A stretch of DNA of 64,000 nucleotides from assembly GCF_032854445.1 (NCBI RefSeq), contig NC_088305.1, positions 7,319,606-7,383,605 of the forward strand, given 5' to 3'. This document shows, piece after piece, positions 1 to 64,000 of the stretch (the stretch's first letter is position 1; the number at the start of each line of letters is the position of its first letter). This DNA comes from Liolophura sinensis. Lineage: Eukaryota; Mollusca; Polyplacophora; Chitonida; Chitonidae. The notes beneath the pieces are model-generated. The model was not told where the DNA came from. It ran no database searches and saw only the letters and a list, made by a program, of their open reading frames with translations. A program made the translations under genes and the position numbers.

Positions 1-1185
1 ACCGTTCACATCACCATAACTTTAGAACATCAACATCATCAGGATTTCAAATCTGTCTATGGCAATGCTGAGAAACATGTTCACGCGACTGTAACTGAGT
101 TCAGAACTAGTAAGAAATGGACAGTGGAAAAAGCGAGGGAAGTCTAGTATCATTTTCCAGCTTGGACTCTGCACAGTGCTTATGTCGGTCCACATGTATA
201 CATGTACAAAAGTCAGGCTTGTCGGGAGCAGAAGACGTCTCTGAAATAATGGCAGGCAAAATGATTGGACACGAAGAAGAAAGTTATCATTGGTCCTCTG
301 TATCGATTGGTCAGAAATAACAGGCTGGGTATTAAAAGTAATATGTATACATGTTCATGGGCTCCCTCCAGAATATCAGTGACCTGCTCCACCGTGTTCT
401 GCTGACAACTTACTCCCATGAAGCTCCATAAGCGCCTGTTACAATCATCTGTGTGCGGGCTCTCACAAGGTTATTGCGATCTCAGTGGTTCCTCCTACAT
501 ATCAGAACACATGTACTTGTCTTTCATGTACATCATAAAGATGTAGTAATCAACTACTTAGTTTGGAGTCAAGGAACCACACAAAGTTCTGAATATCTTT
601 CCCTGCAAGTCACAGTACCAGACCTTATCTGACCTAAAATTTTGCCCCATAAAGGCAAATAAAGATCCTTCTGTCAGTGAAAATTACATTTTTGCAGTCG
701 GTCACCATGCTGCATTTTAACCAAGAGCCTTTCTGTGATCAATAACACTCTCAGAGAATCAGGCAAAATGAGTTACTTGCTCATGGACAAAATTTCAGGT
801 CAAATGCAGTACTTTTCAGGTCTAATGCAGTACTTTTGTACCTTTTAGTTCAATACCTCACTTTGACTAGTAATAGCAGTACATGTACATGTATAACCAA
901 GGATTGGCAGGTGAGCACGATGATTTACCTTCAGGGCTGGTAGCTCAGTAGAAACGAACAAGCGGAGTACTCTTCAACGGAGCAGATTTATCCTTCTGGA
1001 ACACACGCGCACACACACACACACACACACTGGGCAGAGGACGCCGCATTATCCCACGTAACAGTGTAGGTGACAATCCATCGCTGTCTACGTAGAGGGT
1101 AGAGCATTTCACCTGTCAGTATCACCCATATTAAAGACACCTGAGCCCTGTCCCAGCCCCTCCACAGCTCAGCACACCAGAGTAG
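1..1185. other. Sequence 3' of the BCL2-like gene
   Basis: This stretch would include the BCL2-like 3' UTR on the minus strand. It contains an (AC)n microsatellite near 1006-1030 and scattered ACATGTACATGT motifs. No other gene is visible. Confidence 0.5.
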
Positions 1186-1326
1186 TTAAGACTTCTGGGT
1201 AAGGATTGCTCCCAACGTTAACACTCCAATCGCTCCCGCCGCATAACCACATATCTGTTTTAATGATGGCCATGGAGACTCATTTATCCTTTCTGGTCCA
1301 TTTTCGTAAAATTCCACAAACCCATC
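1186..1326 (-). CDS. BCL2: BCL2-like coding exon 2 (end of BH2, membrane anchor)
   Basis: The exon begins GATGGGTTTGTG right after a pyrimidine-rich TTCTTCTTCGCAG acceptor and encodes DGFVEFYENG..., then the tail anchor and a stop at 1188-1186 (46 residues). It joins exon 1 in phase 0 and restores the BH2 motif GGW-DGFVEFY. Confidence 0.95.
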   Translation of the reverse strand, partial: DGFVEFYENGPERINESPWPSLKQICGYAAGAIGVLTLGAILTQKS

Positions 1327-3741
1327 CTGCGAAGAAGAAGAAAAAGCAAAATTAGCACAATTTTTAACAAAGATTCTCAAGACATCTTAAATCTACATAC
1401 AACTTGGGGTGTAATGTTTGCTCACAGAGTGCTAAGAGAAGCTTGTATGTGTTGGGTTTGTGTTAAAGACTGCTATGATAAGGGGAGACCCTTGGACGAG
1501 CTACACAGACAGTCCAAATGACAGTAGAACGCATCATTTCCTTCTGTCACGTGTGTGTAAGAAAATGACTTACTAACTAAAAAGCTAGTGAAGTGTATGA
1601 TGAATTAACACTTGGGTTACTAACATAACATCATTCTTGTACTTAAACCATTAATGCCTTTCACTGCCATTTTCAATTTGAGTTGGCTGCACTCGGCATC
1701 GTCCGGAAACAGATACTCTCTTGGAATGATCTGAATGTTTTCTGAACCCAACTTGTACATCAACTGAAGGGCGACTGACAAATTGTTTGGGAGTCTTAAC
1801 TTTAATTTATGTGTTAATAATGAACAAAAATGATGTATAATTGATTCTATTGTGAAAAAAAAAGTTGTTCTTAATATTGGGAAGAGCAGCCAAGTCCACC
1901 CTAGCCACTGAGTCATCTGAGTTGAAAATAGCGACTTGCGAAGTTCTGATGTTGTGCGAGTGTGTGCGTTGGTTACATTTGTGTTATTCGGTATATTATG
2001 GCCTCTATAGTGTCGGCACTTCCCAGACAGAACAGATGACAGGGCCAAGGTCCAGGTTAGTGAATATAAAGGCTCGGAATGGTTAATGTGGAAGCTAAGC
2101 TGGGAACGAGGCTAACCGATCTCAGAGCTACTCATAGGCGAATATGTTGGGAGAATCTAGGTCAAACTTTGGGAAGACATCTTGTCCAAAACACAGGACT
2201 TTGAACTGACCAGCAAAGATCCAGCATGGTGTTGGACCCATTAGACTTAAACCGCTGAATCAGTGAGCGGCTAGCCAGAGACTTAAAGACTTTGAACAGT
2301 TACAGTAACCTACAAATAGATGTCTTCACTTTTGTCATACAGGCATTTCACCTTGGGAGATCCATTCCAGTGAGTTCTATATACATGTACATTGGTGTAT
2401 ATTCATGCATGGAAGACATCACCGGCTCTGCCCAGTTTCCTCCAACCATAATGTTAGCTGCCGTCCAATAAGTGAAACATTATTCCATATGGCATAAAAC
2501 ACCAATCAAATGAGGAAATAAATGAATAAGGAAGCTACGTGCATGATGAAGATCAAACGTCAAACGAGTTGCCCTCATCATAACATGTACATGTGCTGGA
2601 CAGGACAGTTAGTTCACTTTGAAAATGGACTTCCTAAACCCATTTGGATTTAGCCATGTTCGCCATTTAAATGCATATGTACATGTGCAGTGTATGAGAT
2701 GTTGACTCAAAGCTGAGGTGCGTGGGCTCAGCGTGTACAAACAAAAATCCAGAAAAACGACCAGATTGCCAATAATGGGGCGAGTCATCCACGGAATTTA
2801 TCTGCTGGAACGCTGCCAATCTTGATGGTGCCACTAGCATCATATGGCAGCACAAAATCAATGAGGACTGGTTGGTTTTATCTCACAGGTGGAGTGCTCA
2901 GCGCAGACCTGCCTTAACACTGGTTGTGCTCACCAGGTCTTCCCCAGAACCTCGGCTATATGTACACGAGCACAGCCAGTCTGGTGTGTGAATGAGAACA
3001 AGTATTTGGCCCTATGGATTGCTCCTAGGTCAATTTTCCAGAATATGACTATCATATGTACCCTAATTCTTCTAATTTTTGGGACACCTGGTCTGCTCTT
3101 TTCAGCCACTGCACATGTGCATGTAATTGTAGCAGGAATATTTAGTTTCTTTTCTGCATTATTGTTAGAACATCTAATGAACAAAATACATGTATTCATA
3201 TATTTTTTGTTTTCAAAACAAAAAAAAAAAAATAACCTGAGAGGGAAATGTAATTCTTTGCTTTCAGCACTGCTCATATGTGTGCTACAAATTAGAGGAA
3301 TTAGGGTATACACAATTCCGCAGTACAGACATGTGGGTGTACATGTACTTATGAACACGGAATCCAGTGCTAGTGTGGGGCATGACTAGATACTGAGCAA
3401 ATTACATACAAGAATACTGAAGTCATAGGGTTGTGCCAGATGAGGTCATGTTGACCTACATGTGGTTTTTCCACAAATAGTGGTTAATTATGGACTATGG
3501 CTCCAACGTAACTTGTGGTATCAAAAAATTCCATTAGCCATAATTTGACAACAATCTGATACACGTCCATACACACATAGATCAGGCTTCCAACATGTGT
3601 TACCAGTGAATTAACAGTAAATTCCAGACAACCAACTGGAGTCTTATGGAAGGTGGGCAAAACCCAGGCCACATATATGTGTAATGTATATCCCTGGGTA
3701 TTACACAATCAAAGGCAAGCTAATGACAGTCACACACACAG

Positions 3742-3790
<49 letters not shown>

Positions 3791-6700
3791 GTCATCTGGT
3801 GAAGTGACAGACCAGCCATTTCAGTGGCCTACATGTAATGGTCAAAGGGCTAACATCGCAGCTGGGAGATCCCGGGATCAAACCCAGGTCAGGTCATACT
3901 TAAGACTTCACAAATGGTACATGGACTTGTTTCTGCCTCGCTTAGCGCTCAGCACTGAGAGGTTAGAGGAAGGAAACAGGACTGGTTGGCGTGATGTCTG
4001 TATAATGTGACTGGGTGGGGTGTCATGTCTGGTGTCTTTGGCATGATACTTTAGTGGTGGCAGCACTCTGGCAGCATGGACTGGCCACAAGAATTAGACA
4101 CAGTAAATATATACACACACAATGACTTCTCGTTGTTAGGCAACTCAAAAATTGTTAAGTACAGTTGTACGTCTTAAAAGTTAACCCCAAGCATGAATAC
4201 ATACATGTGTACACATGCACTGTAGATATAGCTCAGCCAATGACTGGACGGATGTCTGAATATCATTTCCCAAGCAATGGCAGCTCTGTTCCAAGCTGAA
4301 ATGGCTGTTGTTAATTTGCAATGTCTGAGTTACAGGTTACAAGATTGCCTACGAAAACACCACTGCAATGGCTGGAAGGCACGACAGCACGAAACACCAC
4401 TGCAATGGCTGGAATGAACGACAGCACGAAACACCACTGCAATGGCTGGAATGAACGACAGCACGAAACACCACTGCAATGGCTGGAATGAACGACAGCA
4501 TGAAACACCACTGCAATGGCTGGAATGAATGACAGCACGAAACACCACTGCAATGGCTGGAATGAATGACAGACTTCAGGCTGTGGACTAAATTATTACA
4601 GGTGGGAAACACAAATCAAAACAAATAAAAAAACAAAAAAAATAAAAAAAAACAAGAACTATTTTCTCTTTTTAAAAACATGTATCAAAATTTAAAGTTT
4701 GCACAATTTGAAAACAATGTCATTCAATTTCAACACATGAATATATATTTGTTTATTTGACTGGTGTTTTGTGCTGGAATCAAGAATACTTGACTTATAT
4801 GACGACAGGCAGCATTATGGTGGGAGGAAAATAGGCAGAGCCCCGGTCTATAACTGTTCATCATTTACAATTTTTCCTTATGTTGGAGACAGAGGTATAC
4901 TATTTAACATGCACTTGCTCTTTAATATTAAACTGGTTATGTTTGGATAAGTCCTCATAGAGATGTAATATGTCGATGAAGAGACCTTATACATGTGCAC
5001 GGAGGTGTAACTTGCCTTCCATGACGCCAGCATGTTTGTTTAAGTCAGACTCATTCTTAACTTTAAAACAGCTTATTGATCTAAAATTGTTACTTATCTT
5101 AGGAAATTTTGTTTTAATACTCAGAGCAGTCCTAGACTTTCACGATAAATTTGAAAATTAGTGCTTATTTTCAAAAGTAAGCTTAGGGATTATACCACAA
5201 GGTACATGTAAGACTAAGCTTGAAGTCTAAGGCAGCTTGGTGATCCTGGGGTCAGACCATTCAGCTATAAACATGTGCTGACAGGTCTCTACTTTTACCT
5301 TTATTCAGATGAATCTTTTTGTAAATAGACCAATAAAACCAATGTAGTTTGCTCTCCAAAATCAGATTAAAAACATGTGTAAATGGCACTAAAATTTGCT
5401 CTTTCATTTGCGAAAAGGTATGCAGAGATAGCATTGCCAGAGAGAGGCAGAGTCTTCACAGGAGCATACATTACACAGTCAGGCCTGAAAAATCAGGTCT
5501 CTCCAAAATCAGATTAAAAACATGTGTAAATGGCACTAAGATTTGCTCTTTCATTTGCAAAAAGGTATTCAGGCACAAAAATTGCTGAACACTATCAGTG
5601 AATGCAATTAGGCTGGAAAGTTTACACAAAACAGACCAGTACGTACAGAGCCTGATGGAAAATTTTCATATACACATTTCTTGTTATTAATTAAGAACAA
5701 GCATTTGAAACGTGCTAATCAATACTGTTGCAAACAGGTCAATGTCCTACACACTGGTTACAAATGTTCAACCTTTCTGCGATATCATGACATCGCCACA
5801 TCTTACACCAACACTGAAATCAAAAATGATACTGTCACCAGAACAGGCAGTGCAATGATCCAGCCATTCATATTGCTTTAATTTTCACCAAAAGTTCTCG
5901 CCGATAGCAACAGGCTGAATGTATGGAGCCAAACAAGGGCTACATGTACCATCAAAAGGTATTACTTAATATCACAGCTATAAATACACCAGAGAGACTG
6001 AATCAATACCTGCTGAGGTTATTCACATCTACACAATGTGTACTATAAGTTTTCCCAGGCTACCTATTATCCTATATACATTGTGCACACAGAGCAGGCT
6101 TCATACTTGTACCTGTATAAAGTGTACATGGTCCACTCATGGTTTAAAATACATCTACATATTTATAAATTATTCCAGCCTTCACCTATTAAAAGTAAAG
6201 AAGAAAAAAACCAAAAAAAACCAAAAAAAACAAAAACTACATCCAACTGACATTATTTGTTATGTATTTACTTATTTTTTTAAATAAAGAAAATCCAGGT
6301 AAATGTTTGAATTTTACAGTATGGTGTTAATGATCATAGGCTTGAGTGTGGCTCTCATCTACTGAACGGAAATTTGAATGGCATTTAACCCGCAATTTGA
6401 TCTATAATTAATCGTACAACATGAATGACAAAGTGAACATGCACACACGTCATCTAGTATTAAACATCATTTTTCCATTTTAAAAAAAGTGCATGCATAA
6501 AGAACTGAGGATTGGAGAGTATTGGGCACAGATACCGTTACCACAGAGAGGCTGAGTCTTCATGGGAGCATACATTACACAGTCAGGCCTGAGGAATAAT
6601 GGGGGAGTATCGGGCAGAGACAACATTGCCTGAAAGAGGCAGAGTCTTCATGGGAGCATACATTACACGGTCAGGCCTGAGAAATAATGGAGAGTATCGG

Positions 6701-9700
6701 GCAGAGACAGCATTGCCAGAGAGAGGCAGAGTCATCACAGGAGCATACACTACACAGTCAGGCTTGAGGAATAATGGAGAGTAACGGGCACAGATAGCAT
6801 TGCCAGATACAGGCAGAGTCTTCATGGGAGCACACATGTACATTACACAGTTAGGCCTGAGGAATAATTGTCATTCATTATTCAGTCCGTCAAATATCCC
6901 AAATTCCAGAAAAGCCAAAAAACAACGTTCTGTGCCCAGGTGACTACTAACGCACATGACAAAAGAACTCTCTGCATTAATATTTCATTAAACGTAGTGA
7001 AATGCCCAATCATACCGCTCCATCCATGCTTGCAAACTACACTGTACATGTACTGTAAGTTAGACTCTGATGTATCAGCTTATACCGCTCTATTCACACT
7101 TGCCAAATACACTGTACATGTACTGTAAGTTAGACTCTGATGTATCAGCTTATACCGCTCTATTCACACTTGCCAAATACACTGTACATGTACTGTAAGT
7201 TAGACTGTGATGTATCAGCTTACAGTATGCCACTCCATTCATGCTTGCCAAATACACTGTAGATGTACTGTAAGTTGGACTCTGATGTATCAACTTACAG
7301 CATATCACTCCATTCATGCTTGCCAAATGAGCTAAACTAGACAAATTGCTCGGGAATTATTAATTTATCTTAACTCAAAGACAATGAACATGTGTAAAAT
7401 TATGCATTCTTTTGCCAGAGGAATTCAGCACATTTACAAGTCTAATGATGCCTCATTAAGTTTTAATGTTTTTTGGAGAGTCCTGACACACCAATGCCTT
7501 TCAGCAGCCCACCGACCCCCAAGACGATACTTGGGGCTCACATGTTCGTATACACGTACCTGTTCACAAATCAGTGTACAGTAGGTCAGTATCACAATAA
7601 CCTTCGGCCAATTATGTCACTAGCATGAGATAAATATATGTAATTACCTTATATGATCATGACGAACTTCCTCAGTTTACCTTACGTAAAAAATGTAAGT
7701 ATCAACACCAAAAATAATACTTTGTGACATTTTTTTACCTATAAAAATGCACTTATGTGGGCGAAATTTTAGGTCAACTAGGGTATACCCTAACCAACAA
7801 ATTTGCTATGACACACTGAGCATGTATGTCACCGTACCACAACTAGTGAAAGTAAAACCACACAAATCAAGCCTGCCTACATTTTATACACGGAGCATAT
7901 GAATATGAGAGTAAACCTTCTGACATTTGGCAACTTACTGCCATCTTTCCATCCCAAGTATAACACACATATCACACTGGCAGAAGGAAAACTTGTGGAC
8001 TCCAGCAAATTTCATGCATGAACTGTTGACCACTTCTAATTATTGTCACAAAGACCTGACGAAGAAAGGCAGCCAAAAATTCTTCTTTCATAGAACCTTT
8101 AATGTAAGGTTACCATTATCAGTATCATAGTGAAATATTTTGCCTCATAAAGTCCTTGCTATTTCGTTCACTAAAGCTCGGATAAAATTTGCTACCTCAG
8201 TGTAGGACAGGGAAGAGCACCAGTTGGACTGCAACACAAAGCAAACGGCAAATTCACATTAACTGCTCTAAACTGATTCTCATAAATTCTTAAGGGATTT
8301 GATCACTAAGGGTGATCTCCACTTCACATGTACACCACAACTCGTACCCTTACTTTGTCCGAGTTAAGTTGGCAAAATTCCGACGGACATTTTATCAATA
8401 GTACGTGTACTTCTAACTCTTGGTCAGCCGTTCTCCAAAGCGTAACAGTTAGCATGCGTACTAACTACATGTAACTGTAATGGAGTCGACCAGGACCACC
8501 TGCAAATATTTCGAATAATCACATGTCAACGCCATTATTTCAATGGTTAGTTTTCTTGAGTTGTGTTACGCTAGGCCCAAATACAGTTACCGTTACGGCC
8601 AATTTAAGGCACTGGTTAGCTTGGGCTCCCAACGGCAGACAATAGTTTGACTAGAGATCAGGGAACCATGGCAACGGCAAATGTGACTAGTGGACTATGC
8701 GGTCAGCACTCGATATACAGTGCGGCCGGTAACACAAATCTTTCGATGTTCCACAGACGGAATTTAACAAAATAGTTTGTATTTATTTATCTTCACTTGT
8801 ACATAATAAATCCTGGGCATTTTTTTTATTTTTTATTGTTTTTTTTGGGGGACACAAAAAGCACCTTGAGGGAAGGCAGCATCCGTTAATCAGATGATGA
8901 GAAGAGTTGGATTAGGCCCTGGTGTATTTCTTCTATAATATTAGGGTCTTACTTTGGGTCTTACCTTTATCTTCAAACAGTAGACCTTTGCCACTATAAA
9001 CCCTCCCCCCACTCCACCCTTTCCCAGACTAACATGTTGTTCCAAAGCCATATACCAATGACAGGCTATCTGTGTGTAAAAATCAGGTCAGGTCAAAAAC
9101 ACATGTTGTAAATATTCTGCACATGTTCGACTGCCTTTGTTGTCAATCCGTCTGTAGATATATTCTGGTACCTGACATCAGTGACTACTGCACTCAACAC
9201 AGTACAAATACAAACCATATGACAGGGGTACAGGAACCGTGACCGCACCACAGTGCAGGTTATAAGGTACCTCCCTCACGTCCATGTACACATGCATGAC
9301 CATTATCTTGGTCACATGGGGATTCTTTCACAAAGCCATCATGGGCTTCAAAATATGAAGTTCAAAACTGTAATCTCGCTGATTAAAATTGGCTGACAAT
9401 GTTGTACCGCAGCAAAGAATAAGCGGCCACACTTTTATCCATTTCATGGTTTGATTTTAATTAAAATTTTAGGCTAATGTTCAAAATCGCTTTGTGAAAT
9501 GAGCCTAGGCTTGAAGATAATCGTCAGCTGTTACATGAGAACATGTGAGCAAACACATACATGTAAATGTAAAAAAAAATTAAATGAGAGTAAGTAAAGC
9601 AAAAAAGTAATATCGCTCACCCACATGTACATGTGATATCCCTCACCTACATGTACATGAGATATCCCTCACCTACATGTACATGTAATAACCCTCACGT

Positions 9701-12700
9701 ACATGTACATGTAATATCCCTCACCTACATGTACATATAATATCCCTCACCCACATGTACATGTTATATCCCTCACCTACATGTACATGTAATAACCCTC
9801 ACGTACATGTACATGTAATATCCCTCACCTACATGTACATATAATATCCCTCACCCACATGTACATGTAATATCCCTCACCTACATGTACATGTTATATC
9901 CCTCACCCACATGTACATGTAATAACCCTCATGTACATGTAATATCCCTCACCCACATGTACATGTAATAACCCTCACGTACATGTACATGTAATCTCAC
10001 TCACTCACTCACTCACATGTACATGTAATACCACTCACCAACATGTACATGTAATACCCCTCACCAACATGTACATGCAGCTTTTTATACAAGTAAGGCT
10101 GCCTTTATACAATTTTATGCATATTGCTCTATTTATACAACAGACACTTTATATTATACACTGCACATGCTGAGATAAATGTCCATGTACATTAGTACTA
10201 TGCTTGCAAAGTCCTAGAGGACTGCAGGCTGACACAACGGCCTAGGATTTCATTGCAAACAAAATGTTCATGAACAAAGTGAACAAAGCCCTGTGTGCAT
10301 GTAAAATACATGTAAACAAAGCCTGGATGTGTCCTGCACATTGATCTAATTGTACTGCCGCCCTAGATTCCCATTTAACATGTAATCTACATGCCTTTGA
10401 GGTGTCAATTTACACCTTTTCTACTCTCGTTTCCAAGTTAATTACACCACTGCCAGGTGGTCACATTACACTTTATACCTGTAGGTACAAGGTCATACTG
10501 GGAATACATGTATGATACTTGCAAAACAGGAGCTGTCGTAAGAAGAGTTATCCAATGTTAACCTTGCTGACCTTGACCTTGTGAATCTGCCACCCTAGAT
10601 TCCCATTTAACATGTAATCTACATGCCTTTGAGGTGTCAATTTACACCTATTCTACTCTCATTTCCAAGTTAATTACACCAATGCCAGGTGGTCACATTA
10701 CACTTTATACCTGTAGGTACAAGGTCATACTGGGAATACATGTATGATACTTGCAAAACAGGAGCTGTCGTAAGAAGAGTTATCCAATGTTAACCTTGCT
10801 GACCTTGACCTTGTGAATCTGCCACCCTAGATTCCCATTTAACATGTAATCTACATGCCTTTGAGGTGTCAATTTACACCTATTCTACTCTCATTTCCAA
10901 GTTAATTACACCAATGCCAGGTGGTCACATTACACTTTATACCTGTAGGTACAAGGTCATACTGGGAATACATGTATGATACTTGCAAAACAGGAGCTGT
11001 CGTAAGAAGAGTTATCCAATGTTAACCTAGCTGACCTTGACCTTGTAAATCCGGTTTTGTTTACCTGTCTGTTGGCTGACACCTGGCCACAAGCTAACTG
11101 GATCACAAAGCTTAGCCCTGCAGGCTGCAGATCTGTGAAATCCCACAGCGAGATTACATCAGTGGAATTTTAAGAGCAAGAAAACAGACTGTATGCATAC
11201 ACAGTTCATGAACGGAGTTATGTTCAAAATAAAAGAAAATAAGTCAGACGTGACTGATGAAACTGACGAAGTGAATGCTTACTTGCATCATCAACAAAAC
11301 AGTCTAACAAAGAGAAAAAACACATTTGTACGTCATATATGTACCTCTCAATTTAGTGAGTAACAATTCAGCTTGGTAGCCAGAATTTATCTCCATTTAA
11401 GTTAAATGCTACCCTACACTAGTGGGTGTATCGTATGAAAATGTAATTATTTTGTGAATTTGTGCCATTGTCATGGATCGTTTTTGGCTCAGTGTGACTC
11501 AGAACAGGTTAGTTGATTATCGGGACCACTCTGTTGACATCTATTTACACTAGGGAAGATTTAATACACATGTGAAGATGGGGTAAATTTGACTTACAGT
11601 CAATTTGACTTACTGTTGATCTGACACATTAGAAGCAGTTATTCCTCGTAACTCTCTCAACACTTCATGTTGCTCTATACAGAGAGTTACATTCCGTAAC
11701 TACATTTTACCATATTTTGACCACTCTTACACGTTTCACTCTACTCTTACATGTATCAGCATGTTAAAAAAAAAAGCACATTTTTTTTCTCACACTTCGA
11801 ACATTTTCTTGTTTTTTAAAATTCATAACTGACATCAAATTTAAAATCACAAATTTGCCACATACACAAAAAAAAAAAACAAAAAAAAAAACAAAAACGC
11901 AACAGTTTTCTTGTAAACTTCCTGACAAGTTTTGCAACACAAGCATTTAAATGATACAATTGCGCACAGGACGTTCATTTTTATTTTATTCTTATCGGAT
12001 CTGGCAATACCAAGTACAGTTGATACACGTAAACGGAATTTACACAATATGAGGAAGTATTTTACACAATATGAGGAAGTAACAAAAGTACCGATAAGAT
12101 ATAATATGCAGTTCGAAGCATGTCACAAAAATATTGTCGCCGCATATCCTTGAGCAGAGAAAATCACGTCTCTTTTCGGCTCTGCATGAAATCATATCCT
12201 TCTTAAAAGGAGTATGAATGTAATGGGAAAGTTCACATGACATTTGTGCAGGATGAAATAATCAATTACGCTGTTCATCTGCGGACAAAGGCCTGCCAGT
12301 CAGGAAAATCCCTCTGACATTGAAGGATATAGGCTGTGCCAGGACATTCCTCAAAATGTAACAGGTTTTCTTTGTTGGAGTGCCTGAAGACAGCGATGCA
12401 TCCTTGTTTTCATGTAGATTTAACAAACAAAGCCACACTTGGAAATCCCATTCACAAGTAGAAAGTTCTAACATGTACATACACTGTATACCAGTACATG
12501 TACAAGGCAACATTGCCTGGGCCCTGCACCATGAATTTGTAAAGCATGTGACCTTTGGCCCAAGCCACCTGTCATGGCCATCTGTTTCATTCACAGAGGA
12601 GGGAGGGAGGGGTGTGATGAGGGCCTGTGATGAGGGACCTACTGTACATGTGCCGGAGGGGCACCTCGACCTCCCCTCTGACACCAAAGATTCTGTGTTG

Positions 12701-15700
12701 GCTGCCACAGACCAGATACAACAAAGACACTTTAAAGAGACATGGCTGACGACCTTTTAACTGGCTTTTCATAAAATCCTATGATGAGTTTTTAAACTTT
12801 ATTAGCTTACGAAAGGTTGTATCTATCTTTTTTCTGAATACTTAGCCCGTTGAAGTTACATCCTGGATTAGCAATTATAACAGGTCAGTCTGAACTTAAA
12901 CACTTCCCAGCAGTTTAGCCAGTCTTATACTCAATGTCGTCAAGTGGAGACTTTTCCAAGCATATAACAAGTAAATATCTTATGACAAAACCTTTCGAAG
13001 AGAAAAAAAAAAAAAACGAGACCAATTAAAACATTAAAAAGAAAGCCTTAACAAGGTATGTCACAACACACAGAATAATAATCAGAAACACTTTTTTGTT
13101 TCAATTAATAGAGGTGCAGTCAGAGAGTCTCCTTGCGATCAAGTTTTACTTTGTGACCCCTCTGACAGCCTTGGTGTGTGGGGGTGAAATCTTGCATGCC
13201 ACAAATTCTGGGTCAGGTTCAAGCCATAAACTCTCTGGGTGAGCCTGTGACAAATTCTCTGTCCCAGCAAAGAGACAACAGCTATTTCTCCTCTTCCAGA
13301 CAATGACGGCCAATTTACCCATGTCACACGGGTCACAAAAAGTGTATTGTATTTACACAGACCTTGTGCTGACCCTCAAACAAGGCACATGGAATTCTGT
13401 AGTCAACACTTCTCCTAGAACAGGGCAGGCCATTTTTTTATGTTACCTCACAAGGTTTCTTGTTGCTTGAACACGTGATTTAGACCACCTCGTACTTCCT
13501 TCTTTTTATGCCACACTCCCCCATTCTTGTTTTAACAAGACCCCAATAAATGTTAATGAAATGTTGACACCCTGAAATTTACAACAGAACATAAGCATAC
13601 TGTTTTGATGTTTAATTTTCTAACAGAACAACACGCAATACATGTATGGGTTTTTTGGTTTTTTTTTTTTTTTTCATTTTCTTTTAAGGGTTGTGTATAC
13701 ACACTTACATGCATGGGCATGTAGTTTTGAACAATTTCCCTGGCCTGATGTGATCATACTTGTATTCCTGGTGTGACACTGAATGAGGTAGTCTTACGGC
13801 AACATGTACAGCGCATTAGTATTTTCTCAATTTCGCTGGAGTGGCCTCTAAGGCGTTTTGAACTATGATGTCATCTACACAGGGTATAAATGTGGTCAGA
13901 CACAGATCATGTATTCTAGGCGCGTGACGCAAAGTCACAACAAAATGAAAGAGAAAGACTCTTTACAATCATCAAAGACTAGCACAGTTGATAGTTCTGG
14001 GTACCCTAGAAATTGGTAACTGTATAACTCAGGAAAGTAATACAGATATAACCTCAATTTCTGACCAAATAAACCCATTTTGAAGGCTTCAGAACATACC
14101 CGATTAGCCGTTTTATGTCATTAGGACAGTAACAATGTACCATCCTTACTACTGATTATGTATACATATATAAATTTATATTCATTTATTCATTATATAC
14201 ATTTATACTCCTCAAACTTGAAATCAACTTAATACATTAACATATGCACCATGTAAATTACTGAATGAAGTTTTGGATGTATGTGCACACAGGACATGGG
14301 GGGCTGTCATTGGAGAAAAGCAGGATGTCTGGACACAAAAAATCAAATCTGGTGTTGCTGGTCACGGAAACGCCTGATAACATCACAACAGCATCAGTAA
14401 CGTCCTGCTGTGTTAAGCGCCCAAAGTTTCGCCATTATGTGTGTCACATCCTGCTGCTGAAACTGGGTTATAATTCCAGTAGGTCAATTACATTATAGCT
14501 AACATGATCTACACTAAGCAGAATGGGACCAGTCACATGGGTTTGCCTGTTAGACATGTTACAAGTAAAACATTCCTTCTTTTCGTTTCAGTTTTGTGAA
14601 ACATGCACCAGTACCAGTACATGTACATGTATACGGGGTAACAGCTAGATATGACACACCAACTGTGACTTACATCGAAGGAGAAGAAAATTTAAATATC
14701 AATCAAATACCATTGAAAAGAGTATGCATTTCCTCACAGCTGGATGCCATAAAAAATTCTAATATGTACCTCAAGTTGATAAATTCTAAATAAAGTCAGC
14801 GCCAAAATCTGCTGTGGGCGACTTCATTTTTCCTAAGAACTAGTTCTGAAGTCTTCTGTGTTATGAGGAGAATTGCCATTGGAGGCCACCGAAGTGTAGT
14901 TAGTACATTTCCGATAGAACTCTTCTTCCCAGGTAGCGAACACTGCAGTTCGTTTTCCGCTTGACGATCGGGAAACCGGAATGTTGGATGTAGGTTCCAA
15001 GTTTACACGAACAAGCCGGCAGTTTTCAGGTTTCACATGTATGGCAAGGAGAAATCGCTAAATTATGCAGCAGGCACCACCAGAGAGACAAAAATGTGCT
15101 CTTTCCAGCCTATAGTATCATGTGTTTAAGTTTTCTTCTCCTTTAAACTTCATCTACTTGTAGGGGGGGGGGGGCCTCCGTGGCCAAGTGGTTATCATGT
15201 CAGCGTGGCACAGCTCATGCTGGCTTCCTCTTGTGGGAAACTGTGGATGGTTATGGGTTTCCCCAGGGCTCTGTTTGGTTTGCTCCCACCATCATGCTGG
15301 CTGCCATATCATTGAAATACTCTTGAGTGTGATGTAAAACACCAATCAAACAAATCACACCACGTACATGTACACCCACACAAATGCATTGTCCATGTAC
15401 AGTACTCTTCTCTTTACAATATTATCTGGACTTAATCAAAATGGCAATAAATACATAAATAAATAAAAATAGAAAAAAATATTTGATTTGTTTATTTATT
15501 TGATTGGTGTTTTATGCCGTACTCAAGAATATTTCACTTAAACGACGGTGGCCAGCATTATGGTGGGAGGAAAACCCTGGGGAAACCCACAACCATCCGT
15601 AGGTTGCTGGCAGACCTTCCCACATACGCCTGGAGAGGAAGCTGGCCTGAGCTGGGCTTGAACTCACAGCCACTGCAATAGTGAGAGACTCCTGGGTCAT

Positions 15701-18700
15701 TACACTGCACAAGCATGCTAACCAACTTAGCCATGAAGACCCTATTAAAAAAATAAATGAATAAGTAAATTAATTCAACAGAGAAGATAAAAAATATATC
15801 TTCTTGAACCCAGCTAGTACATGTATTTCTGGTTTTAAGAATAAACACATGTACAATATACATATAAAAACTTATAAGCTTTGCATAATGCAAAAGCATA
15901 GAAATTAGATACTCTGAAAAATCTATGATGTTGCATATGAATGTTTCAATATGCGACTTCTCATTTTTTTTTTTTTGTTTCTTTCTTTTTTTTCGGAGTA
16001 TGTGTGCGTTGGGGGAAGTGGTCTATATGTTGTGCTCATGGTGATAAGACTGTGGCCTTCAAGCACATGTTAAGTACTCAGCTAGTTGCCAAGGGCAGCA
16101 CACATAAACTGGCCTCTCACCTGTTCGCATAAGAAACATTCCTGAGTTCAGTGTTAAACAATAATCCAACAAATAAAGTAAACACATGTACATGTAAACA
16201 TCACAAGTACGCCGCCAAAACACTCCTTGCTGGACACATGTAATTATTGACAATCATGACGAAACTTGCAGTCTTACAGGAAATTCCGGAACAAATTCAT
16301 AAGAAGGATGTGATCCATACACGGAGGTCCTGACATCCTCAGCCATATCCAGTAGGTTAATGATGCCTTCAAAGATCATGTTCCCTCAACACACACACAC
16401 ACTAACAGTAAAGACTGTTATCTACATCAAGGACATCCTGGGGGTTTTCTTAGAAAATGTAAAACAAAACAAAACGAAAAAAAAAAAAAAAAAAATGAGG
16501 AAACTGATAAAAGCACATGAACTGTACATGTATGTACATGTAGTTACAACCAGGCTTTAGATGAACACCACCATTTTATAGGAAACAAGCAAAATTGCCG
16601 ATCTAAAAATGTGTCTGACCATTAGAACATTAGCTCCACGAATCATGAGAGAGCAGTCACATTTGACATTAACTACATGTAAGGTGCAGTGACACTTGAC
16701 ATTAAGTAAGGTGTGGTCACGTGCCTGTATGATATAAAGTATTAAGGAGAGGTCACATTTGACCTTACTATATACATGTACAGCACATGTAAGGGGTGGT
16801 CACATTGGCATTAAGGAGAGGTCACATCTGACAATACTGATGATATGGGGAGTGGTCACATCTGACATTAAGTAAGGAGAGGTCACATTTACATATAAGG
16901 AGCGTTCACATCTGACAATACATATGGGGAGTGGTCACATCTGACATTACGTAAAGAGAGGTCACATTTAACATTAAGTACATCTGAGATGTAGTCACAT
17001 CAGACATTAAATAAGGGAAAGTCACATCTGACAATCGATACATGTGAGGTGTAGTCACATTTGACATTAAGTAAGGAACGGTTACATTTGACATTAAGTA
17101 AAGAGAAGTCACATTTGACATTAAGTAAGGAGAGGTTACATCTGACATTAGGTACATATGAGATGTGGTCACATCTGACACCAAGTAAAGAGAGGTCACA
17201 TTTGACATTAAGTAAGGAGAGGTTACATCTGACATTAGGTACATATGAGATGTGGTCACATCTGACACCAAGTAAAGAGAGGTCACATTTGACATTACGT
17301 AAGGAGAGGTTACATTTGACATTAGGTATGGTGTTGTCACATTGGGTACATATGCACTTGGTGATGGGAGACAGCATCTTCATGTACTCTAAAATGTGGT
17401 GGAAGAGTCTTGTATCTGGACACATCAAAAAGTAACCAATGGTACATGTATGCTCAAACCACGGGTGACATTGTCCTAAACAAACTTCTTTGTTGTGTGT
17501 AATTTGATCATCAATACAAAAATTAGGGCACATGTTGGCAAGTCATATTTTTTTTTTTCAGTCTGGAAAACGAGAAAGGTATTTTAATGAAATTACCATT
17601 TCCAAGAGAGAGAGGCAGATTGATAGTTTACAAGATACATATTCATGCACAACAGATCATGATACCGTATCTCAGGGCATGCACACCCACTACTGTACAG
17701 GCACAGGTACCAAATTTATGCATTAAATTAAATTGTCGTCATAGGACTGAAAAAATGCTTAGTATGCCATAAAACCCCAACTTGAGCATATATGATGTCA
17801 ATCCACCTCGGGCTTACTCTTATCCACCAAAAAAAAAAAAAAATTTTTCCACACTCTTTTCTCCCATGGCTTGAGGCCCTACTATAATGCTACCTGCAGA
17901 TGCATGTACTGTGTGTTCAGGAATACATACAATGCATCGATCAACACGCCAAGCCATGTACCATAATTAACCACAGGTTTAGAGCAGTCACAGCTGAGCA
18001 ATCAAGAAAACAAGGTCTACACAGACACACGAGGGACAGGAAAGTAAACATGACTAGATCGTGAGTTGTTATTGAGACTAGGAATTACATGTACAGGAAA
18101 GCGTACATGATAACACAAGCATCATGTTTATGTACACAACACCATCATGGTTTTGATCAACATAAAAGTCTACAGGTGTACACCCACATGTACCTGTTCT
18201 CTCTTATGATTAACACAAGTCTGTTGTTGATAGATAAATCTGCCTGCGGTTTTGTAAGTAAGGCAAGTATTATGAAGGTTAGTGACCGTAGGATCTGTGA
18301 CCTACATACCTGTAGTCAGTGTAAGAATAAACAAGAGTGCAGGGCTGTATGTTAACTGTAGACCCTATCAGTGGCTGTACGTACATGTACATGTACTACT
18401 ATGGGCTTCAATTAACAAAATACCAGACCAAGCCTTTGAGTTCAAACAAGATATGACCTGTCAAAAAATCTGGTCATTGCCATCGCTGAAATGCTTGACA
18501 ACACCTGCAGCCATTAATATTTATTTAATTGGTGTTTTACGCCGTATGACTGTGGCCAGTGAGTTTTCACTTATACATGTAAGACGGCAGCCAGCATTAT
18601 GGTGGGAGGAAACTGGACAGAGCGCGGCGGGAACCCCATGACCATCTGCATGTTGCTGGCAGACCTTCCCACAAAAGGCTGGAGAGGAAGTCAACATGAG

Positions 18701-21157
18701 CTGGACTTGAACTCACGGCGACTACAACGTGAGTGGCTCTTGGGTTATTGCACCATGCTGGCGCCCTAACCCCCTTGGCCATGGAGGCCCAACTGCGGCC
18801 CTTACTAGTAGACTTACACGTTCATGTTTACCTGAGCATGTAAGAAGTAAACACGCAATGTATGTGACTGTGTTCCCATACTGTATGTGCATTTCAACTT
18901 AGGTGTACTAAATACATGTACACTGGGGTACATGATATACTGAACTTGTAAATGTTAACATGTACAATTCCATGTAAATATATTTCAACTAATTCATGCC
19001 TCTACTCCGAATATACATGTAAACAAACATTTCAGTGTGGAGGTTGTACCTGGCATGGTCATACAGTGTAAAGAGGTGTATGTTTACAGTCTGCGATGTT
19101 TACTTACACACATCTAGGCCAGGTCAAGACTTGCATTCACAGCTCATTCAGACAAAGTAAACAGACTCGTAAATCATGAAAGTCTCCTATCCAGGTGTCA
19201 AATTATAAACACATGTAGATGCTTGCATGGTGGATATAACAGTTGACAATACATGTGTGTACAGTACAAGTAAACATTTTCAAAAGTACATGTACATACT
19301 GCTCATGTAATACCTATCAGGTACATGGTCACGAAATCTACTCAGTGCTTCATCCATGCAAATGTGAATACTGTTGGCAAAATTTTTGCACCTAAACGCA
19401 TGTATGTACATTACATGTATTTCCACCATTAGACCACGTAGTACCAAAATTTGCATCTCCAGTCTATCTGAAGTGCCACATCTCTACCCAGACTTCAAAC
19501 ACGAAATTTTTGCCTTGTTTTGAAAATGATTGTCTTCTATTGAAAACTTTGGTCTGGAGTTGAAAACAGCTTTGTATCAACCTTGGCAGAAATTTACATA
19601 CATGCTTCCATGCAGTCTGTGATTGTCAATGGGCTTTTTACATATCTGATGAGTGCCTATGACCCTGTGGTCACTAATTCCTCAATGGCAAGGTCACTGA
19701 CTGACAGATGTCACATGGCAGATTTCCCATGTGCACATGAATTGTTACAACACCTGGCTGCAGTCTATAGCAGCATATATATACATCTATATATATATAC
19801 ATGCATTGTTAGAAGTACAACCATACATGCCCCTGCGGGGATTTTAATAAGATTGGATCTGTGCCAAGTTTATTTGGCAGTAAATGGTTTTATTCATGTG
19901 TGTTTAATGAACCCTTTGTACCTATGGCCTGACAAACACGCACGTACATAATATATGTACAATTGGGATAAAAGTGTTAATGGACAACATTGTCATGGGA
20001 AATTTTACATCTGTGTTTTACAAAGATACTAAAGTGGATGTTAATAATGTTGAAAATTACAGTTAAGAAAAGTTCATGGTATTGTTGTGTGTTCATACCC
20101 TGGTGGGAATGTTGTTGTGTTCACAAATGCATATATTAACATAGGTGCGATCTGAAGTTCCACTCCCCCCTCCCCCTCCCCCCTGGTCCCATGATGTAGG
20201 CCTATCAACATAACATATACATATACACAACCCACGCATTTGCAAACGAGTGCAAATTCTGTATACAACATGTGAGTGTCTTACATATTATTAACAATTC
20301 CTGAACCTATCTTACTAGTAAATTAAGCATTCTAATATTTATGCCTCCTGCACCGGTAATGGTTGTATGCCGATAACTGAAATACAACCACTATCATACA
20401 ACAAAATGATGTATTAACTTCTCTCTATAGACATATATGCGCCCAACACACACAAGTGGCAGGCAAAACTCAGACTTCACTTTTCTGATACTACAGTAAG
20501 AGTGTCATTCAAAACTATACATTTGTGAATGAAAGCGATTCACTAGCTTATACCGTTTACGGCAAACCACAGATTTGCATAAATTACCATATTAAATGAC
20601 TCTCCCAGTCGTCCCAGGCACTTACATACTCAGTGGAATCTTCTCGCATTTTTTGTATAAATTCACATGTACCATGAAGTAAAGGTATTTAATTCTGTCA
20701 AATTAGAATCTAGCAATCATTGAAAGAGAAAATTACTCACCCATCCCCCATGATTTGCAATCCACTGAGATAAATTATTGTCTAAATACTTGGTTACCCA
20801 TTCCACAATATTGTCCACCAACTCCGGCATGTCTTTCTCGATGGATCTAACCGCAAGAGCGCCTCCGAACGAAAAGAGAGCCACTATTCTCCCCCATTTG
20901 ACACCATCCACAAACAGTTCGTTGATAACTCCTAAGAACGTGGGGTAAGCTGTGTTCGGTGTAACATGAAGTTGGTCGCACATATCATCAAAACGATCGT
21001 GATATCGCTCTTCAAATTCATCACCAAGAGTCCGCATTGTAAAATGAATCTTACACGGCTCGTCCAAAGGCGGACAGCCTTCCCATGTGTGTCCACTTTT
21101 TTCCACCCTGTAGTTGATATAGTCGTTCACGATACTTTTCGAACTAGACGCACTCAT
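1186..21157 (-). CDS. BCL2: BCL2-family apoptosis regulator, two coding exons
   Basis: The joined product has 185 residues. Exon 1 (21157-20741) gives residues 1-139 and exon 2 (1326-1186) gives 140-185. A BH4-like helix lies at about 8-25 (IVNDYINYRVEKSGHTW), BH3 at about 38-52 with LGDEF, BH1 at about 80-99 (ELFVDG..WGR..ALFSFGG), and BH2 at about 131-146 spanning the splice (WIANHGGW then DGFVEFY). A hydrophobic tail at about 165-181 (ICGYAAGAIGVLTLGAIL) is followed by a short polar end, as in outer-mitochondrial or ER tail anchors. Four BH regions plus an anchor are typical of pro-survival members (BCL2/BCL-xL), which bind BH3 peptides and restrain BAX/BAK. The BH4-BH3 loop is very short compared with vertebrate BCL2. 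Donor GTGAGT and acceptor TTCGCAG flank a phase-0 intron of about 19.4 kb. The start ATG has A at -3. Calling it anti-apoptotic is inference; BCL2 versus BCL2L1 orthology cannot be settled here. Confidence 0.95.
2411..2528 (+). repeat. SINE-A fragment (3' part)
   Basis: A diverged 3' portion of the main SINE family of the window. It keeps the stretch around CTCTGCCCAGTTTCCTCC, the AAAACACCAATCAAAT block and an AAATAAATGAAT tail. Confidence 0.7.
3731..3791. repeat. (CA)n-(TA)n microsatellite
   Basis: A run of CA dinucleotides is followed by a TA/TATG run, in the BCL2-like intron. Confidence 0.85.
3803..4145 (+). repeat. tRNA-derived SINE (family B)
   Basis: A degenerate tRNA-like head carries a B-box-like GGGATCAAACCCAGG, followed by GGTCATACTTAAGACTT and a body ending in ACTTCTCGTTGTTAGG. 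The body matches the copy at 47220-47510 along its length (AGACTT..AAATGGTAC, GGAAACAG, GTGTCATGTCTGGTGT, GGCAGCATGGACT). It lies in the BCL2-like intron. Confidence 0.75.
4349..4575. repeat. 37-bp minisatellite, about 6 copies
   Basis: The unit CACCACTGCAATGGCTGGAA plus TGAACGACAGCACGAAA is repeated head to tail with few substitutions. Because 37 is not a multiple of 3, all three minus-strand frames happen to be open across it; these are not genes. Confidence 0.93.
4748..4852 (-). repeat. SINE-A fragment (tail end)
   Basis: Reads GTTTATTTGACTGGTGTTTT, then TCAAGAATACTTGACTTATATGACGAC and AGCATTATGGTGGGAGG. This is the tail end of the family in minus orientation. Confidence 0.8.
5349..5585. 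repeat. Direct duplication with about 147-bp period
   Basis: A block beginning CTCCAAAATCAGATTAAAAA, followed by CATGTGTAAATGGCACTAA and TTTGCTCTTTCATTTGC, occurs twice. The spacer shares the GGAGCATACATTACACAGTC and GAGGCAGAGTC segments with the array at 6540-6868. Confidence 0.85.
6540..6868. repeat. Minisatellite of about 80-90 bp, about 4 copies
   Basis: The repeated segments are GAGAGGCAGAGTCTTCATGG, GAGCATACATTACACAGTCAG and GCCTGAGGAATAATGG. Copies differ by several substitutions. The array is related to the 5349-5585 duplication about 1 kb away. Confidence 0.88.
7010..7330. repeat. 70-73-bp minisatellite, about 4.5 copies
   Basis: Copies of CACTGTACATGTACTGTAAG with TTAGACTCTGATGTATCAGC are spaced 70, 70 and 73 bp apart (ACTGTACATG at 7041, 7111, 7181, and a variant at 7254). 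Confidence 0.9.
9611..10080. repeat. About 26-bp minisatellite built on ACATGTACATGT
   Basis: Roughly 17 copies of a unit such as AATATCCCTCACCTACATGT followed by ACATGT. Each copy carries the palindrome ACATGTACATGT or a variant, with a local (ACTC)n expansion near 10000. Confidence 0.93.
10355..11050. repeat. 232-bp tandem repeat, 3 copies
   Basis: Copies begin at 10355, 10587 and 10819 with CTGCC(G/A)CCCTAGATTCCC and end in CTGACCTTGACCTTGT(G/A)AAT. They are nearly identical, so the amplification is recent. No coding frame is shared. Confidence 0.95.
15172..15356 (+). repeat. SINE-A copy with internal deletion
   Basis: A G-run and GGGCCTCCGTGGCCAAGTGG (tRNA-like A-box region) are followed by CAGCTCATGCTGGCTTCCTC and the tail AAAACACCAATCAAACAAAT. 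The B-box region is deleted relative to full copies. Confidence 0.85.
15489..15743 (-). repeat. SINE-A, near full length
   Basis: Tail TTTATTTATTTGATTGGTGT, body CAGCATTATGGTGGGAGGAAA, and a tRNA-like head in minus orientation with CTTGAACTCACAGCCACTGC (B box) and CTAACCAACTTAGCCATG (A box). Confidence 0.9.
16650..17345. repeat. 27-29-bp repeats with 87-bp higher-order unit
   Basis: Loose copies of GAGAGGTCACATTTGACATT plus AAGTAAG become regular to the right. The variant GATGTGGTCACATCTGACAC recurs at 17162 and 17249, giving an 87-bp higher-order period. Long open frames on both strands are a by-product of the periodicity. Confidence 0.9.
18515..18790 (-). repeat. SINE-A, near full length
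   Basis: It runs from AATATTTATTTAATTGGTGT at the tail to CTTGGCCATGGAGGCCC at the tRNA-like head, with the B-box-derived GACTTGAACTCACGGCGAC. The segment after the first 35 bp of the tail is disturbed. Confidence 0.9.
20741..21157 (-). CDS. BCL2: BCL2-like coding exon 1
   Basis: This exon carries 139 codons, from the ATG at 21157 to the TGG at 20743-20741, directly before donor GTGAGT (20740-20735). It encodes BH4, BH3, BH1 and the first half of BH2. The intron phase is 0. Confidence 0.95.
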
Positions 21158-21163
21158 TTTGAA

Positions 21164-21178
21164 TCAGTATTTGTCCAT
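21164..21178 (-). promoter_or_regulatory. Minimal upstream ORF before the BCL2-like start
   Basis: A four-codon ATG..TGA reading frame ends 6 bp before the BCL2-like start codon. It would act as an upstream ORF only if transcription starts further upstream, which the sequence does not show. Confidence 0.25.
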
Positions 21179-24100
21179 CTCCAACGAAAAATAGACTCCC
21201 TGAGTTATCCAAACCTTCGAGTCCCTTTGATCGCCATCTATGCCGACAAGGCTGTAAGTAGGCCCCGAAACATGGATAGAAATACTCACAGTGGAGTTGT
21301 CAAAAACTGGGATCTGTCCGTTGGCGAACACGGACTTTCAATTAACACCAGTGGAAGGTTTCAGGATTTTTGTATCGGGTCTTGTATTTATAACCCTCGA
21401 GACAAACATCTATGACGTGTGCCAATAAGACCGGCTGACAGTATGCATCTAAATGAGGTCACTGCATTCCCGATCGTGTTGACATGGTTTTTAATTCCGG
21501 TTAGGCCTATGTGATATTTTCGGCGAGAGAAACTTCATTTGAACGTCTTTGGTTTTTGTCTTTTTGATCTTGAACACACTGTGAATAACAAATACATTTT
21601 CATATGTTTAGTGGACGACCAGAAATGGATATTTAGCCTCCCTGTCTTCTTGTAATATAGGCCGATGTACAGTACAAGCATCACGAACATCAAAATATGC
21701 AGAGATATATCTCACAATTGGCCTATTTAGCACATAGCCTGTACCATCGTTTTTCTCGTCAGTCATGGGCTATAGCATATACATAAAATAGAAAGTTGTC
21801 AGTTTCATAGGATATAAGTAATTTGTAGCTGTCGTCATAGGGCAGTAGGCCTATGATACAATTGGATAATGACGTCGACAACTGCAAAATCTATCAGGCT
21901 TTTCGGTATAGGCCCAGATACACATATCTTTAGACAAAGTAAATTTATCAGTTTCACTTTCGCATGAATTTGGCTATTAATGCAAACTTTATATCAGTAC
22001 AATGCCAACGTTATTGATGCACTATACTGAAAATGTTGTTCGGATTTCCCTGACATAGGCCTACATAATTAAATTTACTTATATCACCGACTGATGTAGG
22101 CCTGCTATAATATTATATTTTTCAGATATGTTTACATATGGATGATTGGAAGACCATGTTGACCGTGACAGTGGCATTCATTTATAGACATTCTTTAGAC
22201 CACTGATTGTAGCTCGATCTCTACATTATACAGGTGGGTGTATGCAAGTCAGGTCTTCTTTCTGGTAGGCTACCCATAGGCCTACTAAAAATCCAGATGT
22301 AATTTTTTTTTTTTTTTTGTTAAAGAAAACCCGCTCAGGTTACTTCAAAAGCTATAGGCCTACTGTTCGTTGAAAACTCCGTCGGTCTTGCAAAGGACCC
22401 AGAGAGGAATGATGAGAAAGTGAAAATTTCAAAATCCCAGCATAATTCTGTAAATTTCCAAATCAGATGTATAAAACCTGCTCGAAGCACCCATGAAAGG
22501 TATATAGTCATAAAATAGGTGGTTGCTTAGTAATAACTCGCCAAAAAATACACTTTCGATCAAAACCCCAATTTTTCGTTCAAACGAGGCACTTGAACTT
22601 ACAGTATGAAGATCAACGTTAACAAGAAACATATCTTTACTGAAAGTTTAATGTGTGTATTTCTACGTGCTGTCAATGTTTAGTTTTGGTCCACGTTTGT
22701 CTTCATATGTAAAAAATAAACCTTCTAATGTGTTCAGATTTGTCATGTTTGGGCAAGTTTAAAATCCGTATTTCTGCCACAGTCTGCCATGTATCCTTCA
22801 CAGCACAGTGAACAAACGAAGTCACTATCGGTATTTGAAACAGGTTGTACCTCGAAGAAGAGATCGAATCTTTGTGGGTTACAATATGTTTTTCTTTAGC
22901 AACATACTTTTTGTGTGAGTATAGATATAGGCTGTCCTGTATTAAATAAATGGCTACGTTAAATTTTCACAGATGCTGATCCCACTGACAGAAACCTCAA
23001 ACTGAGACATGACTTGTTGGAAGAAAAATGGCACAGTAAATGACAGGAATTCAATGATTTGCTCAAGGTATTTAATAGATCCAGAGCTGGAAAATTGTAA
23101 TAATTCATCCGTAAGTAAGCATGATACATTTCATTAATTATACCGAAAATCACTCAGTGAGAAAAAATGCTCAGCTTCAAAACCTCAACATTGTATAGTG
23201 TGCCAACATCTTTGACAGGACTCTTACGCTGGGGATCAAGTCGTACATGTAAAACACCAATTAACCATGAGGGCTTCATGACGGCGCATGATCAAGAAGC
23301 AGGACGTGATTGCTAGTTGTTGAGTTTTGGGATAAGTTGTTCAAGTGTGTATTAGCGAATACTGGTATTAAGTCATATTTTATATTTAAATTTTTAACCA
23401 AACTCAGCAGCCAATACAGTTCTCCAACAGCAGCAGTTAGTTCATATTTAATATAGTGTTACACATTTTTTCTTAGGTTAAGTGCAAAATTTAAGACTTG
23501 GCTTAAAATTAAATCTGGCATTAGCCTAAGTCTTAACCCAGTTATGAACAACCGGGCCCGGCAGAAGAATGTTTTGAAAATGGAGTTATAATCAACTGTA
23601 CGTATACGCTAAGCCGACAAAACTTTAAAATCGGTAAAACCCTTCGAAATAAATCAAATGATATCAAACACAATATAGGCCTATTTAACGGGCGATGCCT
23701 TTAAGCATGCATAAAACTTTAAAACCGGTAAAACTTTACTTCCTGTGGGTAAAGCGGCCAGGTTAAAGTGCGCAATGATTGGAGAATTCGGGGAAAGGAA
23801 ACGTGACGAACACCTTCATTAGAACCCGACGAACAAAACTAAATCTTTCTCTAAAGCCGCCGATATGTAGATGAGATCACGGCTCTAAGCCATAGGATGA
23901 TGTTTAGGCCTACCCAGTATATCCAAACGGATATAAGATCAGCCACCTTTCAGGCCCTGGTTCAGAAGCAATACTACACGGACACTTTTATTGGTTAATA
24001 TTTTATTATTCGCTAAAAATGATTATGTTCACTTTTTTGAAACACGGGAGAGCTAAATATACTTTGTGGGGTACGTGCTTATAGCTTAGCCATAAACCTT

Positions 24101-24513
24101 AAAATGAAATATAACGAAATTTCAAATACAGATATGCCCCCTATGCATAAACACTAAAGTAACGCACAAAATAATAAAGGCCAGCGTACTTACGTCTAAT
24201 GAATGGTACAGGGGAGAAAACTGTTAGTGCTAAATAAATTTCTACAGTGTTTATTACCTCCCTTACAATATTCTGTAAAGCCTGCAAGATAATCGTCGAA
24301 GTATTATAGAGAAGGCCTTCATATTCACGTTCGTTGGCTTTTAATTATCTTAATTTTACCACTTTAAAAGTAAAGGTTATACAAGCGTCAGACACATGCT
24401 CTTCTCATTTCAACTTATGAAATGCACTAATGTGAATAATTTTTTGTTCGCTGAATTAAAAATGCAATCAAATGTTCGGATTGTATGAGCTTTTTTGACC
24501 ATAACGACAATAT

Positions 24514-24684
24514 TATTTATTTATTTATTTGATTGGGGCTTTACGACGTACTCAAGAATATTTCACTTATACGACGACGGCCAGCATTATGGTGGGAGGA
24601 AACCGGGCACAGCCCGGGGGAAACCCACTACCATCCGCAGGTTGCTGGAAGACCTTCCCACTTAGGCCTACGACCGGAGAGGAG
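24514..24684 (-). repeat. SINE-A fragment
   Basis: TATTTATTTATTTATTTGAT at the tail, then GTACTCAAGAATATTTCACT, GCCAGCATTATGGTGGGAGG, and truncation in the GACCGGAGAGGAG segment before the tRNA-like head. Confidence 0.9.
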
Positions 24685-24832
24685 ACAATATAATTATATA
24701 ATCTAATAATTTAAAATGTACTATTACAATAAACATAATGTTTACATCTTGTCAATAACCTCACACAACTTTTGGGGTTCTGAAAAGTCAGATCTTGAGA
24801 TCTGTATATAATTTTTGTGAACTTTATTCATG

Positions 24833-24990
24833 CAACCTGTGTATGGTCGTGGGCGTTCCCACGGACTCCCTCCGTTTTCCTCCTGTCATCATTCTGGCCC
24901 CGCCTTCTTATAGGGAAAATGTTCTCAAGTACGACGTAACACCGATCACATAAATAAATACATACATAAATAAATAAATAAATAAATAAA
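24833..24990 (+). repeat. SINE-A fragment (3' part)
   Basis: Diverged CAACCTGTGTATGGTCGTGG, then TTCTCAAGTACGACGTAACA and an (AAAT)n tail. Confidence 0.75.
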
Positions 24991-25147
24991 CATACAAAGA
25001 AGCAAAAATTACACCAGGAGATATATCTGGAGATACATATGACTTTACCCAATCTCAGTCCTATGTATGCTGTATTCATGAACAAGATATTCGAAGAACT
25101 CAGACCTATATTCAACCATGATTCCGATCGTTTCTTTAGACACACAT

Positions 25148-25278
25148 TTGTCCTATTGTGTATAAACTCGAGCATACATACAACTATGCGTGGTCTCATT
25201 TCCAGTGACCTGGTGTGTACAGGCTGCATAGACTCGAGCTTATGTACAACTATGCGTGGTCTCGTTTCCTGTGACATA
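25148..25278. repeat. 77-bp-type minisatellite, left part
   Basis: Two copies of a unit containing GGCTGCATAGACTCGAGCTT, ACAACTATGCGTGGTCTCGT and TTCCTGTGACATA. The array is interrupted after the final TA by the Tc1 element and resumes at 26824. Confidence 0.9.
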
Positions 25279-26823
25279 AACTGACGACCAAAGGAAATTT
25301 TACGACACCGTGAGTTAAATTTAACCAGCCTTTTCAGCAAATTAATACCAAATTCTTGTAGGAAAACATTGTACGAAGCATATTTCCATGTGCGACAAGC
25401 GTCATATACGCCCACACGAATTTGTTTTAAGACAATGAAGAAAGTTGAAAAATCACGTGACCCATGGATGGCCGCAACTGCACACGTATTGTGTATGAAA
25501 CCTTACACACAGTGTGCTGGACTTGCACACTGACTAAACACCACCAAAGTACTGCCTCGATTTACTCCAGAATAACGCGAGAGGGCCCTGGTATGGTATC
25601 CATGGGAGCCACCCATGCCCACATTGCAAGGACCTTCGGCTGCTCTGGTGTAACTGTGTCAAACTTGATGCAACGTTACAGACAGACAGGGCAGACATCG
25701 GACAGGCCAAGAAGAGGCAGGCCTAAGGTAACTACGCCCAGAGAAGACGGGTACCTACGCACCTCACACCTGAAGAACAGCTTCCTGGCAGTGACTTCAT
25801 CGTCAATCAATGCCTTAGGTCACCGGGTCAGTCGGCAGACCGTGTCCAGGAGACTCATGGCTCGCGGAATTAGGGCCTATCGACCATTCAGAGGGCAGTT
25901 GTTGACAGCCGAACATCATCGCCAGAGGTTGCGATGGGCTCGAATTGTACGCCGTTGGCAGTGACGTGATTGACAACGTGTTGTTTTCACGGATGAAAGC
26001 CGCTTCTGACTGTTCCGAGCCGATGGCAGACAGCGAGTTTACCGTCGAAGAGGCGAACGAACGGCTGCATCATGCGTCCAGGAAGTGGTACCGTTTGGTG
26101 GCGGCAGCGTGATGGGGTGAGGTGGGATTTGTGGAGAGGAACGGACACGACTGGTCCTCATGGTGCTCATTGTTAACAGCTCAATGTTACGTGGATGAAA
26201 TTCTGCGTCCTTTTGCCCTGCCATTCCTTCAACAGCAGCCACGTGGTGTCCTGTGCCAGCATGACAACGCCAGACCTCATACAGCTCAAGTTGTGCAGAA
26301 CTTCCTGGACGCCAACGACGTCAGCGTCTTGCCGTGGCCTGCACATTCTCCAGATATATCCCGCACAGAACACCTTTGGGATATCATGGGTCGTCGAGTA
26401 AGACAACGGCCACAGCCTATCGACAAGAACTGGCATTCGCTCTCCAAGATGAATGGCAACGAATCCCACGTCATCTCAGACGACCGACCTTTTCTATGCG
26501 TCGGAGAGTTTTTGCATGCAATGAAGCAAGGGGTGGTCACACGCGATATTGATTAGTTTTGATATTGACCGAATTTAAAAATAATCAACTTTTTGTATAC
26601 TCTGCCCATTGTTAACCAAGATGGAATGACTATTGTGCCAGTCCTGCTCTGTTTTTTCACTTGTAAAATGATTTGGGAGCTGCTTTGTCCGTTCTTACTC
26701 AAGACTTTCAATATCTAAAGTCAGTGGTCTTTTTAATATATTAAACTTCAGTCATCCTGTATTTTTGCTTTGGCAAAATAAATTGATTTGAACTCTTTGT
26801 AAAGTTTCTTTTGGCCGTGAGTT
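25279..26823 (+). mobile_element. Decayed Tc1/mariner element (DD34E)
   Basis: The 1545-bp element has imperfect terminal inverted repeats: AACTGACGACCAAAGGAAAT at the left, and AACTCACGGCCAAAAGAAAC read from the right end inward. It is flanked by TA on both sides, the target duplication expected of Tc1/mariner transposons. The empty site can be read from neighbouring minisatellite copies (GACATAGTTTTGTCC), so the boundaries are firm. It contains the broken transposase described separately. Confidence 0.93.
25464..26556 (+). pseudogene. Tc1-like transposase remnant
   Basis: An N-terminal helix-turn-helix region (THAHIARTFGCSGVTVSNLMQ) and a basic linker (DRPRRGRPKVTT) lie in the frame closing at 25964. 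The catalytic core follows with a first aspartate in FTDESRF near 25990, GGGSVMG near 26100, a second aspartate in DNARPHTA, and a glutamate in EHLWD near 26370. Thirty-four residues separate the second D and the E, so the class is DD34E. In-frame stops just after 25960 and near 26115, plus frame changes, make it nonfunctional. It would have cut and pasted its host element. Confidence 0.93.
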
Positions 26824-27150
26824 TAGTTTTGTCCTGCTGTGTACAGGCTGCATAGACTCAAGCCTATATACAACCATGAGTGGTCTCGTTTCCTGTGACA
26901 TAGTTTTCTCCCGCTGTGTACAGGCTGCATAGACTCAAGCCTATATACAACTATGAGTGGTCTCATTTCCTGTGACATAGTTTTGTCCCGCTGTGTATAG
27001 GCTGCATAGACTCAAGCCTATATACAACTATGAGTGGTCTCGTTTCCTGTGACCTCCTGTGTACAGGCTGCATAGACTCGAGCTTATATACAACTATGAG
27101 TGGTCTCGTTTCCTGTGACATAGTTTTATCCTGCTGTGTACAGGCTGCGT
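26824..27150. repeat. 77-bp minisatellite, right part, about 4-5 copies
   Basis: Units starting TAGTTTTGTCCTGCTGTGTA recur at 26824, 26901 and 26978 (77 bp apart). One shortened copy follows, and a partial copy starts near 27119. Internal segments AGACTCAAGCCTATATACAA and GAGTGGTCTCGTTTCCTGTG match the left part across the Tc1 insertion. Confidence 0.93.
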
Positions 27151-27350
27151 ATGTGGTAGGATATTAAAGAAAAACAGGCAATACAATGATGATTGCGCTT
27201 CTTGACTGTTAGGGGCGCATCAAGTAACCTGAGTAAACCACCGACATCTTTCAGGTACCTGACAAAACCGAAAGCGACAGCTGGATTCGAACACATAAAT
27301 AGAATTCATACATTGTTTCTCGTATTAGGCCCCTATAAAATAAATATGCG

Positions 27351-27371
27351 CTGCCCTAACCCTAACCCTAA
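27351..27371. repeat. Short telomere-like (CCCTAA)n tract
   Basis: Three consecutive CCCTAA-type repeats (TTAGGG on the other strand) lie immediately before the tRNA-like SINE head. It is too short to be a functional telomere. Confidence 0.6.
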
Positions 27372-27598
27372 TCGATGGCCTAAAGGTAAGGCATCGAAGG
27401 CAGGGGACCCGGAATCGAAGACGGGAGGTCCGGGATCAAACCCTGGCCGGGTCATATCAACATGACCTAAGACTTTAAAAATGACACTCGTTGGTTTATA
27501 TATTGTGGGGCCTATAGCATGTGGAAAAAATTGATCGACGATGCCCGTGTGGCCACTTGCGCAATCTAATCTTCAAACATCAATCAAATAAATCAATT
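27372..27598 (+). repeat. Chimeric tRNA-derived SINE
   Basis: The tRNA-like head ends in GGTCCGGGATCAAACCCTGG and GGTCAT, followed by ATGACCTAAGACTTTAAAAA as in family B. It finishes with the family A type tail AACATCAATCAAATAAATC. Confidence 0.7.
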
Positions 27599-28023
27599 TT
27601 CAGTGTAATTTGGTTTTGTCTTAGAGTTTCACAGAAAAAAACATCACTCCAAATATCAAGTGATACACGTCTGAAATATACGTGCTCCGAGGGCCACTAA
27701 TGGAGGGAATATGCCTAGACGCAATTCTAAAAAAAAAAATATGACCGCAGAATATGTCCTAATGTGCGTTTGGCAGTTTCCGTCTAAAGATTAGCCCGAG
27801 AACAGGTAAGAGAGCAATTTCCAAGTAAAAAGAAATTATAACACATATCCTGTGGTGAAAACTTGAAATATTATATTCAGTTTTATTCTATCCACAGTTT
27901 ACATGGGTCATACATATAGCCTACCATTCACAATAAATCTCTCGATATTTGGTATAGGATATCAATATTCTTTTTGGGGTCTGTTTTATTTATTTACTTT
28001 CGCAAACTGTTTACATTTACATG

Positions 28024-28115
28024 TATTTATTTGATTATTGTTTTACGTCGTACTCAAGAATATTTCACTTGTATGACGGCGGCCAGCATTGTGATGGGTG
28101 GAAACCGGGGAAAGG
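28024..28115 (-). repeat. SINE-A fragment (tail end)
   Basis: TATTTATTTGATTATTGTTT, GTACTCAAGAATATTTCACT, GGCCAGCATTGTGATGGGTGG, truncated after GAAACCGGGG. Confidence 0.88.
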
Positions 28116-28152
28116 TAATTGGGTCTGTTTTAGGTCATGTCGTATGGAAGCC

Positions 28153-28212
28153 AATAAGGTCAGCTGGATATAGGAATATCGATATCCCTATATATATCCA
28201 GCTGAGCTTATT
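28153..28212. repeat. 60-bp imperfect palindrome
   Basis: AATAAGGTCAGCTGGATATA on the left pairs with TATATCCAGCTGAGCTTATT on the right, centred on GAATATCGATATC. It could extrude as a cruciform or mark a fold-back element. It is not a terminator in this context. Confidence 0.85.
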
Positions 28213-28396
28213 CAGATTGTATAAAAGCTTGCTGCGTGTCACATTTACCCAAGTCTTGCCTAAAAGTCTCAACGAAGCTATATGCATGCAGTTTTCAAAT
28301 GTTCGACCGTTTGTCAGAAGGTATGGGGGGTATAATGCACACGTCACTGACGATGTGCGTTGGGTTGCACCAGCTGTAAAATCCATCGTGTAATTC

Positions 28397-29062
28397 TGTA
28401 TGTTAACTATGATGACAACCCAGCATTTTGAGTAATTCTAGACCATTAACGTCCAACATATTGCAATTAACATCACTACATTTCTTTTACTTATAATTCT
28501 GCTTAAGCCATGGTGCTAGGGGTCGTGTAAATTGATGCTATTTATGCATTTACAATTAGAATTAAAAAAAAATCGGACTGAGGTAAACTGACGAGGCAGT
28601 ATTTCACCGTGTGACTATTTGCCAGCTATCATACTGCCATCGCTGCTTTGCTTTTACTCTCTATGTTGTACGTCTTTAATTATATTGTATTCCTGCGCAA
28701 ACCAGGATTCTGCAGCTGCACTAAGCATCCAAGAGGCCTGGTCCCTTTGCATTGTTTTAATGTGATTGTATGTTAAAACGTGAAGACAAAACAGCATTTT
28801 GAGTAATTCTAGACCAGTGACGTGTAATATATTGCAATTAACATCACTGCATTTTAGCTAATTTTGCTTAAGCCACGGTTCTAGGGGTCGTGTAAATTGC
28901 TACTATTTATGCATTTACATGAACATTTAGAAAAAAACCCTGACTGAGGTAAATTGACAAGTGGCCGTATTTCACCGGTTACGTGTGACCATTTGCCAGC
29001 TGTCACGCTGTCGTCGCTGCTCTGGTTTTACTCTCTATGCTATACGTCTTTAATTATATTTA
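28397..29062. repeat. Diverged direct duplication, about 290 bp, 372-bp offset
   Basis: CAGCATTTTGAGTAATTCTA starts homologous blocks near 28421 and 28793. Shared segments are TATTGCAATTAACATCACT, CTAGGGGTCGTGTAAATTG, CTGAGGTAAA.TGAC and CTCTATG..ATACGTCTTTAAT. Divergence is clearly higher than in the 232-bp array, so this is an older event. Confidence 0.88.
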
Positions 29063-29163
29063 TTATTTGGTCATAGCGCTGACACCTGTTCCCGCTTCCC
29101 GTAAATTTAATCTGACTACTGTTGTTAAGGTCAAAACCATCAATGCACTCAAAAATTAATCTG

Positions 29164-29398
29164 TTAATTTTAACAGAAAGCCTGTTGTCTGAGTGATGCT
29201 AGAATGTATCGTCTTGTTAATCTATTAATCTATCTATCATATTAATCTGTCAATTATAAAACACACATGCTATTAATTCAACATAAAGATTCCATTAGAC
29301 TAACAGGATATGTTATATTGAATATGACAGAATACTGAGTTATAATAGCAGAATACAGTTTAGCATCACTCAGACAACAGACTTTCTGTTAAAATCAA
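29164..29398. mobile_element. MITE-like inverted-repeat element
   Basis: Arms of about 40 bp at each end are inverted copies of each other with only a few mismatches: TTAATTTTAACAGAAAGCCT plus GTTGTCTGAGTGATGCTA, against the reverse complement at 29360-29398. They flank about 155 bp of AT-rich sequence. No coding capacity; target duplication unclear. Confidence 0.75.
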
Positions 29399-31574
29399 CT
29401 TTTTTCAATGTGCCAAGTAAGGCAAGCAAATAATTAACGAAATCAAAAGATATACTGTATATTTACACAAAATTCATGCTGTTCTTATATATGATGTCTT
29501 TGATCAGTTAGAGGAAGCTGCTGTGTCTTGCAGGGGTGAACAACGGATCTTTGGCAAGTTACTAACGAACTTCCCCGCGCGTAGTGTACAGATACATGTT
29601 TGCACACCATATTGGCTGAACGTTAGACTGTTCAAACCGCCACATGAGCGTTGTCAACCGTTTACTCTCATTAAGGCCTCACACACAGTGGGAGGAGGGG
29701 ATAATACACCAATTCCTTGCCCAATGCCAGGTTTGAACCCACACCTCCTGTGTCCTAATTAAGGAACTATAGGGAAGAACCTCGATCTAACCACTAAACC
29801 TTGCAGTGTGACAGGGAAACACGGACCATTCATGGGGCGAGGATAGAATTTTTTGAAGGCAAAATATGGAAGAGATGATATGGCAGAGAGGTGATACTAC
29901 CATGACACGAAGTGACTATACCATGCTAGCATTATACCACCATGTCATGCCATCATGCCATCTTCGTCAAATGACAGCGCTGAAGCCCCTGCCTACCCTC
30001 AGCCTGAAGTCGCTTGATGCCATTGTACCATCGTGACATCGCTTGGTGCCATTCCTTCGCATCATCGTGCCATCGTTTCTTGCCATCGCCGTGGAATGGT
30101 ACGACGGTACTAAAGCTTATACTCGTTGGAACGTTGAAGGAAAAATATTTTAGGGCAAAAAGATATTTTAAAAATAATCGTTGTGAAACAAAAAAAAAAG
30201 TGGGGGTGGGGGGGGGGGCTAATTTAGCTAAGCCAGTATAGGCTCATTAAAGATCACAGTTTACTTCATTTATAAATTTTCTGAAAATTTTCGACTACTG
30301 ACGAATTTTATGCTTTTTGTTCTCATGCTTATTACTATTAAGGGATAATTATGGAACGTAGTAAAACGTACATGTCCCAAAATTAAACTAAGCGCCATGT
30401 TCGTCAAATCATAATTTAATCAAGTTGTAGCAATGTGTCACACGCATCCGGAGTGAGCTACACACGGGATCTAAAAACCTCTGGATCATAATGATTTGTA
30501 ACATGACATACTTGTTAAAATGCAATGAATGGTTATGGCATAGTGTCGTATCGGTAATATTTCAGCCATATCGTGGCGTCTTGTCAAAATACACACCTGT
30601 TAACTCTCAACTCTCTTCGACGTGAATCCCATGTCTTTCAAAGAAAAATCACACTCTCACAGTCAATGTTCCCCGCAATATTGTTATATGATATTTTCAT
30701 CTGGTATAATGACGAATATGTGTAAACTTGACAACAAAATCATCCAAAAATGGATGAGTTAAACATAAACAAGAATACTTTCTCCTGGGGGATTCGCTCC
30801 CTAAACCCCCCACCAAGAATGTGTTCTTAGACACGACCTGGGCTCTGCATTCCCTGTACCCCAGCTGTTTGGGATTCTCGCTTCTTTGGTCCTGTCTGGG
30901 TTGACAGCTGCCAACATACATCTAGGCCTCGTTCAGAGCTGGTTGAACTTGAATCGCCGATTGGCGGCCTTTAAATCTAAATAACTCCATGTATAACTCT
31001 GTACATGTACGTGTACATGTAGGCCCATACATTCGCGTTTGCCAGCAATGAGAACAGAATTAGATGTAGTACGTGAAATCTCAGAAGCTGGTGCTTATTT
31101 TCTTCTGGCCGTGATTCTATACCGGGTGAGTTAATTGAAACTTAAAACTGTGGCTGTGAACATTTGAAAGACTTATGTGCGTATATAGTCTCAGCGTGTG
31201 CTGCATAGGGGCTTACAATGGGTCTAGATATCGAGGCCGGTAATATGGTACATGCACGTTTCAAGTTGAACATACGGTGCCTTTCAAAGGCTTACATGGG
31301 TGAAGAGCGGTGCCATCGTGATGCCATCAACAGGATATATATCGCTTTAAAGGGTGGTACATGAGTGGTCGTATGTGCAAGTTAATAAAAATAACAAGAC
31401 GTAACCTTAGACATGACACCGACACGACCATTAATCTTCTGCGTGTGGAGGTAGAAACATTTCAACTACCGGTAACAACCTCATTTACATATTCCGTCAA
31501 AATCTTCGTCGTTTATTTATTCTGGCGGTTCCGCTGGGGGTTTGTTCTGCCCCGACTGATCATTACATGGCCTC

Positions 31575-32069
31575 ATGACGACAGTAAACATGAAATCAGA
31601 ATTGTTGATGGAATCCCGACTTCGGGCTGAGAGCAGGCAGCCGCTTCAGCGCCGTCGTTTGGCGAAGACGGCCTCAGCCTGTGCGGTGTTGGAAAATGGA
31701 GAGTGCGATCCCGACTTGAATCTGGCAATTCAGGAGAGTTTGAAATTAGCTCGGCAAAACGAGCTCAAGCAGGCCGCGGCAGCTGCCCTGGCCAACTCAA
31801 GCGCCAAAGAAGAGGACGAGGAAAACGAACCGGGTCGACCGAATGGACCTCCGGCGAAAGACAAGTCCACGAAATCAAACGACAAGCTGATCGAGGTGAA
31901 GTCGTCCGCGCCGAAGTCAGGCAAAGCGATTTCGTCCTCGTCGGCTTCCTCTTCATCTAAACAACTGGAAGGATTGTTAATGCTGCATTTAGATTTGATC
32001 CAGCATCAACAAGAACTCATCACGACCAAAGACAAGGAAATCGTCAATCTCAGAGGAGACAAAGAAGCG
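31575..32069 (+). CDS. MSL1: MSL1 coding exon 1
   Basis: 165 codons, from ATG at 31575 to GACAAAGAAGCG before donor GTAAGT, phase 0. It encodes the Ala/Glu/Ser-rich N-terminus and the first half of the coiled coil. A second in-frame ATG lies five codons downstream, so the exact start is uncertain by a few residues. Confidence 0.9.
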
Positions 32070-35000
32070 GTAAGTTTGTTGAATTGTATCGATATCGTAG
32101 ACTAAATAAATCTTCATTGTCCTTTGTGATGTGAGCCTTTTCAATTTTCTTTTATACTAAGTTCGATAAGACTGACACCTTTTGATTTCGGGTCCAATCG
32201 ATTACTTTCTGCCTCTTCTTAGTTCCCTCTCCAATTCTAATACCAGACATCGTCCAGTGCATTAGAGAAAACACCTTTAATCAGTTTGCAGGCAATCTAT
32301 AAATAGAACTTCGGTTGTTTCCGTATGTGTGACTATTTACTTGCATGGCGAACGAAACCTATGTATTTTGAAATGTCACATGATCGATCATGTGACCTAA
32401 CGGCGTGTTCTCGTCACGAACGGAAGCTGTTCTTTGTTAAGCGGCCAGCCGACTCCAGGCAGGTTAAACAGCCTGTAGAAATAATATGTTAGCATGGTTT
32501 TGGGCTTCCTTTTCTCAAAATTTTGGAACAGGATGACTAAGGTGCTTATGCCGTATTCATTTCGATTTCCCCCGGCACATGCAAACTGGCAGAATGAGGT
32601 GAGTTTCGTTGATGGGGTCGCCAGACCAGATTGAATTAGTGGTGGTGAAGATTGTTGTCAATCATGGCCGCGTCTTGCCGGCTCGCTGACTCTGGATATC
32701 ATTTCCAACTGACAAATTACTCGATCTCTTCATTTCCATGCATTGTGCAATCTGTCATTGATGTAGGGCTAGAACTTAAAAAGAAAGCAATTTGCACAAC
32801 CATGACGACTAGTAAAAACTATGAAACGTTTTTGTTGAAGACGTTTGCATTGAGATCTCTACTACCGGCATTGACTTCGTAGTTTATAGGCCTATGCAAA
32901 ATTGATTTGAAATGAAAATGCCACATTTTTGTCCCTGTGTTTTTGCAAATCCAGCAAGTATGGTGATGGGTTTCAGAATTCTAAGTTAAGATCTTGTAGA
33001 GGTATGTAGAACCCGCTATAGACAGTGTTTTAGAATAAATACTAGATTTGTCATTGCCTGAGTTAAATATTGTTTGTAGCATAAGGTGATAAGCTCTCTA
33101 GAAAGCAAAAATTTTAATCTTGTGTGATTTGCTGAGACAGTCAGGCATTGTGGGCTTGCATTTTTTATTAAGCACGTTCATAGCACTTGAAACTTAACTT
33201 CTAACCTTATAGTCCTTGCCAGTATAAATTATTTCATGAATAGTCATGAAGCTGTGAACATCAGGTGAAAATTTATTTCATTTTCATTTCAAGCATAAAT
33301 TATGCAAATTATGCAAATTACACCATGCTGAAATTAGCAATTAATTTGTGCTATGTGTATATATATAGAAAATAGATATTAATCATGAAACAGGGGACAG
33401 TCAAAGGTCACTTCTGCCTTATTTTATTTTTTTTTTTCTTTTTGAGCAGATTATTGGATATTGTCACATGATAATTTTGATTCAGACAATTGAATGCTGT
33501 CTTTGGCAGAGATGTGAAAGAGAAGTGCACAGCATGCAGAAATTTGTTTTGTGAACATTGCATTGGAATCAGCAGCTGCACAATATTTACAATCGTGTTG
33601 ACAGCTGGTCAGTAGGGTTAGATCAGTTAGACTGAGGTTGTTTGAATCTGTTACATTCCCTGATAAATGAGTGCATTTACATACATGTAATGTCTGAACA
33701 GACAGTTGTTTAAAAGTTGTCTTACCATTCCGGAATGTTTGATGATCTCGTCAGTATATAAGTCGTGTTTTGGACAGGTGGGGTTTGATAACTCGTTCAT
33801 AATTACATGAATTTATGAAGCTCCAAATTGTCTACATGTTTGTAGAACAAAAATTCAGTTGAGCAAAGGAGAATGTACATGTGGTCAGGTTCTGAAATTT
33901 ACAGTAGTTTAATTGGGTTGTTGAATTATGACCATAACGGAAAATAGACATTTGTTCAGAACCTGGCATCCAGAGATCTAGGGCTTTAGTAAGGAAATAA
34001 AGATTTCCATTTCAATACTTACTTACTGTCCAACATGCTAATAAAACAATAAATGTAGGGTATGAAGGCATGCGAGAATTTCAATAGTTACATGTTACCT
34101 ATTCCTCTTTTCCTGGCTGTATTTGCATGTATTATGGCCAGTGAAGATTTGTCAAAGCACTGAAAGTAGTCGCCGTGTGTTCAGTCTCTGCCCTATTGAT
34201 AAAACAGGGACAGGTAAAGAGGTGTGGGGTAGGGTAGGAGAGGCTGTGTGGGGTGGGGAGGGTGTGGTCATAGTGGGGTTAGGGGTCACAGTGGGGGTGG
34301 GATGGGGCTATACAGGTGAGACATACATTTGCCTGCACATGTATTAGTGTAGTTTTGTCCACAGTTGGTAGGCTGACATCATAAGGTAATCACCTGGATT
34401 AGCCAGTGTTTAAGAGTCACCCCTGCTGCTTAAACAAGTATGGACTCATTCAGGACCGAGTAAGGGCTATAAATAAATGTAAAAGTAAGATTTCATCTGT
34501 ATCTTAGACTCACCTGGCTGAGGTGGTCTTGGTTGACCAGGTGGAACTTTCTGTTAGCAAGTAATGTAGAGAGTGAATCTGTCCATTGCATAAGTAGTAT
34601 GCGTGTTTACACCAACAACGACAGTGAGCCTTCCCTATTGCGTGACCTCTTGTGTACAGCAGCTTCACATTTTGTGATGGTAAATCATCCTGTTATAAAT
34701 ATGTAACCGTTCGGTTTAACGTATAAACGAATATTATGGTAACAGGTGATGTTGGAAATTGTCAAGTCTTCTCAAAAGCGAGTGTGTACATTGTCTTAAA
34801 ATGTAGATTAATGGAGAGTTTATAATGATTTACATGTATATGGAAAGTTTATTTTTTCTCCAAGTTACAGGTAAGGGTGCACATTTACATGTGTTCTTAA
34901 ATGTTGTTTGCTTTATGTTTGAATGGGGGCCTCCATGGCTCAGTTGGTTAGCGCGCTAGGGCAGCGTAATGACCCAGGAGCCTCTCACCAATGCGGTCGC

Positions 35001-38000
35001 TGTGAGTTAAAGTCCAGCTCATGCTGGCTTTCTCTCCGGCCATACGTGGGAAGGTCTACCAGCAACCAGCGGATGGCAGCGCACCATAATGCTGGCCGCC
35101 TTCGTATTAGTGAAATATTATTGATTACGGAGTAAAACACCAATCAAATAAATAAATTATGTTTGAATGATTTATTTTATTAATCTGGCATGTACGTGCA
35201 TGTACATGTATACATTAAGAAGAGTGCATGTGTCTGTACACTGCAAAAATTCAACCATTTGAAATCTAACAAAGTTGTTGACAACTATCAAGGCTTTATT
35301 CATGTGATATTTTGTTGAGCATGGTATGTTCAATTTATAATTTATTCCAAATCAGCAGTGAGTCAATTTGGATCATTCTGTAAAATTTGAAATGAAAAAG
35401 AGAAATTATTAGTGGTAACATATAAGAACCCGTGAACATGTATAATGAGTATACATGTACAGTGTACATGTAGTTCAAATTACTGGGCTGATTATGCATA
35501 TGTAATAGACATGTATAGACTCATATTGTGAGAACTCGCTCTGCTGTCGTCTGTGTAACTGTGCAACATTTCCTAATTACCCCTGATCTACATGTATGTT
35601 GGCTCTTTCTGATGCAATCATCTTGCACCATTTTCTATCATTTAAGTACAGCATTGTACTAGTAGTACATGGTCATTGGTGTGAGTTTATGAGAGGCATC
35701 TATTCTTGAACCTAGAAATGCGAGAAACTTCATCTTAGACTAAATCACTGAATTTGCCTTATTCTAGGAATTTGGTTGACCTATGTAAAGGTGTTTTGAA
35801 GTTTGTCTGGAAGGTAGGGGATGTCTGTCTAGAAAAATAAAAGTTTCAGCACTAAAAAGTGAGGTTTTAGGATGTTAATTTATTCCTAAAAATGTTTTTT
35901 TTTTTTTTTTTAGGGTTCTACAGATTACTGTCCTCTGTAAACATCAACTTAACCTGCTACGTGTATGTACAGACTTGTTTTATATTGTGTCATGTACATG
36001 TAACAAGAAATTACTTTTTTTGTCTATAAAGTGAAATTTCTCACGTTTTGGGTTTTCAGCTGAAATGTCGACTAGAGCGCATGGAGAGAAGGATGGCTAT
36101 TCTGAAACATAAAGAGGATGTTCTCGGGGCTGCCCAACAGGCACGCACTTCCACTTCGGAGTCTCCCGCAGCCGTGCACACACTAGAGAGATCGCAGAAA
36201 AGGTTAGTTGTAACACGGGGAATTTTCACAGAAATACTTCTTGCCTATAGACAACAGTGTGGATGTTGGCCTGACATACATGTATTGTTCGTTGTTGTGG
36301 GGTGATCAGTGGGAGACTAGAGGATGTGCTAAATGAAAGGATCCAAAGTTTTGATAGACATTTGTTATATTAGGCAATTCCAAAGCAATTATGTTGTTAA
36401 ATATTATTCGCTGTCAGTCACAAAAAGAAAAGAGAAAGTTTAGATGCCATAATAATGGTTTTGTTTTGAAATTATAGTGTTTTTCTTTCTTCAATCTCTC
36501 TTTTTTTGTCTTTTTTAGTAAAAATATTGGGTTTTGGTAACATGTACATGCTGGTGATCATTCAAACAATATGTGTAAATGAAATTTTTTTGAAAATCCT
36601 GTACATTTCAGGAAATCCAGCCTTGAGCCACAGAGTTTGAGTAAAAAATTTGCTGGGGATGTGGGGAAACAACAGAGACGAGTGTCATCAGCGGCCAAAG
36701 GAGCAAAGTCTCAGGCCAGTGGGGCAGACAGGCCATATTATTACAAACGCGGGTCGCGGAGAAAAGTTAACCTGGAAGAGGAGGAGGAAACTCCGGAAAG
36801 TTTAGCCCGAAAACGATTCCTCCAGAAACGTGAAAAGATTCACGATGAACACACGATTATTCGTACTGATAAACTGTCTCAGATCGTGCACTATGTGCCG
36901 CCGTTTGAAGACGGGGACGAGGCGATACACGAACGTCTGAGAGCAGACACAGCAGGGAAACGCCAGGCAGAAGGTGGGTGTGATTAGCTGTTAGCCTCAT
37001 CAAGACAACGCTTCCTCAAGTTTAAAGTTTTGTTTCCATTTCGGTGGTTTTCTAAGATTTATAAAACACCTCTATCAAGGAAATGGGAAGACCTGTAGTG
37101 GTATAATAGTGGCCAATAGTTACTTCACCCAAGTAACCTTGCTATAATATTAGATAACTGGGGAGTATTGGGGATCTACCATTATCTCCAAAATTGTGTT
37201 TTGGAAAGTGTCAGGCACCTATAGCTGTTTTTACCATTTGTCGCCATGATGAGGCTGAAACATTGCCCATTTATGCCCACTTGTAAAGTTCATAAAGTAA
37301 TGTGTTCTTACATATTGTTGTTTACAACTGTATTTTGTATCGCTTAAGCATTGTTTCCTGGAGTGGCGCTACAGTTTATACAGAGTGATATGTATTGATT
37401 TTTACATGTAGGTTTGGAGAGAAAGGAAAGAAAGTATTGCATCAGTTTATACTATAAACATAACAGTTTGTAATTTCTGTCGAATCACCCTGTCAATAGA
37501 TGACAAACAACCAAAGTAAAGCCTTTATGATCTGTTTGTAGCTACCTTTAATTTAGCATACAGTCAAACCTGTTCTATGCGGCCAGTGAAGGGAGACTTG
37601 AAAAGTGGCCGCATATGACAGGCTGTGATGACCAAGCCAAATCACAACTGAATTAAGTTTCAGGAAATCTACACATGTACATAGTAAACTTATAAATAAT
37701 TGTTAAAACACTAATCTGTTCTGCTACATACATTTTATAGAAATATAACAGTTGTAGTGAAATAATAACCTCAGTTCACCATTAATGATCAAACTTCATT
37801 GGTCATCACAACGTGGCAGGTTGTAACTTTTAATGACTACAAAAACTTCCGAAGCCTGTGGTTGTCATTTTGAAATTTTTGAATGTCCAATGCGGCAATC
37901 ATCATTACTGTTGAAAGTCTCGGCTGCTCAGGACAGGTAGATATAGAATTTGGTCGCAAAATATATTGGCCGTTGGACAGGTGCCCGAATGTTACAGGTC

Positions 38001-41000
38001 GTTTAACATGGAAAATTGTTTGGTCGCAGGAGAGAGTGGCCGTTGACGGCAGATGGATGCTGTTTACCGGTGGGCGTAGGTACAGGTTTGACTATTTGAT
38101 TGTATCCTTCTCAATAAGAGACATCTGTATGTAGGTTTAATATGATATACTGATTTGATTTCAGTTGAGATCCCAACATGGCGTTACAGAACTGTACCAA
38201 ATTGTTACACATTGGAGGGCACAGAGGTGAGTTGTCTCCCTTCTGATTACATGTAAATAGAGGGCAACATGTACTTTGATGTTATTTGATTGAGTACAAA
38301 GATATGATATGTCTGATAAGAGATGAATCTGTTGCATGTGCAGGGCCATATGTGGAAAACAAGTTGAAGGTTCTGTTTCAAAACTTCAAAAGCCACTGTG
38401 CCCAGACGTATTACAAAATGCAACTCAGAGTGATGCTATCTGATAGCTTTTAGGTCTGTGAGTAAAAAGTTTGTCATTAACTTGCCAGAGGGCGGTGGTT
38501 TACACCAGGAAGTCTTATTCCTCAACTCGTGGAACCGACTGCCACCATGAAATGTTGTTGAAGTTCACCAACCAATCCAACTCTTGTGTCACTCTTAGTT
38601 TCTGGATGATAACTGTAGTATCATACAAAACATAGTATCATATTGAATGCAGTAAAACATGTTAGTAGTTGTTTAAAAGCTGTAAATGTATTTTTATGGC
38701 AGTTTTCTTATTTTTTAAAACTTTATCAGTCATTTTGCATTTTCTTATTTTAATTTAGAATTTAGAAGATGAGGTGTTCACAAAACGACATCAGAAGCCT
38801 GAGTACGAAGAAAAGAGAAGAAAACGGTATGTAGCCAGCAAGGAGAGCCACTCCCTGGAGTAGTACCCTTTGATATCTGTTGTTCAGGCTTCTCTATCCA
38901 CATTTCATATCATTCCTGGTCTCTGGGATCATAAACGTGAAGCTTAGCGACACACACATATGGCATTATTCTTTACCTTCTGTTTGGTGATGAGGTCTAA
39001 TGTCCATTGTGCCAGCGCGTTGCAGTGACCCAGAAGCTTGTTAACAATATGATCAGCGTGTAAGTACAGCTCATGCCGTCTTCCTCTCCCTCCGTATGTG
39101 TAATGCTAATCAAATAAAAAAAATGAATCTAATGTTCATATATTGTGACATTATACATACATGCAGATCTATATTTACTCCACGTGCTAAAAAAAAAAAA
39201 ATATAAATGGTTGGCCTCAAGTTGAGCACAGCAAACATTTGAGAAAATAAGGCTGGGTTTGTCTCGGTAATTTTTGTGATGTAGAGTTTAGGCTGTAATA
39301 AGTCCCTGGAGATGAAGCATTGTGGTAATCGCCTGTGTCCCTGTAGATTATGGGCTCTGTGTCTCTTCCCTTACCCGATAAACCAGACAACCATCTTTCC
39401 CACATCTACATTTGAACCTCAGTGACAAGAATTCATTTGCAGTAGGGCAAAAATGCTAAAATATGTTATTGCGACTAAATGCACCATCATAAATAACAGT
39501 TCAAGAACTCCAATTATGAGTTATCCCAGCATAAATTACTAGATTGTTTTCGGTTTGAACAAAGATGAAGCTGATATTACTCTTGTCTTGATTTTTAGAT
39601 ATACTCATTACCTTTCAAAATATTGTGCAGTGTGGTCACTTGTGCTGGCTTCCTCTCCGGCCGTAAGTGGGAGGGTCTGCCAGCAACCTGCGGATGGTCG
39701 TGGGTTTCCCCTCTCTCCCCGGTTTCCTCCCACCTTAATGCTGGCAGCCACCATATAAGTGAAATATTCTCGAGTATGGCGTAAAACACCAATCAAATAA
39801 ATAAATAATATGAAAATATTGTGCTCTTGCATTTTAAGGTGGGACCTTCAACGGTTACGAGAACAGAGAATGTACGAACATTTGAAAGAGAAGGAAAAGA
39901 TTCCAGAGTTTGTGGGTCCTTATCGACCTAAAGACAACCACACCATCACTTTCTTCCCATCTATAGAAGATAGTAAGTTCAGTTTGCTAGGTCCTTTAGT
40001 ATCATACAGCCAGATCAGTGTAGTAGGTTGGGAGCAGTTTGTGGGTCCTTATCGACCTAAAGACAACCACACCATCACTTTCTTCCCATCTATAGCAGAT
40101 AGTAAGTTCAGTTTGCTAGGTCCTTTAGTATCATACAGCCAGATCAATAGGTTGGAAGCAGTTTGTGGGTCCTTATCGACCTAAAGACAACCACACCATC
40201 ACTTTCTTCCCATCTATAGAAGATAGTAAGCTCAGTTTGCTAGGTCCTTTAGTATCATACAGCCAGATCAATAGGTTGGGAGCAGTTTGTGGGTCCTTAT
40301 CGACCTAAAGACAACCACACCATCACTTTCTTCCCATCTATAGAAGATAGTAAGTTCAGTTTGCTAGGTCCTTTAGTATCATACAGCCAGATCAATAGGT
40401 TGGAAGCAGTTTGTGGGTCCTTATCGACCTAAAGACAACCACACCATCACTCTCTTCCCATCTATAGAAGATAGTAAGCTCAGTTTGCTAGGTCCTTTAG
40501 TATCATACAGCCAGATCAGTAGGTTGGGAGCAGTTTGTGGGTCCTTATCGACCTAAAGACAACCACACCATCACTTTCTTCCCATCTATAGAAGATAGTA
40601 AGCTCAGTTTGCTAGGTCCTTTAGTATCATACAGCCAGATCAGTAGGTTGGGAGCAGTTTGTGGGTCCTTATCGACCTAAAGACAACCACACCATCACTT
40701 TCTTCCCATCTATAGAAGATAGCAAGTTCAGTTTGCTAGGTCCTTTAGTATCATACAGCCAGATCAATAGGTTGGAAGCAGCTTGTGGGTCCTTATCGAC
40801 CTAAAGACAACCACACCATCACTTTCTTCCCATCTATAGAAGATAGTAAGTTCAGTTTGCTAGGTCCTTTAGTATCATACAGCCAGATCAGTGTAGTAGG
40901 TTGGGAGCAGTTTGTGGGTCCTTATCGACCTAAAGACAACCACACCATCACTATCTTCCCATCTATAGAAGATAGTAAGTTCAGTTTGCTAGGTCCTTTA

Positions 41001-44000
41001 GTATCATACAGCCAGATCAATAGGTTGGAAGCAGTTTGTGGGTCCTTATCGACCTAAAGACAACCACACCATCACTTTCTTCCCATCTATAGAAGATAGT
41101 AAGTTCAGTTTGCTATGTCCTTTAGTATCATACAGCCAGATCAATAGGTTGGAAGCAGTTTGTGGGTCCTTATCGACCTAAAGACAACCACACCATCACT
41201 TTCTTCCCATCTATAGAAGATAGTAAGCTCAGTTTGCTAGGTCCTTTAGTATCATACAGCCAGATTAATAGGTTGGAAGCAGTTTGTGGGTCCTTATCGA
41301 CCTAAAGACAACCACACCATCACTTTCTTCCCATCTATAGAAGATAGTAAGTTCAGTTTGCTAGGTCCTTTAGTATCATACAACCAGATCAATAGGTTGG
41401 AAGCAGTTTGTGGGTCCTTATCGACCTAAAGACAACCACACCATCACTTTCTTCCCATCTATAGAAGATAGTAAGTTCAGTTTGCTATGTCCTTTAGTAT
41501 CATACAACCAGATCAATAGGTTGGAAGCAGTTTGTGGGTCCTTATCGACCTAAAGACAACCACACCATCACTTTCTTCCCATCTATAGAAGATAGTAAGT
41601 TCAGTTTGCTAGGTCCTTTAGTATCATACAGCCAGATCAATAGGTTGGAAGCAGCTTGTGGGTCCTTATCGACCTAAAGACAACCACACCATCACTTTCT
41701 TCCCATCTATAGAAGATAGTAAGTTCAGTTTGCTAGGTCCTTTAGTATCATACAGCCAGATTAATAGGTTGGAAGCAGTTTGTGGGTCCTTATCGACCTA
41801 AAGACAACCACACCATCACTTTCTTCCCATCTATAGAAGATAGTAAGTTCAGTTTGCTAGGTCCTTTAGTATCATACAGCCAGATCAATAGGTTGGAAGC
41901 AGCTTGTGGGTCCTTATCGACCTAAAGACAACCACACCATCACTTTCTTCCCATCTATAGAAGATAGTAAGTTCAGTTTGCTAGGTCCTTTAGTATCATA
42001 CAGCCAGATTAATAGGTTGGAAGCAGTTTGTGGGTCCTTATCGACCTAAAGACAACCACACCATCACTTTCTTCCCATCTATAGAAGATAGTAAGTTCAG
42101 TTTGCTAGGTCCTTTAGTATCATACAACCAGATCAAAAGGTTGGAAGCAGTTTGTGGGTCCTTATCGACCTAAAGACAACCACACCATCACTTTCTTCCC
42201 ATCTATAGAAGATAGTAAGTTCAGTTTGCTAGGTCCTTTAGTATCATACAGCCAGATCAATAGGTTGGAAGCAGTTTGTGGGTCCTTATCGACCTAAAGA
42301 CAACCACACCATCACTTTCTTCCCATCTATAGAAGATAGTAAGTTCAGTTTGCTAGGTCCTTTAGTATCGTACAGCCAGATCAATAGGTTGGAAGCAGTT
42401 TGTGGGTCCTTATCGACCTAAAGACAACCACACCATCACTTTCTTCCCATCTATAGAAGATAGTAAGTTCAGTTTGCTAGGTCCCTTAGTATCGTACAGC
42501 CAGATCAGTGTAGTAGGTTGGGAGCAGTTTGTGGGTCCTTATCGACCTAAAGACAACCACACCATCACTTTCTTCCCATCTATAGAAGATAGTAAGTTCA
42601 GTTTGCTAGGTCCTTTAGTATCATACAGCCAGATCAATAGGTTGGGAGCAGTTTGTGGACCCTGACCGAACTAAAGACAACTACACTGCCACTTTCTACC
42701 CCTCTAAGATAGAATATTCAGTTTCTAAGATTTGTTAATTGAGCAATAAGCTGTGTGGGGGATCTGGCCTCAGTGCTGGTGTCACCTGGACATGTAACCC
42801 TTAGTTCTGTATTAGAAGCAGTGCTTCACCTGGGGAAAATTCTGGCCAATTTTAGACTTTATAGGATGGTAAGCATGAGTATCCTGCCAAAAAAAATGAG
42901 TGAAGGAGATATCCAATAGTCATGGATAGAATTTTGATTAAAGTTTTTTTGTGTACATGTTGAAATATTGGCAAGATAAGTCAACTTTCTTTGTGCTTTT
43001 GAGGTCACTTCAAAATATCTTTAGAGGTAAAAAAAAGGAAACAGATATTTGCCATGCAATTTGTTGCAGATTTCAATACAAATGCTTGTTTGATTTTTGT
43101 GTTTTTCAGTTACTCATATTGAAGTTTGTGATAAGATACCTGTATCAGCATTTGGCTGCCCCATTCCTTTCATCAAACCCAGGTAAGATGTTTTTTAGAA
43201 TACTGAACATCTTTAGAAAAAGATTTCTCCCCAAAATATGGTGACATCAATCAATACACATGTGCATTTAATTAATTTGTTAACCCCTGTTCAAATTTGG
43301 CAGATTTCATTTTATTATGTAATAATGTTACCAAATATCTATTACAGATCTGTAGAAATCACAAAGTAGTAGACACCTTCAGACTCACCCTGGTCACATA
43401 ACTGAACAGTTTGAAAGTACCCCATAAAACCCCAAACCTACATACATATATACCACAAAGAGTATTACATTTCTTTATCAACCTTTCAGAAAAGTAAAGA
43501 TATAAATATGTTGTTCATTAGATGGTCTAACCATGTGTGAAAAGAGAAACTCAATATTCCTGCTAAAATTACATATATATTGGCTAAAATGAGCAGACCA
43601 GGTGTCCCAAATTTTTTAAGAAATAGGGCAAGGTTTCAATGAAATAAAAGTACAGTATATAGATATTGGGGATTCCACGTTCATAACTTAAATGATATAA
43701 AACTACACATGTGCACGTTACTCGTCTGTAATAAAAATATGAAGTTGAATGTGACTTCTTTCCACCCCATCCAAGCAGAAAGTGAAGCCCTAAAGATATG
43801 TACATAGCATGCCTTATTTGCTGTTATGTATTCAGAATGTGGTAAACTGCTCATGACAGAATTAATGCTGTTTTTTCACTATAGGTCTGATTCACTCATT
43901 CTAACGCACTAACCTCCAATTTTTGACCGTGTTAGTCCACCATAAAGGCAAAGAAAATACTAATGTGAAATATATGCCAGTTGAAAGACCATCACTGTCC

Positions 44001-44636
44001 ATAAAATGGCATGTAGTTCAATTTACGAAAGTAAAATGCTTTTGAAACTTTAGATTCTACAGTGGCATTTTCTGACCATACTGAGACCAGTGATGTCACA
44101 TGAGGTTTTTGTCAGTTAGGCCACATAGCCTGCTTGGTTTCATCATTCAAAATGAATGTACGTATAATAACTATTTCAAGCGAAAGACATGGATGTGATG
44201 TCACTGATACCCTCTGGGTCACTACAAACCACCTTGAATCTGACGTTTTAAAACCATTTTATTTGTGTGGAAAAATTCACAGGAAAATAAATCGAACAAT
44301 TTTCCTTGACTGTGTTTAAATTGGCTGGTATATACTTTATTGCAGTGTTTTCTTTAGCTTTAAATTTTGGCTTGTTCTTTGTGTTTGTTGTTCTTTAAAT
44401 AGCCAACAAGGAAAGCAAGAAAATACCAACGCTTAGATGCGTTCTCACCTTTACAAATGTATGTATTTCACACTAAAAGCATGATATGTTTTCACATAAT
44501 TATGTTTGTAATTTTTAATGGTTAATCTGTCTTTTGCAGTGAATTTGATCTTCCCTGGGAGCACCAGATCAAAAAACCTCGAGCAGCAGAAAAAAACACT
44601 CCCAAGTCCACCCGTTGGAACATGAGACGAAAGTAA
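31575..44636 (+). CDS. MSL1: Male-specific lethal 1 (MSL1) homologue, 8 coding exons
   Basis: Joining 31575-32069, 36060-36202, 36612-36973, 38165-38226, 38759-38826, 39839-39972, 43110-43182 and 44540-44636 gives 477 residues with every junction in frame. MSL1 is the nuclear scaffold of the MSL complex (MSL1, MSL2, MSL3, KAT8/MOF) that acetylates H4K16. A low-complexity acidic and serine-rich N-terminus (1-130) precedes a coiled coil at about 133-190 (LLMLHLDLIQHQQE..KDKEI, then RLERMERRM), the MSL2-binding and dimerising region. A basic linker leads to a PEHE domain from about 334 (VEIPTWRYR) through SLEGTE-like TLEGTENLEDEVF, RWDLQRLREQR and IEVCDKIPVSAFGCPIP to EFDLPW near 450, the KAT8- and MSL3-binding part. 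It is somewhat shorter than human MSL1 (about 614 residues). Identification is from conserved motifs; complex membership is family knowledge. Confidence 0.94.
32070..36059 (+). other. MSL1: MSL1 intron 1
   Basis: A 4-kb AT-rich intron. It contains one full-length SINE-A (34925-35157), a GGGGT-rich stretch near 34220-34310 and scattered ACATGT motifs. No exon was recognised. Confidence 0.75.
34925..35157 (+). repeat. SINE-A, full length, plus orientation
   Basis: The best plus-strand copy. The tRNA-like head GGGGGCCTCCATGGCTCAGT then TGGTTAGCGCGC (A box) is followed by a B-box derivative GAGTTAAAGTCC. The body has CAGCTCATGCTGGCTT, GGGAAGGTCTACCAGCAACC and ACCATAATGCTGGCCGCC. It ends in AAAACACCAATCAAATAAAT. 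The head shows the family is tRNA-derived and transcribed by Pol III; mobility would depend on a LINE partner that is not visible here. Confidence 0.93.
36060..36202 (+). CDS. MSL1: MSL1 coding exon 2
   Basis: Acceptor GGGTTTTCAG, first codon CTG, donor GTTAGT. It encodes the second half of the coiled coil (LKCRLERMERRMAILKHKE) and ends in phase 2. Confidence 0.93.
36612..36973 (+). CDS. MSL1: MSL1 coding exon 3
   Basis: Acceptor ACATTTCAG, donor GTGGGT. It encodes the basic central linker (KRGSRRKVNLEEEEETPESL) and HYVPPFEDGDE, and ends in phase 1. Confidence 0.9.
37562..38093. mobile_element. MITE-like element with AGTCAAACCTGT ends
   Basis: The left end AGTCAAACCTGTTCTATGCG and the reverse complement of the right end AGTCAAACCTGTACCTACGC share 12 terminal bases. 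Both ends carry GCGGCCA/GTGGCCG-like subterminal motifs. The 532-bp interior has no transposase. It sits in MSL1 intron 3, 71 bp before exon 4. No target duplication was identified. Confidence 0.7.
38165..38226 (+). CDS. MSL1: MSL1 coding exon 4 (start of PEHE domain)
   Basis: A 62-bp exon between GATTTCAG and GTGAGT encoding VEIPTWRYRTVPNCYTLEGT, the conserved opening of PEHE. It ends in phase 0. Confidence 0.94.
38759..38826 (+). CDS. MSL1: MSL1 coding exon 5
   Basis: A 68-bp exon after TAATTTAG and before GTATGT encoding NLEDEVFTKRHQKPEYEEKR then RK. It ends in phase 2. Confidence 0.93.
39011..39128 (+). repeat. Degraded SINE-A fragment
   Basis: Weak matches to the head (GCCAGCGCGTTGCAGTGACC) and body (ACAGCTCATGCCGTCTTCCT), with the tail AATCAAATAAAA. 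It lies in MSL1 intron 5. Confidence 0.5.
39643..39808 (+). repeat. SINE-A fragment abutting the MSL1 exon 6 acceptor
   Basis: Body and tail of the family (GTGCTGGCTTCCTCTCCGGC, AACCTGCGGATGGTCGTGGG, AAAACACCAATCAAATAAAT). The tail ends about 30 bp before the exon 6 acceptor AG, so the branch point probably lies in or beside SINE sequence. Confidence 0.92.
39839..39972 (+). CDS. MSL1: MSL1 coding exon 6 (3' end amplified downstream)
   Basis: Acceptor GCATTTTAAG begins the exon 31 bp after a SINE tail. The exon encodes WDLQRLREQRMYEHLKEKEK then IPEFVGPYRPKDNHTITFFP and SIED. Donor GTAAGT starts at 39973. The last 65 bp of the exon plus the donor and about 59-64 bp of intron are the founding unit of the tandem array that follows. 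Joining this donor to exon 7 restores SIED-ITHIEVCDKIPVSAFG, so the first copy is the one that maintains the protein. Confidence 0.93.
39908..42730 (+). repeat. Tandem array of exon 6 end plus 5' splice site (22 full units, 1 decayed)
   Basis: Units start at 39908, 40037, then every 124 bp to 40781, at 40910, then every 124 bp to 42398, then 42527, with a decayed unit at 42651. The period is 124 bp except after units 1, 8 and 21, where a 5-bp insertion (CAGTGTAGTAGG instead of CAATAGG) makes it 129. Each full unit contains the coding end GTGGGTCCTTATCGACCTAA and CATCTATAGAAGATA followed by GTAAGT or GTAAGC. Units are nearly identical, whereas the last has lost the donor. Open frames read through parts of the array are by-products. 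Confidence 0.97.
39973..43109 (+). other. MSL1: MSL1 intron 6
   Basis: Most of this 3.1-kb intron is the exon 6/donor tandem array. The remaining 42731-43109 is AT-rich with no recognised element. Confidence 0.85.
43110..43182 (+). CDS. MSL1: MSL1 coding exon 7
   Basis: Acceptor GTTTTTCAG, donor GTAAGA. It encodes THIEVCDKIPVSAFGCPIPF then IKP, the conserved C-terminal core of PEHE. It is entered in phase 1 and left in phase 2. Confidence 0.95.
44540..44636 (+). CDS. MSL1: MSL1 coding exon 8 and stop
   Basis: Acceptor CTTTTGCAG. It encodes EFDLPWEHQIKKPRAAEKNT then a basic tail RWNMRRK, with a TAA at 44634-44636. Confidence 0.94.
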
Positions 44637-46616
44637 AACTGGAAGTACTGCGCAAATGAAGAAGTCGAAGGAACACAAGACAAAAGTACTGCATGCCAGT
44701 AGAGCAAGGGAGTGAAGCAAACACTGAAACACCATTGTGTAAGAATAAGATGCAGTAAGAGGCCAAAGCTAAGTGGAAAGTTCTCAGTGATACTGCTGTT
44801 GAAACTGGAGGCACAAGTGATGGTGTTTACTCTTGAAATTAAGTGAATCTGAATGGAATATTGAGCTGTGAATCGAAACAGATTCACCCATGAACTCACT
44901 CTGTATCTGAGAAGACAAACCTTATCACAGACGTTCTTTGGTCTTTTACTTAAGTGAGGAAGTTTAGCAACTTTAAGAAGACGGCTTCTTCAATCTGCCT
45001 GTCACATTTGATCTGATTTCTAGTATGTAACATGAGCCATTACTACATGTAATTATCAAAGAAAATTTTGAAATAGGACATTGCACCAAGCAAATACTTG
45101 CAGGGTTATTGTGCAAATGACTGACTTCAGAAACACTATCCTTCTTATTGGATGATCATTGTTTTAATGTCAGGGAATATCTTGATGGGAGCATTGTTGT
45201 TACAGTACTGTTTATGGACAAATAATGCTAACCTCAAAGATCACCAACTCTCTAAGTTGATACTATGTTCTGATTCAAAAGAGCAACTCTGAACTTTGTT
45301 AGTAGACTGACCTAGGCGCCATTGTCGTCAGTGAAGTTACAAGTAACAACCATGCCAGTAATATGTCTGTTTTTGTTGTCGTGGCAACAAACTCCGCCTA
45401 TGATGGCCTTGTTTAACATGATCATGATCTTAACCATTGTTAAGCTTTTTGTTCACAGATGTATGGTGTTTCTATTACTGGAAGCATCAAGTCATTCCTA
45501 CTTGTCCCCTCGTTTCCACCATGCTCCCAATATTTAAACTGAGACGTGACGAGATTTTGCTATTTTTAATTGAACTCTGTATAAACTCTGTCAGCGAGTA
45601 CATGATGAAAACTGTTCATTTTGCAAAGTTTGAAAAGGTAACAGTTAATTCTATGAAAAAGGTCATTTTTTGGATATATTTGTGAGGCACATTGTAGATG
45701 TACGAGAAGTTGTCGATGTTTTCTGACAAGGGGAGGTAACTGTGCAGTTAGTTGTCATCAGGTTTTCACCATGTGTGGGTGGGTGTGTCATCCATGTCGT
45801 AATATATTCTTATCTGTTATAAGGTTATCAGATTTTTAAGTCTTTGAACTCTGTTAAAGCGAATGAATCTTTTAAAGTTTGTATGGGTCAGGCAATATTT
45901 TTAATTCAGCGACAACCACAGTTTATTGGATGTGTATTTATGTTTAATGTTATTAGAAAATGTTAGTCTCATTCCCTGTTCCACTCATCTTTGGATGTCT
46001 ATATTCTTAATATCTTTGTATATATAACTTTACATCCTCCTCTTCTCATGATCAGCTGATTGTAATGGAGGAGATAAAAAGAATTCTGTGTCATCATCTA
46101 GAACACTCAGCTAAAGCTTGTCAGAATTGCAGAATCAAAAATGTGTCAGAATTTCAATAATTTCACTGTTTTGCAGAGATAGCATCCTTGTTAATCTAAA
46201 ACTTCAGTTTCAGGGGATAGTTTTACTGAACTTCAGGTTGACATATCTGAAATGACACAATGTATGTAAGTATGGCACTGCCAGATTTAGTATTGGTATG
46301 TCTTATTAAGTAGCGTATGTTGAACAAGATTAGTCTTTCCAATTTAAACTCCTAAGGTCTGAAAATACATGTAAAAAATGACAGGACAGATTTTGGTGGG
46401 TTTTCAAGACTGCCATTGTGAAACTTATCCTTTTGGTGTCTGTGGAAACTAGGCAATATGTAATTGTCTTCAAAGCTATTTTGTGTATCTATTGTTAATC
46501 TGTGTTTTTGTATATTCTGGACATAATGCAAAATAATAACATCTCTCCTGTTAAATAAATTATCTCGATGACAACAGCCCAACTGTATAACAGTTAATTT
46601 CTGCTCTCGAATCACT

Positions 46617-46707
46617 CGGCCCACAAAAATGCTTGCCGCCGTTGTGTAAGTGAAATATTCCTGAGAAGGTGCAGTGTAAAACACCAAGCAAATAATTAAA
46701 TAAATAA
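46617..46707 (+). repeat. SINE-A fragment (3' end)
   Basis: GGCCCACAAAAATGCTTGCC, GTAAGTGAAATATTCCTGAG, AAAACACCAAGCAAATAATT and an AAATAAATAAA tail. Confidence 0.8.
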
Positions 46708-47022
46708 AATCACTTTGAACATAGCAGAACTTTCCTACACCGTGCATAAATCGTGGAACTCAAAGAAGTTCACATTGATGCATGGGTAGTATTATGAACA
46801 TGTTAGAGAGGTGCAACCGGACTCTACTGTAAGTAACGTGTACTGGGAACAGATATTACCTGTCGACTTTGTGTGTACATGTACGTGTATATATTGAATG
46901 TACAGGTGAAACTGGTTTTCTTGTTAGTTTGTACAACTTAGTTTTGTTTTGGGCAGTAAAATAAAATTTATTTTAGAAAAAAAAAAAATCTTTGGTTAAA
47001 GTTCAATACAATAAAGGAGTCG

Positions 47023-47336
47023 AACTATAAATCTTGACTTTGGAATGAATATTACAACGTACGACTGCTTCGGTGGCCTAATGGTTAGAGCATCCGCCTC
47101 AAAGTCTGGGGACCCCTGAATCAAACCTATGACAGGTCATACTAGAGACTTCGAAAATGGTACTTGTAAAAGAGCAAGGAACTATAAATCTTGACTTTGG
47201 AATGAATATTACAACGTACGACTGCTTCGGTGGCCTAATGGTTAGAGCATCCGCCTCAAAGTCTGGGGACCCCTGAATCAAACCTATGACAGGTCATACT
47301 AGAGACTTTGAAAATGGTACTTGTAAAAGAGCAAGG
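47023..47336 (+). repeat. 157-bp tandem duplication of a SINE head
   Basis: Two copies, starting at 47023 and 47180, each contain AACTATAAATCTTGACTTTG and the tRNA-like segment CTTCGGTGGCCTAATGGTTA / GAGCATCCGCCTCAAAGTC. They differ at about one position (TTCGAAAATGG versus TTTGAAAATGG), so the duplication is recent or an assembly artefact. Confidence 0.93.
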
Positions 47337-47510
47337 AAACAGAACAGGTTTGACCGGTGTACGTGTGTGACTAGGTGAGGTGTCCTGTCTGGTGTTTTCA
47401 GCATGATGCTTCAGTGGGCTGTGGCGGCATGGACTCGCCCTGCCCCGAGAGGACACAGTATATGTACATGTACACACGCGTAATGACAACTCCTTGTTAT
47501 ACGACTGAAA
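47220..47510 (+). repeat. tRNA-derived SINE, family B, full length
   Basis: A-box-like TGGCCTAATGGTTAGAGCAT and B-box-like CCTGAATCAAACCTATG are followed by the family B body (GGTCATACTAGAGACTT, GGAAACAGAACAGG, GTGTCCTGTCTGGTGTTTTC, GCGGCATGGACT) and the end AACTCCTTGTTATACGACT. It is homologous to 3803-4145. Confidence 0.82.
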
Positions 47511-48562
47511 AGTATAATTGTGCTTTGAAAGTAGTACAAAGTAAAATCCAAAGATACGTATACATACTTTTATCGAGTCTTCAAGGTCTACTGTGTGACG
47601 GGGGTTGGTTGAGGAGTAGTGCATTGCACACCGGTATGTACATTGTAACACTGCTATTCTTTGCCTGGACTGAAAATGTTAAAAGTAAGAATGATAAATG
47701 ATAAAAGTAAAACTCGCAATATCAGATGAGCTAATACATTATTCCAGATTTGTAAGGTGGCTTGTTTCATTCGGATACAAGATAATGATCTGCAGGTTGG
47801 TGCCAGATTACACTGGACTGGCCTGTAGGAGACTTATGTATGTAAATGTAAAGCTTCAGTTTAATACATAAGTCATGGATTTGGTGATTTACAGTAATTA
47901 ATATGCACACACAGCATCAGAAAGAGATCATTCCCCCCCTGGTGTTATTGGGGTCAGTGCATAAGGTAGTGTTAAAGATACCACACCTACTATTTTGACA
48001 CAACAAAGTGTTGTGAATGTTGTAATTCATAGTAATTAATATGTACGTAGCCAGCCAACGATACATCACTATTGGGTTAATATGCTCTACATACGCTCTG
48101 CAAAACCGGAGATCAGTATGTGGAGTACTTTTTAAGAAATGACCCCTAACATTTTGTTAGATTACTTTACCTTTTCCTGGACATTGATGCCTGGGCTGAA
48201 AAAGTGAAAATGATCCTGTCCTAAAGCGGAAGCCCCTCTCTGACTGCTTGTGGGTTTTGGTGACATCAAACAGTCGACAATGCTCATGTGACCGTTTGCA
48301 GTTGCTACCCGCATCTTCCACCAAAATGAATATCTGTATGTGGCAGGTGGAAAGCAACATGCCACACATAATGGTTAACCCGGGCACTCCAGTTTCCTGC
48401 ACCCAAAAATCTTACTTTCATCATACAAGTGAATAATTCTAGATTACCGCCCATAAATAACGAGCACATAGTACAGAAAGTGAGTGAAAATAAAGATGCA
48501 CCCAAACCAGCCAGTGTACGGTTCTGGGCCAGATTGTTCAAAGTGTGCTAGCTAATAACGGT

Positions 48563-48632
48563 ATTTATGTATTTATTATTTGTTTGTTGTTTTAGGACGT
48601 ACTCAAGAATGTATCACTTACAGGACGGTGCC
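48563..48632 (-). repeat. SINE-A tail fragment
   Basis: TTTATGTATTTATTATTTGT, GTTTTAGGACGTACTCAAGAA, TATCACTTACAGGACGG. Truncated. Confidence 0.75.
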
Positions 48633-48752
48633 AATGCCTGTACTAAATCATATTATATATTTACGATTTTAACGAAACTCGTCAACCATGCAACACAGTT
48701 GTACATATATCAAACTGAAACAGCAGCAGATTTAATATACCTTTATTGGTCT

Positions 48753-48883
48753 CGCAGCAACCTGCGGATGGTCGTAGGTTTCCCCTGGGCTCTGCCCAGT
48801 TTCCACCCACCATAATGCTGGCTGCCGTTGTCTAAGCGAAATATTCTTGACTACTGCGAAACATCAATCAAATAAATAAATCA
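48753..48883 (+). repeat. SINE-A fragment (3' half)
   Basis: GCAGCAACCTGCGGATGGTC, CATAATGCTGGCTGCCGTTG, ACATCAATCAAATAAATAAA. Confidence 0.9.
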
Positions 48884-49776
48884 AAACTGGTTGTAAGTCT
48901 TTAAGACAGTTTTGAACATCTGGGCCCAGGATAGCTACTTCACGGGTCAGGTGCCCATGAGCAGCAGTGAGCATGATGCTCTTAAATCCGAATGAGCCAG
49001 CAAGCGCCCTGATCTGATTTCAGTACAGCTGTACTAACAAGCTACCTAAAACAAAGGTTTAAATAAACTACAGCCATGTCACTGGTGATTAGGACCAGTG
49101 TCCGTCAGAGTTTAATACTTGAAACCTGACAACCTGTACTATGAATTCTTTTCATTTAAATGTACAGCACCTTGTGCAAGCCATATTTTTAGATGAATTA
49201 TTGTTTTTCATAAATTATGAACATAGGTTTTATCACTGGTAACTAAACTGAATGGTAAAGGTTGATAAATCCCAGGCCAGTCCGATCAGTGTTTGGTTTA
49301 AACGATACATGCACAGGTACTGCAAAAAAAACAAAGGTGTATGGTTTTAAGCAAAACGAAGAAAGATGCGATAAAAGACGTGCCAAAAGACTTGTCAATT
49401 TTTAAGGTATGTTTTATCATTCTTAACATCCCTCTGTATTATGCATATTTTCCATCAATGGTCAGAAATCATGGGAGATGACATAAACCATGAACTGAAC
49501 ACAGGACCAGCTTTGGGCTTTCAATTCAGGCTCTGCCCCCATAGCAGACTACTTAATTTCCAAACTGACTGACAGGATCTTTACGAAAACTGCTGTTTGA
49601 AGCCATTCTTGCGTCCCCAAAGAAAGCTGCATATTAGGTCATAAAAACTAAGCGTTTTAAATATCCTTTAACTCTGCTCGCCTGGCCAAAATTTCACTTG
49701 TCTTGGACCAGCACACTACCATTTCGAGCCTTGAAGGCATAGTTTGTTATTTAGGGTAGTGTGAAATGTTCAATAT

Positions 49777-49928
49777 GTTTATTTGATTGGTGTTTTACGC
49801 CGTACTCAAGAATATTTCACTTATATGACGGCGGCCAGCATTATGGTGGGACAAAATTTGGCAGAGCCTGGTGGAAACCCACGACCATGTGCAGGTTGCT
49901 GGTAAACCTTCCCACGTAGGGCTGGTGA
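49777..49928 (-). repeat. SINE-A fragment
   Basis: GTTTATTTGATTGGTGTTTT, ACGCCGTACTCAAGAATATT, GCCAGCATTATGGTGGGAC, truncated after CCTTCCCACGTAGG. It lies 3' of WDR12. Confidence 0.92.
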
Positions 49929-50076
49929 GAAATAAACACAAAGTCATACAGAAATCAAAAATTTATGCTCATGGCTAACCATGTTTTTTAATATTTGATA
50001 ATGGGTATAACTGACTTCTCATTTACACATGTACAATATGTAACGCAAAGATGTACGTAAGATGTCTCTGTCATCA

Positions 50077-50227
50077 TCAGACATCCGTCGGAGCTTGTGT
50101 GTCGTGATACTGGAATATTTTGATGTGATTGTCGGCAGCAGCCGATATCAACAGTTCTGGGATTGACCAATCAACAGCCAGGATCTTGTCATCGTGACCT
50201 GTCAGGTTGTACAATGGGGCTTTGGGA
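50077..50227 (-). CDS. WDR12: WDR12 last exon
   Basis: Acceptor TTCCTTGCAG. It encodes [20 protein letters not shown] then [20 protein letters not shown], with a TGA at 50079-50077. A full-length SINE starts about 28 bp upstream of the acceptor in transcript sense. Confidence 0.95.
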
Positions 50228-53200
50228 CTGCAAGGAAAAAAGTCAACACTTGATGATTTATTTGATCGGAGTTTACGCCTCACTCAAGACAATTTCACTA
50301 ACAGGACAGCATGGCATGCACGGTCTGAAGAAGCCAGGCAGAATTTGAGGAAACCATGACCATCTGCAAGTTGTTGGCAGATCTCCCCATGTACAACCGG
50401 AGAGGAAGCCAGCATGAGCTTTACCTCATATTCACAGCAACCCCGTTGAAGTCCAGGGTTATGGTGCTACGCTAGCACACTAACCACTATGTCATGGAGG
50501 CCCTCAATGCTTGACTTATTATTTCTTTCCAACACAAAGACACTTATCTAAAGAACAATTTTTACCACTCAGCTTACAAGACCTGAAAAAATTTCCCAAA
50601 AAGATGACTTTCTCTTCAAAACGTTCTCCAATAATATCTTTTATTACAAAGTCAATTAGCCTACTGAGTTAGAGGACCAAATTTTCTCCTTGAATTTGTG
50701 GGAAATCACATTTATTATAATCATTTTCAGCACCATACATGTACCTCCTGGTATCCCATAATTTCATGACTTTATCGTATGATCCTGACAGAAACAGGTG
50801 CTGATTGGTTGATGACCAGGCTACACTGGAGACCCAACCATTATGAGACGTGAAAGATGACTGGACAAGGGCCCCATCTAAAAAAAACAAAACAATTGAT
50901 TTAACTAACTGATTTCATATGTTGGCTTGTAATTTTACCCACATACTAAATTAAACACGGTTTTTGTAATAGTTATTTCCAGAAATACATAAAAGCATGC
51001 ATAAATTGCAATTAAAGCTGCTCTTTACGCGAAAAGGTTGAGGAATTGGGGTAGTCAGATTGTCTTACCTGGGAACAGGTAACAGTCATTCATATGTAAT
51101 CTCAAACATGGCAGGTGACACACCTCCATTTGAAAACTGAAAATTCTGATCCTATCACATGTTTTACTGTTTTCACAACAAACTGGATAATTTCTATTTT
51201 CCAATACGTTAGCAATCAGCCTTTTGCCTCTTGACTGAATGTGTGAAGAATGTGTGTCTGTTACTCAAGCTTATCATACATGTTTTGGATTGAAGTTTTA
51301 GGCTGTACTCATGAATATTTTGCTTATTCGACAGTGGCCAGCATTTTGGAGGGAGGAATCTGGGCAGATCCCACGGGGAAACCCACAATCATCTACAGGT
51401 TAGGTATATATGTACATGGGAACTTACAACCAAACCAGCATTTTGGAGGGAGGAAACCGAGCAGAGCCCACGGGAAACCCACAATCATCTGCAGGTTAGG
51501 TATACATGTACATGGGAACTTACAACCAAGCCAGCATTTTGGAGGGAGGAAACCGAGCAGAGCCCACGGGAAACCCACAATCATCTGCAGGTTAGGTATA
51601 TATGTACTTGGGAACTTACAACCAAGCCAGCATTCTGGAGGGAGAAAACCGGGCAGATCCCACGGGGAAACCCACAATCATCTACAGGTTAGGTATATAT
51701 GTACTTGGAAACTTACAACCAAGCCAGCATTTTGGAGGGAGGAAACCGAGCAGAGCCCACGGGAAACACACAATCATCTCCAGGTTAGGTATACATGTAC
51801 ATGGGAACTTACAACCAAGCCAGCATTCTAGAGGGAGAAAACCGGGCAGAGCCCACGGGAAACCCACAATCATCTGCAGGTTAGGTATACATGTACATGG
51901 GAACTTACAACCAAGCCAGCATTTTGGAGGGAGGAAACCGGGCAGAGCCCACGGGAAACCCACAATCATCTGCAGGTTGGGTATACATGTACATGGGAAC
52001 TTACAATCATGCCAGCATTTTGGAGGGAGGAAACTGAGCAGAGGAAACCCACAATCATCTGCAGGTTGGGTATACATGCACATGGGAGCTTAAAACCAAG
52101 CTCAACTCAATGCAACTGTTGCGTCTGGCTTCACCCCCTCATGTATGCATCATTACAACGTGAATCAACCGGTCAGACTTAAACAATTCGAGATGTCACT
52201 CACCAGTAACTCTGGGGTCATACAGTCGCACATGGCGGTCAGCCGAGGCTGTGACTAACGTCCTGCTCAGGTCAGAATACGCTAGGTCAAGGAATACTTT
52301 AGAGCCTTGCTGAAAAGACACAGGCATACACAGTGGTGGCACATGAGGGTGTTTTATCTCCTCGGACTGCAAGTCCCACATATGCTTGCGTGGTTGAATT
52401 TGTACAGTGAACAACCACACCCTTTATAATGAAATCCTGTCAACACAGGCGGCTTCATGTTTATGGAATTACTGTTATACAATGCATTGCGACTTTACTT
52501 ACGCACTTGAAATTAAGTTACATATTGGTTGTATGTTTGTTTTTGTTATCTTTTTTGTTTTTTTTTTTCTTTTTGCTCTCCATTGTAAAAACGGCACCCC
52601 TGATAAAGCTGCCACCTGTGTTTTTATTGGTCTTGGTTGATTTTGACAGATTTCACTGCATTTGTATCTTTCAAAGTGGCACCAGACAACCAGAGTGGAA
52701 AATAATTTCTGAATCTGATTTTTTTTTCTGATTTGTTTGTTAGTGTGGTTGCTGTTTTACATCATATTCCACAATAACACATCTGAACTTGATTGACAGA
52801 TTCAGGATTTACACCCAGACAGAGCGTCAGAGTGAAATTATTTCTACACTGAGAATAATTTTTCACGCATATGATGGCTGCCAGTTTCAGGGGTGGAGGA
52901 AAGCAGCGAGTCTGATAAGGTAACAACCATTAGTAAGTTAATGAGTGACTTACCCACATGTGGTGTGCATGCTTAGATACCATCCTATACGATTAGTTAC
53001 ATGGTTACTCAGTGACAGGATACAGAAATATATGGTGTCAGTAATCCTCATTGCTGACACCATATATTTCCGTATCCTATCACTGAGTAACTATGTAACA
53101 AATTTATCTTGCAAAGACCCATCAATTCAATGCAAAAGATCAATGTATAGGTGAATTGCTTCAGGAAGGGTGACCATCGTTGGACCCCAGCAAGGGGAGA

Positions 53201-56200
53201 TAACCTACTCAGCAAACACATTTGACGTCGTCTGCAGGATTCAAGAATATATCTGTATCCGACATGACTGTTGTTGTCCAATGAAAAGCGAAGTATTTTA
53301 TCTGATGCTGGATAAATGGCCATATTAGTTCTGGAAAACATTTGGCCTCCCAAATCTTTTGGCACCCTAATTAGTCCAGCTGTATTAAATTTAACAAGTA
53401 AATTGAACAAAAATGTAATGGTTTACCAACAAAAATTGAAGTTTTCACACAAGGCTCTGAGAAACCATAATTTTGAGTGGCTGTTCATAAATGTGTTCTT
53501 ACAGGGCTGCAATGTCACCTGTAAGGCTTGAGACCTGAACCTTCAATTTTTTCCTAGATATGACCCTGATATATTGGTGGAAGGGTCCTCAGGCAAATCC
53601 TGTATTAGAGTTAAAGTTTAAGTTTTTTCAAGTGATATTTTCTGCTTAATTCTGATCGATTCATTCACATTACAGGGCCACCTCAAGAGTTTTCTGGGAG
53701 GTTTGATTACTGTCTTATCAGAAAAACTTAGCAGTTGGCATTAAAAGTATTATTTAAAGGCATTTATGTGCTTTTGAAACTTTGGGTGAAATACACTAAA
53801 TATTAAAGAAAAAGACGACTAAAAATCTAAGTAGGCATCGCTAAACAGACCACTTTAAAACTATGCACAAATATACTTTCATATATTTTTTTAGATTTTT
53901 GTGAACAGAGTTAAAGGCACTCAAACATTTGAATTCTAAGGCGGGCTTTACTTACCACACTGTCAGAGGTTAGGAACTCTGACGTCACAGGAATTTTATC
54001 CTACTCTAATCACAACAATGAATGTTGGAAAAACTCTTTTTATCTATGAGTAAATGATTACTGAAATTATGCTCACAACAATTCCTTCCTTCTGGTGAAC
54101 ATCAGGAGAAAAAGGTGATGTGACGTCAGAGTTCCTAGATGCCGTCAGTAAGGCTTACAAAGCCCACCATTGTATTCAAATACTTAAATGCCTTTCAACA
54201 CTCAACAAATAAATGAAACTATTTTTAGGAATAGTTTTCTGTTGTCTGTACATTGAGCCTTACCTCACATTTTATCTTTCTTTTACTTTAAACTTCTCTA
54301 AGGCAACGGTTAACCATAAGGCTCCTGTACCAACAGTTGGGAGTCATTACACACAGTCATTAAACAACGGAGTGATGTCCCGCTTCCCAGAATTCCGATA
54401 CAAACTAGACCTTTGTGACTGAAATTGTCACTGATTGGACGACAGTAACATCTATGGGCGGAGGAAATTTTTTTTTTTTTTTTTTCCCAAAGGTACCTGG
54501 GGCTGATTGCACAAAGCTGTTCTGACTGAACTCAAAACTTGAAAACTCTTTACAAGGCATAGTTCTTGACACTAACAGTTGAAATTCAGATATGTTTGTC
54601 TTAAGATAACATTGATGAGGGGAACAAAATTTCAATTTCCAAATCACAAAAATAAACTTTAATGTTGCATTTCAAATTTTGATTTAAGTCAGAAATGGTT
54701 TGTGGAATCCGTCCCTTACAAGTCACATTCGAGCAAAACTTCTGCAGTCAGGAGGCCCCAAACACCAAAACAAAACGCTTATAGCTTACCAATGATGATT
54801 TCTGACTAGCCTTCTCGATGTCCCACATTCGGATGGTGTGATCCCATGATGCCGTGCACACTTGGTTGACTTCCAGCCAGCAAACCGATGAGATTCCCTC
54901 GGAGTGACCAGACAATGTGAGCAAAGGAACCTAGCAAAAAGCAGCGATGTAATCTGTTTACGTGTATTTGATTCGTGTTTTATGCTGTACTCAAGAATGT
55001 TTCACTTATACTACAACAGCCATCATTATGGTGGGAAAATACCAGACAGAGCTCAGGGAAACACACAGCCATCCGTAGGTAGCTGGTAGTCCATCCCACC
55101 TACGACCCGATTATGAAGCCAGCATAAGCTGGACTTGAACTCACAGCGACCACATAGTTTGTTTGATGTTTGAGGCCAAACTTTTCACCACATATAGAGC
55201 AGTTTAATGTACATCAACTGTCAAATACTGGGCAAGTTTCAGCAGTGTTTGGTAGCTGGCCAAGGCTTGTTGATTCATTCATACTCGACTGATAGTTATC
55301 ACCACACATGGGTATATTTCTCTTTGCTGGGAACCAAATTTATAGGTGGCGGAAACTATAATCAGAGGTCAAAATGGTTGGTCATTCACTTGCTTATAAG
55401 AGTTCAAAATCAAAAGCTAAACCTGAGGCCAGCGCTTCAATCAGATGAAGTTTTGCACCTAGCAAATAATCATAATTTTCACACATACTAGTACTGCATG
55501 TTGTACTTTACCGATTTCTAGGCTATTTTACAAATGATATAAATGCAATCTATTACATTTCAACCCTATAAACCCTCAAGTGTTGTCATCATCATCATCA
55601 GTGTCCAGCGCTCAAAATATCAAACACTCTGAGCTCTGAAAAGTGCTCTGGGTAAACCGCTGCACTTCTCCCGGTACTTGACAAACTGAACCTCCTGATA
55701 TTAAACCTCAGCAGAACCAGTGACGTGAGACTCTGGGGTCAGCATGAGGAAATTCCACCATTTTTTTCAAGTGTTTTATAAATTTATTGCAGTGTTCTTT
55801 TAACGCCAGATTCTTGAGTGGAGGAAGCTGGTGTGGCATACTGTGAGAATGGAATTATGATTTATTTATTTATTTATTTCATTGGTGTTTTACGTCGTAC
55901 TCAAGAATATTTCACTTATACGACGGCGGCCAGCATTATGGTGGGAGGAAACCGGGCAGAGCCTGGGGGAAACCCACGACCATCCGCAGGTTGCTGTCAG
56001 ACCTTCCCACATACGGCCGGAGAGGAAGCCAGCATGAGCTGGACTTGAACTCACAGCGACCGCATTGGTGAGAGGCTCCTAGGTCATTACGCTGCGCTAG
56101 CACGCTAACCGACTGAGCCACGGAGGCCCCCTTGGAATTATGAAGGTGATTAACTACTTTTCGTCACCAAGGCTCCAAAAACAATGACAATGAGTGAGTG

Positions 56201-59200
56201 AGTGAGTGATTGAGGTTTAAGGTCGTATTTAACAATTTTTCAGTCATATGACGACGAATCCTTAGAGTACATGTAATGTGCCTCCTTGTTGCAGGACGGA
56301 TTTCCACCATTCTTTTATCTAGTGCTGTTTCACTGAGACACCTTACAGAAGGCAAGTAAGCTGCCCCGCCTGAGTCATTATACTGATACAGGTCAACCAG
56401 TCGTTGCACTATCCCCTTCATGCTGCATGTCAAATGACAAAGTTACAACATTCTCTTTTAAGGTTTTAAATGTGACTCAACCCAGGATTGACCCTGGATC
56501 CACCACTCCCGAAGTAGACGCTCTACCAACTGTTGCTATCGGGGCCGATGCAATGACAATGGCACGTGTAAATGTAGCACGCTGAACAACTCCTGCCCTC
56601 AGCACGTGCTCACCCTTGTGTGGACTTTGGCTCCCTCCGTACGTTTCCGTTTGAGGGACTGATTTTCTGGCTCTGCAAACTCTTCTTCTAGGCTGATATC
56701 TGAAGACAAGTTTTGATAGTTTGATTACGGTATAGTTAAACACTGTCTTCACTATAGTTTGTCATCTAGTTTGAAAAATTACAACCCATTCTTCACCAGC
56801 TCATCTCAACAGTTAATTGTGCCCGTCATCGGGGAAATAATACCTGTACACTGAAAAGGTACAAGTATGAGTTTGAACTGTGAGAAATTTGAAATGAGCA
56901 AAATTGTGGATCAAACTCAAGACTCAGTTGAAGATCAGCAAAATTTTGACTCTAACTCAAGACTCGATTTGAGATCAGCAAAATTTTGACTCTAACTCAA
57001 GACTCAGTTGAAGATCAGCAAAATTTTGACTCTAACTCAAGACTCAATTGAAGATCAGCAAAATTTTGGATCAAACTCACGACTCAATTTGAGATGGGCA
57101 AAATTTTGGGTCAAACTCACAACTCAATTTGAGATGGGCAAAATTTTGGGTCAAACTCACGACTCAATTTGAGATGGGCAAAATTTTGGGTCAAACTCAC
57201 GACTCAATTTGAGATGGGCAAAATTTTGGGTCAAACTCACGACTCAGTTGAAGATCAGCAAAATTTTGGATCAAACTCAAGACTCGATTTGAGATCAACA
57301 AAATTTTGGCTCCATTTCAAGACTCAAAGGAGTGTCCAAACCTGCTGCTCCACAAGCTGAGCATTCAAACAACATGGCCACAACTTGAGCTGTAGAGCCC
57401 GGTGATATGCTGTGAACAGTTTCACGAAGGCACACACCATTTTAACATGATGTAGGGCATGTACAATGATTAATGTTATAAAACTGTAATCATTGTCAGG
57501 GGATAGCTGAAACAGATAAGAATGTCAACACTGATTGTTGATTGTTTGTAATGATAGGTATGGTCACTGGTAACTGTAATACAGTTATGTAACGTTGATA
57601 AACCTCAAGCCAGTTGGACCAGTGGCTGTTTAAATCTACTAGCACAGTGAAAATTCCACTGGCTTTGAATAATTTCGAGCCCTGCTCATGGGGGTGTTTG
57701 TGTATTACCCCTAACAGCATTTTCACAGGTCTCTAATGAGTCTGACATTATGGTACCCATTCATCCACATGTATGTAAGACATATACAATTCATACAGCT
57801 GTAGTACAGTGCTGCACCTCGTCAATACCAGGCAAAGCAGTAAGAGTCTTCCGTAAGAGCACAATAGGGGAGTTTCCAGTTGGAACTCTTTCATTATCAA
57901 AGGTAACCACAGTGTCATGTGAATGGTGAAAAATGTTCATAAGCAATCTTTGTTTACTTTCATTTACCGATCACCTGTCTCACCCTTTTCCAGAGGCACA
58001 AATGACACCTCTCTCCTTTAAGAACTTCTCAGGTTCGCAAAGATTCACATTCTCAATCTTCTCGAGCATTCCTCCACTCTAAATTACTTTTTTTGACACT
58101 TTTTCCAGGCAACCATGTTATAGTGAACGTGACCAAAAACAGTTGCCTAACATTTCTGACAGGTTACATGATACAGTTGGATCTTTTCTACCTTAAACCA
58201 TAAACCTCAAACTCGAAAAAGATAAACCTCAAAGTCAAAAACGATAAATCTCAAACTCGAAAACGATACACCTCGAACTCGAAACCTGATTGAAAAATTC
58301 AGAGCAATACTCACTTGCTGACCAAATTTTCAACATTTTGTCCCAAGACCCTGTACATATCTGAAAACACACAAACAATTTCATCACATTACTGGTCAAT
58401 AAGTCCATTGTATGAAATAAATTATCAGCACACATGTACATAATCCACTGCAATAGACCTTTCCAAACTGTCAATCAAGAGTACGCAATCGACCAAACAT
58501 AAGCAGTATTGTTGTAAATAGGTCAATCGGATGTCCCACACATTGGTTCCAAATTTTAAATCTTAATGTCTCAATAGCTTTCACCGGGAATGGAATGGAA
58601 AGTAATATCAAGAATGTTGTCATGAGAAGCGGTAGTGAGACATCGAATGTATCAGATTCATCCATAGCTTAATGCTTCTTTAACCTTGGTCCATAACATT
58701 ATTTCTTGGTAAAAACATTTAAAGCAAGTTTTAATAAATATGGATTTGATGTATTTCTATTATTTGATTATTGTTTAACAGTAATCAAAGTTTCCAGGGC
58801 AAAAATAACTGGCCCTTGGCAAGTTTTCTCGCAGGTGATGCAAGTGGTCTTCAACAAACTTATTTATTTATTCAATTGGTGTTTTATGTTGTACTCAAGG
58901 ATATTTCACTTAGACAACATCGGCCAGCATTATTGTGTTGGGAGGGAAGCAGGCAGAGTCCGGGGGAATTCCAAGAACATCCACAGGTTCCTGGCAGACC
59001 TTCCCACGTACAGCCGGAGGGGAAGCTAGGTGTTCAACAAATGTTAGGCTATGCCAACAGCCACTCATACATTGCGATTCATTTATTTTTTTTTATTTGA
59101 TTGAAGTTTTATGCCCATATCAAGAATATTTCATTGATACGACAGTGGTCAGCTTCTGGTGGCATCCACAGGTTCACAGAGAGCAAGGGCAATATAGCCT

Positions 59201-62200
59201 TTAAATATGCCAGATAATAAACATAATTTATGTAAGATTTTATCTCACTGTTATTTCACACTGTGCATCACTCATTTACAAATTTCAGGTGTATCCAGTA
59301 AAGCATCCAGAAACCTCACAGAGTGAAAGCAACATGGAGAGAAATCTGTCTTACTCTTGTCTTTGTCGGGTCTGCAGCCACACAATCCACGCTTCCCGCA
59401 TGTCCCCGACACATGTGCATACAGTCAACCTCGTTCTTCTCCCGATGCCACTGCCATATTAGTAACGTCTGGTCATGCGACCCACTAGCAAATGTGCTGA
59501 TTGGCTCTTCTCCTGCAAAAGGGAAAATCTTGCGGTCTAAGAGAGGCCAGTGAATGAATCATTGGGAAAAACTGAGTTGAGTTAAAAGGATTATGTACAT
59601 ATACTTAATTTGAATGGTCAGATGGTTTTGCCAAATGACAAGCACTTAAAACTGTGTCCAAGAGGCTCTCCCATCAACAAACTGACGAAAAACAAAGACA
59701 GTTGTCAAATGCCTGCATTCCAACTAAAAATCACCATTACAAAAGAAGACACCAGTATGGCACAAAACGGGTCAATATTGTAGCAGAGGATAAAAACCAT
59801 TGGTGGAGATTACTTGGGTATTGACATGATTGTTGCTGAAAGCTATACTCAAGAATCTAGTTGTAGTCTATTTATACGATTGTTGCTGAAGGCTATACTC
59901 ACGAACCGAGTTGTTTATCTACATGATCGTTGCTGAAGGCTATACTCAAGAATGTAGTTGTTTATCTATATGATTGTTGCTGAAGGCTATACTCAAGAAT
60001 CTAGTTGTTAGTCTATTTATACGATTGTTGCTGAAGGCTATACTCAAGAACCGAGTTGTTTATCTACATGATCGTTGCTGAAGGCTATACTCAAGAATGT
60101 AGTTGTTTATCTATATGATTGTTGCTGAAGGCTATACTCAAGAATCTAGTTGTTAGTCTATTTATACGATTGTTGCTGAAGGCTATACTCAAGAACCGAG
60201 TTGTTTATCTACATGATCGTTGCTGAAGGCTATACTCAAGAATGTAGTTGTTTATCTATATGATTGTTGCTGAAGGCTATACTCAAGAACCGAGTTGTTT
60301 ATCTACATGATCGTTGCTGAAGGCTATACTCAAGAATGTAGTTGTTTATCTATATGATTGTTGCTGAAGGCTATACTCAAGAATCTAGTTGTTAGTCTAT
60401 TTATACGATTGTTGCTGAAGGCTATACTCAAGAACCGAGTTGTTTATCTACATGATCGTTGCTGAAGGCTATACTCAAGAATGTAGTTGTTTATCTATAT
60501 GATTGTTGCTGAAGGCTATACTCAAGAATCTAGTTGTTAGTCTATTTATACGATTGTTGCTGAAGGCTATACTCAAGAACCGAGTTGTTTATCTACATGA
60601 TCGTTGCTGAAGGCTATACTCAAGAATGTAGTTGTTTATCTATATGATTGTTGCTGAAGGCTATACTCAAGAACCGAGTTGTTTATCTACATGATCGTTG
60701 CTGAAGGCTATACTCAAGAATGTAGTTGTTTATCTATATGATTGTTGCTGAAGGCTATACTCAAGAATCTAGTTGTTAGTCTATTTATACGATTGTTGCT
60801 GAAGACTATACTCAAGAATCTAGTTGTTTGTTTATCTATGTGATCGTTGCTGAAGGCTATACTCAAGAATCTAGTTGTTTGTTTATCTATATGATCGTTG
60901 CTGAAGGCTATACTCAAGAATCTAGTTGTTTGTTTATCTATATGATTGTTGCTGAAGGCTATACTCAAGAATCTAGTTGTTTGTTTATCTATATGATCAT
61001 TGCTGAAGGCTATACTCAAGAATCTAGTTGTTTGTTTATCTATATGACTGTTGCTGAAGGCTATACTCAAGAATCTAGTTGTTTGTTTATCTATATGACT
61101 GTTGCTGAAGGTTATACTCAAGAATCTAGTTGTTTGTTTATCTCTATGACTGTTGCTTAAGGCTATACTCAAGAATCTAGTTGTTTGTTTATCTATGTGA
61201 CTGTTGCTTAAGGCTATACTCAAGAATCTGTTTGTTTATCTATATGATTGTTGCTGAAGACTATACTCAAAAATCTAGTTGTTTGTTTATCTATATGATC
61301 ATTGCTGAAGGCTATACTCAAGAATCTAGTTGTTTGTTTATCTATATGACTGTTGCTGAAGGCTATACTCAAGAATCTAGTTGTTTGTTTATCTATATGA
61401 CTGTTGCTTAAGGCTATACTCAAGAATCTAGTTGTTTGTTTATCTATATGACTGTTGCTGAAGACTATACTCAAGAATCTAGTTGTTTGTTTATCTATAT
61501 GATTGTTGCTGAAGGCTATACTCAAGAATCTAGTTGTTTGTTTATTTATATGACTGTTGCTGAAGGCTATACTCAAGAATCTAGTTGTTTGTTTATCTAT
61601 ATGATTGTTGCTGAACTTTATATACTCAAAAATCTAGTTGTTTGTTTATTTATATGATTGCTGTGGAAGACTATATACTCAAGAATCTAGTTGTTTGTTT
61701 GATTGCAAACATCACCATTATTTAGGCACACAAATGTTTCTTTTTCCTTGTAATGGAACTCAGCTGTTGGTTGTTTACCTTGCATTATCCAGCAGACGCA
61801 TTTGACAGGGTCTGTGTGGCCAGGTATGGCCATTAGCGGAGTCCCATCCTTCTTCCACAGCCGTACTGTGTTGTCATAGCAACCAGACAAAATGCTGAAT
61901 AAGACAAAGATGATGAAGCAGATGTGCTTAATTTCTTTTGTGTTTTGTAATTCAAAACAAGTGACTGAATTGGTATTACCTGTATCAATAAATACTACCT
62001 CAGACCTCAAATTTCATCCATGAGTATACATTGCTCATTTTGCCTGATTCTGTTAATCTTGGGAAAAAATGATATAAAACTGAAAAAAATATGCTCAGTT
62101 AAGTTTCAGCTCCACAAGTAATATTTTAGAATGCTTGTCTGTAAAAATTGCACATTTCAGGGTAAAGACAGTGAAAATAGTTTGATCAATCTCATTTAGA

Positions 62201-63272
62201 AACTGTCAAAGATTTGTGTCTGGGGACACTTTCACTAATGCACAGTAAATACATTTGTAGATACACCTTTGAATTGTACGTTTTCAATCACATAACTTTA
62301 AAGCTTTTGCACAGTTTATCTTGGAACTGGGTAAACACTTTAAGGCTACAAGTAATAATTATAGTCTAATCCCTCCGAGACTGTTCCCCTTAAGATGTAT
62401 AAAAGGTCAAGGACGTATAAGAAAGGTCTTACTGATTGGCTGCTGACTGCACACAGCTCACCCAATCATCATGCAGCAGTGATCTGTCAGGTTCAGGAGC
62501 TGGCTGCCTCTCTACATATTCAATGCACACCACTGATTCCTGTAAACAAGGGAGGCAACTAGGTACAGATCAATTCTAGATTCCTGCAGACAAAGGAGAC
62601 AGTTTAGAATAAAATATGTGTATTTATTTAGTGTATCAAGGCAAAAAACAGGGAGAGCTAGATTCAAAGACACACAACCTAACTGCTGCTGTGGAAATAT
62701 AAAATATTTCCCTGTTCTTAGTCTTCGCTTAATTCCCTTTGATGGTTTGGAGGTGTCCATTACATGATGGACACCCACCGAGTCCCTTTTTAGAGGGCGT
62801 GTTACATGTACCTGATGCATTTCCACCTCTTTTTGACCGACGTTCTCACCCCTTATAAAGAATATTTTCCAAGGGCTTTCAAAGACAAAACTACACTTGT
62901 TTTCTAACACTCTGAAGTATTCTTCGTTTTAGGTTTGTAATTTCACATGGAGATAACAGGATTTTACTTCAGTGCGTTTTGGATTGGTTGATTAAGTAAA
63001 AACATCTGACCATGAAAAACACAGTAGTTGCAAGGATATTTATTATCAAGCTTACCTCTTCTTTAATTTCTTTTAAGGTCTTATCGTATGATTCAATGGT
63101 CATGAGGTTTCGTCGGTCACACACTAACACAAATTATTTATGCATACGCACTGGCTGTTGTATTTATAACTTACTGTGTTTGAGATCTCTTTCTGTTCCA
63201 AATATTCCCCCAAAGACACTCGCAAAAATTCACCATCAATGAGGAAGTCAAAGTCAACATTACTGCCATCAT
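50077..63272 (-). CDS. WDR12: WDR12 (Ytm1) ribosome biogenesis WD40 protein, 5' end missing
   Basis: Ten exons (63272-63175, 62539-62433, 61894-61779, 59512-59355, 58360-58315, 56699-56614, 54930-54790, 52309-52204, 50877-50745, 50227-50077) join in frame to 379 residues and a stop. WDR12 is the PeBoW-complex subunit (with PES1 and BOP1) needed for pre-rRNA processing and 60S assembly in the nucleolus. The visible protein starts late in the N-terminal NLE/ubiquitin-like domain ([20 protein letters not shown]), which binds the MDN1 ATPase. A seven-bladed WD40 propeller follows, with motifs [49 protein letters not shown] and YDKVMKLWD, plus the last blade NHIKIFQY. A charged loop ([20 protein letters not shown]) interrupts the propeller, as in other WDR12 proteins. 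Human WDR12 has 423 residues, so about 45 N-terminal residues are missing. Confidence 0.97.
50256..50504 (-). repeat. SINE-A, near full length, in last WDR12 intron
   Basis: GATTTATTTGATCGGAGTTT at the tail. The tRNA-like head in reverse is CTAACCACTATGTCATGGAGGCCC. Being in the same orientation as WDR12, its A/T-rich tail sits right before the last exon's polypyrimidine tract. Confidence 0.92.
50745..50877 (-). CDS. WDR12: WDR12 exon (WD blade)
   Basis: Acceptor TTTTTTTAG, donor GTACAT (weaker than the others). It encodes [20 protein letters not shown] then [20 protein letters not shown] and DTR. It ends in phase 2. Confidence 0.93.
51284..51400 (-). repeat. SINE-A tail that leads into the 96-bp array
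   Basis: TTTTGGATTGAAGTTTTAGG, CTGTACTCATGAATATTTTG, GTGGCCAGCATTTTGGAGGG, GGAAACCCACAATCATC. The internal part of this copy is the first unit of the following array. Confidence 0.82.
51337..52100. repeat. 96-97-bp minisatellite, 8 copies, derived from SINE-A interior
   Basis: GCCAGCATTTTGGAGGGAGG recurs at 51337, 51434, 51530, 51626, 51723, 51819, 51915 and 52011. Each unit continues GGGAAACCCACAATCATCTG, CAGGTTAGGTATACATGTAC, ATGGGAACTTACAACCAA. The first half is SINE-A body; the second half, with ACATGTACATG, is not. It lies in the WDR12 intron ending at 52203, about 100 bp from the exon. Confidence 0.95.
52204..52309 (-). CDS. WDR12: WDR12 exon (WD blade)
   Basis: Acceptor TCTTTTCAG, donor GTGAGT. 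It encodes [20 protein letters not shown] then [15 protein letters not shown]. It ends in phase 1. Confidence 0.95.
52996..53099. repeat. Hairpin: 46-bp arms, 12-bp loop
   Basis: The left arm 52996-53041 (GTTACATGGTTACTCAGTGA and on) and right arm 53054-53099 are inverted copies with three mismatches. The loop is TAATCCTCATTG. It sits in a WDR12 intron. It could be a fold-back element or a structured RNA. Confidence 0.93.
53910..54199. mobile_element. MITE-like element with long inverted repeats
   Basis: Arms of about 90 bp match imperfectly in inverted orientation. They share GTTRAAAGGCA ends, ATTTGAATNC, GGYGGGCTTT and a well-conserved inner block AGGAACTCTGACGTCACA, whose inverse is at 54120-54137. 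No coding capacity. It is in the same WDR12 intron as the hairpin. Confidence 0.78.
54790..54930 (-). CDS. WDR12: WDR12 exon (WD blade)
   Basis: Acceptor TTTTGCTAG, donor GTAAGC. It encodes [20 protein letters not shown] then [20 protein letters not shown]. 47 codons, phase 0 at both ends. Confidence 0.95.
54964..55160 (-). repeat. SINE-A, 5'-truncated
   Basis: GTATTTGATTCGTGTTTTAT, GTACTCAAGAATGTTTCACT, CATCATTATGGTGGGAA, GAAGCCAGCATAAGCTGGAC, CTTGAACTCACAGCGACC. It ends in the B-box region. Confidence 0.9.
55858..56130 (-). repeat. SINE-A, full length, reference copy
   Basis: The most complete minus copy: (TTTA)n tail, CATTGGTGTTTTACGTCGTA, CTCAAGAATATTTCACTTAT, ACGACGGCGGCCAGCATTAT, GGTGGGAGGAAACCGGGCAG, AGCATGAGCTGGACTTGAAC (B box), then CGCTAGCACGCTAACCGACT GAGCCACGGAGGCCC (A box). 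Low divergence suggests a relatively recent insertion. Confidence 0.95.
56190..56548 (-). repeat. tRNA-derived SINE, family C (TGAG-tail)
   Basis: The tail (GAGT)n is followed by GTCGTATTTAACAATTTTTC and AGTCATATGACGACG. The tRNA-like head in reverse reads GGCCCCGATAGCAACAGTTG / GTAGAGCG (A box) and CCAGGGTCAATCCTGGG (B box). It is a different family from A but has a tail organised similarly. It lies between two WDR12 exons. Confidence 0.85.
56614..56699 (-). CDS. WDR12: WDR12 exon (charged insertion loop)
   Basis: Acceptor TGTCTTCAG, donor GTGAGC. It encodes [20 protein letters not shown] then EGAKVHTR. The sequence is weakly conserved, but position, phase and charge pattern fit the family loop. 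It begins about 150 bp past a SINE head. Confidence 0.88.
56885..57325. repeat. 40-bp minisatellite, about 11 copies
   Basis: Units of GACTCAATTTGAGATGGGCA plus AAATTTTGGGTCAAACTCAC. Two unit subtypes alternate in blocks (GAAGATCAGCAAAATTTTGA and GAGATGGGCAAAATTTTGGG). It lies in a WDR12 intron. Confidence 0.94.
58315..58360 (-). CDS. WDR12: WDR12 46-bp exon
   Basis: Acceptor GTTTTCAG, donor GTGAGT. It encodes [15 protein letters not shown], one of the most conserved segments of WDR12. It ends in phase 1. Confidence 0.95.
58860..59027 (-). repeat. SINE-A fragment
   Basis: TTATTTATTCAATTGGTGTT, GTACTCAAGGATATTTCACT, GGCCAGCATTATTGTG, truncated after CAGCCGGAGGGGAAGC. Confidence 0.88.
59081..59170 (-). 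repeat. SINE-A tail fragment
   Basis: TTTTTTATTTGATTGAAGTT, ATCAAGAATATTTCATTGAT, ACGACAGTGGTCAGC. Confidence 0.8.
59355..59512 (-). CDS. WDR12: WDR12 exon (WD blade 2)
   Basis: Acceptor TTTTGCAG, donor GTAAGA. It encodes [20 protein letters not shown] then [20 protein letters not shown] and [12 protein letters not shown]. It ends in phase 0. Confidence 0.95.
59820..61702. repeat. 47/51-bp minisatellite with 145-bp higher-order repeat, about 38 units
   Basis: All units carry GATTGTTGCTGAAGGCTATA CTCAAGAA. From 59820 to about 60790 three subtypes (51, 47 and 47 bp) alternate as a 145-bp higher-order unit, for example TTAGTCTATTTATACG at 60008 and 60153. From about 60800 to 61700 a single 51-bp subtype dominates. 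As 51 is divisible by three, long 17-residue-repeat open frames arise on both strands; these are not genes. The array lies in a WDR12 intron and ends about 75 bp from exon 61779-61894. Confidence 0.95.
61779..61894 (-). CDS. WDR12: WDR12 exon (WD blade 1)
   Basis: Acceptor TTATTCAG, donor GTAAAC. It encodes [20 protein letters not shown] then [19 protein letters not shown] large minisatellite ends about 75 bp beyond its donor. Confidence 0.95.
62433..62539 (-). CDS. WDR12: WDR12 exon
   Basis: Acceptor GTTTACAG, donor GTAAGA. It encodes [20 protein letters not shown] then [15 protein letters not shown], the link from NLE to the first WD blade. It ends in phase 2. Confidence 0.95.
63175..63272 (-). 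CDS. WDR12: WDR12 exon (NLE domain end)
   Basis: Acceptor TTTTTACAG, donor GTAAGT. It encodes [20 protein letters not shown] then [12 protein letters not shown] and is entered with two bases of a split codon. It is the most 5' exon recognised. Confidence 0.94.
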
Positions 63273-63731
63273 CTGTAAAAACAAATAAGGTACAGGTTTT
63301 ATGAGCACAAAAACATGCAACTGATATTTTAAAAATTAGCCTTAACATGAATGTATAACATACATGTACAAGGTCTGTCTGAGCTTAGTAAACTTGTTTT
63401 ACATATTCATGAAGTTGGAAAGTTTGACAACTGAAATAAAAAGACAGCAGTCAGAAAGCTGGATTCGTGCCAGTAATCTTATTCATCTGAGACTAAACTA
63501 CATGTTCTTTGCGGAAAAAGACTTTAGGCAAATAAGCAAACAAGGGACACAGAAGGGTTTAAGAGATTGACCTCAAGGGTGCCATGCTGACTGACTGCTT
63601 GATAGCCAACATACCAAATTGTCCTTTGTCTATCAGCGAATGTGATAATGATATCTTCTCATTTGATTAATGATTAATGTAATGCTGAGCTTAAGGCGGT
63701 TAGTTTACCGAAAAAGAAGTAAACCACTGAC

Positions 63732-63892
63732 TATTTATTTATTTATTTGACTGGTGTTTAATGCCGTACTCAAGAATATTTGACTCATACAACAACGGCC
63801 AGCCTTATGGTGGGAGGAGACTGGACAGAGCCCGGGTGACCCTCTTGGCAGGTTCCAGACAGACCTTTCCACATACGGCCAGAGAGGAACTT
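63732..63892 (-). repeat. SINE-A fragment
   Basis: TATTTATTTATTTGACTGGT, GTACTCAAGAATATTTGACT, GCCAGCCTTATGGTGGGAGG, truncated after GGCCAGAGAGGAAC. Confidence 0.92.
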
Positions 63893-64000
63893 ATTGATAA
63901 TCATACTCGAAAGGCGGGACCAGTTAAGCACCCCCAGTTCGGGCTCTTCCCCAAACAAAGTTGTTTTGACATCTATCGTTGTTGATGACACCACAGCACT

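Follow-up and report, generated by a model that had tools for sequence, protein, structure and literature searches.

A 22-unit tandem array across the exon 6/intron 6 boundary of MSL1 in the chiton Liolophura sinensis

Introduction

The closest described counterpart of the array reported here is a 31-bp VNTR in human CBS, c.1444_1467+7(16_21), which lies across the exon 13/intron 13 boundary (PMC2630376). As in the chiton gene MSL1, its unit joins the end of a coding exon, the donor and the start of the intron, and there are many tandem copies in both (16-21 in CBS, 22 intact in MSL1), but the CBS unit is the smaller one (24 exon and 7 intron bases, against 124/129 bp in MSL1, that is, 66 + 58/63). 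According to the same source the CBS VNTR is polymorphic, and it has been tied to reduced activity (PMC5188458), whereas the MSL1 array is seen in one assembly. From its coordinates, the CBS reference transcript would end the exon at the first copy. CBS 844ins68 is similar in being a duplicated splice junction within a gene, one copy of which is strongly preferred, but it is described as a single 68-bp duplication, of the intron 7/exon 8 junction, with use of the more distal site (PMC2630376). The source words both of these sites as 'splice donor', despite the intron/exon junction. Internal tandem repeats at exon-intron boundaries have also been reported in human segmental-duplication genes, where 27 intron modifications were left after manual inspection (PMC2812944). 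Those repeats are said to make novel introns, whereas in MSL1 it is the start of intron 6, apparently an old intron given the conserved reading across it, that has been multiplied.

Competition between identical donors has been studied in minigenes by Carranza, Shenasa and Hertel (Carranza et al., 2022; PMC9225289). As in MSL1, identical donors there vie for a single upstream acceptor under exon definition; the constructs have two donors each, whereas MSL1, a natural gene, has 22 near-identical ones that pair weakly with U1. In the experiments reported, which used transfected constructs, identical strong donors (CAG/guaagu) and 365-nt flanking introns led to exclusive use of the upstream donor in five minigenes, and shorter exons were preferred. 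With both donors weakened, skipping became the preferred outcome for the L and XL exons, and the M and S exons retained the upstream donor. In the human database analysed in that paper, the upstream donor wins 60% of near-equal pairs, whereas the downstream donor is favoured in about 60% of all events when the strength filter is not yet applied.

The MSL1 array is thus not unique, being preceded by an exon-intron boundary array of the CBS type. A preliminary description had stressed how seldom minisatellites include a constitutive boundary and had presented the locus as a natural test of choice among identical donors; the boundary and the need for a choice both stand, but the rarity and the suggested dense binding of U1 were overstated, and the choice had already been tested in minigenes. 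Full-text literature searches, whose queries did not name MSL1, gave no report of an array at the MSL1 boundary among the matches listed.

The host gene and the array

The array lies on contig NC_088305.1 of assembly GCF_032854445.1, deposited as L. japonica and corrected to L. sinensis; the window is the whole 64,000-nt stretch analysed. Judged by its sequence, the host gene is MSL1, as first proposed: its product has a PEHE domain (72.9 bits, cut-off 34), and residues 121-176 align with the MSL1-homologue chain 4b86_A (E 1.8e-8), the coiled coil of MSL1 dimerisation (Pfam PF16801) scoring 14.8 bits, below its cut-off of 25. The other PEHE match in the genome, among three candidates scored, is a different protein, which we take to be KANSL1-like. 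No MSL1 retrocopy recording the spliced junction was found in the genome search (three PEHE candidates scored, two matches). The coding exons are as follows.

31575..32069, + strand: coding exon 1, with most of the coiled coil matching 4b86_A
36060..36202, + strand: exon 2
36612..36973, + strand: exon 3
38165..38226, + strand: exon 4, where the PEHE domain begins
38759..38826, + strand: exon 5, PEHE
39839..39972, + strand: exon 6, 134 bp long with donor 1; the final 66 bp are the exon part of unit 1
43110..43182, + strand: exon 7, with the acceptor competed for by all donors
44540..44636, + strand: exon 8, coding end, stop TAA

This gene model is sound: the exon 6/exon 7 junction falls within the match to a solved MSL1-homologue chain, 2y0n_E, to which the junction made with donor 1 aligns without an insert; the repeat does span the exon 6 boundary. 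Introns 5 and 6 measure 1,012 and 3,137 nt. Skipping of exon 6 shifts the frame, with a stop at residue 381, and the joint loss of exons 6 and 7 preserves it.

39907..40035, + strand: unit 1 (129 bp), made up of the end of exon 6, donor 1 (GTAAGT, at 39973) and the start of intron 6
40036..42649, + strand: units 2-22, a donor copy in each; 124 bp, but unit 8 (at 40780) and unit 21 (at 42397) 129 bp
42650..42728, + strand: unit 23, decayed and lacking a donor (nhmmer match within the window, E 4.5e-12)

Two approaches agree on the 22-fold array of 124/129-bp period and the single decayed unit that had been described: TRF reports a 124-bp unit in 22.5 copies (39907-42706; 96% matches, score 5164, far beyond chance), and division at each unit start yields 22 intact tandem units at 39907-42649, of which units 1, 8 and 21 are 129 bp long and the remaining 19 are 124 bp long. 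The repeated exon end, first put at 65 bp, measures 66 bp and is followed on the donor side by 58-63 bp of intron 6. The donor reads GTAAGT in 17 of the 22 units, GTAAGC in four (units 3, 5, 6 and 11) and GCAAGT in one (unit 7), and splicing does have to choose among near-identical donors, although to call the 21 further ones near-perfect was slightly generous (exact GTAAGT in 16/21). The 66-bp exon part is the same as that of unit 1 in 15 of the 21 further units, and from -66 to +44 five of the 21 do not differ from donor 1 at all.

In unit 23, 11 of the first 56 bases of exon origin are changed; the idea that it works as an alternative exon is rejected, six of its eight changed codons being non-synonymous, as expected of decay. 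No further decayed unit turned up across the remainder of intron 6 or within intron 5, where the one match is at chance level (E 3.3). When unit 1 was searched against the genome, all 23 matches lay at the MSL1 locus, with no second array copy elsewhere in the assembly, among the best candidates scored. Mutually exclusive exon duplication is rejected, the unit holding only the last 66 of the 134 bp of exon 6, without its acceptor. A recursive (ratchet) splice site is a juxtaposed AG/GT; recursive splicing is rejected as well, all 22 copies reading ATA/GTAAG or ATA/GCAAG with no AG immediately 5' of the donor.

Consequences of donor choice

40102..40107, + strand: donor 2, the sole further donor keeping the MSL1 frame (+129 nt, +43 aa, 520 aa)
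40182..40184, + strand: in-frame TAA, reached by all modelled transcripts that use donors 3-22 or retain intron 6

Exon 6 would be 134, 263, 387 or 2,753 nt long with donors 1, 2, 3 and 22, respectively. Only two of the 22 choices (donors 1 and 2) preserve the frame, and the remaining 20 all run into the TAA at 40182, which lies about 117 nt or more upstream of the exon 7/exon 8 junction. Both the frame-keeping donor 2 and the common stop had been overlooked in the preliminary description.

Two other ways in which the array could affect the transcript were rejected. RNA structure does not explain donor choice: the accessibility of donor 1 is ordinary among the 22 (unpaired probability 0.0086, range 0.0003-0.0252, against a median of 0.0177 for all 9-mers in the folded stretch), and the unit compared with shuffled sequences, unit 4, has a fold no better than theirs (z -0.62; 52/200 shuffles as good). 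As for premature polyadenylation, intron 6 has no AATAAA and one ATTAAA, outside the array. No Rfam family reached its gathering score in 38800-43300.

Origin and splicing of the array

The reading that we consider probable is that a tandem duplication across the exon 6/intron 6 boundary was expanded by unequal exchange into 22 intact units, and that the array has no required function. Exon 6 would be recognised as an exon, so that its acceptor is paired with the closest donor across it, 134 nt away, the 21 downstream copies being decoys that are spliced out with intron 6; mis-splicing to donors 3-22 would lead to an early stop and probably to degradation. The sequence itself shows the anatomy, the gene model and the frame outcomes, while the use of donor 1, the neutrality of the array and the degradation are what we infer here. 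Donor 1 is expected because both introns flanking exon 6 exceed 1 kb, which favours exon definition, in line with the upstream choice seen in the minigenes, and the expansion would need no selection because the genome is rich in tandem repeats (arrays of period 10 or more make up 14.7% of the window and 12.8% of a 100-kb sample drawn as ten pieces). Against this reading, (i) the exclusive choice came from transfected constructs with strong donors, and weakened donors led to preferential skipping of some exons, whereas the MSL1 donor is the weakest of its gene, (ii) the human database figures cited above do not show an exclusive upstream choice, and (iii) the exon-derived part of the units is about five-fold less diverse than the intron-derived part (pi 0.0078 vs 0.0387; p about 0.01 by permutation, 7/124 by circular shift), a difference that plain neutrality does not predict.

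The low diversity of the exon part would fit a scheme, unlikely on the whole, in which the working unit 1 polices the array: selection on the protein would purge exon changes that are exchanged into unit 1, intron changes would spread, and the decoys may also hold U1, aiding a weak exon. If this is true, selection on one exon holds more than 1 kb of non-coding pseudo-exon copies nearly invariant.

A role for U1 by itself, with the extra donors binding it downstream to reinforce a weak constitutive exon and copy number tuning MSL1 output, strikes us as quite unlikely. Among the seven donors of MSL1, that of the array does pair least stably with U1 (-5.6 kcal/mol vs -6.7 to -11.8), and GTAAGT occurs 17 times in intron 6 vs three times in the 9.9 kb of the remaining gene. 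From other genes it is reported that recognition of a PAH exon is enhanced by U1 binding downstream of the natural donor (PMC5933811), and that two alternative donors can both be occupied though one is used (PMC5861446). However, the PAH variants described are at +17 and +20 (PMC5933811) while the nearest MSL1 copy is 129 nt off, GT sites with equal or stronger U1 pairing are common (333 of the window's 3,959 on the + strand), and activity is reported to go down in human CBS as repeats go up (PMC5188458).

Even less is to be expected of an isoform switch, which we regard as very unlikely, in which a real share of transcripts would use donor 2 and gain 43 aa, giving a longer linker followed by a rebuilt partner-binding segment. 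Unit 1, at 129 bp and open, puts donor 2 in frame, the 263-nt exon is still of ordinary size, and the second exon copy restores the full 2y0n_E match (E 3.1e-6 vs 6.3e-7 for the normal form). Yet units 8 and 21 are also 129 bp long, where this is of no use, an open multiple of three is not rare by chance, unit 2 has an E-to-A change in the copied segment, and donor 2 would be disfavoured under exon definition.

There is a slim chance that the array is a leak, some transcripts using donors 3-22 or pseudo-exons and lowering MSL1 output through a premature stop. Besides the TAA met from donors 3-22, the pseudo-exons of units 3-7 run to a stop from either candidate acceptor, one of which, CCTTTAG, has 12/18 pyrimidines, within the range of the MSL1 acceptors (10-14), and CBS repeat number is reported to correlate with reduced activity (PMC5188458). 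Against this, the acceptors are judged on pyrimidine count alone, the CAG at the unit start has only 6/18, strong loss of output would be selected against, and in unit 2 a 102-nt pseudo-exon (40000-40101) stays open and in frame, even if just 27 nt would be left for the preceding intron.

Finally, although the array is repetitive and its copy number comes from one assembly, inflation of one or two genuine copies into 22 is highly improbable because the published PacBio HiFi reads (14X) average 8,347 bp (PMC11068029) for an array of 2.8 kb, the 22 units fall into 18 distinct types and the longest exact repeat within the array is 364 bp; the window has no N bases.

Outlook

The MSL1 array offers a natural competition between near-identical 5' splice sites, with one upstream acceptor and 22 donors at near-even spacing, and it comes with a built-in readout, since only donors 1 and 2 keep the frame and each other donor leads to a common stop. 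Exon definition could here be put to the test with no construct at all, on reads that are already public for this species: five RNA-seq samples (PRJNA973839; PMC11068029), taken from another individual than the genome, and the HiFi reads (SRX20411988). A boundary-spanning array like that of CBS has thus arisen also in an animal distant from human.

Gene model and anatomy of the array

The eight predicted exons of MSL1 join into a 477-aa protein, in which a PEHE domain scores above cut-off and the Pfam dimerisation domain PF16801 below (14.8 bits vs 25), and which aligns over three stretches with (presumably human) MSL1-homolog chains in the PDB. One match, to 2y0n_E (in 2y0n the bound partner is MSL3, in 2y0m it is MOF), crosses the exon 6/exon 7 junction without a gap, so that among the predicted exons the conserved junction is the one joining donor 1 (39973) to the acceptor before 43110.

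The preliminary description of a tandem array formed by the end of exon 6 (39839-39972), its donor and the start of intron 6 is borne out by a repeat search and a split at the unit start, with small corrections. In the window, Tandem Repeats Finder places 22.5 copies of a 124-bp unit at 39907-42706 (96% matches), and the split yields 22 intact units (39907-42649; 124 bp in 19 of them, 129 bp in u1, u8 and u21) followed by a decayed 23rd unit (u23) from 42650. The array thus starts at 39907, and each unit carries 66 bp of exon 6, not 65, before the donor, the intron share being 58 or 63 bp in total. The further donors, previously counted as 21 near-perfect pseudo-donors, are there, but only 16 have the exact GTAAGT; over all 22 units, 17 donors read GTAAGT, four GTAAGC and one GCAAGT. 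Among the 21 remaining units, 15 share the 66-bp exon part of unit 1 exactly, and 5 are identical to it from -66 to +44 around the donor. The 129-bp form of unit 1 is seen again in u8 (40780-40908) and u21 (42397-42525), and the pair u21-u22 is 98.4% identical to u1-u2 across 253 bp, as if blocks, not single units alone, had been copied.

Since there are 18 distinct unit types among the 22 units and the longest exact repeat in the array is 364 bp, HiFi reads spanning it should have resolved the copy number. An excerpt of the assembly paper gives reads of mean length 8,347 bp at 14X, for an animal there named Liolophura japonica and, per its correction, L. sinensis (PMC11068029). The genome comprises 609,464,459 bases in 632 contigs. 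On one of these (C99), seven COX1 matches, one partial, recur every ~15.5 kb on the same strand, so that the contig probably holds the mitochondrial genome several times over; an eighth match lies on contig C632.

Donor choice and its predicted products

The introns flanking exon 6 measure 1,012 and 3,137 nt, and the exon would therefore be expected to be recognised by exon definition. Counted from its acceptor, exon 6 would measure 134 nt if spliced at donor 1, 263 nt at donor 2, 387 nt at donor 3 and 2,753 nt at donor 22. In modelled transcripts, donor 1 gives the 477-aa protein, while use of donor 2 inserts a further 129 nt without a frameshift (520 aa), the partner-binding segment being rebuilt after a 43-aa insert. 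With donors 3-22 or intron 6 retention, all modelled transcripts reach a TAA at 40182, about 117 nt or more upstream of the exon 7/8 junction. By the usual distance rule, a stop that far before the last junction makes a transcript a target of nonsense-mediated decay, so these transcripts are predicted decay targets. As for modelled pseudo-exons, those of units 3-7 each run into a stop, whichever candidate acceptor is taken; that of unit 2 (40000-40101) is open and in frame, but the preceding intron would measure just 27 nt.

An experimental parallel is the work of Carranza and colleagues, who, in the part consulted here, placed two identical strong donors in one internal exon under exon definition; all five minigenes used the upstream one exclusively. 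With two weak donors, skipping predominated for the L and XL exons, while M and S still used the upstream site (PMC9225289). Among the human events in their database, 60% favour the upstream donor when the two are near-equal, and about 60% favour the downstream one without a strength filter (PMC9225289), so in natural genes the upstream-donor rule holds as a tendency. By U1 duplex energy, the donor shared by the units ranks last of MSL1's seven (-5.6 kcal/mol vs -6.7 to -11.8). On balance, donor 1 is likely to dominate, with some risk of exon skipping. A less likely possibility is that the extra donors bind U1 densely and thereby help the donor, in line with excerpts reporting that downstream-bound U1 can aid a donor (PMC5933811) and that two alternative donors can both be occupied (PMC5861446). 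However, GT sites of this U1 strength or more are common (333 of 3,959 on the + strand of the window).

Diversity within the units

Across the 22 intact units, the 66 exon-derived sites include 3 variable ones (pi 0.0078) and the 58 alignable intron-derived sites 10 (pi 0.0387), counts that exclude u23 and the 5 bp by which the 129-bp units exceed those of 124 bp. With only 13 variable sites and no correction, the difference has p 0.037 for variable sites (Fisher's test) and, for diversity, p about 0.01 (label permutation) and 7/124 (circular shift, clustering preserved). Plain neutrality does not predict lower exon-derived diversity, which could arise if units exchange sequence while selection acts on unit 1 alone.

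Origin and known relatives

Arrays of period >=10 make up 14.7% of the window; in ten 10-kb pieces sampled elsewhere, one of them 7.6 kb upstream of the window, their share is 12.8% (38 arrays; 0 to 38.5% per piece). When the window's arrays are merged into 19 and compared with the MSL1 exons alone, one overlaps an exon. Other features of the window are:

25461-26553, + strand, Tc1-like transposase split between two open stretches, one with HTH_Tnp_Tc3_2 and one with DDE_3 (each domain above cut-off)
47022-47338, 157-bp unit in two copies (99%), including a stretch like a tRNA by eye (ARAGORN called no tRNA in the window)
50080-59558, - strand, candidate WD40 protein exons, open stretches judged by eye (of three scanned, one above the WD40 cut-off, two below)
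59826-61700, another large array (about 38 copies of a 51-bp unit)

Because the genome is so rich in arrays, the existence of one spanning an exon boundary is less surprising than it looks: some arrays would be expected to begin across such a boundary, and those leaving the first donor usable could persist. In u23, 11 of 56 exon-derived bases are changed, non-synonymously in 6 of 8 changed codons, and this decay suggests that duplication at the exon 6 boundary is older than today's homogeneous array.

Arrays of this type are already known. The human CBS VNTR, c.1444_1467+7(16_21), has a 31-bp unit of 24 exon and 7 intron bases repeated 16-21 times, according to an excerpt (PMC2630376), and hence a donor position in every copy. 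A review, in the portion consulted, states that higher CBS repeat number accompanies lower CBS activity, terming the repeat non-coding (PMC5188458), and a catalogue exists of tandem repeats that lie at the exon-intron boundaries of duplicated human genes (PMC2812944, consulted in part). To these known boundary-spanning arrays, the chiton array adds a case with a longer unit.
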